Origin: Tetradesmus obliquus | Taxonomy: Eukaryota > Chlorophyta > Chlorophyceae > Sphaeropleales > Scenedesmaceae | DNA length: 64,000 nucleotides | Direction: 5' to 3' | Assembly: GCA_030272155.1 (NCBI GenBank) | Contig: CP126207.1 | Coordinates: forward strand, 2,232,001 to 2,296,000 | Shown here: in pieces, positions 1 through 64,000 of the stretch | Numbering within the stretch: position 1 is the stretch's first letter | Layout of the letters: each line of letters opens with the position of its first letter | Notes under the pieces: generated by a model | The model's database searches: none | Told to the model about the DNA's origin: nothing | The model's input: the letters and a program-made list of their open reading frames with translations, nothing else | Program-made: the position numbers and the translations under genes

Positions 1-2
1 AG

Positions 3-697
3 GTACCAGCAGCAGTGCAGGCAGCAGCACAGCAGCAGCGGCACGCGGCGGCAGGCCCAGGGGGAAGTTTAGCAAGGAGGCTGAACAGCTGTATAAGCCA
101 GAATTAAACTACATGCTGCTGAAGGACCAAGCAGCATACAGCACCCTCAAGCTTGTGTTCAAGTGCAAGTGCTGCAACAGGAAGCACACAAGGCTGCTGG
201 CACTGCAAACAGCATCCCGTGGCCAGCAGCCATTCGCATGCCACGTGTGCACGCGCAGGGGCAGCAAGCATGAGAGGTTGCTGTATCAATTGCTGGACCA
301 GTCTGCAGCTGTTGACTGCTATGCTGTTGAGGCAGTTGCTATTAGCAAGAAGATACAGCTGCAGGTAGCTGGCAGCAGCAAGGGGCTGTGGCTGAACCGG
401 CACAAGTGGGATGCCATGCTGCTGAAGCCACACAGCTTGCTGATTGAGGTTCAAGGGGAGCAACACATAGATACAGAGGATGGCAGGCGCAACAACCGGG
501 GTGACACGCTGGCAATCAGGCAAGCCAAGGATGAGGCACTGGCAACAGCAGCACTGGCCTTTGGGTTCAGTGTGCTGTGGCTTCACGCGGGTGCTGCTGA
601 TGACCCGTGCGGCCGCGCCGTGCGCTGGGCAGCAGCTCTGCAGCAGGCGGTGCAGCACGTTACTGCTGGCAGGCCCCCCAAGCTGTTCATGGCATGA
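3..697 (+). CDS. Nuclease, unit 1: main exon only
   Basis: The main exon of the zinc-ribbon nuclease starts right after the splice acceptor cut by the window edge (bases 1-2 are its AG). The 5' exon is outside the window. Confidence 0.6.
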   Translation, partial: TSSSAGSSTAAAARGGRPRGKFSKEAEQLYKPELNYMLLKDQAAYSTLKLVFKCKCCNRKHTRLLALQTASRGQQPFACHVCTRRGSKHERLLYQLLDQSAAVDCYAVEAVAISKKIQLQVAGSSKGLWLNRHKWDAMLLKPHSLLIEVQGEQHIDTEDGRRNNRGDTLAIRQAKDEALATAALAFGFSVLWLHAGAADDPCGRAVRWAAALQQAVQHVTAGRPPKLFMA

Positions 698-703
698 ACT
701 CAC

Positions 704-1450
704 CCGGTAAGCACAGCCCTCCCTGTCCCATGGCATGCCAGTTGTGCCTGTGAAGAACTTGATCCACACAGGCCCCAGCTGGTAGTTGACGCCAATGATG
801 TACTTCAGCTTGATCGTCTTGCGGTTGCGCGTGAGCCGTGGCATGCTCCAGGCAAAGTCCTCTGCATCGCTGCTATACCAGCCCCTGGTGCAGCATTGGC
901 TGAGGCACATCACCTTTTCATCCACATACACCACCCAAGGCTTCTGCTCCTCAAACACCTGCAGCTTCTCACCACACGATGTCACCCTGTCCCGCTTGTG
1001 CTGCGCGTCCAGGTAGGGCCGGTTGCGCACCTTGCCATACTGGAAGTGCGGGTCAATCTGCCTCATGTGCCTGGTCAGGGTCTCGCCGGAGACGCCAGCG
1101 GCTGTGATGATGTCACGCACCACGGGGTTGGTTGTCATGAGCGCGTGTACCGACTCGTACGGCCGCGGCCTGCCTGCTGCATACCAGTTGAGGCATTCAG
1201 CATAGCATGTGTGCGTCTGAGCATCAGTCAGTTTTGGCGGACGGCCGCTGCCTGACTCAGGGACGACAATGTTGCCGTCAACATCCATGCGCGGGCCCCA
1301 AATCCGCATGTATTGCAGTGGATTAGAGGGCACAGGCAGGCCTGCGTCCTCTAGCATGGTGCGCATGGCCGCTGTGGCTGCATTGACATTGCCCCTGTTG
1401 GCCCTGTATGCAAGGCCAGCGGCAGCCTCCAGGCCGACTGTCAAGGTCAT
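704..1450 (-). CDS. Transposase, unit 1: first coding exon only
   Basis: Encodes residues 1-249 including D177. The second exon lies left of the window, so completeness cannot be judged. Confidence 0.75.
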
Positions 1451-1453
1451 GTT

Positions 1454-2541
1454 CTGCAGTTACAGTACAAACCCTAGTCAGTGGTGAACCTTGGACATGA
1501 GCAGTAGTGACGCCGGCGGTGCTTGGTTGAGGGTGCGGCTTGGCTGTGCAGACGGCATTAGCATGCTATGTCATTGTGTAGCACTGTATTGTGAATGCAG
1601 TATTGTCTGTTGAGTAATCATGAATATTTAATTGAAGTCACTGGGTCTCATAAAGATTCTCGCCTCGTACATGCAGGTACATAGTCAAGATCCGTATGCA
1701 TCTATTGGTGTGCTCAGATTGTGCGCAGCCTGCGTGCATGTCCAGAAAACCGAGTTTACGTATGTCCCTGGGCGCCCTAAGAAACTGCGGGGATTTGCGT
1801 GTTTTGGCCCTGCTGTGCTGCTTCGAGTGAAACATAAAAAGTATGCTTGCATCTGACAGCAGCAGCAGGGCTGACCATGCACTGTGGGCTTGTGTGTGCT
1901 TCTGTGATGGCATTACATTGCTGGTGTGCACTCGTGATGTTCGCCCTGCCTGGCTTTGCTACTTGCAAATAACGCGTTTTGTGCATCTCGATAATTTGGG
2001 TGTGACACAGTGATGCAGCGCGCTGCAGCAGCAGCCCAGCTGGCCCACCTGCTGCCTGCAACCAGCTCCTGGCCCCTTGCTGTGCTGATGTGTGCTGTTG
2101 GCAGCCTTGCCCCAAGTACCGTTTTCGTTGCTGTTCTGTGCGGAAGTTACATGTGCTGAAAAGCAGTACTTCTGGGGGGTCGACAGCAGCAGCAGCACGC
2201 AGCACAGCAGGAGTGCATGCATTCAGCCTCTTCAGCCCTGCATTGTGTGCCTGTGGTAACCGTCCTTACACGTACGAGTTTGCGATTGATACTGTTGCAA
2301 CTCAGATACTTGGCAGGCAAAAGGCCCTGTGAGAATGAATATGAGACCCAGTGAGTATCGAGCCCCTGCATGGCATGGGTTTAGGGCTGTTGACGTGTGT
2401 TGCGAACCAGCAGCTCAGCCGCTGGTAATATTTGCAGTGATACAGCATCGAAGTTCGCAGTTTCTGACTACTATCACCGGATGTAAGCATCGCTGCACGC
2501 ATAGCTTTGCCGTTGCCAAGTTTGACTCGGCATGATCTTAC
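1454..2541 (-). other. Putative 5'UTR intron of the transposase, carrying the CACTA-like element
   Basis: On the minus strand, donor GTG|GTAAGA starts at 2541 and acceptor CTGCAG|AAC ends at 1454, three bases before the ATG codon at 1450. A branch-site-like CTGAC lies about 25 bases before the acceptor. The intron would be 1,088 bp, or 376 bp in units 14 and 15 where the element is gone (49127-49502 and 52082-52457). This would explain why the insertion is tolerated. Alternatively the element lies in the promoter region, next to an AT-rich TTAAATATTC stretch (about 1624-1633). Confidence 0.35.
1639..2353. mobile_element. Non-autonomous CACTA/EnSpm-like element, 715 bp (reference copy)
   Basis: The ends are CACTGGGTCTCATA and its exact complement TATGAGACCCAGTG. 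The inverted repeat extends imperfectly to about 25 bp (21 matches). AGT flanks both sides (1636-1638 and 2354-2356), the 3-bp target duplication expected of CACTA elements, which begin CACTA or CACTG. There is no transposase frame inside, so movement would need an enzyme encoded elsewhere; the Tc1/mariner-type enzyme of the array is of a different superfamily (TA target). The boundaries are independently confirmed by units 14 and 15, which lack this segment. Short CAG runs occur inside. Confidence 0.78.
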
Positions 2542-2949
2542 CACCTTGCTTGCTGTAGCGCGACAGGAATCCCTGATCACAACCGCGGAAATATACTATA
2601 TGGCTTCAAATGTCGGATAGGAGCACGGCAGGAGCAGGAGGTCGGGCGAGGACGAGCAGGCATCACGCAATCGTGCAGCAGGTGAGGAGCAACAACCTGG
2701 CCAGACATCGATGTATTGCAACACGCATCCGCAGTTCAGAAGTGATATTTCAGTAGAACACACAGCGTGCTACCTAGCATGAGCATTGCAGCTGTGCAGC
2801 ATGCTGGCCAGAGCAGCAGCTGCGCCCTCCTGGCAGAACTGGTCTGCTGCATTTCAGCAGCAGCCAGGCTCTACACGATTTACTTATCAGCACCAGAACC
2901 TCCGCCAGTAACATACCATCTCTACTGTGCCATTGCCTCCTGCAGGCAC
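2354..2949. other. Gene-poor 5' region between the CACTA-like element and the nuclease 5' exon
   Basis: No frame here resembles a protein. From left to right it holds the right AGT target duplication (2354-2356), an imperfect hairpin (2407-2425), a minus-strand donor (2541), the TATA-like core (2589-2603), a plus-strand donor (2682) and the intron leading to acceptor 2945. A 24-codon frame from ATG 2610 ends exactly at the 2682 donor in phase 0 but does not join the nuclease frame through the best acceptors, so I treat it as probably non-coding. The same stretch lies at corresponding positions in all units. Confidence 0.5.
2589..2603. promoter_or_regulatory. Putative bidirectional TATA-like promoter core
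   Basis: AAATATACTATATGG is nearly the same read on either strand (TATACTATA / TATAGTATA). About 80 bp to its right a good donor, CAG|GTGAGG, begins at 2682 on the plus strand. About 50 bp to its left a good minus-strand donor, GTG|GTAAGA, begins at 2541. Each could end a short non-coding first exon, the first leading to the nuclease and the second to the transposase of the same unit. Other copies begin at 6256, 9923, 13590, 17257, 20924, 24591, 28258, 31925, 35592, 39261, 42928, 46595, 49550, 52505, 56172, 59839 and 63506. No transcript data support it. Confidence 0.3.
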
Positions 2950-4364
2950 ATGTCAGGCATGGAGCATTGCTGCCAGGCACTCGGCAGCAGCAGCAGCGCG
3001 AGTGCCGCCAGCAGCTGTGGGTGCCAACACACCATGCCCATCAACAACCAAGACAATCACGTTGCAGCAGGTATGAAATGCATCCAGCATATGCAGTGCT
3101 GTCACTACACCACATCAGCTGTTGCAACAGCTTGCAGCAACCAAGTTGAACAGCAGCAGGCAACCCATCTGCATGAGTTGCGCAAGCAGTGCATGCACCA
3201 ACCTCTACCTCAGGCCTGGTGGGGCATACAGCCCACCACTGTTAATGATTGCCTGGTAGGTTGCTGGGAGGCTATCAATATCAGCCTGGACAGAAGCAGC
3301 TGGGTAGGCAAAGAACAATTCCACCAACTTGGCTATGCACTCCTTGTCATTGGGCTTGTTGTTCCAGCGCGCATAACGCCAGGCTGTCATTGCCTGGGTC
3401 AGGTATGCATGCACATGCTCCACTACCTTGTGCATGTCAGGACTCAGGGCTGGCAAACTCAAAAGCCTGCCTGCAGGCCAGATGCCTAGCGACGCAAGCT
3501 CAGCCTTGGTGTGGGCTGTGCTGTTGTCCTGTGACAGCAGCCAGGGCGCGTGGCGCTGCAAACCCAGGCGTTCTGAGATGGTGTCCAGGTTGAGGTTGAG
3601 GTCCCAGATGCAATCCTCATACTCATCAGCTGTCATGCCTGTTGCCTCCTCATTTGTGGTGGTCTGCAGGTACCAGCAGCAGTGCAGGCAGCAGCACAGC
3701 AGCAGCGGCACGCGGCGGCAGGCCCAGGGGGAAGTTTAGCAAGGAGGCTGAACAGCTGTATAAGCCAGAATTAAACTACATGCTGCTGAAGGACCAAGCA
3801 GCATACAGCACCCTCAAGCTTGTGTTCAAGTGCAAGTGCTGCAACAGGAAGCACACAAGGCTGCTGGCACTGCAAACAGCATCCCGTGGCCAGCAGCCAT
3901 TCGCATGCCACGTGTGCACGCGCAGGGGCAGCAAGCATGAGAGGTTGCTGTATCAATTGCTGGACCAGTCTGCAGCTGTTGACTGCTATGCTGTTGAGGC
4001 AGTTGCTATTAGCAAGAAGATACAGCTGCAGGTAGCTGGCAGCAGCAAGGGGCTGTGGCTGAACCGGCACAAGTGGGATGCCATGCTGCTGAAGCCACAC
4101 AGCTTGCTGATTGAGGTTCAAGGGGAGCAACACATAGATACAGAGGATGGCAGGCGCAACAACCGGGGTGACACGCTGGCAATCAGGCAAGCCAAGGATG
4201 AGGCACTGGCAACAGCAGCACTGGCCTTTGGGTTCAGTGTGCTGTGGCTTCACGCGGGTGCTGCTGATGACCCGTGCGGCCGCGCCGTGCGCTGGGCAGC
4301 AGCTCTGCAGCAGGCGGTGCAGCACGTTACTGCTGGCAGGCCCCCCAAGCTGTTCATGGCATGA
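2950..4364 (+). CDS. Zinc-ribbon Vsr/EDxHD-like nuclease, spliced (reference copy)
   Basis: Probable DNA endonuclease of the Vsr/homing-endonuclease-like fold. The main exon, 3670-4364, is well supported. A 5' coding exon, 2950-3070, is inferred from acceptor CTCCTGCAG|GCAC, donor CAG|GTATGA and matching phase 1, giving 271 aa. In that numbering there is an AT-hook-like RGGRPRGK at 55-62, a zinc ribbon (C95, C97/C98, C120, C123), helix SKHE with E131, then KWD (D177), IEVQGEQH (E189, H195) and RQAKDEA (K216). This order of zinc ribbon, SKxE helix, D, and IExxGxQH is that of Vsr-like phage and homing nucleases. An unspliced start at ATG 3642 (240 aa) is possible. The intron 3071-3669 contains the whole last transposase exon on the other strand. 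The stop is 6 bp from the transposase donor. The role could be an accessory of the transposon or a homing nuclease lodged in its intron; I cannot tell which. Confidence 0.62.
3117..3132. repeat. 16-bp perfect palindrome
   Basis: AGCTGTTGCAACAGCT is its own reverse complement. It lies 73 bp past the transposase stop and inside the nuclease intron. It recurs in each unit. It could be a protein-binding site or an RNA hairpin near the transposase 3' end; function unknown. Confidence 0.5.
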
Positions 4365-5117
4365 ACTCACCCGGTAAGCACAGCCCTCCCTGTCCCATGG
4401 CATGCCAGTTGTGCCTGTGAAGAACTTGATCCACACAGGCCCCAGCTGGTAGTTGACGCCAATGATGTACTTCAGCTTGATCGTCTTGCGGTTGCGCGTG
4501 AGCCGTGGCATGCTCCAGGCAAAGTCCTCTGCATCGCTGCTATACCAGCCCCTGGTGCAGCATTGGCTGAGGCACATCACCTTTTCATCCACATACACCA
4601 CCCAAGGCTTCTGCTCCTCAAACACCTGCAGCTTCTCACCACACGATGTCACCCTGTCCCGCTTGTGCTGCGCGTCCAGGTAGGGCCGGTTGCGCACCTT
4701 GCCATACTGGAAGTGCGGGTCAATCTGCCTCATGTGCCTGGTCAGGGTCTCGCCGGAGACGCCAGCGGCTGTGATGATGTCACGCACCACGGGGTTGGTT
4801 GTCATGAGCGCGTGTACCGACTCGTACGGCCGCGGCCTGCCTGCTGCATACCAGTTGAGGCATTCAGCATAGCATGTGTGCGTCTGAGCATCAGTCAGTT
4901 TTGGCGGACGGCCGCTGCCTGACTCAGGGACGACAATGTTGCCGTCAACATCCATGCGCGGGCCCCAAATCCGCATGTATTGCAGTGGATTAGAGGGCAC
5001 AGGCAGGCCTGCGTCCTCTAGCATGGTGCGCATGGCCGCTGTGGCTGCATTGACATTGCCCCTGTTGGCCCTGTATGCAAGGCCAGCGGCAGCCTCCAGG
5101 CCGACTGTCAAGGTCAT
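3205..5117 (-). CDS. Tc1/mariner-like DD35E transposase, two coding exons (reference copy)
   Basis: Transposases of this class cut and rejoin transposon DNA with a DDE catalytic triad. Coding exons are 5117-4371 (249 codons) and 3663-3205 (152 codons plus TAG), giving 401 aa. The 707-bp phase-0 intron has donor CGG|GTGAGT and acceptor CTGCAG|ACC. Residues about 70-130 look helix-turn-helix-like, with GRPPKL before them and GRPRP within. The catalytic core is D177 (VVYVDEK), D295 (SQDNSTAH) and E331 (SPDMHKVVEH), with 35 residues between the last two; the second and third motifs match the DNxxxH and SPDxxxxxE patterns of Tc1/mariner enzymes. The C-terminus (INSGGLY) also fits the family. ATG 5117 is chosen because TAA lies in frame four codons upstream. 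Without splicing, exon 1 would run on to 448 aa and lack D295 and E331. The intron is nearly filled by the nuclease exon on the other strand. Exons and catalytic residues are inferred from sequence; activity is unknown. Confidence 0.82.
3664..3669. promoter_or_regulatory. Shared palindromic 3' splice site (CTGCAG)
   Basis: This six-base palindrome ends an intron on both strands. On the minus strand it gives CTGCAG|ACCACC, opening transposase exon 2 at 3663. On the plus strand a pyrimidine-rich run (about 3631-3666) leads into CTGCAG|GTACC, opening the main nuclease exon at 3670. Both junctions keep the expected reading frame. The site recurs in every unit; the window begins inside one copy. 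Splicing is inferred from sequence. Confidence 0.5.
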
Positions 5118-5305
5118 GTTCTGCAGTTACAGTACAAACCCTAGTCAGTGGTGAACCTTGGACATGAGCAGTAGTGACGCCGGCGGTGCTTGGTTGAGGG
5201 TGCGGCTTGGCTGTGCAGACGGCATTAGCATGCTATGTCATTGTGTAGCACTGTATTGTGAATGCAGTATTGTCTGTTGAGTAATCATGAATATTTAATT
5301 GAAGT

Positions 5306-6020
5306 CACTGGGTCTCATAAAGATTCTCGCCTCGTACATGCAGGTACATAGTCAAGATCCGTATGCATCTATTGGTGTGCTCAGATTGTGCGCAGCCTGC
5401 GTGCATGTCCAGAAAACCGAGTTTACGTATGTCCCTGGGCGCCCTAAGAAACTGCGGGGATTTGCGTGTTTTGGCCCTGCTGTGCTGCTTCGAGTGAAAC
5501 ATAAAAAGTATGCTTGCATCTGACAGCAGCAGCAGGGCTGACCATGCACTGTGGGCTTGTGTGTGCTTCTGTGATGGCATTACATTGCTGGTGTGCACTC
5601 GTGATGTTCGCCCTGCCTGGCTTTGCTACTTGCAAATAACGCGTTTTGTGCATCTCGATAATTTGGGTGTGACACAGTGATGCAGCGCGCTGCAGCAGCA
5701 GCCCAGCTGGCCCACCTGCTGCCTGCAACCAGCTCCTGGCCCCTTGCTGTGCTGATGTGTGCTGTTGGCAGCCTTGCCCCAAGTACCGTTTTCGTTGCTG
5801 TTCTGTGCGGAAGTTACATGTGCTGAAAAGCAGTACTTCTGGGGGGTCGACAGCAGCAGCAGCACGCAGCACAGCAGGAGTGCATGCATTCAGCCTCTTC
5901 AGCCCTGCATTGTGTGCCTGTGGTAACCGTCCTTACACGTACGAGTTTGCGATTGATACTGTTGCAACTCAGATACTTGGCAGGCAAAAGGCCCTGTGAG
6001 AATGAATATGAGACCCAGTG
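5306..6020. mobile_element. CACTA-like element, unit 2
   Basis: Intact copy flanked by AGT at 5303-5305 and 6021-6023, upstream of the transposase that starts at 5117. Confidence 0.78.
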
Positions 6021-6616
6021 AGTATCGAGCCCCTGCATGGCATGGGTTTAGGGCTGTTGACGTGTGTTGCGAACCAGCAGCTCAGCCGCTGGTAATATTT
6101 GCAGTGATACAGCATCGAAGTTCGCAGTTTCTGACTACTATCACCGGATGTAAGCATCGCTGCACGCATAGCTTTGCCGTTGCCAAGTTTGACTCGGCAT
6201 GATCTTACCACCTTGCTTGCTGTAGCGCGACAGGAATCCCTGATCACAACCGCGGAAATATACTATATGGCTTCAAATGTCGGATAGGAGCACGGCAGGA
6301 GCAGGAGGTCGGGCGAGGACGAGCAGGCATCACGCAATCGTGCAGCAGGTGAGGAGCAACAACCTGGCCAGACATCGATGTATTGCAACACGCATCCGCA
6401 GTTCAGAAGTGATATTTCAGTAGAACACACAGCGTGCTACCTAGCATGAGCATTGCAGCTGTGCAGCATGCTGGCCAGAGCAGCAGCTGCGCCCTCCTGG
6501 CAGAACTGGTCTGCTGCATTTCAGCAGCAGCCAGGCTCTACACGATTTACTTATCAGCACCAGAACCTCCGCCAGTAACATACCATCTCTACTGTGCCAT
6601 TGCCTCCTGCAGGCAC

Positions 6617-8031
6617 ATGTCAGGCATGGAGCATTGCTGCCAGGCACTCGGCAGCAGCAGCAGCGCGAGTGCCGCCAGCAGCTGTGGGTGCCAACACACC
6701 ATGCCCATCAACAACCAAGACAATCACGTTGCAGCAGGTATGAAATGCATCCAGCATATGCAGTGCTGTCACTACACCACATCAGCTGTTGCAACAGCTT
6801 GCAGCAACCAAGTTGAACAGCAGCAGGCAACCCATCTGCATGAGTTGCGCAAGCAGTGCATGCACCAACCTCTACCTCAGGCCTGGTGGGGCATACAGCC
6901 CACCACTGTTAATGATTGCCTGGTAGGTTGCTGGGAGGCTATCAATATCAGCCTGGACAGAAGCAGCTGGGTAGGCAAAGAACAATTCCACCAACTTGGC
7001 TATGCACTCCTTGTCATTGGGCTTGTTGTTCCAGCGCGCATAACGCCAGGCTGTCATTGCCTGGGTCAGGTATGCATGCACATGCTCCACTACCTTGTGC
7101 ATGTCAGGACTCAGGGCTGGCAAACTCAAAAGCCTGCCTGCAGGCCAGATGCCTAGCGACGCAAGCTCAGCCTTGGTGTGGGCTGTGCTGTTGTCCTGTG
7201 ACAGCAGCCAGGGCGCGTGGCGCTGCAAACCCAGGCGTTCTGAGATGGTGTCCAGGTTGAGGTTGAGGTCCCAGATGCAATCCTCATACTCATCAGCTGT
7301 CATGCCTGTTGCCTCCTCATTTGTGGTGGTCTGCAGGTACCAGCAGCAGTGCAGGCAGCAGCACAGCAGCAGCGGCACGCGGCGGCAGGCCCAGGGGGAA
7401 GTTTAGCAAGGAGGCTGAACAGCTGTATAAGCCAGAATTAAACTACATGCTGCTGAAGGACCAAGCAGCATACAGCACCCTCAAGCTTGTGTTCAAGTGC
7501 AAGTGCTGCAACAGGAAGCACACAAGGCTGCTGGCACTGCAAACAGCATCCCGTGGCCAGCAGCCATTCGCATGCCACGTGTGCACGCGCAGGGGCAGCA
7601 AGCATGAGAGGTTGCTGTATCAATTGCTGGACCAGTCTGCAGCTGTTGACTGCTATGCTGTTGAGGCAGTTGCTATTAGCAAGAAGATACAGCTGCAGGT
7701 AGCTGGCAGCAGCAAGGGGCTGTGGCTGAACCGGCACAAGTGGGATGCCATGCTGCTGAAGCCACACAGCTTGCTGATTGAGGTTCAAGGGGAGCAACAC
7801 ATAGATACAGAGGATGGCAGGCGCAACAACCGGGGTGACACGCTGGCAATCAGGCAAGCCAAGGATGAGGCACTGGCAACAGCAGCACTGGCCTTTGGGT
7901 TCAGTGTGCTGTGGCTTCACGCGGGTGCTGCTGATGACCCGTGCGGCCGCGCCGTGCGCTGGGCAGCAGCTCTGCAGCAGGCGGTGCAGCACGTTACTGC
8001 TGGCAGGCCCCCCAAGCTGTTCATGGCATGA
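6617..8031 (+). CDS. Nuclease, unit 3
   Basis: Exons 6617-6737 (inferred) and 7337-8031; intact. Confidence 0.6.
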
Positions 8032-8784
8032 ACTCACCCGGTAAGCACAGCCCTCCCTGTCCCATGGCATGCCAGTTGTGCCTGTGAAGAACTTGATCCA
8101 CACAGGCCCCAGCTGGTAGTTGACGCCAATGATGTACTTCAGCTTGATCGTCTTGCGGTTGCGCGTGAGCCGTGGCATGCTCCAGGCAAAGTCCTCTGCA
8201 TCGCTGCTATACCAGCCCCTGGTGCAGCATTGGCTGAGGCACATCACCTTTTCATCCACATACACCACCCAAGGCTTCTGCTCCTCAAACACCTGCAGCT
8301 TCTCACCACACGATGTCACCCTGTCCCGCTTGTGCTGCGCGTCCAGGTAGGGCCGGTTGCGCACCTTGCCATACTGGAAGTGCGGGTCAATCTGCCTCAT
8401 GTGCCTGGTCAGGGTCTCGCCGGAGACGCCAGCGGCTGTGATGATGTCACGCACCACGGGGTTGGTTGTCATGAGCGCGTGTACCGACTCGTACGGCCGC
8501 GGCCTGCCTGCTGCATACCAGTTGAGGCATTCAGCATAGCATGTGTGCGTCTGAGCATCAGTCAGTTTTGGCGGACGGCCGCTGCCTGACTCAGGGACGA
8601 CAATGTTGCCGTCAACATCCATGCGCGGGCCCCAAATCCGCATGTATTGCAGTGGATTAGAGGGCACAGGCAGGCCTGCGTCCTCTAGCATGGTGCGCAT
8701 GGCCGCTGTGGCTGCATTGACATTGCCCCTGTTGGCCCTGTATGCAAGGCCAGCGGCAGCCTCCAGGCCGACTGTCAAGGTCAT
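6872..8784 (-). CDS. Transposase, unit 3
   Basis: Exons 8784-8038 and 7330-6872; intact, same 401-aa product as the 3205-5117 copy. Confidence 0.8.
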
Positions 8785-8972
8785 GTTCTGCAGTTACAGT
8801 ACAAACCCTAGTCAGTGGTGAACCTTGGACATGAGCAGTAGTGACGCCGGCGGTGCTTGGTTGAGGGTGCGGCTTGGCTGTGCAGACGGCATTAGCATGC
8901 TATGTCATTGTGTAGCACTGTATTGTGAATGCAGTATTGTCTGTTGAGTAATCATGAATATTTAATTGAAGT

Positions 8973-9687
8973 CACTGGGTCTCATAAAGATTCTCGCCTC
9001 GTACATGCAGGTACATAGTCAAGATCCGTATGCATCTATTGGTGTGCTCAGATTGTGCGCAGCCTGCGTGCATGTCCAGAAAACCGAGTTTACGTATGTC
9101 CCTGGGCGCCCTAAGAAACTGCGGGGATTTGCGTGTTTTGGCCCTGCTGTGCTGCTTCGAGTGAAACATAAAAAGTATGCTTGCATCTGACAGCAGCAGC
9201 AGGGCTGACCATGCACTGTGGGCTTGTGTGTGCTTCTGTGATGGCATTACATTGCTGGTGTGCACTCGTGATGTTCGCCCTGCCTGGCTTTGCTACTTGC
9301 AAATAACGCGTTTTGTGCATCTCGATAATTTGGGTGTGACACAGTGATGCAGCGCGCTGCAGCAGCAGCCCAGCTGGCCCACCTGCTGCCTGCAACCAGC
9401 TCCTGGCCCCTTGCTGTGCTGATGTGTGCTGTTGGCAGCCTTGCCCCAAGTACCGTTTTCGTTGCTGTTCTGTGCGGAAGTTACATGTGCTGAAAAGCAG
9501 TACTTCTGGGGGGTCGACAGCAGCAGCAGCACGCAGCACAGCAGGAGTGCATGCATTCAGCCTCTTCAGCCCTGCATTGTGTGCCTGTGGTAACCGTCCT
9601 TACACGTACGAGTTTGCGATTGATACTGTTGCAACTCAGATACTTGGCAGGCAAAAGGCCCTGTGAGAATGAATATGAGACCCAGTG
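8973..9687. mobile_element. CACTA-like element, unit 3
   Basis: Intact 715-bp copy with AGT flanks. Confidence 0.78.
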
Positions 9688-10283
9688 AGTATCGAGCCCC
9701 TGCATGGCATGGGTTTAGGGCTGTTGACGTGTGTTGCGAACCAGCAGCTCAGCCGCTGGTAATATTTGCAGTGATACAGCATCGAAGTTCGCAGTTTCTG
9801 ACTACTATCACCGGATGTAAGCATCGCTGCACGCATAGCTTTGCCGTTGCCAAGTTTGACTCGGCATGATCTTACCACCTTGCTTGCTGTAGCGCGACAG
9901 GAATCCCTGATCACAACCGCGGAAATATACTATATGGCTTCAAATGTCGGATAGGAGCACGGCAGGAGCAGGAGGTCGGGCGAGGACGAGCAGGCATCAC
10001 GCAATCGTGCAGCAGGTGAGGAGCAACAACCTGGCCAGACATCGATGTATTGCAACACGCATCCGCAGTTCAGAAGTGATATTTCAGTAGAACACACAGC
10101 GTGCTACCTAGCATGAGCATTGCAGCTGTGCAGCATGCTGGCCAGAGCAGCAGCTGCGCCCTCCTGGCAGAACTGGTCTGCTGCATTTCAGCAGCAGCCA
10201 GGCTCTACACGATTTACTTATCAGCACCAGAACCTCCGCCAGTAACATACCATCTCTACTGTGCCATTGCCTCCTGCAGGCAC

Positions 10284-11698
10284 ATGTCAGGCATGGAGCA
10301 TTGCTGCCAGGCACTCGGCAGCAGCAGCAGCGCGAGTGCCGCCAGCAGCTGTGGGTGCCAACACACCATGCCCATCAACAACCAAGACAATCACGTTGCA
10401 GCAGGTATGAAATGCATCCAGCATATGCAGTGCTGTCACTACACCACATCAGCTGTTGCAACAGCTTGCAGCAACCAAGTTGAACAGCAGCAGGCAACCC
10501 ATCTGCATGAGTTGCGCAAGCAGTGCATGCACCAACCTCTACCTCAGGCCTGGTGGGGCATACAGCCCACCACTGTTAATGATTGCCTGGTAGGTTGCTG
10601 GGAGGCTATCAATATCAGCCTGGACAGAAGCAGCTGGGTAGGCAAAGAACAATTCCACCAACTTGGCTATGCACTCCTTGTCATTGGGCTTGTTGTTCCA
10701 GCGCGCATAACGCCAGGCTGTCATTGCCTGGGTCAGGTATGCATGCACATGCTCCACTACCTTGTGCATGTCAGGACTCAGGGCTGGCAAACTCAAAAGC
10801 CTGCCTGCAGGCCAGATGCCTAGCGACGCAAGCTCAGCCTTGGTGTGGGCTGTGCTGTTGTCCTGTGACAGCAGCCAGGGCGCGTGGCGCTGCAAACCCA
10901 GGCGTTCTGAGATGGTGTCCAGGTTGAGGTTGAGGTCCCAGATGCAATCCTCATACTCATCAGCTGTCATGCCTGTTGCCTCCTCATTTGTGGTGGTCTG
11001 CAGGTACCAGCAGCAGTGCAGGCAGCAGCACAGCAGCAGCGGCACGCGGCGGCAGGCCCAGGGGGAAGTTTAGCAAGGAGGCTGAACAGCTGTATAAGCC
11101 AGAATTAAACTACATGCTGCTGAAGGACCAAGCAGCATACAGCACCCTCAAGCTTGTGTTCAAGTGCAAGTGCTGCAACAGGAAGCACACAAGGCTGCTG
11201 GCACTGCAAACAGCATCCCGTGGCCAGCAGCCATTCGCATGCCACGTGTGCACGCGCAGGGGCAGCAAGCATGAGAGGTTGCTGTATCAATTGCTGGACC
11301 AGTCTGCAGCTGTTGACTGCTATGCTGTTGAGGCAGTTGCTATTAGCAAGAAGATACAGCTGCAGGTAGCTGGCAGCAGCAAGGGGCTGTGGCTGAACCG
11401 GCACAAGTGGGATGCCATGCTGCTGAAGCCACACAGCTTGCTGATTGAGGTTCAAGGGGAGCAACACATAGATACAGAGGATGGCAGGCGCAACAACCGG
11501 GGTGACACGCTGGCAATCAGGCAAGCCAAGGATGAGGCACTGGCAACAGCAGCACTGGCCTTTGGGTTCAGTGTGCTGTGGCTTCACGCGGGTGCTGCTG
11601 ATGACCCGTGCGGCCGCGCCGTGCGCTGGGCAGCAGCTCTGCAGCAGGCGGTGCAGCACGTTACTGCTGGCAGGCCCCCCAAGCTGTTCATGGCATGA
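10284..11698 (+). CDS. Nuclease, unit 4
   Basis: Exons 10284-10404 (inferred) and 11004-11698; intact. Confidence 0.6.
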
Positions 11699-12451
11699 AC
11701 TCACCCGGTAAGCACAGCCCTCCCTGTCCCATGGCATGCCAGTTGTGCCTGTGAAGAACTTGATCCACACAGGCCCCAGCTGGTAGTTGACGCCAATGAT
11801 GTACTTCAGCTTGATCGTCTTGCGGTTGCGCGTGAGCCGTGGCATGCTCCAGGCAAAGTCCTCTGCATCGCTGCTATACCAGCCCCTGGTGCAGCATTGG
11901 CTGAGGCACATCACCTTTTCATCCACATACACCACCCAAGGCTTCTGCTCCTCAAACACCTGCAGCTTCTCACCACACGATGTCACCCTGTCCCGCTTGT
12001 GCTGCGCGTCCAGGTAGGGCCGGTTGCGCACCTTGCCATACTGGAAGTGCGGGTCAATCTGCCTCATGTGCCTGGTCAGGGTCTCGCCGGAGACGCCAGC
12101 GGCTGTGATGATGTCACGCACCACGGGGTTGGTTGTCATGAGCGCGTGTACCGACTCGTACGGCCGCGGCCTGCCTGCTGCATACCAGTTGAGGCATTCA
12201 GCATAGCATGTGTGCGTCTGAGCATCAGTCAGTTTTGGCGGACGGCCGCTGCCTGACTCAGGGACGACAATGTTGCCGTCAACATCCATGCGCGGGCCCC
12301 AAATCCGCATGTATTGCAGTGGATTAGAGGGCACAGGCAGGCCTGCGTCCTCTAGCATGGTGCGCATGGCCGCTGTGGCTGCATTGACATTGCCCCTGTT
12401 GGCCCTGTATGCAAGGCCAGCGGCAGCCTCCAGGCCGACTGTCAAGGTCAT
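10539..12451 (-). CDS. Transposase, unit 4
   Basis: Exons 12451-11705 and 10997-10539; intact. Confidence 0.8.
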
Positions 12452-12639
12452 GTTCTGCAGTTACAGTACAAACCCTAGTCAGTGGTGAACCTTGGACATG
12501 AGCAGTAGTGACGCCGGCGGTGCTTGGTTGAGGGTGCGGCTTGGCTGTGCAGACGGCATTAGCATGCTATGTCATTGTGTAGCACTGTATTGTGAATGCA
12601 GTATTGTCTGTTGAGTAATCATGAATATTTAATTGAAGT

Positions 12640-13354
12640 CACTGGGTCTCATAAAGATTCTCGCCTCGTACATGCAGGTACATAGTCAAGATCCGTATGC
12701 ATCTATTGGTGTGCTCAGATTGTGCGCAGCCTGCGTGCATGTCCAGAAAACCGAGTTTACGTATGTCCCTGGGCGCCCTAAGAAACTGCGGGGATTTGCG
12801 TGTTTTGGCCCTGCTGTGCTGCTTCGAGTGAAACATAAAAAGTATGCTTGCATCTGACAGCAGCAGCAGGGCTGACCATGCACTGTGGGCTTGTGTGTGC
12901 TTCTGTGATGGCATTACATTGCTGGTGTGCACTCGTGATGTTCGCCCTGCCTGGCTTTGCTACTTGCAAATAACGCGTTTTGTGCATCTCGATAATTTGG
13001 GTGTGACACAGTGATGCAGCGCGCTGCAGCAGCAGCCCAGCTGGCCCACCTGCTGCCTGCAACCAGCTCCTGGCCCCTTGCTGTGCTGATGTGTGCTGTT
13101 GGCAGCCTTGCCCCAAGTACCGTTTTCGTTGCTGTTCTGTGCGGAAGTTACATGTGCTGAAAAGCAGTACTTCTGGGGGGTCGACAGCAGCAGCAGCACG
13201 CAGCACAGCAGGAGTGCATGCATTCAGCCTCTTCAGCCCTGCATTGTGTGCCTGTGGTAACCGTCCTTACACGTACGAGTTTGCGATTGATACTGTTGCA
13301 ACTCAGATACTTGGCAGGCAAAAGGCCCTGTGAGAATGAATATGAGACCCAGTG
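12640..13354. mobile_element. CACTA-like element, unit 4
   Basis: Intact 715-bp copy with AGT flanks. Confidence 0.78.
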
Positions 13355-13950
13355 AGTATCGAGCCCCTGCATGGCATGGGTTTAGGGCTGTTGACGTGTG
13401 TTGCGAACCAGCAGCTCAGCCGCTGGTAATATTTGCAGTGATACAGCATCGAAGTTCGCAGTTTCTGACTACTATCACCGGATGTAAGCATCGCTGCACG
13501 CATAGCTTTGCCGTTGCCAAGTTTGACTCGGCATGATCTTACCACCTTGCTTGCTGTAGCGCGACAGGAATCCCTGATCACAACCGCGGAAATATACTAT
13601 ATGGCTTCAAATGTCGGATAGGAGCACGGCAGGAGCAGGAGGTCGGGCGAGGACGAGCAGGCATCACGCAATCGTGCAGCAGGTGAGGAGCAACAACCTG
13701 GCCAGACATCGATGTATTGCAACACGCATCCGCAGTTCAGAAGTGATATTTCAGTAGAACACACAGCGTGCTACCTAGCATGAGCATTGCAGCTGTGCAG
13801 CATGCTGGCCAGAGCAGCAGCTGCGCCCTCCTGGCAGAACTGGTCTGCTGCATTTCAGCAGCAGCCAGGCTCTACACGATTTACTTATCAGCACCAGAAC
13901 CTCCGCCAGTAACATACCATCTCTACTGTGCCATTGCCTCCTGCAGGCAC

Positions 13951-15365
13951 ATGTCAGGCATGGAGCATTGCTGCCAGGCACTCGGCAGCAGCAGCAGCGC
14001 GAGTGCCGCCAGCAGCTGTGGGTGCCAACACACCATGCCCATCAACAACCAAGACAATCACGTTGCAGCAGGTATGAAATGCATCCAGCATATGCAGTGC
14101 TGTCACTACACCACATCAGCTGTTGCAACAGCTTGCAGCAACCAAGTTGAACAGCAGCAGGCAACCCATCTGCATGAGTTGCGCAAGCAGTGCATGCACC
14201 AACCTCTACCTCAGGCCTGGTGGGGCATACAGCCCACCACTGTTAATGATTGCCTGGTAGGTTGCTGGGAGGCTATCAATATCAGCCTGGACAGAAGCAG
14301 CTGGGTAGGCAAAGAACAATTCCACCAACTTGGCTATGCACTCCTTGTCATTGGGCTTGTTGTTCCAGCGCGCATAACGCCAGGCTGTCATTGCCTGGGT
14401 CAGGTATGCATGCACATGCTCCACTACCTTGTGCATGTCAGGACTCAGGGCTGGCAAACTCAAAAGCCTGCCTGCAGGCCAGATGCCTAGCGACGCAAGC
14501 TCAGCCTTGGTGTGGGCTGTGCTGTTGTCCTGTGACAGCAGCCAGGGCGCGTGGCGCTGCAAACCCAGGCGTTCTGAGATGGTGTCCAGGTTGAGGTTGA
14601 GGTCCCAGATGCAATCCTCATACTCATCAGCTGTCATGCCTGTTGCCTCCTCATTTGTGGTGGTCTGCAGGTACCAGCAGCAGTGCAGGCAGCAGCACAG
14701 CAGCAGCGGCACGCGGCGGCAGGCCCAGGGGGAAGTTTAGCAAGGAGGCTGAACAGCTGTATAAGCCAGAATTAAACTACATGCTGCTGAAGGACCAAGC
14801 AGCATACAGCACCCTCAAGCTTGTGTTCAAGTGCAAGTGCTGCAACAGGAAGCACACAAGGCTGCTGGCACTGCAAACAGCATCCCGTGGCCAGCAGCCA
14901 TTCGCATGCCACGTGTGCACGCGCAGGGGCAGCAAGCATGAGAGGTTGCTGTATCAATTGCTGGACCAGTCTGCAGCTGTTGACTGCTATGCTGTTGAGG
15001 CAGTTGCTATTAGCAAGAAGATACAGCTGCAGGTAGCTGGCAGCAGCAAGGGGCTGTGGCTGAACCGGCACAAGTGGGATGCCATGCTGCTGAAGCCACA
15101 CAGCTTGCTGATTGAGGTTCAAGGGGAGCAACACATAGATACAGAGGATGGCAGGCGCAACAACCGGGGTGACACGCTGGCAATCAGGCAAGCCAAGGAT
15201 GAGGCACTGGCAACAGCAGCACTGGCCTTTGGGTTCAGTGTGCTGTGGCTTCACGCGGGTGCTGCTGATGACCCGTGCGGCCGCGCCGTGCGCTGGGCAG
15301 CAGCTCTGCAGCAGGCGGTGCAGCACGTTACTGCTGGCAGGCCCCCCAAGCTGTTCATGGCATGA
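13951..15365 (+). CDS. Nuclease, unit 5
   Basis: Exons 13951-14071 (inferred) and 14671-15365; intact. Confidence 0.6.
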
Positions 15366-16118
15366 ACTCACCCGGTAAGCACAGCCCTCCCTGTCCCATG
15401 GCATGCCAGTTGTGCCTGTGAAGAACTTGATCCACACAGGCCCCAGCTGGTAGTTGACGCCAATGATGTACTTCAGCTTGATCGTCTTGCGGTTGCGCGT
15501 GAGCCGTGGCATGCTCCAGGCAAAGTCCTCTGCATCGCTGCTATACCAGCCCCTGGTGCAGCATTGGCTGAGGCACATCACCTTTTCATCCACATACACC
15601 ACCCAAGGCTTCTGCTCCTCAAACACCTGCAGCTTCTCACCACACGATGTCACCCTGTCCCGCTTGTGCTGCGCGTCCAGGTAGGGCCGGTTGCGCACCT
15701 TGCCATACTGGAAGTGCGGGTCAATCTGCCTCATGTGCCTGGTCAGGGTCTCGCCGGAGACGCCAGCGGCTGTGATGATGTCACGCACCACGGGGTTGGT
15801 TGTCATGAGCGCGTGTACCGACTCGTACGGCCGCGGCCTGCCTGCTGCATACCAGTTGAGGCATTCAGCATAGCATGTGTGCGTCTGAGCATCAGTCAGT
15901 TTTGGCGGACGGCCGCTGCCTGACTCAGGGACGACAATGTTGCCGTCAACATCCATGCGCGGGCCCCAAATCCGCATGTATTGCAGTGGATTAGAGGGCA
16001 CAGGCAGGCCTGCGTCCTCTAGCATGGTGCGCATGGCCGCTGTGGCTGCATTGACATTGCCCCTGTTGGCCCTGTATGCAAGGCCAGCGGCAGCCTCCAG
16101 GCCGACTGTCAAGGTCAT
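14206..16118 (-). CDS. Transposase, unit 5
   Basis: Exons 16118-15372 and 14664-14206; intact. Confidence 0.8.
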
Positions 16119-16306
16119 GTTCTGCAGTTACAGTACAAACCCTAGTCAGTGGTGAACCTTGGACATGAGCAGTAGTGACGCCGGCGGTGCTTGGTTGAGG
16201 GTGCGGCTTGGCTGTGCAGACGGCATTAGCATGCTATGTCATTGTGTAGCACTGTATTGTGAATGCAGTATTGTCTGTTGAGTAATCATGAATATTTAAT
16301 TGAAGT

Positions 16307-17021
16307 CACTGGGTCTCATAAAGATTCTCGCCTCGTACATGCAGGTACATAGTCAAGATCCGTATGCATCTATTGGTGTGCTCAGATTGTGCGCAGCCTG
16401 CGTGCATGTCCAGAAAACCGAGTTTACGTATGTCCCTGGGCGCCCTAAGAAACTGCGGGGATTTGCGTGTTTTGGCCCTGCTGTGCTGCTTCGAGTGAAA
16501 CATAAAAAGTATGCTTGCATCTGACAGCAGCAGCAGGGCTGACCATGCACTGTGGGCTTGTGTGTGCTTCTGTGATGGCATTACATTGCTGGTGTGCACT
16601 CGTGATGTTCGCCCTGCCTGGCTTTGCTACTTGCAAATAACGCGTTTTGTGCATCTCGATAATTTGGGTGTGACACAGTGATGCAGCGCGCTGCAGCAGC
16701 AGCCCAGCTGGCCCACCTGCTGCCTGCAACCAGCTCCTGGCCCCTTGCTGTGCTGATGTGTGCTGTTGGCAGCCTTGCCCCAAGTACCGTTTTCGTTGCT
16801 GTTCTGTGCGGAAGTTACATGTGCTGAAAAGCAGTACTTCTGGGGGGTCGACAGCAGCAGCAGCACGCAGCACAGCAGGAGTGCATGCATTCAGCCTCTT
16901 CAGCCCTGCATTGTGTGCCTGTGGTAACCGTCCTTACACGTACGAGTTTGCGATTGATACTGTTGCAACTCAGATACTTGGCAGGCAAAAGGCCCTGTGA
17001 GAATGAATATGAGACCCAGTG
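16307..17021. mobile_element. CACTA-like element, unit 5
   Basis: Intact 715-bp copy with AGT flanks. Confidence 0.78.
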
Positions 17022-17617
17022 AGTATCGAGCCCCTGCATGGCATGGGTTTAGGGCTGTTGACGTGTGTTGCGAACCAGCAGCTCAGCCGCTGGTAATATT
17101 TGCAGTGATACAGCATCGAAGTTCGCAGTTTCTGACTACTATCACCGGATGTAAGCATCGCTGCACGCATAGCTTTGCCGTTGCCAAGTTTGACTCGGCA
17201 TGATCTTACCACCTTGCTTGCTGTAGCGCGACAGGAATCCCTGATCACAACCGCGGAAATATACTATATGGCTTCAAATGTCGGATAGGAGCACGGCAGG
17301 AGCAGGAGGTCGGGCGAGGACGAGCAGGCATCACGCAATCGTGCAGCAGGTGAGGAGCAACAACCTGGCCAGACATCGATGTATTGCAACACGCATCCGC
17401 AGTTCAGAAGTGATATTTCAGTAGAACACACAGCGTGCTACCTAGCATGAGCATTGCAGCTGTGCAGCATGCTGGCCAGAGCAGCAGCTGCGCCCTCCTG
17501 GCAGAACTGGTCTGCTGCATTTCAGCAGCAGCCAGGCTCTACACGATTTACTTATCAGCACCAGAACCTCCGCCAGTAACATACCATCTCTACTGTGCCA
17601 TTGCCTCCTGCAGGCAC

Positions 17618-19032
17618 ATGTCAGGCATGGAGCATTGCTGCCAGGCACTCGGCAGCAGCAGCAGCGCGAGTGCCGCCAGCAGCTGTGGGTGCCAACACAC
17701 CATGCCCATCAACAACCAAGACAATCACGTTGCAGCAGGTATGAAATGCATCCAGCATATGCAGTGCTGTCACTACACCACATCAGCTGTTGCAACAGCT
17801 TGCAGCAACCAAGTTGAACAGCAGCAGGCAACCCATCTGCATGAGTTGCGCAAGCAGTGCATGCACCAACCTCTACCTCAGGCCTGGTGGGGCATACAGC
17901 CCACCACTGTTAATGATTGCCTGGTAGGTTGCTGGGAGGCTATCAATATCAGCCTGGACAGAAGCAGCTGGGTAGGCAAAGAACAATTCCACCAACTTGG
18001 CTATGCACTCCTTGTCATTGGGCTTGTTGTTCCAGCGCGCATAACGCCAGGCTGTCATTGCCTGGGTCAGGTATGCATGCACATGCTCCACTACCTTGTG
18101 CATGTCAGGACTCAGGGCTGGCAAACTCAAAAGCCTGCCTGCAGGCCAGATGCCTAGCGACGCAAGCTCAGCCTTGGTGTGGGCTGTGCTGTTGTCCTGT
18201 GACAGCAGCCAGGGCGCGTGGCGCTGCAAACCCAGGCGTTCTGAGATGGTGTCCAGGTTGAGGTTGAGGTCCCAGATGCAATCCTCATACTCATCAGCTG
18301 TCATGCCTGTTGCCTCCTCATTTGTGGTGGTCTGCAGGTACCAGCAGCAGTGCAGGCAGCAGCACAGCAGCAGCGGCACGCGGCGGCAGGCCCAGGGGGA
18401 AGTTTAGCAAGGAGGCTGAACAGCTGTATAAGCCAGAATTAAACTACATGCTGCTGAAGGACCAAGCAGCATACAGCACCCTCAAGCTTGTGTTCAAGTG
18501 CAAGTGCTGCAACAGGAAGCACACAAGGCTGCTGGCACTGCAAACAGCATCCCGTGGCCAGCAGCCATTCGCATGCCACGTGTGCACGCGCAGGGGCAGC
18601 AAGCATGAGAGGTTGCTGTATCAATTGCTGGACCAGTCTGCAGCTGTTGACTGCTATGCTGTTGAGGCAGTTGCTATTAGCAAGAAGATACAGCTGCAGG
18701 TAGCTGGCAGCAGCAAGGGGCTGTGGCTGAACCGGCACAAGTGGGATGCCATGCTGCTGAAGCCACACAGCTTGCTGATTGAGGTTCAAGGGGAGCAACA
18801 CATAGATACAGAGGATGGCAGGCGCAACAACCGGGGTGACACGCTGGCAATCAGGCAAGCCAAGGATGAGGCACTGGCAACAGCAGCACTGGCCTTTGGG
18901 TTCAGTGTGCTGTGGCTTCACGCGGGTGCTGCTGATGACCCGTGCGGCCGCGCCGTGCGCTGGGCAGCAGCTCTGCAGCAGGCGGTGCAGCACGTTACTG
19001 CTGGCAGGCCCCCCAAGCTGTTCATGGCATGA
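17618..19032 (+). CDS. Nuclease, unit 6
   Basis: Exons 17618-17738 (inferred) and 18338-19032; intact. Confidence 0.6.
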
Positions 19033-19785
19033 ACTCACCCGGTAAGCACAGCCCTCCCTGTCCCATGGCATGCCAGTTGTGCCTGTGAAGAACTTGATCC
19101 ACACAGGCCCCAGCTGGTAGTTGACGCCAATGATGTACTTCAGCTTGATCGTCTTGCGGTTGCGCGTGAGCCGTGGCATGCTCCAGGCAAAGTCCTCTGC
19201 ATCGCTGCTATACCAGCCCCTGGTGCAGCATTGGCTGAGGCACATCACCTTTTCATCCACATACACCACCCAAGGCTTCTGCTCCTCAAACACCTGCAGC
19301 TTCTCACCACACGATGTCACCCTGTCCCGCTTGTGCTGCGCGTCCAGGTAGGGCCGGTTGCGCACCTTGCCATACTGGAAGTGCGGGTCAATCTGCCTCA
19401 TGTGCCTGGTCAGGGTCTCGCCGGAGACGCCAGCGGCTGTGATGATGTCACGCACCACGGGGTTGGTTGTCATGAGCGCGTGTACCGACTCGTACGGCCG
19501 CGGCCTGCCTGCTGCATACCAGTTGAGGCATTCAGCATAGCATGTGTGCGTCTGAGCATCAGTCAGTTTTGGCGGACGGCCGCTGCCTGACTCAGGGACG
19601 ACAATGTTGCCGTCAACATCCATGCGCGGGCCCCAAATCCGCATGTATTGCAGTGGATTAGAGGGCACAGGCAGGCCTGCGTCCTCTAGCATGGTGCGCA
19701 TGGCCGCTGTGGCTGCATTGACATTGCCCCTGTTGGCCCTGTATGCAAGGCCAGCGGCAGCCTCCAGGCCGACTGTCAAGGTCAT
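17873..19785 (-). CDS. Transposase, unit 6
   Basis: Exons 19785-19039 and 18331-17873; intact. Confidence 0.8.
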
Positions 19786-19973
19786 GTTCTGCAGTTACAG
19801 TACAAACCCTAGTCAGTGGTGAACCTTGGACATGAGCAGTAGTGACGCCGGCGGTGCTTGGTTGAGGGTGCGGCTTGGCTGTGCAGACGGCATTAGCATG
19901 CTATGTCATTGTGTAGCACTGTATTGTGAATGCAGTATTGTCTGTTGAGTAATCATGAATATTTAATTGAAGT

Positions 19974-20688
19974 CACTGGGTCTCATAAAGATTCTCGCCT
20001 CGTACATGCAGGTACATAGTCAAGATCCGTATGCATCTATTGGTGTGCTCAGATTGTGCGCAGCCTGCGTGCATGTCCAGAAAACCGAGTTTACGTATGT
20101 CCCTGGGCGCCCTAAGAAACTGCGGGGATTTGCGTGTTTTGGCCCTGCTGTGCTGCTTCGAGTGAAACATAAAAAGTATGCTTGCATCTGACAGCAGCAG
20201 CAGGGCTGACCATGCACTGTGGGCTTGTGTGTGCTTCTGTGATGGCATTACATTGCTGGTGTGCACTCGTGATGTTCGCCCTGCCTGGCTTTGCTACTTG
20301 CAAATAACGCGTTTTGTGCATCTCGATAATTTGGGTGTGACACAGTGATGCAGCGCGCTGCAGCAGCAGCCCAGCTGGCCCACCTGCTGCCTGCAACCAG
20401 CTCCTGGCCCCTTGCTGTGCTGATGTGTGCTGTTGGCAGCCTTGCCCCAAGTACCGTTTTCGTTGCTGTTCTGTGCGGAAGTTACATGTGCTGAAAAGCA
20501 GTACTTCTGGGGGGTCGACAGCAGCAGCAGCACGCAGCACAGCAGGAGTGCATGCATTCAGCCTCTTCAGCCCTGCATTGTGTGCCTGTGGTAACCGTCC
20601 TTACACGTACGAGTTTGCGATTGATACTGTTGCAACTCAGATACTTGGCAGGCAAAAGGCCCTGTGAGAATGAATATGAGACCCAGTG
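19974..20688. mobile_element. CACTA-like element, unit 6
   Basis: Intact 715-bp copy with AGT flanks. Confidence 0.78.
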
Positions 20689-21284
20689 AGTATCGAGCCC
20701 CTGCATGGCATGGGTTTAGGGCTGTTGACGTGTGTTGCGAACCAGCAGCTCAGCCGCTGGTAATATTTGCAGTGATACAGCATCGAAGTTCGCAGTTTCT
20801 GACTACTATCACCGGATGTAAGCATCGCTGCACGCATAGCTTTGCCGTTGCCAAGTTTGACTCGGCATGATCTTACCACCTTGCTTGCTGTAGCGCGACA
20901 GGAATCCCTGATCACAACCGCGGAAATATACTATATGGCTTCAAATGTCGGATAGGAGCACGGCAGGAGCAGGAGGTCGGGCGAGGACGAGCAGGCATCA
21001 CGCAATCGTGCAGCAGGTGAGGAGCAACAACCTGGCCAGACATCGATGTATTGCAACACGCATCCGCAGTTCAGAAGTGATATTTCAGTAGAACACACAG
21101 CGTGCTACCTAGCATGAGCATTGCAGCTGTGCAGCATGCTGGCCAGAGCAGCAGCTGCGCCCTCCTGGCAGAACTGGTCTGCTGCATTTCAGCAGCAGCC
21201 AGGCTCTACACGATTTACTTATCAGCACCAGAACCTCCGCCAGTAACATACCATCTCTACTGTGCCATTGCCTCCTGCAGGCAC

Positions 21285-22699
21285 ATGTCAGGCATGGAGC
21301 ATTGCTGCCAGGCACTCGGCAGCAGCAGCAGCGCGAGTGCCGCCAGCAGCTGTGGGTGCCAACACACCATGCCCATCAACAACCAAGACAATCACGTTGC
21401 AGCAGGTATGAAATGCATCCAGCATATGCAGTGCTGTCACTACACCACATCAGCTGTTGCAACAGCTTGCAGCAACCAAGTTGAACAGCAGCAGGCAACC
21501 CATCTGCATGAGTTGCGCAAGCAGTGCATGCACCAACCTCTACCTCAGGCCTGGTGGGGCATACAGCCCACCACTGTTAATGATTGCCTGGTAGGTTGCT
21601 GGGAGGCTATCAATATCAGCCTGGACAGAAGCAGCTGGGTAGGCAAAGAACAATTCCACCAACTTGGCTATGCACTCCTTGTCATTGGGCTTGTTGTTCC
21701 AGCGCGCATAACGCCAGGCTGTCATTGCCTGGGTCAGGTATGCATGCACATGCTCCACTACCTTGTGCATGTCAGGACTCAGGGCTGGCAAACTCAAAAG
21801 CCTGCCTGCAGGCCAGATGCCTAGCGACGCAAGCTCAGCCTTGGTGTGGGCTGTGCTGTTGTCCTGTGACAGCAGCCAGGGCGCGTGGCGCTGCAAACCC
21901 AGGCGTTCTGAGATGGTGTCCAGGTTGAGGTTGAGGTCCCAGATGCAATCCTCATACTCATCAGCTGTCATGCCTGTTGCCTCCTCATTTGTGGTGGTCT
22001 GCAGGTACCAGCAGCAGTGCAGGCAGCAGCACAGCAGCAGCGGCACGCGGCGGCAGGCCCAGGGGGAAGTTTAGCAAGGAGGCTGAACAGCTGTATAAGC
22101 CAGAATTAAACTACATGCTGCTGAAGGACCAAGCAGCATACAGCACCCTCAAGCTTGTGTTCAAGTGCAAGTGCTGCAACAGGAAGCACACAAGGCTGCT
22201 GGCACTGCAAACAGCATCCCGTGGCCAGCAGCCATTCGCATGCCACGTGTGCACGCGCAGGGGCAGCAAGCATGAGAGGTTGCTGTATCAATTGCTGGAC
22301 CAGTCTGCAGCTGTTGACTGCTATGCTGTTGAGGCAGTTGCTATTAGCAAGAAGATACAGCTGCAGGTAGCTGGCAGCAGCAAGGGGCTGTGGCTGAACC
22401 GGCACAAGTGGGATGCCATGCTGCTGAAGCCACACAGCTTGCTGATTGAGGTTCAAGGGGAGCAACACATAGATACAGAGGATGGCAGGCGCAACAACCG
22501 GGGTGACACGCTGGCAATCAGGCAAGCCAAGGATGAGGCACTGGCAACAGCAGCACTGGCCTTTGGGTTCAGTGTGCTGTGGCTTCACGCGGGTGCTGCT
22601 GATGACCCGTGCGGCCGCGCCGTGCGCTGGGCAGCAGCTCTGCAGCAGGCGGTGCAGCACGTTACTGCTGGCAGGCCCCCCAAGCTGTTCATGGCATGA
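21285..22699 (+). CDS. Nuclease, unit 7
   Basis: Exons 21285-21405 (inferred) and 22005-22699; intact. Confidence 0.6.
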
Positions 22700-23452
22700 A
22701 CTCACCCGGTAAGCACAGCCCTCCCTGTCCCATGGCATGCCAGTTGTGCCTGTGAAGAACTTGATCCACACAGGCCCCAGCTGGTAGTTGACGCCAATGA
22801 TGTACTTCAGCTTGATCGTCTTGCGGTTGCGCGTGAGCCGTGGCATGCTCCAGGCAAAGTCCTCTGCATCGCTGCTATACCAGCCCCTGGTGCAGCATTG
22901 GCTGAGGCACATCACCTTTTCATCCACATACACCACCCAAGGCTTCTGCTCCTCAAACACCTGCAGCTTCTCACCACACGATGTCACCCTGTCCCGCTTG
23001 TGCTGCGCGTCCAGGTAGGGCCGGTTGCGCACCTTGCCATACTGGAAGTGCGGGTCAATCTGCCTCATGTGCCTGGTCAGGGTCTCGCCGGAGACGCCAG
23101 CGGCTGTGATGATGTCACGCACCACGGGGTTGGTTGTCATGAGCGCGTGTACCGACTCGTACGGCCGCGGCCTGCCTGCTGCATACCAGTTGAGGCATTC
23201 AGCATAGCATGTGTGCGTCTGAGCATCAGTCAGTTTTGGCGGACGGCCGCTGCCTGACTCAGGGACGACAATGTTGCCGTCAACATCCATGCGCGGGCCC
23301 CAAATCCGCATGTATTGCAGTGGATTAGAGGGCACAGGCAGGCCTGCGTCCTCTAGCATGGTGCGCATGGCCGCTGTGGCTGCATTGACATTGCCCCTGT
23401 TGGCCCTGTATGCAAGGCCAGCGGCAGCCTCCAGGCCGACTGTCAAGGTCAT
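21540..23452 (-). CDS. Transposase, unit 7
   Basis: Exons 23452-22706 and 21998-21540; intact. Confidence 0.8.
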
Positions 23453-23640
23453 GTTCTGCAGTTACAGTACAAACCCTAGTCAGTGGTGAACCTTGGACAT
23501 GAGCAGTAGTGACGCCGGCGGTGCTTGGTTGAGGGTGCGGCTTGGCTGTGCAGACGGCATTAGCATGCTATGTCATTGTGTAGCACTGTATTGTGAATGC
23601 AGTATTGTCTGTTGAGTAATCATGAATATTTAATTGAAGT

Positions 23641-24355
23641 CACTGGGTCTCATAAAGATTCTCGCCTCGTACATGCAGGTACATAGTCAAGATCCGTATG
23701 CATCTATTGGTGTGCTCAGATTGTGCGCAGCCTGCGTGCATGTCCAGAAAACCGAGTTTACGTATGTCCCTGGGCGCCCTAAGAAACTGCGGGGATTTGC
23801 GTGTTTTGGCCCTGCTGTGCTGCTTCGAGTGAAACATAAAAAGTATGCTTGCATCTGACAGCAGCAGCAGGGCTGACCATGCACTGTGGGCTTGTGTGTG
23901 CTTCTGTGATGGCATTACATTGCTGGTGTGCACTCGTGATGTTCGCCCTGCCTGGCTTTGCTACTTGCAAATAACGCGTTTTGTGCATCTCGATAATTTG
24001 GGTGTGACACAGTGATGCAGCGCGCTGCAGCAGCAGCCCAGCTGGCCCACCTGCTGCCTGCAACCAGCTCCTGGCCCCTTGCTGTGCTGATGTGTGCTGT
24101 TGGCAGCCTTGCCCCAAGTACCGTTTTCGTTGCTGTTCTGTGCGGAAGTTACATGTGCTGAAAAGCAGTACTTCTGGGGGGTCGACAGCAGCAGCAGCAC
24201 GCAGCACAGCAGGAGTGCATGCATTCAGCCTCTTCAGCCCTGCATTGTGTGCCTGTGGTAACCGTCCTTACACGTACGAGTTTGCGATTGATACTGTTGC
24301 AACTCAGATACTTGGCAGGCAAAAGGCCCTGTGAGAATGAATATGAGACCCAGTG
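23641..24355. mobile_element. CACTA-like element, unit 7
   Basis: Intact 715-bp copy with AGT flanks. Confidence 0.78.
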
Positions 24356-24951
24356 AGTATCGAGCCCCTGCATGGCATGGGTTTAGGGCTGTTGACGTGT
24401 GTTGCGAACCAGCAGCTCAGCCGCTGGTAATATTTGCAGTGATACAGCATCGAAGTTCGCAGTTTCTGACTACTATCACCGGATGTAAGCATCGCTGCAC
24501 GCATAGCTTTGCCGTTGCCAAGTTTGACTCGGCATGATCTTACCACCTTGCTTGCTGTAGCGCGACAGGAATCCCTGATCACAACCGCGGAAATATACTA
24601 TATGGCTTCAAATGTCGGATAGGAGCACGGCAGGAGCAGGAGGTCGGGCGAGGACGAGCAGGCATCACGCAATCGTGCAGCAGGTGAGGAGCAACAACCT
24701 GGCCAGACATCGATGTATTGCAACACGCATCCGCAGTTCAGAAGTGATATTTCAGTAGAACACACAGCGTGCTACCTAGCATGAGCATTGCAGCTGTGCA
24801 GCATGCTGGCCAGAGCAGCAGCTGCGCCCTCCTGGCAGAACTGGTCTGCTGCATTTCAGCAGCAGCCAGGCTCTACACGATTTACTTATCAGCACCAGAA
24901 CCTCCGCCAGTAACATACCATCTCTACTGTGCCATTGCCTCCTGCAGGCAC

Positions 24952-26366
24952 ATGTCAGGCATGGAGCATTGCTGCCAGGCACTCGGCAGCAGCAGCAGCG
25001 CGAGTGCCGCCAGCAGCTGTGGGTGCCAACACACCATGCCCATCAACAACCAAGACAATCACGTTGCAGCAGGTATGAAATGCATCCAGCATATGCAGTG
25101 CTGTCACTACACCACATCAGCTGTTGCAACAGCTTGCAGCAACCAAGTTGAACAGCAGCAGGCAACCCATCTGCATGAGTTGCGCAAGCAGTGCATGCAC
25201 CAACCTCTACCTCAGGCCTGGTGGGGCATACAGCCCACCACTGTTAATGATTGCCTGGTAGGTTGCTGGGAGGCTATCAATATCAGCCTGGACAGAAGCA
25301 GCTGGGTAGGCAAAGAACAATTCCACCAACTTGGCTATGCACTCCTTGTCATTGGGCTTGTTGTTCCAGCGCGCATAACGCCAGGCTGTCATTGCCTGGG
25401 TCAGGTATGCATGCACATGCTCCACTACCTTGTGCATGTCAGGACTCAGGGCTGGCAAACTCAAAAGCCTGCCTGCAGGCCAGATGCCTAGCGACGCAAG
25501 CTCAGCCTTGGTGTGGGCTGTGCTGTTGTCCTGTGACAGCAGCCAGGGCGCGTGGCGCTGCAAACCCAGGCGTTCTGAGATGGTGTCCAGGTTGAGGTTG
25601 AGGTCCCAGATGCAATCCTCATACTCATCAGCTGTCATGCCTGTTGCCTCCTCATTTGTGGTGGTCTGCAGGTACCAGCAGCAGTGCAGGCAGCAGCACA
25701 GCAGCAGCGGCACGCGGCGGCAGGCCCAGGGGGAAGTTTAGCAAGGAGGCTGAACAGCTGTATAAGCCAGAATTAAACTACATGCTGCTGAAGGACCAAG
25801 CAGCATACAGCACCCTCAAGCTTGTGTTCAAGTGCAAGTGCTGCAACAGGAAGCACACAAGGCTGCTGGCACTGCAAACAGCATCCCGTGGCCAGCAGCC
25901 ATTCGCATGCCACGTGTGCACGCGCAGGGGCAGCAAGCATGAGAGGTTGCTGTATCAATTGCTGGACCAGTCTGCAGCTGTTGACTGCTATGCTGTTGAG
26001 GCAGTTGCTATTAGCAAGAAGATACAGCTGCAGGTAGCTGGCAGCAGCAAGGGGCTGTGGCTGAACCGGCACAAGTGGGATGCCATGCTGCTGAAGCCAC
26101 ACAGCTTGCTGATTGAGGTTCAAGGGGAGCAACACATAGATACAGAGGATGGCAGGCGCAACAACCGGGGTGACACGCTGGCAATCAGGCAAGCCAAGGA
26201 TGAGGCACTGGCAACAGCAGCACTGGCCTTTGGGTTCAGTGTGCTGTGGCTTCACGCGGGTGCTGCTGATGACCCGTGCGGCCGCGCCGTGCGCTGGGCA
26301 GCAGCTCTGCAGCAGGCGGTGCAGCACGTTACTGCTGGCAGGCCCCCCAAGCTGTTCATGGCATGA
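24952..26366 (+). CDS. Nuclease, unit 8
   Basis: Exons 24952-25072 (inferred) and 25672-26366; intact. Confidence 0.6.
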
Positions 26367-27119
26367 ACTCACCCGGTAAGCACAGCCCTCCCTGTCCCAT
26401 GGCATGCCAGTTGTGCCTGTGAAGAACTTGATCCACACAGGCCCCAGCTGGTAGTTGACGCCAATGATGTACTTCAGCTTGATCGTCTTGCGGTTGCGCG
26501 TGAGCCGTGGCATGCTCCAGGCAAAGTCCTCTGCATCGCTGCTATACCAGCCCCTGGTGCAGCATTGGCTGAGGCACATCACCTTTTCATCCACATACAC
26601 CACCCAAGGCTTCTGCTCCTCAAACACCTGCAGCTTCTCACCACACGATGTCACCCTGTCCCGCTTGTGCTGCGCGTCCAGGTAGGGCCGGTTGCGCACC
26701 TTGCCATACTGGAAGTGCGGGTCAATCTGCCTCATGTGCCTGGTCAGGGTCTCGCCGGAGACGCCAGCGGCTGTGATGATGTCACGCACCACGGGGTTGG
26801 TTGTCATGAGCGCGTGTACCGACTCGTACGGCCGCGGCCTGCCTGCTGCATACCAGTTGAGGCATTCAGCATAGCATGTGTGCGTCTGAGCATCAGTCAG
26901 TTTTGGCGGACGGCCGCTGCCTGACTCAGGGACGACAATGTTGCCGTCAACATCCATGCGCGGGCCCCAAATCCGCATGTATTGCAGTGGATTAGAGGGC
27001 ACAGGCAGGCCTGCGTCCTCTAGCATGGTGCGCATGGCCGCTGTGGCTGCATTGACATTGCCCCTGTTGGCCCTGTATGCAAGGCCAGCGGCAGCCTCCA
27101 GGCCGACTGTCAAGGTCAT
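25207..27119 (-). CDS. Transposase, unit 8
   Basis: Exons 27119-26373 and 25665-25207; intact. Confidence 0.8.
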
Positions 27120-27307
27120 GTTCTGCAGTTACAGTACAAACCCTAGTCAGTGGTGAACCTTGGACATGAGCAGTAGTGACGCCGGCGGTGCTTGGTTGAG
27201 GGTGCGGCTTGGCTGTGCAGACGGCATTAGCATGCTATGTCATTGTGTAGCACTGTATTGTGAATGCAGTATTGTCTGTTGAGTAATCATGAATATTTAA
27301 TTGAAGT

Positions 27308-28022
27308 CACTGGGTCTCATAAAGATTCTCGCCTCGTACATGCAGGTACATAGTCAAGATCCGTATGCATCTATTGGTGTGCTCAGATTGTGCGCAGCCT
27401 GCGTGCATGTCCAGAAAACCGAGTTTACGTATGTCCCTGGGCGCCCTAAGAAACTGCGGGGATTTGCGTGTTTTGGCCCTGCTGTGCTGCTTCGAGTGAA
27501 ACATAAAAAGTATGCTTGCATCTGACAGCAGCAGCAGGGCTGACCATGCACTGTGGGCTTGTGTGTGCTTCTGTGATGGCATTACATTGCTGGTGTGCAC
27601 TCGTGATGTTCGCCCTGCCTGGCTTTGCTACTTGCAAATAACGCGTTTTGTGCATCTCGATAATTTGGGTGTGACACAGTGATGCAGCGCGCTGCAGCAG
27701 CAGCCCAGCTGGCCCACCTGCTGCCTGCAACCAGCTCCTGGCCCCTTGCTGTGCTGATGTGTGCTGTTGGCAGCCTTGCCCCAAGTACCGTTTTCGTTGC
27801 TGTTCTGTGCGGAAGTTACATGTGCTGAAAAGCAGTACTTCTGGGGGGTCGACAGCAGCAGCAGCACGCAGCACAGCAGGAGTGCATGCATTCAGCCTCT
27901 TCAGCCCTGCATTGTGTGCCTGTGGTAACCGTCCTTACACGTACGAGTTTGCGATTGATACTGTTGCAACTCAGATACTTGGCAGGCAAAAGGCCCTGTG
28001 AGAATGAATATGAGACCCAGTG
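27308..28022. mobile_element. CACTA-like element, unit 8
   Basis: Intact 715-bp copy with AGT flanks. Confidence 0.78.
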
Positions 28023-28618
28023 AGTATCGAGCCCCTGCATGGCATGGGTTTAGGGCTGTTGACGTGTGTTGCGAACCAGCAGCTCAGCCGCTGGTAATAT
28101 TTGCAGTGATACAGCATCGAAGTTCGCAGTTTCTGACTACTATCACCGGATGTAAGCATCGCTGCACGCATAGCTTTGCCGTTGCCAAGTTTGACTCGGC
28201 ATGATCTTACCACCTTGCTTGCTGTAGCGCGACAGGAATCCCTGATCACAACCGCGGAAATATACTATATGGCTTCAAATGTCGGATAGGAGCACGGCAG
28301 GAGCAGGAGGTCGGGCGAGGACGAGCAGGCATCACGCAATCGTGCAGCAGGTGAGGAGCAACAACCTGGCCAGACATCGATGTATTGCAACACGCATCCG
28401 CAGTTCAGAAGTGATATTTCAGTAGAACACACAGCGTGCTACCTAGCATGAGCATTGCAGCTGTGCAGCATGCTGGCCAGAGCAGCAGCTGCGCCCTCCT
28501 GGCAGAACTGGTCTGCTGCATTTCAGCAGCAGCCAGGCTCTACACGATTTACTTATCAGCACCAGAACCTCCGCCAGTAACATACCATCTCTACTGTGCC
28601 ATTGCCTCCTGCAGGCAC

Positions 28619-30033
28619 ATGTCAGGCATGGAGCATTGCTGCCAGGCACTCGGCAGCAGCAGCAGCGCGAGTGCCGCCAGCAGCTGTGGGTGCCAACACA
28701 CCATGCCCATCAACAACCAAGACAATCACGTTGCAGCAGGTATGAAATGCATCCAGCATATGCAGTGCTGTCACTACACCACATCAGCTGTTGCAACAGC
28801 TTGCAGCAACCAAGTTGAACAGCAGCAGGCAACCCATCTGCATGAGTTGCGCAAGCAGTGCATGCACCAACCTCTACCTCAGGCCTGGTGGGGCATACAG
28901 CCCACCACTGTTAATGATTGCCTGGTAGGTTGCTGGGAGGCTATCAATATCAGCCTGGACAGAAGCAGCTGGGTAGGCAAAGAACAATTCCACCAACTTG
29001 GCTATGCACTCCTTGTCATTGGGCTTGTTGTTCCAGCGCGCATAACGCCAGGCTGTCATTGCCTGGGTCAGGTATGCATGCACATGCTCCACTACCTTGT
29101 GCATGTCAGGACTCAGGGCTGGCAAACTCAAAAGCCTGCCTGCAGGCCAGATGCCTAGCGACGCAAGCTCAGCCTTGGTGTGGGCTGTGCTGTTGTCCTG
29201 TGACAGCAGCCAGGGCGCGTGGCGCTGCAAACCCAGGCGTTCTGAGATGGTGTCCAGGTTGAGGTTGAGGTCCCAGATGCAATCCTCATACTCATCAGCT
29301 GTCATGCCTGTTGCCTCCTCATTTGTGGTGGTCTGCAGGTACCAGCAGCAGTGCAGGCAGCAGCACAGCAGCAGCGGCACGCGGCGGCAGGCCCAGGGGG
29401 AAGTTTAGCAAGGAGGCTGAACAGCTGTATAAGCCAGAATTAAACTACATGCTGCTGAAGGACCAAGCAGCATACAGCACCCTCAAGCTTGTGTTCAAGT
29501 GCAAGTGCTGCAACAGGAAGCACACAAGGCTGCTGGCACTGCAAACAGCATCCCGTGGCCAGCAGCCATTCGCATGCCACGTGTGCACGCGCAGGGGCAG
29601 CAAGCATGAGAGGTTGCTGTATCAATTGCTGGACCAGTCTGCAGCTGTTGACTGCTATGCTGTTGAGGCAGTTGCTATTAGCAAGAAGATACAGCTGCAG
29701 GTAGCTGGCAGCAGCAAGGGGCTGTGGCTGAACCGGCACAAGTGGGATGCCATGCTGCTGAAGCCACACAGCTTGCTGATTGAGGTTCAAGGGGAGCAAC
29801 ACATAGATACAGAGGATGGCAGGCGCAACAACCGGGGTGACACGCTGGCAATCAGGCAAGCCAAGGATGAGGCACTGGCAACAGCAGCACTGGCCTTTGG
29901 GTTCAGTGTGCTGTGGCTTCACGCGGGTGCTGCTGATGACCCGTGCGGCCGCGCCGTGCGCTGGGCAGCAGCTCTGCAGCAGGCGGTGCAGCACGTTACT
30001 GCTGGCAGGCCCCCCAAGCTGTTCATGGCATGA
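28619..30033 (+). CDS. Nuclease, unit 9
   Basis: Exons 28619-28739 (inferred) and 29339-30033; intact. Confidence 0.6.
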
Positions 30034-30786
30034 ACTCACCCGGTAAGCACAGCCCTCCCTGTCCCATGGCATGCCAGTTGTGCCTGTGAAGAACTTGATC
30101 CACACAGGCCCCAGCTGGTAGTTGACGCCAATGATGTACTTCAGCTTGATCGTCTTGCGGTTGCGCGTGAGCCGTGGCATGCTCCAGGCAAAGTCCTCTG
30201 CATCGCTGCTATACCAGCCCCTGGTGCAGCATTGGCTGAGGCACATCACCTTTTCATCCACATACACCACCCAAGGCTTCTGCTCCTCAAACACCTGCAG
30301 CTTCTCACCACACGATGTCACCCTGTCCCGCTTGTGCTGCGCGTCCAGGTAGGGCCGGTTGCGCACCTTGCCATACTGGAAGTGCGGGTCAATCTGCCTC
30401 ATGTGCCTGGTCAGGGTCTCGCCGGAGACGCCAGCGGCTGTGATGATGTCACGCACCACGGGGTTGGTTGTCATGAGCGCGTGTACCGACTCGTACGGCC
30501 GCGGCCTGCCTGCTGCATACCAGTTGAGGCATTCAGCATAGCATGTGTGCGTCTGAGCATCAGTCAGTTTTGGCGGACGGCCGCTGCCTGACTCAGGGAC
30601 GACAATGTTGCCGTCAACATCCATGCGCGGGCCCCAAATCCGCATGTATTGCAGTGGATTAGAGGGCACAGGCAGGCCTGCGTCCTCTAGCATGGTGCGC
30701 ATGGCCGCTGTGGCTGCATTGACATTGCCCCTGTTGGCCCTGTATGCAAGGCCAGCGGCAGCCTCCAGGCCGACTGTCAAGGTCAT
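28874..30786 (-). CDS. Transposase, unit 9
   Basis: Exons 30786-30040 and 29332-28874; intact. Confidence 0.8.
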
Positions 30787-30974
30787 GTTCTGCAGTTACA
30801 GTACAAACCCTAGTCAGTGGTGAACCTTGGACATGAGCAGTAGTGACGCCGGCGGTGCTTGGTTGAGGGTGCGGCTTGGCTGTGCAGACGGCATTAGCAT
30901 GCTATGTCATTGTGTAGCACTGTATTGTGAATGCAGTATTGTCTGTTGAGTAATCATGAATATTTAATTGAAGT

Positions 30975-31689
30975 CACTGGGTCTCATAAAGATTCTCGCC
31001 TCGTACATGCAGGTACATAGTCAAGATCCGTATGCATCTATTGGTGTGCTCAGATTGTGCGCAGCCTGCGTGCATGTCCAGAAAACCGAGTTTACGTATG
31101 TCCCTGGGCGCCCTAAGAAACTGCGGGGATTTGCGTGTTTTGGCCCTGCTGTGCTGCTTCGAGTGAAACATAAAAAGTATGCTTGCATCTGACAGCAGCA
31201 GCAGGGCTGACCATGCACTGTGGGCTTGTGTGTGCTTCTGTGATGGCATTACATTGCTGGTGTGCACTCGTGATGTTCGCCCTGCCTGGCTTTGCTACTT
31301 GCAAATAACGCGTTTTGTGCATCTCGATAATTTGGGTGTGACACAGTGATGCAGCGCGCTGCAGCAGCAGCCCAGCTGGCCCACCTGCTGCCTGCAACCA
31401 GCTCCTGGCCCCTTGCTGTGCTGATGTGTGCTGTTGGCAGCCTTGCCCCAAGTACCGTTTTCGTTGCTGTTCTGTGCGGAAGTTACATGTGCTGAAAAGC
31501 AGTACTTCTGGGGGGTCGACAGCAGCAGCAGCACGCAGCACAGCAGGAGTGCATGCATTCAGCCTCTTCAGCCCTGCATTGTGTGCCTGTGGTAACCGTC
31601 CTTACACGTACGAGTTTGCGATTGATACTGTTGCAACTCAGATACTTGGCAGGCAAAAGGCCCTGTGAGAATGAATATGAGACCCAGTG
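30975..31689. mobile_element. CACTA-like element, unit 9
   Basis: Intact 715-bp copy with AGT flanks. Confidence 0.78.
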
Positions 31690-32285
31690 AGTATCGAGCC
31701 CCTGCATGGCATGGGTTTAGGGCTGTTGACGTGTGTTGCGAACCAGCAGCTCAGCCGCTGGTAATATTTGCAGTGATACAGCATCGAAGTTCGCAGTTTC
31801 TGACTACTATCACCGGATGTAAGCATCGCTGCACGCATAGCTTTGCCGTTGCCAAGTTTGACTCGGCATGATCTTACCACCTTGCTTGCTGTAGCGCGAC
31901 AGGAATCCCTGATCACAACCGCGGAAATATACTATATGGCTTCAAATGTCGGATAGGAGCACGGCAGGAGCAGGAGGTCGGGCGAGGACGAGCAGGCATC
32001 ACGCAATCGTGCAGCAGGTGAGGAGCAACAACCTGGCCAGACATCGATGTATTGCAACACGCATCCGCAGTTCAGAAGTGATATTTCAGTAGAACACACA
32101 GCGTGCTACCTAGCATGAGCATTGCAGCTGTGCAGCATGCTGGCCAGAGCAGCAGCTGCGCCCTCCTGGCAGAACTGGTCTGCTGCATTTCAGCAGCAGC
32201 CAGGCTCTACACGATTTACTTATCAGCACCAGAACCTCCGCCAGTAACATACCATCTCTACTGTGCCATTGCCTCCTGCAGGCAC

Positions 32286-33700
32286 ATGTCAGGCATGGAG
32301 CATTGCTGCCAGGCACTCGGCAGCAGCAGCAGCGCGAGTGCCGCCAGCAGCTGTGGGTGCCAACACACCATGCCCATCAACAACCAAGACAATCACGTTG
32401 CAGCAGGTATGAAATGCATCCAGCATATGCAGTGCTGTCACTACACCACATCAGCTGTTGCAACAGCTTGCAGCAACCAAGTTGAACAGCAGCAGGCAAC
32501 CCATCTGCATGAGTTGCGCAAGCAGTGCATGCACCAACCTCTACCTCAGGCCTGGTGGGGCATACAGCCCACCACTGTTAATGATTGCCTGGTAGGTTGC
32601 TGGGAGGCTATCAATATCAGCCTGGACAGAAGCAGCTGGGTAGGCAAAGAACAATTCCACCAACTTGGCTATGCACTCCTTGTCATTGGGCTTGTTGTTC
32701 CAGCGCGCATAACGCCAGGCTGTCATTGCCTGGGTCAGGTATGCATGCACATGCTCCACTACCTTGTGCATGTCAGGACTCAGGGCTGGCAAACTCAAAA
32801 GCCTGCCTGCAGGCCAGATGCCTAGCGACGCAAGCTCAGCCTTGGTGTGGGCTGTGCTGTTGTCCTGTGACAGCAGCCAGGGCGCGTGGCGCTGCAAACC
32901 CAGGCGTTCTGAGATGGTGTCCAGGTTGAGGTTGAGGTCCCAGATGCAATCCTCATACTCATCAGCTGTCATGCCTGTTGCCTCCTCATTTGTGGTGGTC
33001 TGCAGGTACCAGCAGCAGTGCAGGCAGCAGCACAGCAGCAGCGGCACGCGGCGGCAGGCCCAGGGGGAAGTTTAGCAAGGAGGCTGAACAGCTGTATAAG
33101 CCAGAATTAAACTACATGCTGCTGAAGGACCAAGCAGCATACAGCACCCTCAAGCTTGTGTTCAAGTGCAAGTGCTGCAACAGGAAGCACACAAGGCTGC
33201 TGGCACTGCAAACAGCATCCCGTGGCCAGCAGCCATTCGCATGCCACGTGTGCACGCGCAGGGGCAGCAAGCATGAGAGGTTGCTGTATCAATTGCTGGA
33301 CCAGTCTGCAGCTGTTGACTGCTATGCTGTTGAGGCAGTTGCTATTAGCAAGAAGATACAGCTGCAGGTAGCTGGCAGCAGCAAGGGGCTGTGGCTGAAC
33401 CGGCACAAGTGGGATGCCATGCTGCTGAAGCCACACAGCTTGCTGATTGAGGTTCAAGGGGAGCAACACATAGATACAGAGGATGGCAGGCGCAACAACC
33501 GGGGTGACACGCTGGCAATCAGGCAAGCCAAGGATGAGGCACTGGCAACAGCAGCACTGGCCTTTGGGTTCAGTGTGCTGTGGCTTCACGCGGGTGCTGC
33601 TGATGACCCGTGCGGCCGCGCCGTGCGCTGGGCAGCAGCTCTGCAGCAGGCGGTGCAGCACGTTACTGCTGGCAGGCCCCCCAAGCTGTTCATGGCATGA
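32286..33700 (+). CDS. Nuclease, unit 10
   Basis: Exons 32286-32406 (inferred) and 33006-33700; intact. Confidence 0.6.
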
Positions 33701-34453
33701 ACTCACCCGGTAAGCACAGCCCTCCCTGTCCCATGGCATGCCAGTTGTGCCTGTGAAGAACTTGATCCACACAGGCCCCAGCTGGTAGTTGACGCCAATG
33801 ATGTACTTCAGCTTGATCGTCTTGCGGTTGCGCGTGAGCCGTGGCATGCTCCAGGCAAAGTCCTCTGCATCGCTGCTATACCAGCCCCTGGTGCAGCATT
33901 GGCTGAGGCACATCACCTTTTCATCCACATACACCACCCAAGGCTTCTGCTCCTCAAACACCTGCAGCTTCTCACCACACGATGTCACCCTGTCCCGCTT
34001 GTGCTGCGCGTCCAGGTAGGGCCGGTTGCGCACCTTGCCATACTGGAAGTGCGGGTCAATCTGCCTCATGTGCCTGGTCAGGGTCTCGCCGGAGACGCCA
34101 GCGGCTGTGATGATGTCACGCACCACGGGGTTGGTTGTCATGAGCGCGTGTACCGACTCGTACGGCCGCGGCCTGCCTGCTGCATACCAGTTGAGGCATT
34201 CAGCATAGCATGTGTGCGTCTGAGCATCAGTCAGTTTTGGCGGACGGCCGCTGCCTGACTCAGGGACGACAATGTTGCCGTCAACATCCATGCGCGGGCC
34301 CCAAATCCGCATGTATTGCAGTGGATTAGAGGGCACAGGCAGGCCTGCGTCCTCTAGCATGGTGCGCATGGCCGCTGTGGCTGCATTGACATTGCCCCTG
34401 TTGGCCCTGTATGCAAGGCCAGCGGCAGCCTCCAGGCCGACTGTCAAGGTCAT
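32541..34453 (-). CDS. Transposase, unit 10
   Basis: Exons 34453-33707 and 32999-32541; intact. Confidence 0.8.
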
Positions 34454-34641
34454 GTTCTGCAGTTACAGTACAAACCCTAGTCAGTGGTGAACCTTGGACA
34501 TGAGCAGTAGTGACGCCGGCGGTGCTTGGTTGAGGGTGCGGCTTGGCTGTGCAGACGGCATTAGCATGCTATGTCATTGTGTAGCACTGTATTGTGAATG
34601 CAGTATTGTCTGTTGAGTAATCATGAATATTTAATTGAAGT

Positions 34642-35356
34642 CACTGGGTCTCATAAAGATTCTCGCCTCGTACATGCAGGTACATAGTCAAGATCCGTAT
34701 GCATCTATTGGTGTGCTCAGATTGTGCGCAGCCTGCGTGCATGTCCAGAAAACCGAGTTTACGTATGTCCCTGGGCGCCCTAAGAAACTGCGGGGATTTG
34801 CGTGTTTTGGCCCTGCTGTGCTGCTTCGAGTGAAACATAAAAAGTATGCTTGCATCTGACAGCAGCAGCAGGGCTGACCATGCACTGTGGGCTTGTGTGT
34901 GCTTCTGTGATGGCATTACATTGCTGGTGTGCACTCGTGATGTTCGCCCTGCCTGGCTTTGCTACTTGCAAATAACGCGTTTTGTGCATCTCGATAATTT
35001 GGGTGTGACACAGTGATGCAGCGCGCTGCAGCAGCAGCCCAGCTGGCCCACCTGCTGCCTGCAACCAGCTCCTGGCCCCTTGCTGTGCTGATGTGTGCTG
35101 TTGGCAGCCTTGCCCCAAGTACCGTTTTCGTTGCTGTTCTGTGCGGAAGTTACATGTGCTGAAAAGCAGTACTTCTGGGGGGTCGACAGCAGCAGCAGCA
35201 CGCAGCACAGCAGGAGTGCATGCATTCAGCCTCTTCAGCCCTGCATTGTGTGCCTGTGGTAACCGTCCTTACACGTACGAGTTTGCGATTGATACTGTTG
35301 CAACTCAGATACTTGGCAGGCAAAAGGCCCTGTGAGAATGAATATGAGACCCAGTG
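34642..35356. mobile_element. CACTA-like element, unit 10
   Basis: Intact 715-bp copy with AGT flanks. Confidence 0.78.
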
Positions 35357-35952
35357 AGTATCGAGCCCCTGCATGGCATGGGTTTAGGGCTGTTGACGTG
35401 TGTTGCGAACCAGCAGCTCAGCCGCTGGTAATATTTGCAGTGATACAGCATCGAAGTTCGCAGTTTCTGACTACTATCACCGGATGTAAGCATCGCTGCA
35501 CGCATAGCTTTGCCGTTGCCAAGTTTGACTCGGCATGATCTTACCACCTTGCTTGCTGTAGCGCGACAGGAATCCCTGATCACAACCGCGGAAATATACT
35601 ATATGGCTTCAAATGTCGGATAGGAGCACGGCAGGAGCAGGAGGTCGGGCGAGGACGAGCAGGCATCACGCAATCGTGCAGCAGGTGAGGAGCAACAACC
35701 TGGCCAGACATCGATGTATTGCAACACGCATCCGCAGTTCAGAAGTGATATTTCAGTAGAACACACAGCGTGCTACCTAGCATGAGCATTGCAGCTGTGC
35801 AGCATGCTGGCCAGAGCAGCAGCTGCGCCCTCCTGGCAGAACTGGTCTGCTGCATTTCAGCAGCAGCCAGGCTCTACACGATTTACTTATCAGCACCAGA
35901 ACCTCCGCCAGTAACATACCATCTCTACTGTGCCATTGCCTCCTGCAGGCAC

Positions 35953-37367
35953 ATGTCAGGCATGGAGCATTGCTGCCAGGCACTCGGCAGCAGCAGCAGC
36001 GCGAGTGCCGCCAGCAGCTGTGGGTGCCAACACACCATGCCCATCAACAACCAAGACAATCACGTTGCAGCAGGTATGAAATGCATCCAGCATATGCAGT
36101 GCTGTCACTACACCACATCAGCTGTTGCAACAGCTTGCAGCAACCAAGTTGAACAGCAGCAGGCAACCCATCTGCATGAGTTGCGCAAGCAGTGCATGCA
36201 CCAACCTCTACCTCAGGCCTGGTGGGGCATACAGCCCACCACTGTTAATGATTGCCTGGTAGGTTGCTGGGAGGCTATCAATATCAGCCTGGACAGAAGC
36301 AGCTGGGTAGGCAAAGAACAATTCCACCAACTTGGCTATGCACTCCTTGTCATTGGGCTTGTTGTTCCAGCGCGCATAACGCCAGGCTGTCATTGCCTGG
36401 GTCAGGTATGCATGCACATGCTCCACTACCTTGTGCATGTCAGGACTCAGGGCTGGCAAACTCAAAAGCCTGCCTGCAGGCCAGATGCCTAGCGACGCAA
36501 GCTCAGCCTTGGTGTGGGCTGTGCTGTTGTCCTGTGACAGCAGCCAGGGCGCGTGGCGCTGCAAACCCAGGCGTTCTGAGATGGTGTCCAGGTTGAGGTT
36601 GAGGTCCCAGATGCAATCCTCATACTCATCAGCTGTCATGCCTGTTGCCTCCTCATTTGTGGTGGTCTGCAGGTACCAGCAGCAGTGCAGGCAGCAGCAC
36701 AGCAGCAGCGGCACGCGGCGGCAGGCCCAGGGGGAAGTTTAGCAAGGAGGCTGAACAGCTGTATAAGCCAGAATTAAACTACATGCTGCTGAAGGACCAA
36801 GCAGCATACAGCACCCTCAAGCTTGTGTTCAAGTGCAAGTGCTGCAACAGGAAGCACACAAGGCTGCTGGCACTGCAAACAGCATCCCGTGGCCAGCAGC
36901 CATTCGCATGCCACGTGTGCACGCGCAGGGGCAGCAAGCATGAGAGGTTGCTGTATCAATTGCTGGACCAGTCTGCAGCTGTTGACTGCTATGCTGTTGA
37001 GGCAGTTGCTATTAGCAAGAAGATACAGCTGCAGGTAGCTGGCAGCAGCAAGGGGCTGTGGCTGAACCGGCACAAGTGGGATGCCATGCTGCTGAAGCCA
37101 CACAGCTTGCTGATTGAGGTTCAAGGGGAGCAACACATAGATACAGAGGATGGCAGGCGCAACAACCGGGGTGACACGCTGGCAATCAGGCAAGCCAAGG
37201 ATGAGGCACTGGCAACAGCAGCACTGGCCTTTGGGTTCAGTGTGCTGTGGCTTCACGCGGGTGCTGCTGATGACCCGTGCGGCCGCGCCGTGCGCTGGGC
37301 AGCAGCTCTGCAGCAGGCGGTGCAGCACGTTACTGCTGGCAGGCCCCCCAAGCTGTTCATGGCATGA
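35953..37367 (+). CDS. Nuclease, unit 11
   Basis: Exons 35953-36073 (inferred) and 36673-37367; intact, unaffected by the GT insertion in this unit. Confidence 0.6.
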
Positions 37368-38122
37368 ACTCACCCGGTAAGCACAGCCCTCCCTGTCCCA
37401 TGGCATGCCAGTTGTGCCTGTGAAGAACTTGATCCACACAGGCCCCAGCTGGTAGTTGACGCCAATGATGTACTTCAGCTTGATCGTCTTGCGGTTGCGC
37501 GTGAGCCGTGGCATGCTCCAGGCAAAGTCCTCTGCATCGCTGCTATACCAGCCCCTGGTGCAGCATTGGCTGAGGCACATCACCTTTTCATCCACATACA
37601 CCACCCAAGGCTTCTGCTCCTCAAACACCTGCAGCTTCTCACCACACGATGTCACCCTGTCCCGCTTGTGCTGCGCGTCCAGGTAGGGCCGGTTGCGCAC
37701 CTTGCCATACTGGAAGTGCGGGTCAATCTGCCTCATGTGCCTGGTCAGGGTCTCGCCGGAGACGCCAGCGGCTGTGATGATGTCACGCACCACGGGGTTG
37801 GTTGTCATGAGCGCGTGTGTACCGACTCGTACGGCCGCGGCCTGCCTGCTGCATACCAGTTGAGGCATTCAGCATAGCATGTGTGCGTCTGAGCATCAGT
37901 CAGTTTTGGCGGACGGCCGCTGCCTGACTCAGGGACGACAATGTTGCCGTCAACATCCATGCGCGGGCCCCAAATCCGCATGTATTGCAGTGGATTAGAG
38001 GGCACAGGCAGGCCTGCGTCCTCTAGCATGGTGCGCATGGCCGCTGTGGCTGCATTGACATTGCCCCTGTTGGCCCTGTATGCAAGGCCAGCGGCAGCCT
38101 CCAGGCCGACTGTCAAGGTCAT
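36208..38122 (-). pseudogene. Transposase, unit 11: frameshifted
   Basis: Exons 38122-37374 and 36666-36208. An extra GT in a short GT run (37815-37820, three repeats against two elsewhere) shifts the frame after His102, so translation from the normal start ends at 105 aa, before all three catalytic residues. The rest of the frame, from residue 103 on, remains open but has no normal start. This is the only broken transposase in the window; a sequencing error in the GT run cannot be excluded. Confidence 0.8.
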
Positions 38123-38310
38123 GTTCTGCAGTTACAGTACAAACCCTAGTCAGTGGTGAACCTTGGACATGAGCAGTAGTGACGCCGGCGGTGCTTGGTT
38201 GAGGGTGCGGCTTGGCTGTGCAGACGGCATTAGCATGCTATGTCATTGTGTAGCACTGTATTGTGAATGCAGTATTGTCTGTTGAGTAATCATGAATATT
38301 TAATTGAAGT

Positions 38311-39025
38311 CACTGGGTCTCATAAAGATTCTCGCCTCGTACATGCAGGTACATAGTCAAGATCCGTATGCATCTATTGGTGTGCTCAGATTGTGCGCAG
38401 CCTGCGTGCATGTCCAGAAAACCGAGTTTACGTATGTCCCTGGGCGCCCTAAGAAACTGCGGGGATTTGCGTGTTTTGGCCCTGCTGTGCTGCTTCGAGT
38501 GAAACATAAAAAGTATGCTTGCATCTGACAGCAGCAGCAGGGCTGACCATGCACTGTGGGCTTGTGTGTGCTTCTGTGATGGCATTACATTGCTGGTGTG
38601 CACTCGTGATGTTCGCCCTGCCTGGCTTTGCTACTTGCAAATAACGCGTTTTGTGCATCTCGATAATTTGGGTGTGACACAGTGATGCAGCGCGCTGCAG
38701 CAGCAGCCCAGCTGGCCCACCTGCTGCCTGCAACCAGCTCCTGGCCCCTTGCTGTGCTGATGTGTGCTGTTGGCAGCCTTGCCCCAAGTACCGTTTTCGT
38801 TGCTGTTCTGTGCGGAAGTTACATGTGCTGAAAAGCAGTACTTCTGGGGGGTCGACAGCAGCAGCAGCACGCAGCACAGCAGGAGTGCATGCATTCAGCC
38901 TCTTCAGCCCTGCATTGTGTGCCTGTGGTAACCGTCCTTACACGTACGAGTTTGCGATTGATACTGTTGCAACTCAGATACTTGGCAGGCAAAAGGCCCT
39001 GTGAGAATGAATATGAGACCCAGTG
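38311..39025. mobile_element. CACTA-like element, unit 11
   Basis: Intact 715-bp copy, upstream of the frameshifted transposase. Confidence 0.78.
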
Positions 39026-39621
39026 AGTATCGAGCCCCTGCATGGCATGGGTTTAGGGCTGTTGACGTGTGTTGCGAACCAGCAGCTCAGCCGCTGGTAA
39101 TATTTGCAGTGATACAGCATCGAAGTTCGCAGTTTCTGACTACTATCACCGGATGTAAGCATCGCTGCACGCATAGCTTTGCCGTTGCCAAGTTTGACTC
39201 GGCATGATCTTACCACCTTGCTTGCTGTAGCGCGACAGGAATCCCTGATCACAACCGCGGAAATATACTATATGGCTTCAAATGTCGGATAGGAGCACGG
39301 CAGGAGCAGGAGGTCGGGCGAGGACGAGCAGGCATCACGCAATCGTGCAGCAGGTGAGGAGCAACAACCTGGCCAGACATCGATGTATTGCAACACGCAT
39401 CCGCAGTTCAGAAGTGATATTTCAGTAGAACACACAGCGTGCTACCTAGCATGAGCATTGCAGCTGTGCAGCATGCTGGCCAGAGCAGCAGCTGCGCCCT
39501 CCTGGCAGAACTGGTCTGCTGCATTTCAGCAGCAGCCAGGCTCTACACGATTTACTTATCAGCACCAGAACCTCCGCCAGTAACATACCATCTCTACTGT
39601 GCCATTGCCTCCTGCAGGCAC

Positions 39622-41036
39622 ATGTCAGGCATGGAGCATTGCTGCCAGGCACTCGGCAGCAGCAGCAGCGCGAGTGCCGCCAGCAGCTGTGGGTGCCAAC
39701 ACACCATGCCCATCAACAACCAAGACAATCACGTTGCAGCAGGTATGAAATGCATCCAGCATATGCAGTGCTGTCACTACACCACATCAGCTGTTGCAAC
39801 AGCTTGCAGCAACCAAGTTGAACAGCAGCAGGCAACCCATCTGCATGAGTTGCGCAAGCAGTGCATGCACCAACCTCTACCTCAGGCCTGGTGGGGCATA
39901 CAGCCCACCACTGTTAATGATTGCCTGGTAGGTTGCTGGGAGGCTATCAATATCAGCCTGGACAGAAGCAGCTGGGTAGGCAAAGAACAATTCCACCAAC
40001 TTGGCTATGCACTCCTTGTCATTGGGCTTGTTGTTCCAGCGCGCATAACGCCAGGCTGTCATTGCCTGGGTCAGGTATGCATGCACATGCTCCACTACCT
40101 TGTGCATGTCAGGACTCAGGGCTGGCAAACTCAAAAGCCTGCCTGCAGGCCAGATGCCTAGCGACGCAAGCTCAGCCTTGGTGTGGGCTGTGCTGTTGTC
40201 CTGTGACAGCAGCCAGGGCGCGTGGCGCTGCAAACCCAGGCGTTCTGAGATGGTGTCCAGGTTGAGGTTGAGGTCCCAGATGCAATCCTCATACTCATCA
40301 GCTGTCATGCCTGTTGCCTCCTCATTTGTGGTGGTCTGCAGGTACCAGCAGCAGTGCAGGCAGCAGCACAGCAGCAGCGGCACGCGGCGGCAGGCCCAGG
40401 GGGAAGTTTAGCAAGGAGGCTGAACAGCTGTATAAGCCAGAATTAAACTACATGCTGCTGAAGGACCAAGCAGCATACAGCACCCTCAAGCTTGTGTTCA
40501 AGTGCAAGTGCTGCAACAGGAAGCACACAAGGCTGCTGGCACTGCAAACAGCATCCCGTGGCCAGCAGCCATTCGCATGCCACGTGTGCACGCGCAGGGG
40601 CAGCAAGCATGAGAGGTTGCTGTATCAATTGCTGGACCAGTCTGCAGCTGTTGACTGCTATGCTGTTGAGGCAGTTGCTATTAGCAAGAAGATACAGCTG
40701 CAGGTAGCTGGCAGCAGCAAGGGGCTGTGGCTGAACCGGCACAAGTGGGATGCCATGCTGCTGAAGCCACACAGCTTGCTGATTGAGGTTCAAGGGGAGC
40801 AACACATAGATACAGAGGATGGCAGGCGCAACAACCGGGGTGACACGCTGGCAATCAGGCAAGCCAAGGATGAGGCACTGGCAACAGCAGCACTGGCCTT
40901 TGGGTTCAGTGTGCTGTGGCTTCACGCGGGTGCTGCTGATGACCCGTGCGGCCGCGCCGTGCGCTGGGCAGCAGCTCTGCAGCAGGCGGTGCAGCACGTT
41001 ACTGCTGGCAGGCCCCCCAAGCTGTTCATGGCATGA
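39622..41036 (+). CDS. Nuclease, unit 12
   Basis: Exons 39622-39742 (inferred) and 40342-41036; intact. Confidence 0.6.
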
Positions 41037-41789
41037 ACTCACCCGGTAAGCACAGCCCTCCCTGTCCCATGGCATGCCAGTTGTGCCTGTGAAGAACTTG
41101 ATCCACACAGGCCCCAGCTGGTAGTTGACGCCAATGATGTACTTCAGCTTGATCGTCTTGCGGTTGCGCGTGAGCCGTGGCATGCTCCAGGCAAAGTCCT
41201 CTGCATCGCTGCTATACCAGCCCCTGGTGCAGCATTGGCTGAGGCACATCACCTTTTCATCCACATACACCACCCAAGGCTTCTGCTCCTCAAACACCTG
41301 CAGCTTCTCACCACACGATGTCACCCTGTCCCGCTTGTGCTGCGCGTCCAGGTAGGGCCGGTTGCGCACCTTGCCATACTGGAAGTGCGGGTCAATCTGC
41401 CTCATGTGCCTGGTCAGGGTCTCGCCGGAGACGCCAGCGGCTGTGATGATGTCACGCACCACGGGGTTGGTTGTCATGAGCGCGTGTACCGACTCGTACG
41501 GCCGCGGCCTGCCTGCTGCATACCAGTTGAGGCATTCAGCATAGCATGTGTGCGTCTGAGCATCAGTCAGTTTTGGCGGACGGCCGCTGCCTGACTCAGG
41601 GACGACAATGTTGCCGTCAACATCCATGCGCGGGCCCCAAATCCGCATGTATTGCAGTGGATTAGAGGGCACAGGCAGGCCTGCGTCCTCTAGCATGGTG
41701 CGCATGGCCGCTGTGGCTGCATTGACATTGCCCCTGTTGGCCCTGTATGCAAGGCCAGCGGCAGCCTCCAGGCCGACTGTCAAGGTCAT
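39877..41789 (-). CDS. Transposase, unit 12
   Basis: Exons 41789-41043 and 40335-39877; intact. Confidence 0.8.
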
Positions 41790-41977
41790 GTTCTGCAGTT
41801 ACAGTACAAACCCTAGTCAGTGGTGAACCTTGGACATGAGCAGTAGTGACGCCGGCGGTGCTTGGTTGAGGGTGCGGCTTGGCTGTGCAGACGGCATTAG
41901 CATGCTATGTCATTGTGTAGCACTGTATTGTGAATGCAGTATTGTCTGTTGAGTAATCATGAATATTTAATTGAAGT

Positions 41978-42692
41978 CACTGGGTCTCATAAAGATTCTC
42001 GCCTCGTACATGCAGGTACATAGTCAAGATCCGTATGCATCTATTGGTGTGCTCAGATTGTGCGCAGCCTGCGTGCATGTCCAGAAAACCGAGTTTACGT
42101 ATGTCCCTGGGCGCCCTAAGAAACTGCGGGGATTTGCGTGTTTTGGCCCTGCTGTGCTGCTTCGAGTGAAACATAAAAAGTATGCTTGCATCTGACAGCA
42201 GCAGCAGGGCTGACCATGCACTGTGGGCTTGTGTGTGCTTCTGTGATGGCATTACATTGCTGGTGTGCACTCGTGATGTTCGCCCTGCCTGGCTTTGCTA
42301 CTTGCAAATAACGCGTTTTGTGCATCTCGATAATTTGGGTGTGACACAGTGATGCAGCGCGCTGCAGCAGCAGCCCAGCTGGCCCACCTGCTGCCTGCAA
42401 CCAGCTCCTGGCCCCTTGCTGTGCTGATGTGTGCTGTTGGCAGCCTTGCCCCAAGTACCGTTTTCGTTGCTGTTCTGTGCGGAAGTTACATGTGCTGAAA
42501 AGCAGTACTTCTGGGGGGTCGACAGCAGCAGCAGCACGCAGCACAGCAGGAGTGCATGCATTCAGCCTCTTCAGCCCTGCATTGTGTGCCTGTGGTAACC
42601 GTCCTTACACGTACGAGTTTGCGATTGATACTGTTGCAACTCAGATACTTGGCAGGCAAAAGGCCCTGTGAGAATGAATATGAGACCCAGTG
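41978..42692. mobile_element. CACTA-like element, unit 12
   Basis: Intact 715-bp copy with AGT flanks. Confidence 0.78.
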
Positions 42693-43288
42693 AGTATCGA
42701 GCCCCTGCATGGCATGGGTTTAGGGCTGTTGACGTGTGTTGCGAACCAGCAGCTCAGCCGCTGGTAATATTTGCAGTGATACAGCATCGAAGTTCGCAGT
42801 TTCTGACTACTATCACCGGATGTAAGCATCGCTGCACGCATAGCTTTGCCGTTGCCAAGTTTGACTCGGCATGATCTTACCACCTTGCTTGCTGTAGCGC
42901 GACAGGAATCCCTGATCACAACCGCGGAAATATACTATATGGCTTCAAATGTCGGATAGGAGCACGGCAGGAGCAGGAGGTCGGGCGAGGACGAGCAGGC
43001 ATCACGCAATCGTGCAGCAGGTGAGGAGCAACAACCTGGCCAGACATCGATGTATTGCAACACGCATCCGCAGTTCAGAAGTGATATTTCAGTAGAACAC
43101 ACAGCGTGCTACCTAGCATGAGCATTGCAGCTGTGCAGCATGCTGGCCAGAGCAGCAGCTGCGCCCTCCTGGCAGAACTGGTCTGCTGCATTTCAGCAGC
43201 AGCCAGGCTCTACACGATTTACTTATCAGCACCAGAACCTCCGCCAGTAACATACCATCTCTACTGTGCCATTGCCTCCTGCAGGCAC

Positions 43289-44703
43289 ATGTCAGGCATG
43301 GAGCATTGCTGCCAGGCACTCGGCAGCAGCAGCAGCGCGAGTGCCGCCAGCAGCTGTGGGTGCCAACACACCATGCCCATCAACAACCAAGACAATCACG
43401 TTGCAGCAGGTATGAAATGCATCCAGCATATGCAGTGCTGTCACTACACCACATCAGCTGTTGCAACAGCTTGCAGCAACCAAGTTGAACAGCAGCAGGC
43501 AACCCATCTGCATGAGTTGCGCAAGCAGTGCATGCACCAACCTCTACCTCAGGCCTGGTGGGGCATACAGCCCACCACTGTTAATGATTGCCTGGTAGGT
43601 TGCTGGGAGGCTATCAATATCAGCCTGGACAGAAGCAGCTGGGTAGGCAAAGAACAATTCCACCAACTTGGCTATGCACTCCTTGTCATTGGGCTTGTTG
43701 TTCCAGCGCGCATAACGCCAGGCTGTCATTGCCTGGGTCAGGTATGCATGCACATGCTCCACTACCTTGTGCATGTCAGGACTCAGGGCTGGCAAACTCA
43801 AAAGCCTGCCTGCAGGCCAGATGCCTAGCGACGCAAGCTCAGCCTTGGTGTGGGCTGTGCTGTTGTCCTGTGACAGCAGCCAGGGCGCGTGGCGCTGCAA
43901 ACCCAGGCGTTCTGAGATGGTGTCCAGGTTGAGGTTGAGGTCCCAGATGCAATCCTCATACTCATCAGCTGTCATGCCTGTTGCCTCCTCATTTGTGGTG
44001 GTCTGCAGGTACCAGCAGCAGTGCAGGCAGCAGCACAGCAGCAGCGGCACGCGGCGGCAGGCCCAGGGGGAAGTTTAGCAAGGAGGCTGAACAGCTGTAT
44101 AAGCCAGAATTAAACTACATGCTGCTGAAGGACCAAGCAGCATACAGCACCCTCAAGCTTGTGTTCAAGTGCAAGTGCTGCAACAGGAAGCACACAAGGC
44201 TGCTGGCACTGCAAACAGCATCCCGTGGCCAGCAGCCATTCGCATGCCACGTGTGCACGCGCAGGGGCAGCAAGCATGAGAGGTTGCTGTATCAATTGCT
44301 GGACCAGTCTGCAGCTGTTGACTGCTATGCTGTTGAGGCAGTTGCTATTAGCAAGAAGATACAGCTGCAGGTAGCTGGCAGCAGCAAGGGGCTGTGGCTG
44401 AACCGGCACAAGTGGGATGCCATGCTGCTGAAGCCACACAGCTTGCTGATTGAGGTTCAAGGGGAGCAACACATAGATACAGAGGATGGCAGGCGCAACA
44501 ACCGGGGTGACACGCTGGCAATCAGGCAAGCCAAGGATGAGGCACTGGCAACAGCAGCACTGGCCTTTGGGTTCAGTGTGCTGTGGCTTCACGCGGGTGC
44601 TGCTGATGACCCGTGCGGCCGCGCCGTGCGCTGGGCAGCAGCTCTGCAGCAGGCGGTGCAGCACGTTACTGCTGGCAGGCCCCCCAAGCTGTTCATGGCA
44701 TGA
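43289..44703 (+). CDS. Nuclease, unit 13
   Basis: Exons 43289-43409 (inferred) and 44009-44703; intact. Confidence 0.6.
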
Positions 44704-45456
44704 ACTCACCCGGTAAGCACAGCCCTCCCTGTCCCATGGCATGCCAGTTGTGCCTGTGAAGAACTTGATCCACACAGGCCCCAGCTGGTAGTTGACGCCA
44801 ATGATGTACTTCAGCTTGATCGTCTTGCGGTTGCGCGTGAGCCGTGGCATGCTCCAGGCAAAGTCCTCTGCATCGCTGCTATACCAGCCCCTGGTGCAGC
44901 ATTGGCTGAGGCACATCACCTTTTCATCCACATACACCACCCAAGGCTTCTGCTCCTCAAACACCTGCAGCTTCTCACCACACGATGTCACCCTGTCCCG
45001 CTTGTGCTGCGCGTCCAGGTAGGGCCGGTTGCGCACCTTGCCATACTGGAAGTGCGGGTCAATCTGCCTCATGTGCCTGGTCAGGGTCTCGCCGGAGACG
45101 CCAGCGGCTGTGATGATGTCACGCACCACGGGGTTGGTTGTCATGAGCGCGTGTACCGACTCGTACGGCCGCGGCCTGCCTGCTGCATACCAGTTGAGGC
45201 ATTCAGCATAGCATGTGTGCGTCTGAGCATCAGTCAGTTTTGGCGGACGGCCGCTGCCTGACTCAGGGACGACAATGTTGCCGTCAACATCCATGCGCGG
45301 GCCCCAAATCCGCATGTATTGCAGTGGATTAGAGGGCACAGGCAGGCCTGCGTCCTCTAGCATGGTGCGCATGGCCGCTGTGGCTGCATTGACATTGCCC
45401 CTGTTGGCCCTGTATGCAAGGCCAGCGGCAGCCTCCAGGCCGACTGTCAAGGTCAT
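43544..45456 (-). CDS. Transposase, unit 13
   Basis: Exons 45456-44710 and 44002-43544; intact. Confidence 0.8.
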
Positions 45457-45644
45457 GTTCTGCAGTTACAGTACAAACCCTAGTCAGTGGTGAACCTTGG
45501 ACATGAGCAGTAGTGACGCCGGCGGTGCTTGGTTGAGGGTGCGGCTTGGCTGTGCAGACGGCATTAGCATGCTATGTCATTGTGTAGCACTGTATTGTGA
45601 ATGCAGTATTGTCTGTTGAGTAATCATGAATATTTAATTGAAGT

Positions 45645-46359
45645 CACTGGGTCTCATAAAGATTCTCGCCTCGTACATGCAGGTACATAGTCAAGATCCG
45701 TATGCATCTATTGGTGTGCTCAGATTGTGCGCAGCCTGCGTGCATGTCCAGAAAACCGAGTTTACGTATGTCCCTGGGCGCCCTAAGAAACTGCGGGGAT
45801 TTGCGTGTTTTGGCCCTGCTGTGCTGCTTCGAGTGAAACATAAAAAGTATGCTTGCATCTGACAGCAGCAGCAGGGCTGACCATGCACTGTGGGCTTGTG
45901 TGTGCTTCTGTGATGGCATTACATTGCTGGTGTGCACTCGTGATGTTCGCCCTGCCTGGCTTTGCTACTTGCAAATAACGCGTTTTGTGCATCTCGATAA
46001 TTTGGGTGTGACACAGTGATGCAGCGCGCTGCAGCAGCAGCCCAGCTGGCCCACCTGCTGCCTGCAACCAGCTCCTGGCCCCTTGCTGTGCTGATGTGTG
46101 CTGTTGGCAGCCTTGCCCCAAGTACCGTTTTCGTTGCTGTTCTGTGCGGAAGTTACATGTGCTGAAAAGCAGTACTTCTGGGGGGTCGACAGCAGCAGCA
46201 GCACGCAGCACAGCAGGAGTGCATGCATTCAGCCTCTTCAGCCCTGCATTGTGTGCCTGTGGTAACCGTCCTTACACGTACGAGTTTGCGATTGATACTG
46301 TTGCAACTCAGATACTTGGCAGGCAAAAGGCCCTGTGAGAATGAATATGAGACCCAGTG
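45645..46359. mobile_element. CACTA-like element, unit 13
   Basis: Intact copy; the last one before the two units that lack it. Confidence 0.78.
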
Positions 46360-46955
46360 AGTATCGAGCCCCTGCATGGCATGGGTTTAGGGCTGTTGAC
46401 GTGTGTTGCGAACCAGCAGCTCAGCCGCTGGTAATATTTGCAGTGATACAGCATCGAAGTTCGCAGTTTCTGACTACTATCACCGGATGTAAGCATCGCT
46501 GCACGCATAGCTTTGCCGTTGCCAAGTTTGACTCGGCATGATCTTACCACCTTGCTTGCTGTAGCGCGACAGGAATCCCTGATCACAACCGCGGAAATAT
46601 ACTATATGGCTTCAAATGTCGGATAGGAGCACGGCAGGAGCAGGAGGTCGGGCGAGGACGAGCAGGCATCACGCAATCGTGCAGCAGGTGAGGAGCAACA
46701 ACCTGGCCAGACATCGATGTATTGCAACACGCATCCGCAGTTCAGAAGTGATATTTCAGTAGAACACACAGCGTGCTACCTAGCATGAGCATTGCAGCTG
46801 TGCAGCATGCTGGCCAGAGCAGCAGCTGCGCCCTCCTGGCAGAACTGGTCTGCTGCATTTCAGCAGCAGCCAGGCTCTACACGATTTACTTATCAGCACC
46901 AGAACCTCCGCCAGTAACATACCATCTCTACTGTGCCATTGCCTCCTGCAGGCAC

Positions 46956-48370
46956 ATGTCAGGCATGGAGCATTGCTGCCAGGCACTCGGCAGCAGCAGC
47001 AGCGCGAGTGCCGCCAGCAGCTGTGGGTGCCAACACACCATGCCCATCAACAACCAAGACAATCACGTTGCAGCAGGTATGAAATGCATCCAGCATATGC
47101 AGTGCTGTCACTACACCACATCAGCTGTTGCAACAGCTTGCAGCAACCAAGTTGAACAGCAGCAGGCAACCCATCTGCATGAGTTGCGCAAGCAGTGCAT
47201 GCACCAACCTCTACCTCAGGCCTGGTGGGGCATACAGCCCACCACTGTTAATGATTGCCTGGTAGGTTGCTGGGAGGCTATCAATATCAGCCTGGACAGA
47301 AGCAGCTGGGTAGGCAAAGAACAATTCCACCAACTTGGCTATGCACTCCTTGTCATTGGGCTTGTTGTTCCAGCGCGCATAACGCCAGGCTGTCATTGCC
47401 TGGGTCAGGTATGCATGCACATGCTCCACTACCTTGTGCATGTCAGGACTCAGGGCTGGCAAACTCAAAAGCCTGCCTGCAGGCCAGATGCCTAGCGACG
47501 CAAGCTCAGCCTTGGTGTGGGCTGTGCTGTTGTCCTGTGACAGCAGCCAGGGCGCGTGGCGCTGCAAACCCAGGCGTTCTGAGATGGTGTCCAGGTTGAG
47601 GTTGAGGTCCCAGATGCAATCCTCATACTCATCAGCTGTCATGCCTGTTGCCTCCTCATTTGTGGTGGTCTGCAGGTACCAGCAGCAGTGCAGGCAGCAG
47701 CACAGCAGCAGCGGCACGCGGCGGCAGGCCCAGGGGGAAGTTTAGCAAGGAGGCTGAACAGCTGTATAAGCCAGAATTAAACTACATGCTGCTGAAGGAC
47801 CAAGCAGCATACAGCACCCTCAAGCTTGTGTTCAAGTGCAAGTGCTGCAACAGGAAGCACACAAGGCTGCTGGCACTGCAAACAGCATCCCGTGGCCAGC
47901 AGCCATTCGCATGCCACGTGTGCACGCGCAGGGGCAGCAAGCATGAGAGGTTGCTGTATCAATTGCTGGACCAGTCTGCAGCTGTTGACTGCTATGCTGT
48001 TGAGGCAGTTGCTATTAGCAAGAAGATACAGCTGCAGGTAGCTGGCAGCAGCAAGGGGCTGTGGCTGAACCGGCACAAGTGGGATGCCATGCTGCTGAAG
48101 CCACACAGCTTGCTGATTGAGGTTCAAGGGGAGCAACACATAGATACAGAGGATGGCAGGCGCAACAACCGGGGTGACACGCTGGCAATCAGGCAAGCCA
48201 AGGATGAGGCACTGGCAACAGCAGCACTGGCCTTTGGGTTCAGTGTGCTGTGGCTTCACGCGGGTGCTGCTGATGACCCGTGCGGCCGCGCCGTGCGCTG
48301 GGCAGCAGCTCTGCAGCAGGCGGTGCAGCACGTTACTGCTGGCAGGCCCCCCAAGCTGTTCATGGCATGA
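46956..48370 (+). CDS. Nuclease, unit 14
   Basis: Exons 46956-47076 (inferred) and 47676-48370; intact. Confidence 0.6.
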
Positions 48371-49123
48371 ACTCACCCGGTAAGCACAGCCCTCCCTGTC
48401 CCATGGCATGCCAGTTGTGCCTGTGAAGAACTTGATCCACACAGGCCCCAGCTGGTAGTTGACGCCAATGATGTACTTCAGCTTGATCGTCTTGCGGTTG
48501 CGCGTGAGCCGTGGCATGCTCCAGGCAAAGTCCTCTGCATCGCTGCTATACCAGCCCCTGGTGCAGCATTGGCTGAGGCACATCACCTTTTCATCCACAT
48601 ACACCACCCAAGGCTTCTGCTCCTCAAACACCTGCAGCTTCTCACCACACGATGTCACCCTGTCCCGCTTGTGCTGCGCGTCCAGGTAGGGCCGGTTGCG
48701 CACCTTGCCATACTGGAAGTGCGGGTCAATCTGCCTCATGTGCCTGGTCAGGGTCTCGCCGGAGACGCCAGCGGCTGTGATGATGTCACGCACCACGGGG
48801 TTGGTTGTCATGAGCGCGTGTACCGACTCGTACGGCCGCGGCCTGCCTGCTGCATACCAGTTGAGGCATTCAGCATAGCATGTGTGCGTCTGAGCATCAG
48901 TCAGTTTTGGCGGACGGCCGCTGCCTGACTCAGGGACGACAATGTTGCCGTCAACATCCATGCGCGGGCCCCAAATCCGCATGTATTGCAGTGGATTAGA
49001 GGGCACAGGCAGGCCTGCGTCCTCTAGCATGGTGCGCATGGCCGCTGTGGCTGCATTGACATTGCCCCTGTTGGCCCTGTATGCAAGGCCAGCGGCAGCC
49101 TCCAGGCCGACTGTCAAGGTCAT
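47211..49123 (-). CDS. Transposase, unit 14 (element-free upstream region)
   Basis: Exons 49123-48377 and 47669-47211; intact. Its upstream region is one of the two from which the CACTA-like element is missing, so the putative 5'UTR intron is only 376 bp. Confidence 0.8.
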
Positions 49124-49308
49124 GTTCTGCAGTTACAGTACAAACCCTAGTCAGTGGTGAACCTTGGACATGAGCAGTAGTGACGCCGGCGGTGCTTGGT
49201 TGAGGGTGCGGCTTGGCTGTGCAGACGGCATTAGCATGCTATGTCATTGTGTAGCACTGTATTGTGAATGCAGTATTGTCTGTTGAGTAATCATGAATAT
49301 TTAATTGA

Positions 49309-49317
49309 AGTCTGAGT
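49309..49317. mobile_element. CACTA-like element excision footprint, unit 14
   Basis: AGT-CTG-AGT. Both target-duplication copies remain with three bases between them, matching the first base (C) and last two bases (TG) of the element. A site never occupied would have a single AGT, so this is a scar of excision. The unit is 712 bp shorter. Confidence 0.75.
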
Positions 49318-49910
49318 ATCGAGCCCCTGCATGGCATGGGTTTAGGGCTGTTGACGTGTGTTGCGAACCAGCAGCTCAGCCGCTGGTAATATTTGCAGTG
49401 ATACAGCATCGAAGTTCGCAGTTTCTGACTACTATCACCGGATGTAAGCATCGCTGCACGCATAGCTTTGCCGTTGCCAAGTTTGACTCGGCATGATCTT
49501 ACCACCTTGCTTGCTGTAGCGCGACAGGAATCCCTGATCACAACCGCGGAAATATACTATATGGCTTCAAATGTCGGATAGGAGCACGGCAGGAGCAGGA
49601 GGTCGGGCGAGGACGAGCAGGCATCACGCAATCGTGCAGCAGGTGAGGAGCAACAACCTGGCCAGACATCGATGTATTGCAACACGCATCCGCAGTTCAG
49701 AAGTGATATTTCAGTAGAACACACAGCGTGCTACCTAGCATGAGCATTGCAGCTGTGCAGCATGCTGGCCAGAGCAGCAGCTGCGCCCTCCTGGCAGAAC
49801 TGGTCTGCTGCATTTCAGCAGCAGCCAGGCTCTACACGATTTACTTATCAGCACCAGAACCTCCGCCAGTAACATACCATCTCTACTGTGCCATTGCCTC
49901 CTGCAGGCAC

Positions 49911-51325
49911 ATGTCAGGCATGGAGCATTGCTGCCAGGCACTCGGCAGCAGCAGCAGCGCGAGTGCCGCCAGCAGCTGTGGGTGCCAACACACCATGCCC
50001 ATCAACAACCAAGACAATCACGTTGCAGCAGGTATGAAATGCATCCAGCATATGCAGTGCTGTCACTACACCACATCAGCTGTTGCAACAGCTTGCAGCA
50101 ACCAAGTTGAACAGCAGCAGGCAACCCATCTGCATGAGTTGCGCAAGCAGTGCATGCACCAACCTCTACCTCAGGCCTGGTGGGGCATACAGCCCACCAC
50201 TGTTAATGATTGCCTGGTAGGTTGCTGGGAGGCTATCAATATCAGCCTGGACAGAAGCAGCTGGGTAGGCAAAGAACAATTCCACCAACTTGGCTATGCA
50301 CTCCTTGTCATTGGGCTTGTTGTTCCAGCGCGCATAACGCCAGGCTGTCATTGCCTGGGTCAGGTATGCATGCACATGCTCCACTACCTTGTGCATGTCA
50401 GGACTCAGGGCTGGCAAACTCAAAAGCCTGCCTGCAGGCCAGATGCCTAGCGACGCAAGCTCAGCCTTGGTGTGGGCTGTGCTGTTGTCCTGTGACAGCA
50501 GCCAGGGCGCGTGGCGCTGCAAACCCAGGCGTTCTGAGATGGTGTCCAGGTTGAGGTTGAGGTCCCAGATGCAATCCTCATACTCATCAGCTGTCATGCC
50601 TGTTGCCTCCTCATTTGTGGTGGTCTGCAGGTACCAGCAGCAGTGCAGGCAGCAGCACAGCAGCAGCGGCACGCGGCGGCAGGCCCAGGGGGAAGTTTAG
50701 CAAGGAGGCTGAACAGCTGTATAAGCCAGAATTAAACTACATGCTGCTGAAGGACCAAGCAGCATACAGCACCCTCAAGCTTGTGTTCAAGTGCAAGTGC
50801 TGCAACAGGAAGCACACAAGGCTGCTGGCACTGCAAACAGCATCCCGTGGCCAGCAGCCATTCGCATGCCACGTGTGCACGCGCAGGGGCAGCAAGCATG
50901 AGAGGTTGCTGTATCAATTGCTGGACCAGTCTGCAGCTGTTGACTGCTATGCTGTTGAGGCAGTTGCTATTAGCAAGAAGATACAGCTGCAGGTAGCTGG
51001 CAGCAGCAAGGGGCTGTGGCTGAACCGGCACAAGTGGGATGCCATGCTGCTGAAGCCACACAGCTTGCTGATTGAGGTTCAAGGGGAGCAACACATAGAT
51101 ACAGAGGATGGCAGGCGCAACAACCGGGGTGACACGCTGGCAATCAGGCAAGCCAAGGATGAGGCACTGGCAACAGCAGCACTGGCCTTTGGGTTCAGTG
51201 TGCTGTGGCTTCACGCGGGTGCTGCTGATGACCCGTGCGGCCGCGCCGTGCGCTGGGCAGCAGCTCTGCAGCAGGCGGTGCAGCACGTTACTGCTGGCAG
51301 GCCCCCCAAGCTGTTCATGGCATGA
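49911..51325 (+). CDS. Nuclease, unit 15
   Basis: Exons 49911-50031 (inferred) and 50631-51325; intact. Confidence 0.6.
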
Positions 51326-52078
51326 ACTCACCCGGTAAGCACAGCCCTCCCTGTCCCATGGCATGCCAGTTGTGCCTGTGAAGAACTTGATCCACACAGG
51401 CCCCAGCTGGTAGTTGACGCCAATGATGTACTTCAGCTTGATCGTCTTGCGGTTGCGCGTGAGCCGTGGCATGCTCCAGGCAAAGTCCTCTGCATCGCTG
51501 CTATACCAGCCCCTGGTGCAGCATTGGCTGAGGCACATCACCTTTTCATCCACATACACCACCCAAGGCTTCTGCTCCTCAAACACCTGCAGCTTCTCAC
51601 CACACGATGTCACCCTGTCCCGCTTGTGCTGCGCGTCCAGGTAGGGCCGGTTGCGCACCTTGCCATACTGGAAGTGCGGGTCAATCTGCCTCATGTGCCT
51701 GGTCAGGGTCTCGCCGGAGACGCCAGCGGCTGTGATGATGTCACGCACCACGGGGTTGGTTGTCATGAGCGCGTGTACCGACTCGTACGGCCGCGGCCTG
51801 CCTGCTGCATACCAGTTGAGGCATTCAGCATAGCATGTGTGCGTCTGAGCATCAGTCAGTTTTGGCGGACGGCCGCTGCCTGACTCAGGGACGACAATGT
51901 TGCCGTCAACATCCATGCGCGGGCCCCAAATCCGCATGTATTGCAGTGGATTAGAGGGCACAGGCAGGCCTGCGTCCTCTAGCATGGTGCGCATGGCCGC
52001 TGTGGCTGCATTGACATTGCCCCTGTTGGCCCTGTATGCAAGGCCAGCGGCAGCCTCCAGGCCGACTGTCAAGGTCAT
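50166..52078 (-). CDS. Transposase, unit 15 (element-free upstream region)
   Basis: Exons 52078-51332 and 50624-50166; intact. Second copy whose upstream region has lost the element. Confidence 0.8.
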
Positions 52079-52263
52079 GTTCTGCAGTTACAGTACAAAC
52101 CCTAGTCAGTGGTGAACCTTGGACATGAGCAGTAGTGACGCCGGCGGTGCTTGGTTGAGGGTGCGGCTTGGCTGTGCAGACGGCATTAGCATGCTATGTC
52201 ATTGTGTAGCACTGTATTGTGAATGCAGTATTGTCTGTTGAGTAATCATGAATATTTAATTGA

Positions 52264-52272
52264 AGTCTGAGT
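52264..52272. mobile_element. CACTA-like element excision footprint, unit 15
   Basis: AGT-CTG-AGT, identical to the scar one unit earlier, implying that one excised unit was copied rather than two separate excisions. Confidence 0.75.
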
Positions 52273-52865
52273 ATCGAGCCCCTGCATGGCATGGGTTTAG
52301 GGCTGTTGACGTGTGTTGCGAACCAGCAGCTCAGCCGCTGGTAATATTTGCAGTGATACAGCATCGAAGTTCGCAGTTTCTGACTACTATCACCGGATGT
52401 AAGCATCGCTGCACGCATAGCTTTGCCGTTGCCAAGTTTGACTCGGCATGATCTTACCACCTTGCTTGCTGTAGCGCGACAGGAATCCCTGATCACAACC
52501 GCGGAAATATACTATATGGCTTCAAATGTCGGATAGGAGCACGGCAGGAGCAGGAGGTCGGGCGAGGACGAGCAGGCATCACGCAATCGTGCAGCAGGTG
52601 AGGAGCAACAACCTGGCCAGACATCGATGTATTGCAACACGCATCCGCAGTTCAGAAGTGATATTTCAGTAGAACACACAGCGTGCTACCTAGCATGAGC
52701 ATTGCAGCTGTGCAGCATGCTGGCCAGAGCAGCAGCTGCGCCCTCCTGGCAGAACTGGTCTGCTGCATTTCAGCAGCAGCCAGGCTCTACACGATTTACT
52801 TATCAGCACCAGAACCTCCGCCAGTAACATACCATCTCTACTGTGCCATTGCCTCCTGCAGGCAC

Positions 52866-54280
52866 ATGTCAGGCATGGAGCATTGCTGCCAGGCACTCGG
52901 CAGCAGCAGCAGCGCGAGTGCCGCCAGCAGCTGTGGGTGCCAACACACCATGCCCATCAACAACCAAGACAATCACGTTGCAGCAGGTATGAAATGCATC
53001 CAGCATATGCAGTGCTGTCACTACACCACATCAGCTGTTGCAACAGCTTGCAGCAACCAAGTTGAACAGCAGCAGGCAACCCATCTGCATGAGTTGCGCA
53101 AGCAGTGCATGCACCAACCTCTACCTCAGGCCTGGTGGGGCATACAGCCCACCACTGTTAATGATTGCCTGGTAGGTTGCTGGGAGGCTATCAATATCAG
53201 CCTGGACAGAAGCAGCTGGGTAGGCAAAGAACAATTCCACCAACTTGGCTATGCACTCCTTGTCATTGGGCTTGTTGTTCCAGCGCGCATAACGCCAGGC
53301 TGTCATTGCCTGGGTCAGGTATGCATGCACATGCTCCACTACCTTGTGCATGTCAGGACTCAGGGCTGGCAAACTCAAAAGCCTGCCTGCAGGCCAGATG
53401 CCTAGCGACGCAAGCTCAGCCTTGGTGTGGGCTGTGCTGTTGTCCTGTGACAGCAGCCAGGGCGCGTGGCGCTGCAAACCCAGGCGTTCTGAGATGGTGT
53501 CCAGGTTGAGGTTGAGGTCCCAGATGCAATCCTCATACTCATCAGCTGTCATGCCTGTTGCCTCCTCATTTGTGGTGGTCTGCAGGTACCAGCAGCAGTG
53601 CAGGCAGCAGCACAGCAGCAGCGGCACGCGGCGGCAGGCCCAGGGGGAAGTTTAGCAAGGAGGCTGAACAGCTGTATAAGCCAGAATTAAACTACATGCT
53701 GCTGAAGGACCAAGCAGCATACAGCACCCTCAAGCTTGTGTTCAAGTGCAAGTGCTGCAACAGGAAGCACACAAGGCTGCTGGCACTGCAAACAGCATCC
53801 CGTGGCCAGCAGCCATTCGCATGCCACGTGTGCACGCGCAGGGGCAGCAAGCATGAGAGGTTGCTGTATCAATTGCTGGACCAGTCTGCAGCTGTTGACT
53901 GCTATGCTGTTGAGGCAGTTGCTATTAGCAAGAAGATACAGCTGCAGGTAGCTGGCAGCAGCAAGGGGCTGTGGCTGAACCGGCACAAGTGGGATGCCAT
54001 GCTGCTGAAGCCACACAGCTTGCTGATTGAGGTTCAAGGGGAGCAACACATAGATACAGAGGATGGCAGGCGCAACAACCGGGGTGACACGCTGGCAATC
54101 AGGCAAGCCAAGGATGAGGCACTGGCAACAGCAGCACTGGCCTTTGGGTTCAGTGTGCTGTGGCTTCACGCGGGTGCTGCTGATGACCCGTGCGGCCGCG
54201 CCGTGCGCTGGGCAGCAGCTCTGCAGCAGGCGGTGCAGCACGTTACTGCTGGCAGGCCCCCCAAGCTGTTCATGGCATGA
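52866..54280 (+). CDS. Nuclease, unit 16
   Basis: Exons 52866-52986 (inferred) and 53586-54280; intact. Confidence 0.6.
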
Positions 54281-55033
54281 ACTCACCCGGTAAGCACAGC
54301 CCTCCCTGTCCCATGGCATGCCAGTTGTGCCTGTGAAGAACTTGATCCACACAGGCCCCAGCTGGTAGTTGACGCCAATGATGTACTTCAGCTTGATCGT
54401 CTTGCGGTTGCGCGTGAGCCGTGGCATGCTCCAGGCAAAGTCCTCTGCATCGCTGCTATACCAGCCCCTGGTGCAGCATTGGCTGAGGCACATCACCTTT
54501 TCATCCACATACACCACCCAAGGCTTCTGCTCCTCAAACACCTGCAGCTTCTCACCACACGATGTCACCCTGTCCCGCTTGTGCTGCGCGTCCAGGTAGG
54601 GCCGGTTGCGCACCTTGCCATACTGGAAGTGCGGGTCAATCTGCCTCATGTGCCTGGTCAGGGTCTCGCCGGAGACGCCAGCGGCTGTGATGATGTCACG
54701 CACCACGGGGTTGGTTGTCATGAGCGCGTGTACCGACTCGTACGGCCGCGGCCTGCCTGCTGCATACCAGTTGAGGCATTCAGCATAGCATGTGTGCGTC
54801 TGAGCATCAGTCAGTTTTGGCGGACGGCCGCTGCCTGACTCAGGGACGACAATGTTGCCGTCAACATCCATGCGCGGGCCCCAAATCCGCATGTATTGCA
54901 GTGGATTAGAGGGCACAGGCAGGCCTGCGTCCTCTAGCATGGTGCGCATGGCCGCTGTGGCTGCATTGACATTGCCCCTGTTGGCCCTGTATGCAAGGCC
55001 AGCGGCAGCCTCCAGGCCGACTGTCAAGGTCAT
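53121..55033 (-). CDS. Transposase, unit 16
   Basis: Exons 55033-54287 and 53579-53121; intact. Confidence 0.8.
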
Positions 55034-55221
55034 GTTCTGCAGTTACAGTACAAACCCTAGTCAGTGGTGAACCTTGGACATGAGCAGTAGTGACGCCGGC
55101 GGTGCTTGGTTGAGGGTGCGGCTTGGCTGTGCAGACGGCATTAGCATGCTATGTCATTGTGTAGCACTGTATTGTGAATGCAGTATTGTCTGTTGAGTAA
55201 TCATGAATATTTAATTGAAGT

Positions 55222-55936
55222 CACTGGGTCTCATAAAGATTCTCGCCTCGTACATGCAGGTACATAGTCAAGATCCGTATGCATCTATTGGTGTGCTCAG
55301 ATTGTGCGCAGCCTGCGTGCATGTCCAGAAAACCGAGTTTACGTATGTCCCTGGGCGCCCTAAGAAACTGCGGGGATTTGCGTGTTTTGGCCCTGCTGTG
55401 CTGCTTCGAGTGAAACATAAAAAGTATGCTTGCATCTGACAGCAGCAGCAGGGCTGACCATGCACTGTGGGCTTGTGTGTGCTTCTGTGATGGCATTACA
55501 TTGCTGGTGTGCACTCGTGATGTTCGCCCTGCCTGGCTTTGCTACTTGCAAATAACGCGTTTTGTGCATCTCGATAATTTGGGTGTGACACAGTGATGCA
55601 GCGCGCTGCAGCAGCAGCCCAGCTGGCCCACCTGCTGCCTGCAACCAGCTCCTGGCCCCTTGCTGTGCTGATGTGTGCTGTTGGCAGCCTTGCCCCAAGT
55701 ACCGTTTTCGTTGCTGTTCTGTGCGGAAGTTACATGTGCTGAAAAGCAGTACTTCTGGGGGGTCGACAGCAGCAGCAGCACGCAGCACAGCAGGAGTGCA
55801 TGCATTCAGCCTCTTCAGCCCTGCATTGTGTGCCTGTGGTAACCGTCCTTACACGTACGAGTTTGCGATTGATACTGTTGCAACTCAGATACTTGGCAGG
55901 CAAAAGGCCCTGTGAGAATGAATATGAGACCCAGTG
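55222..55936. mobile_element. CACTA-like element, unit 16
   Basis: Intact 715-bp copy; the element is present again after the two empty units. Confidence 0.78.
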
Positions 55937-56532
55937 AGTATCGAGCCCCTGCATGGCATGGGTTTAGGGCTGTTGACGTGTGTTGCGAACCAGCAGCTCA
56001 GCCGCTGGTAATATTTGCAGTGATACAGCATCGAAGTTCGCAGTTTCTGACTACTATCACCGGATGTAAGCATCGCTGCACGCATAGCTTTGCCGTTGCC
56101 AAGTTTGACTCGGCATGATCTTACCACCTTGCTTGCTGTAGCGCGACAGGAATCCCTGATCACAACCGCGGAAATATACTATATGGCTTCAAATGTCGGA
56201 TAGGAGCACGGCAGGAGCAGGAGGTCGGGCGAGGACGAGCAGGCATCACGCAATCGTGCAGCAGGTGAGGAGCAACAACCTGGCCAGACATCGATGTATT
56301 GCAACACGCATCCGCAGTTCAGAAGTGATATTTCAGTAGAACACACAGCGTGCTACCTAGCATGAGCATTGCAGCTGTGCAGCATGCTGGCCAGAGCAGC
56401 AGCTGCGCCCTCCTGGCAGAACTGGTCTGCTGCATTTCAGCAGCAGCCAGGCTCTACACGATTTACTTATCAGCACCAGAACCTCCGCCAGTAACATACC
56501 ATCTCTACTGTGCCATTGCCTCCTGCAGGCAC

Positions 56533-57947
56533 ATGTCAGGCATGGAGCATTGCTGCCAGGCACTCGGCAGCAGCAGCAGCGCGAGTGCCGCCAGCAGCTG
56601 TGGGTGCCAACACACCATGCCCATCAACAACCAAGACAATCACGTTGCAGCAGGTATGAAATGCATCCAGCATATGCAGTGCTGTCACTACACCACATCA
56701 GCTGTTGCAACAGCTTGCAGCAACCAAGTTGAACAGCAGCAGGCAACCCATCTGCATGAGTTGCGCAAGCAGTGCATGCACCAACCTCTACCTCAGGCCT
56801 GGTGGGGCATACAGCCCACCACTGTTAATGATTGCCTGGTAGGTTGCTGGGAGGCTATCAATATCAGCCTGGACAGAAGCAGCTGGGTAGGCAAAGAACA
56901 ATTCCACCAACTTGGCTATGCACTCCTTGTCATTGGGCTTGTTGTTCCAGCGCGCATAACGCCAGGCTGTCATTGCCTGGGTCAGGTATGCATGCACATG
57001 CTCCACTACCTTGTGCATGTCAGGACTCAGGGCTGGCAAACTCAAAAGCCTGCCTGCAGGCCAGATGCCTAGCGACGCAAGCTCAGCCTTGGTGTGGGCT
57101 GTGCTGTTGTCCTGTGACAGCAGCCAGGGCGCGTGGCGCTGCAAACCCAGGCGTTCTGAGATGGTGTCCAGGTTGAGGTTGAGGTCCCAGATGCAATCCT
57201 CATACTCATCAGCTGTCATGCCTGTTGCCTCCTCATTTGTGGTGGTCTGCAGGTACCAGCAGCAGTGCAGGCAGCAGCACAGCAGCAGCGGCACGCGGCG
57301 GCAGGCCCAGGGGGAAGTTTAGCAAGGAGGCTGAACAGCTGTATAAGCCAGAATTAAACTACATGCTGCTGAAGGACCAAGCAGCATACAGCACCCTCAA
57401 GCTTGTGTTCAAGTGCAAGTGCTGCAACAGGAAGCACACAAGGCTGCTGGCACTGCAAACAGCATCCCGTGGCCAGCAGCCATTCGCATGCCACGTGTGC
57501 ACGCGCAGGGGCAGCAAGCATGAGAGGTTGCTGTATCAATTGCTGGACCAGTCTGCAGCTGTTGACTGCTATGCTGTTGAGGCAGTTGCTATTAGCAAGA
57601 AGATACAGCTGCAGGTAGCTGGCAGCAGCAAGGGGCTGTGGCTGAACCGGCACAAGTGGGATGCCATGCTGCTGAAGCCACACAGCTTGCTGATTGAGGT
57701 TCAAGGGGAGCAACACATAGATACAGAGGATGGCAGGCGCAACAACCGGGGTGACACGCTGGCAATCAGGCAAGCCAAGGATGAGGCACTGGCAACAGCA
57801 GCACTGGCCTTTGGGTTCAGTGTGCTGTGGCTTCACGCGGGTGCTGCTGATGACCCGTGCGGCCGCGCCGTGCGCTGGGCAGCAGCTCTGCAGCAGGCGG
57901 TGCAGCACGTTACTGCTGGCAGGCCCCCCAAGCTGTTCATGGCATGA
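56533..57947 (+). CDS. Nuclease, unit 17
   Basis: Exons 56533-56653 (inferred) and 57253-57947; intact. Confidence 0.6.
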
Positions 57948-58700
57948 ACTCACCCGGTAAGCACAGCCCTCCCTGTCCCATGGCATGCCAGTTGTGCCTG
58001 TGAAGAACTTGATCCACACAGGCCCCAGCTGGTAGTTGACGCCAATGATGTACTTCAGCTTGATCGTCTTGCGGTTGCGCGTGAGCCGTGGCATGCTCCA
58101 GGCAAAGTCCTCTGCATCGCTGCTATACCAGCCCCTGGTGCAGCATTGGCTGAGGCACATCACCTTTTCATCCACATACACCACCCAAGGCTTCTGCTCC
58201 TCAAACACCTGCAGCTTCTCACCACACGATGTCACCCTGTCCCGCTTGTGCTGCGCGTCCAGGTAGGGCCGGTTGCGCACCTTGCCATACTGGAAGTGCG
58301 GGTCAATCTGCCTCATGTGCCTGGTCAGGGTCTCGCCGGAGACGCCAGCGGCTGTGATGATGTCACGCACCACGGGGTTGGTTGTCATGAGCGCGTGTAC
58401 CGACTCGTACGGCCGCGGCCTGCCTGCTGCATACCAGTTGAGGCATTCAGCATAGCATGTGTGCGTCTGAGCATCAGTCAGTTTTGGCGGACGGCCGCTG
58501 CCTGACTCAGGGACGACAATGTTGCCGTCAACATCCATGCGCGGGCCCCAAATCCGCATGTATTGCAGTGGATTAGAGGGCACAGGCAGGCCTGCGTCCT
58601 CTAGCATGGTGCGCATGGCCGCTGTGGCTGCATTGACATTGCCCCTGTTGGCCCTGTATGCAAGGCCAGCGGCAGCCTCCAGGCCGACTGTCAAGGTCAT
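56788..58700 (-). CDS. Transposase, unit 17
   Basis: Exons 58700-57954 and 57246-56788; intact. Confidence 0.8.
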
Positions 58701-58888
58701 GTTCTGCAGTTACAGTACAAACCCTAGTCAGTGGTGAACCTTGGACATGAGCAGTAGTGACGCCGGCGGTGCTTGGTTGAGGGTGCGGCTTGGCTGTGCA
58801 GACGGCATTAGCATGCTATGTCATTGTGTAGCACTGTATTGTGAATGCAGTATTGTCTGTTGAGTAATCATGAATATTTAATTGAAGT

Positions 58889-59603
58889 CACTGGGTCTCA
58901 TAAAGATTCTCGCCTCGTACATGCAGGTACATAGTCAAGATCCGTATGCATCTATTGGTGTGCTCAGATTGTGCGCAGCCTGCGTGCATGTCCAGAAAAC
59001 CGAGTTTACGTATGTCCCTGGGCGCCCTAAGAAACTGCGGGGATTTGCGTGTTTTGGCCCTGCTGTGCTGCTTCGAGTGAAACATAAAAAGTATGCTTGC
59101 ATCTGACAGCAGCAGCAGGGCTGACCATGCACTGTGGGCTTGTGTGTGCTTCTGTGATGGCATTACATTGCTGGTGTGCACTCGTGATGTTCGCCCTGCC
59201 TGGCTTTGCTACTTGCAAATAACGCGTTTTGTGCATCTCGATAATTTGGGTGTGACACAGTGATGCAGCGCGCTGCAGCAGCAGCCCAGCTGGCCCACCT
59301 GCTGCCTGCAACCAGCTCCTGGCCCCTTGCTGTGCTGATGTGTGCTGTTGGCAGCCTTGCCCCAAGTACCGTTTTCGTTGCTGTTCTGTGCGGAAGTTAC
59401 ATGTGCTGAAAAGCAGTACTTCTGGGGGGTCGACAGCAGCAGCAGCACGCAGCACAGCAGGAGTGCATGCATTCAGCCTCTTCAGCCCTGCATTGTGTGC
59501 CTGTGGTAACCGTCCTTACACGTACGAGTTTGCGATTGATACTGTTGCAACTCAGATACTTGGCAGGCAAAAGGCCCTGTGAGAATGAATATGAGACCCA
59601 GTG
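58889..59603. mobile_element. CACTA-like element, unit 17
   Basis: Intact 715-bp copy with AGT flanks. Confidence 0.78.
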
Positions 59604-60199
59604 AGTATCGAGCCCCTGCATGGCATGGGTTTAGGGCTGTTGACGTGTGTTGCGAACCAGCAGCTCAGCCGCTGGTAATATTTGCAGTGATACAGCATCG
59701 AAGTTCGCAGTTTCTGACTACTATCACCGGATGTAAGCATCGCTGCACGCATAGCTTTGCCGTTGCCAAGTTTGACTCGGCATGATCTTACCACCTTGCT
59801 TGCTGTAGCGCGACAGGAATCCCTGATCACAACCGCGGAAATATACTATATGGCTTCAAATGTCGGATAGGAGCACGGCAGGAGCAGGAGGTCGGGCGAG
59901 GACGAGCAGGCATCACGCAATCGTGCAGCAGGTGAGGAGCAACAACCTGGCCAGACATCGATGTATTGCAACACGCATCCGCAGTTCAGAAGTGATATTT
60001 CAGTAGAACACACAGCGTGCTACCTAGCATGAGCATTGCAGCTGTGCAGCATGCTGGCCAGAGCAGCAGCTGCGCCCTCCTGGCAGAACTGGTCTGCTGC
60101 ATTTCAGCAGCAGCCAGGCTCTACACGATTTACTTATCAGCACCAGAACCTCCGCCAGTAACATACCATCTCTACTGTGCCATTGCCTCCTGCAGGCAC

Positions 60200-61614
60200 A
60201 TGTCAGGCATGGAGCATTGCTGCCAGGCACTCGGCAGCAGCAGCAGCGCGAGTGCCGCCAGCAGCTGTGGGTGCCAACACACCATGCCCATCAACAACCA
60301 AGACAATCACGTTGCAGCAGGTATGAAATGCATCCAGCATATGCAGTGCTGTCACTACACCACATCAGCTGTTGCAACAGCTTGCAGCAACCAAGTTGAA
60401 CAGCAGCAGGCAACCCATCTGCATGAGTTGCGCAAGCAGTGCATGCACCAACCTCTACCTCAGGCCTGGTGGGGCATACAGCCCACCACTGTTAATGATT
60501 GCCTGGTAGGTTGCTGGGAGGCTATCAATATCAGCCTGGACAGAAGCAGCTGGGTAGGCAAAGAACAATTCCACCAACTTGGCTATGCACTCCTTGTCAT
60601 TGGGCTTGTTGTTCCAGCGCGCATAACGCCAGGCTGTCATTGCCTGGGTCAGGTATGCATGCACATGCTCCACTACCTTGTGCATGTCAGGACTCAGGGC
60701 TGGCAAACTCAAAAGCCTGCCTGCAGGCCAGATGCCTAGCGACGCAAGCTCAGCCTTGGTGTGGGCTGTGCTGTTGTCCTGTGACAGCAGCCAGGGCGCG
60801 TGGCGCTGCAAACCCAGGCGTTCTGAGATGGTGTCCAGGTTGAGGTTGAGGTCCCAGATGCAATCCTCATACTCATCAGCTGTCATGCCTGTTGCCTCCT
60901 CATTTGTGGTGGTCTGCAGGTACCAGCAGCAGTGCAGGCAGCAGCACAGCAGCAGCGGCACGCGGCGGCAGGCCCAGGGGGAAGTTTAGCAAGGAGGCTG
61001 AACAGCTGTATAAGCCAGAATTAAACTACATGCTGCTGAAGGACCAAGCAGCATACAGCACCCTCAAGCTTGTGTTCAAGTGCAAGTGCTGCAACAGGAA
61101 GCACACAAGGCTGCTGGCACTGCAAACAGCATCCCGTGGCCAGCAGCCATTCGCATGCCACGTGTGCACGCGCAGGGGCAGCAAGCATGAGAGGTTGCTG
61201 TATCAATTGCTGGACCAGTCTGCAGCTGTTGACTGCTATGCTGTTGAGGCAGTTGCTATTAGCAAGAAGATACAGCTGCAGGTAGCTGGCAGCAGCAAGG
61301 GGCTGTGGCTGAACCGGCACAAGTGGGATGCCATGCTGCTGAAGCCACACAGCTTGCTGATTGAGGTTCAAGGGGAGCAACACATAGATACAGAGGATGG
61401 CAGGCGCAACAACCGGGGTGACACGCTGGCAATCAGGCAAGCCAAGGATGAGGCACTGGCAACAGCAGCACTGGCCTTTGGGTTCAGTGTGCTGTGGCTT
61501 CACGCGGGTGCTGCTGATGACCCGTGCGGCCGCGCCGTGCGCTGGGCAGCAGCTCTGCAGCAGGCGGTGCAGCACGTTACTGCTGGCAGGCCCCCCAAGC
61601 TGTTCATGGCATGA
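60200..61614 (+). CDS. Nuclease, unit 18
   Basis: Exons 60200-60320 (inferred) and 60920-61614; intact. Confidence 0.6.
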
Positions 61615-62367
61615 ACTCACCCGGTAAGCACAGCCCTCCCTGTCCCATGGCATGCCAGTTGTGCCTGTGAAGAACTTGATCCACACAGGCCCCAGCTGGT
61701 AGTTGACGCCAATGATGTACTTCAGCTTGATCGTCTTGCGGTTGCGCGTGAGCCGTGGCATGCTCCAGGCAAAGTCCTCTGCATCGCTGCTATACCAGCC
61801 CCTGGTGCAGCATTGGCTGAGGCACATCACCTTTTCATCCACATACACCACCCAAGGCTTCTGCTCCTCAAACACCTGCAGCTTCTCACCACACGATGTC
61901 ACCCTGTCCCGCTTGTGCTGCGCGTCCAGGTAGGGCCGGTTGCGCACCTTGCCATACTGGAAGTGCGGGTCAATCTGCCTCATGTGCCTGGTCAGGGTCT
62001 CGCCGGAGACGCCAGCGGCTGTGATGATGTCACGCACCACGGGGTTGGTTGTCATGAGCGCGTGTACCGACTCGTACGGCCGCGGCCTGCCTGCTGCATA
62101 CCAGTTGAGGCATTCAGCATAGCATGTGTGCGTCTGAGCATCAGTCAGTTTTGGCGGACGGCCGCTGCCTGACTCAGGGACGACAATGTTGCCGTCAACA
62201 TCCATGCGCGGGCCCCAAATCCGCATGTATTGCAGTGGATTAGAGGGCACAGGCAGGCCTGCGTCCTCTAGCATGGTGCGCATGGCCGCTGTGGCTGCAT
62301 TGACATTGCCCCTGTTGGCCCTGTATGCAAGGCCAGCGGCAGCCTCCAGGCCGACTGTCAAGGTCAT
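60455..62367 (-). CDS. Transposase, unit 18
   Basis: Exons 62367-61621 and 60913-60455; intact. Last complete transposase in the window. Confidence 0.8.
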
Positions 62368-62555
62368 GTTCTGCAGTTACAGTACAAACCCTAGTCAGTG
62401 GTGAACCTTGGACATGAGCAGTAGTGACGCCGGCGGTGCTTGGTTGAGGGTGCGGCTTGGCTGTGCAGACGGCATTAGCATGCTATGTCATTGTGTAGCA
62501 CTGTATTGTGAATGCAGTATTGTCTGTTGAGTAATCATGAATATTTAATTGAAGT

Positions 62556-63270
62556 CACTGGGTCTCATAAAGATTCTCGCCTCGTACATGCAGGTACATA
62601 GTCAAGATCCGTATGCATCTATTGGTGTGCTCAGATTGTGCGCAGCCTGCGTGCATGTCCAGAAAACCGAGTTTACGTATGTCCCTGGGCGCCCTAAGAA
62701 ACTGCGGGGATTTGCGTGTTTTGGCCCTGCTGTGCTGCTTCGAGTGAAACATAAAAAGTATGCTTGCATCTGACAGCAGCAGCAGGGCTGACCATGCACT
62801 GTGGGCTTGTGTGTGCTTCTGTGATGGCATTACATTGCTGGTGTGCACTCGTGATGTTCGCCCTGCCTGGCTTTGCTACTTGCAAATAACGCGTTTTGTG
62901 CATCTCGATAATTTGGGTGTGACACAGTGATGCAGCGCGCTGCAGCAGCAGCCCAGCTGGCCCACCTGCTGCCTGCAACCAGCTCCTGGCCCCTTGCTGT
63001 GCTGATGTGTGCTGTTGGCAGCCTTGCCCCAAGTACCGTTTTCGTTGCTGTTCTGTGCGGAAGTTACATGTGCTGAAAAGCAGTACTTCTGGGGGGTCGA
63101 CAGCAGCAGCAGCACGCAGCACAGCAGGAGTGCATGCATTCAGCCTCTTCAGCCCTGCATTGTGTGCCTGTGGTAACCGTCCTTACACGTACGAGTTTGC
63201 GATTGATACTGTTGCAACTCAGATACTTGGCAGGCAAAAGGCCCTGTGAGAATGAATATGAGACCCAGTG
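62556..63270. mobile_element. CACTA-like element, unit 18
   Basis: Intact 715-bp copy with AGT flanks. Confidence 0.78.
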
Positions 63271-63866
63271 AGTATCGAGCCCCTGCATGGCATGGGTTTA
63301 GGGCTGTTGACGTGTGTTGCGAACCAGCAGCTCAGCCGCTGGTAATATTTGCAGTGATACAGCATCGAAGTTCGCAGTTTCTGACTACTATCACCGGATG
63401 TAAGCATCGCTGCACGCATAGCTTTGCCGTTGCCAAGTTTGACTCGGCATGATCTTACCACCTTGCTTGCTGTAGCGCGACAGGAATCCCTGATCACAAC
63501 CGCGGAAATATACTATATGGCTTCAAATGTCGGATAGGAGCACGGCAGGAGCAGGAGGTCGGGCGAGGACGAGCAGGCATCACGCAATCGTGCAGCAGGT
63601 GAGGAGCAACAACCTGGCCAGACATCGATGTATTGCAACACGCATCCGCAGTTCAGAAGTGATATTTCAGTAGAACACACAGCGTGCTACCTAGCATGAG
63701 CATTGCAGCTGTGCAGCATGCTGGCCAGAGCAGCAGCTGCGCCCTCCTGGCAGAACTGGTCTGCTGCATTTCAGCAGCAGCCAGGCTCTACACGATTTAC
63801 TTATCAGCACCAGAACCTCCGCCAGTAACATACCATCTCTACTGTGCCATTGCCTCCTGCAGGCAC

Positions 63867-63987
63867 ATGTCAGGCATGGAGCATTGCTGCCAGGCACTCG
63901 GCAGCAGCAGCAGCGCGAGTGCCGCCAGCAGCTGTGGGTGCCAACACACCATGCCCATCAACAACCAAGACAATCACGTTGCAGCAG
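63867..63987 (+). CDS. Nuclease, next copy: inferred 5' exon only
   Basis: ATG at 63867 and donor CAG|GTATGA after 63987; the main exon lies beyond the window end. Confidence 0.4.
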
Positions 63988-64000
63988 GTATGAAATGCAT

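Follow-up and report, generated by a model that had tools for sequence, protein, structure and literature searches.

In Tn7, a restriction-like nuclease is paired with a DDE transposase (TnsA/TnsB) within a single element. Transposases of the IS630-Tc1-mariner group, such as those of Mos1, Hsmar1/SETMAR, and Sleeping Beauty, carry a DDE triad, DN and SPD-type motifs, and a spacing of 35 residues between the second Asp and the Glu. The ciliate TBE and Tec elements carry accessory open reading frames, in Tec one of them in the complement, and the survey that describes them reports no Tc1/mariner elements in Chlorophyta (PMC7325037). In phage introns, homing endonucleases have been described in which a CapR/DUF4379 zinc finger is followed by an EDxHD/Vsr nuclease (PMC12350094). 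Genes nested at introns of opposite-strand genes are known in animals (PMC12274878), metazoans quite often have nested and interleaved genes (PMC2291194), and in Giardia antisense overlap has been argued possibly to make introns be retained (PMC6545626).

We analyzed a stretch of 64,000 nucleotides from the green alga Tetradesmus obliquus (contig CP126207.1, positions 2,232,001 to 2,296,000; hereafter the window, numbered from its first letter), in which a transposase gene on the minus strand and a nuclease gene on the plus strand are predicted to pass through each other's introns. The transposase has the triad, motifs, and spacing of the IS630-Tc1-mariner group and, in two relatives, a Tc3-type helix-turn-helix match (below cut-off) just before the first Asp; it differs from that group in that the triad is split by a gene-bearing intron, in the accessory Vsr-type nuclease, in the tandem array, and in that no TA/terminal inverted repeat ends were identified. 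The nuclease follows the phage endonucleases in its order of zinc finger and Vsr-like domain, but its gene is algal and occupies, in antisense orientation, a predicted GT-AG intron of the transposase gene. As in other nested antisense pairs, a gene occupies the intron of an opposite-strand gene; what sets this pair apart is the predicted reciprocal filling of introns, a shared palindromic acceptor, margins of 6 nt, and membership of a mobile-element-like family. Compared with TnsA/TnsB, the algal nuclease is of a different subfamily, and joint action of the two algal proteins is hypothetical.

Interleaving as such is therefore known; what was not found in the literature is a reciprocal, tight interlocking that is conserved in a mobile-element family. 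In the literature searched, which covers few subscription journals, neither this element nor a transposase and a nuclease gene interlocked reciprocally is described, and the accessible parts of PMC8226300, PMC12636532, and PMC3689595 contain nothing on such a pair. An earlier sequence-only reading of this DNA had called antisense genes in introns known and their reciprocal interlocking unusual; the former is correct and the latter agrees with the absence of a precedent in this literature, with the reciprocal half of the interlock being the less certain one. We read the locus, from its sequence, as a member of an undescribed green-algal element family and as a variant of nested antisense genes.

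Two genes with a predicted interlock through their introns

The transposase gene consists of exon 1 (5117-4371, minus strand, 747 nt), which encodes a putative helix-turn-helix region and the first catalytic Asp (VYVDEK), a predicted intron of 707 nt (4370-3664, GTGAGT...CTGCAG), and exon 2 (3663-3205, 459 nt), which encodes the second Asp (QDNSTAH), the Glu (SPDMHKVVEH), and the stop; spliced, it gives 401 amino acids. The antisense main exon of the nuclease (3670-4364, plus strand) lies within that intron and encodes a low-complexity start, a GRPRG stretch, a treble-clef-like zinc finger, and a Vsr/EDxHD PD-(D/E)XK domain up to the stop. Upstream of it, a first nuclease exon has been proposed at 2950-3070 (121 nt), the weakest part of the model, followed by a predicted intron of 599 nt (3071-3669, GTATGA...CTGCAG) that holds transposase exon 2 in antisense orientation. 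The nuclease, spliced in this way, would have 271 amino acids. Both introns are 3n+2 nt long, and the coding parts of the two genes share no bases. Re-derivation from the sequence gave exactly the coordinates, GT/AG ends, and phases that the sequence-only reading had assigned on both strands, as well as its 6-nt margins on both sides of the nuclease main exon.

These margins are taken up by splice signals. At one end, the transposase 5' splice site GTGAGT (4370-4365, minus strand) adjoins the nuclease stop TGA (4362-4364). At the other end, the palindrome CTGCAG (3664-3669) is the predicted 3' splice site for either strand. There are nine CTGCAG sites in the repeated unit described below, and only the one at 3664-3669 is preceded on both strands by an AG-free stretch of at least 40 nt (40 and 84 nt), where gaps of at least 40 nt make up 4-5% of all AG-to-AG gaps. 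The runner-up at 6607-6612, with AG-free stretches of 37 and 30 nt, is the counterpart in the next unit of a site at 2940-2945. In three relatives whose open reading frames enter exon 2 from the intron (P0004, P0039, and P0042), Leu-Gln stands right before the boundary, as CTG CAG would give. GCAGCAG repeats encode the first, low-complexity part of the nuclease, and their complement forms the stretch before the minus-strand acceptor; this may plausibly be a compromise between the needs of the two genes.

Two further kinds of signal were considered and set aside. A group I, group II, or other structured intron was rejected, as the region 2900-6900 matched nothing in Rfam at E-values up to 0.5, and bacterial promoters and terminators were no more frequent than in shuffled sequence, besides being irrelevant to a nuclear genome.

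The minus-strand gene encodes a mariner-type transposase

By its DD(E/D) triad and conserved motifs, the minus-strand gene is assigned from sequence to the IS630-Tc1-mariner type of DDE transposases. Exon 1 has 13 matches and exon 2 has 24 matches in the databases, with identities down to 31% in both cases. The catalytic Asp of exon 1, in a VDEK/IDAK-type motif, is invariant in 12 of 12 alignment rows (the window and 11 of the 13 matches, P0001 and P0004 being left out), and D46 and E82 of exon 2, with 35 residues between them, are invariant in all 25 rows. The intron thus divides the triad, leaving its first Asp in exon 1 and the second Asp and the Glu in exon 2.

Comparison with known structures points in the same direction. 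An exon 2 profile searched against PDB sequences retrieved SETMAR, Sleeping Beauty, and Mos1 at weak E-values (0.0048-0.12), with an unrelated chain (E 0.047) ranking above the last Mos1 entry (0.12). The same search with the spliced transposase, the nuclease alignment, the exon 1 alignment, or a mixed alignment returned no relevant match. The structure model of exon 1 gave weak fold matches to Mos1, Hsmar1, and Tc3; since its pLDDT is below 50 across most of residues 166-249, the catalytic half of exon 1 falls outside this comparison. Matches to the helix-turn-helix family PF01498 stayed below its cut-off in the two relatives that gave them, P0010 at E 2.5e-4 and P0006 at E 0.024. Aligned with hhalign to bacterial DDE_3 transposases, the profiles were weak: exon 2 reached a probability of 35.9%, exon 1 7.4%, and a composite 5.5%, against 0.1% for each of two controls, a reversed one and the nuclease. 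Neither the spliced transposase nor the spliced nuclease matched a Pfam family, and an NCBIfam scan of eight proteins gave nothing relevant. TA-flanked terminal inverted repeats were sought for the unit and not found, and the array displays no boundary between element and host; of the inverted repeat pairs in the unit, the clearest belongs to something different, a CACTA-like insertion with its AGT duplication, which is described at the end.

Exon 1 is also present in the public annotation. The annotated T. obliquus protein P0001 (OEZ86_007264, on a contig of 3,054,181 bp) is 100% identical over exon 1, the only part of the locus that is annotated, as a hypothetical protein. Its gene model uses the same donor as proposed here, but joins it to an exon running from 2939 that encodes EAMAQ and a stop, thereby skipping exon 2; the search for this alternative exon covered 2501-4371. 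At the other end of the gene, a CTGCAG at 5121-5126 (minus strand), just 5' of the transposase ATG, may be a further 3' splice site, perhaps of an intron in the 5' UTR; the AG-free stretch before it is just 20 nt.

The plus-strand gene encodes a Vsr/EDxHD-type nuclease

The main exon of the plus-strand gene has 13 database matches, with identities down to 46%, and the protein carries a Vsr-like PD-(D/E)XK nuclease fold, with a fold match to I-Bth0305I. In its zinc finger, the CxC pair is kept in 12 of the 12 rows that reach this position and the CxxC pair in 13 of 13, in an alignment of 14 rows. PHROG 4538 and 9929 were matched; no Pfam CapR/DUF4379 match was obtained in the algal proteins. 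A profile match was found to the annotated homing endonuclease that Staphylococcus phage Madawaska carries inside an RNA polymerase gene; tblastn alone retrieves it only at E 0.8.

A gene of Vagococcus proximus (L001, 4527-5468) encodes a nuclease akin to phage homing endonucleases (PHROG 9084, E 7.2e-20). This protein is distantly related to the algal nuclease and is the one relative of that nuclease obtained from prokaryotic genomes. With the relative P0014 as query, three phages were retrieved at E 0.5-0.8 and no plasmid relative was found. A viral origin of the locus was rejected, as neither exon 1 alone nor alignments of the nuclease, exon 1, and exon 2 had a relative in viral contigs.

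The antisense placement is conserved in relatives

Most proteins of the relatives were predicted without introns, and their read-through open reading frames therefore reveal the sequence behind the transposase donor; gene placement was inferred from these translations. Of the 13 exon 1 matches, 11 could be used in this way, leaving out P0001, which has a spliced annotation, and P0010, which ends earlier. In all 11, the first residue past the donor is Val, as GTN gives, and the third is Ser or Leu. The latter residues are compatible with TCA, TTA, or CTA, the complements of stop codons, which is not proof as other codons are possible. The tight fit claimed by the sequence-only reading is thus mirrored in the relatives, every one of which that passes the donor is compatible with a nuclease stop 6 nt inside the intron.

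Seven of the read-through tails, with 22 to 60 residues each for comparison, were suitable for a stricter test, in which each was compared position by position for codon compatibility with the best of 13 nuclease C-termini, read backwards from the stop at zero offset. The antisense compatibility was 0.88 for P0002, 1.00 for P0003, 0.93 for P0004 and P0007, 0.98 for P0008, 1.00 for P0009, and 0.60 for P0011, whereas shuffled tails averaged 0.18-0.24 and offsets of 1-39 reached at most 0.33. The remaining four tails, two with full fit and two at 0.75, say little at four residues each. Judged by these translations, the placement of the nuclease antisense inside the transposase intron is conserved at transposase identities of 46-83%, and it is probably kept also in P0011, at 34%.

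That one of the two frames might lack conservation in homologues had been named beforehand as a finding that would overturn the interlock; all three main coding pieces turned out to be conserved. For the nuclease main exon within the transposase intron, the sequences thus describe a nesting on opposite strands in which both genes are protein-coding. The arrangement goes beyond chance, because the coding pieces have homologues with invariant catalytic residues, because the two-strand acceptor stands alone among the CTGCAG sites of the unit in its AG-free stretches, and because the tails of the relatives are antisense nuclease.

The proposed first exon of the nuclease

The converse half of the interlock, in which a nuclease intron contains transposase exon 2, is plausible. 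It is here that the claim of a reciprocal arrangement has to be divided, as the nuclease within the transposase intron is conserved, whereas exon 2 within the nuclease intron rests on the quality of the splice signals and on one informative relative. That relative, P0028, is identical to the window at 35 of 40 positions in nuclease exon 1, compared with 42 of 61 upstream and 32 of 58, with indels, downstream. It has lost the ATG at 2950 and kept one at 2959. As an acceptor-like CTGCAG (2940-2945) lies directly before 2946, the exon may possibly start at 2946 after another intron and have its first conserved ATG at 2959. The same CTGCAG, on the minus strand, is the acceptor of the P0001 model, and it may double as a plus-strand acceptor.

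Alternatively, the nesting may run one way only, with no intron at 3071-3669 and with the nuclease starting at a Met at 3780, in an exon that escaped recognition, or at a non-AUG codon. The first ATG of the open frame is at 3780, and this in-frame Met, which lies within the main exon, could serve as a start without splicing, the frame being open back to 3600 in the unspliced sequence. The predicted proteins of 9 of the 13 relatives start within about 12 residues of it, although these starts come from a gene prediction that knows no introns. Exon 1 is covered by just 2 of the 15 nuclease matches, one of which, P0027, is nearly identical to the window, and P0028 lacks the ATG at 2950; however, exon 1 is better conserved in P0028 than its flanks, and the donor position is kept there without an indel. 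In addition, P0016 (GRPR-FSxEA) and, less clearly, P0024 are similar to the window upstream of Met 3780, which argues for a longer and hence spliced N-terminus, and the plus-strand acceptor at 3669 is strong, with its AG-free stretch of 40 nt. On balance, we regard one-way nesting as unlikely, but as an explanation to be taken seriously.

A probable two-gene element in green algae

We consider it likely that the unit is, or derives from, a green-algal DNA element with two genes mutually interlocked through their introns. Confidence in this explanation is limited because Met 3780 is a possible start, because the first nuclease exon leans on one relative, and because the P0001 gene model differs. 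In favor of it, the sequences point to three conserved coding pieces, a split catalytic triad, an antisense nuclease in relatives, and an array. One gene would encode the IS630-Tc1-mariner-type DDE transposase and the other a small nuclease that combines a treble-clef-like zinc finger with a Vsr/EDxHD PD-(D/E)XK domain and is kin to phage and bacterial homing endonucleases. About 1.5 kb of intergenic DNA would lie between the diverging 5' ends of the two genes, while the gene bodies run through each other. Each pre-mRNA would hold the main exon of the other gene in antisense orientation and lose it as a GT-AG spliceosomal intron, with the splice signals packed into the 6 nt that flank the nuclease exon on each side and the palindromic CTGCAG acting as acceptor for both. 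This model supposes that both splices occur in vivo and that the nuclease has an upstream exon.

Both proteins may then act on the same element, with the transposase excising or joining its ends and the nuclease cutting a specific site, perhaps in the element or the array, so that break repair would spread or amplify the units. Interlocking would keep the two genes inseparable, because neither gene would survive the loss of an intron or a recombination that parts the two. A more far-reaching version, which we hold to be doubtful, is a eukaryotic two-enzyme family in which mutual introns, with one acceptor for both strands, bind a mariner-type transposase to a phage-type homing nuclease, so that neither gene can be lost or separated. 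Much like a homing transposon or TnsA/TnsB, the nuclease would help the element to spread, or to multiply into circles or head-to-tail arrays of nearly constant length (about 3.65 kb in many relatives), and the complementary pre-mRNAs would limit expression.

Reciprocal interlocking would tie the splice signals of each gene to the coding sequence of the other protein: the DNA that encodes the low-complexity start of the nuclease carries, on its other strand, the acceptor region of the transposase, and the nuclease stop adjoins the transposase donor. The locus may therefore serve as a natural test of intron keeping, of a palindromic acceptor used on two strands, and of the tolerance of convergent transcription with complementary pre-mRNAs. 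It also points to a mariner-like group in green algae, paired with a homing-type nuclease, where the published survey reported none. For genome annotation, it is relevant that pipelines can split or miss such genes.

The tandem array and its units

The sequence-only reading had described one gene pair. Its coordinates stand, but the context was absent from it: the whole window (1..64000) is a head-to-tail array with a unit of 3667 bp, and the locus is one unit of this array. There are 17 whole units and 3081 bp of an eighteenth; 14 of the whole units are identical, one has 2 additional bp, and two consecutive ones are 712 bp shorter. The entire interlocked stretch, 2950-5117, occurs in 16 exact copies. 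In the unit at 36673-40341, two extra bases at about 37819 (a GT added in a GTGT run) fall into transposase exon 1 and shift its frame, giving one further copy beside the 16 exact ones.

Near-identical tandem copies are the usual state of a satellite, and the array might accordingly be a degenerate one, that is, a recently amplified fragment of a dead transposon in which the interlock is an unexpressed fossil of the ancestral element. The frameshifted exon 1 of one unit would fit such decay, as would a public annotation that names exon 1 only, as a hypothetical protein. However, both frames and the identified splice signals are kept in the 16 exact copies, and the catalytic residues are intact here and kept in the relatives also, so that we think a dead satellite rather improbable.

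The sizes of the relatives' contigs bear on the nature of the unit. The 51 matches other than P0001 have 46 distinct longest-contig sizes, 11 of which fall within 3655-3712 bp; smaller groups among these relatives (P0002-P0052) lie at 2899-2966 and 2452-2472 bp. In 20,000 trials in which 16 sizes were drawn evenly from 3000-4500 bp, the density at 3655-3712 bp was never reached, in what is a crude model with the longest contig as a proxy only. These sizes suggest complete units, tandem or circular, of near-constant size in several families. Equal longest-contig sizes (3660, 8541, 2472, and 3699) had also been considered as proof that paired matches share a contig; they were dropped as evidence because in the pair at 3699 the tail of P0013 does not fit with the nuclease end of P0025.

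The near-perfect repetition could likewise come from a circular extrachromosomal replicon, or from the assembly of a circle, instead of a chromosomal array. The pile-up of 11 distinct contig sizes at 3655-3712 bp would suit a circle, and a collapsed array would give the same. Against a circle, P0001, with its 100% identical exon 1, lies on a T. obliquus contig of 3.05 Mb, the array includes two neighboring units that share the 712-bp loss, contigs of relatives reach 7334 and 8541 bp, longer than one unit and equally in keeping with an array, and no replication protein was recognized in the families searched. We thus judge a circular origin to be very improbable and return to the chromosomal array.

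At 5306-6020, and at the equivalent place in the other full-length units, the unit contains an insertion of 715 bp without a recognized gene. It ends in 14-bp perfect terminal inverted repeats, CACTGGGTCTCATA, and is flanked by a 3-bp AGT duplication (5303-5305 and 6021-6023). We take it to be CACTA/EnSpm-like, a superfamily name given for its ends and duplication, not for a database match. A recent insertion in the unit of the window is hard to reconcile with the near-constant unit size in relatives. The two consecutive units at 47676-53585 are without the insertion and have kept AGT-CTG-AGT in its place, an excision-type footprint. As this footprint is common to both, it was probably left by a single excision that was then copied along with the array.
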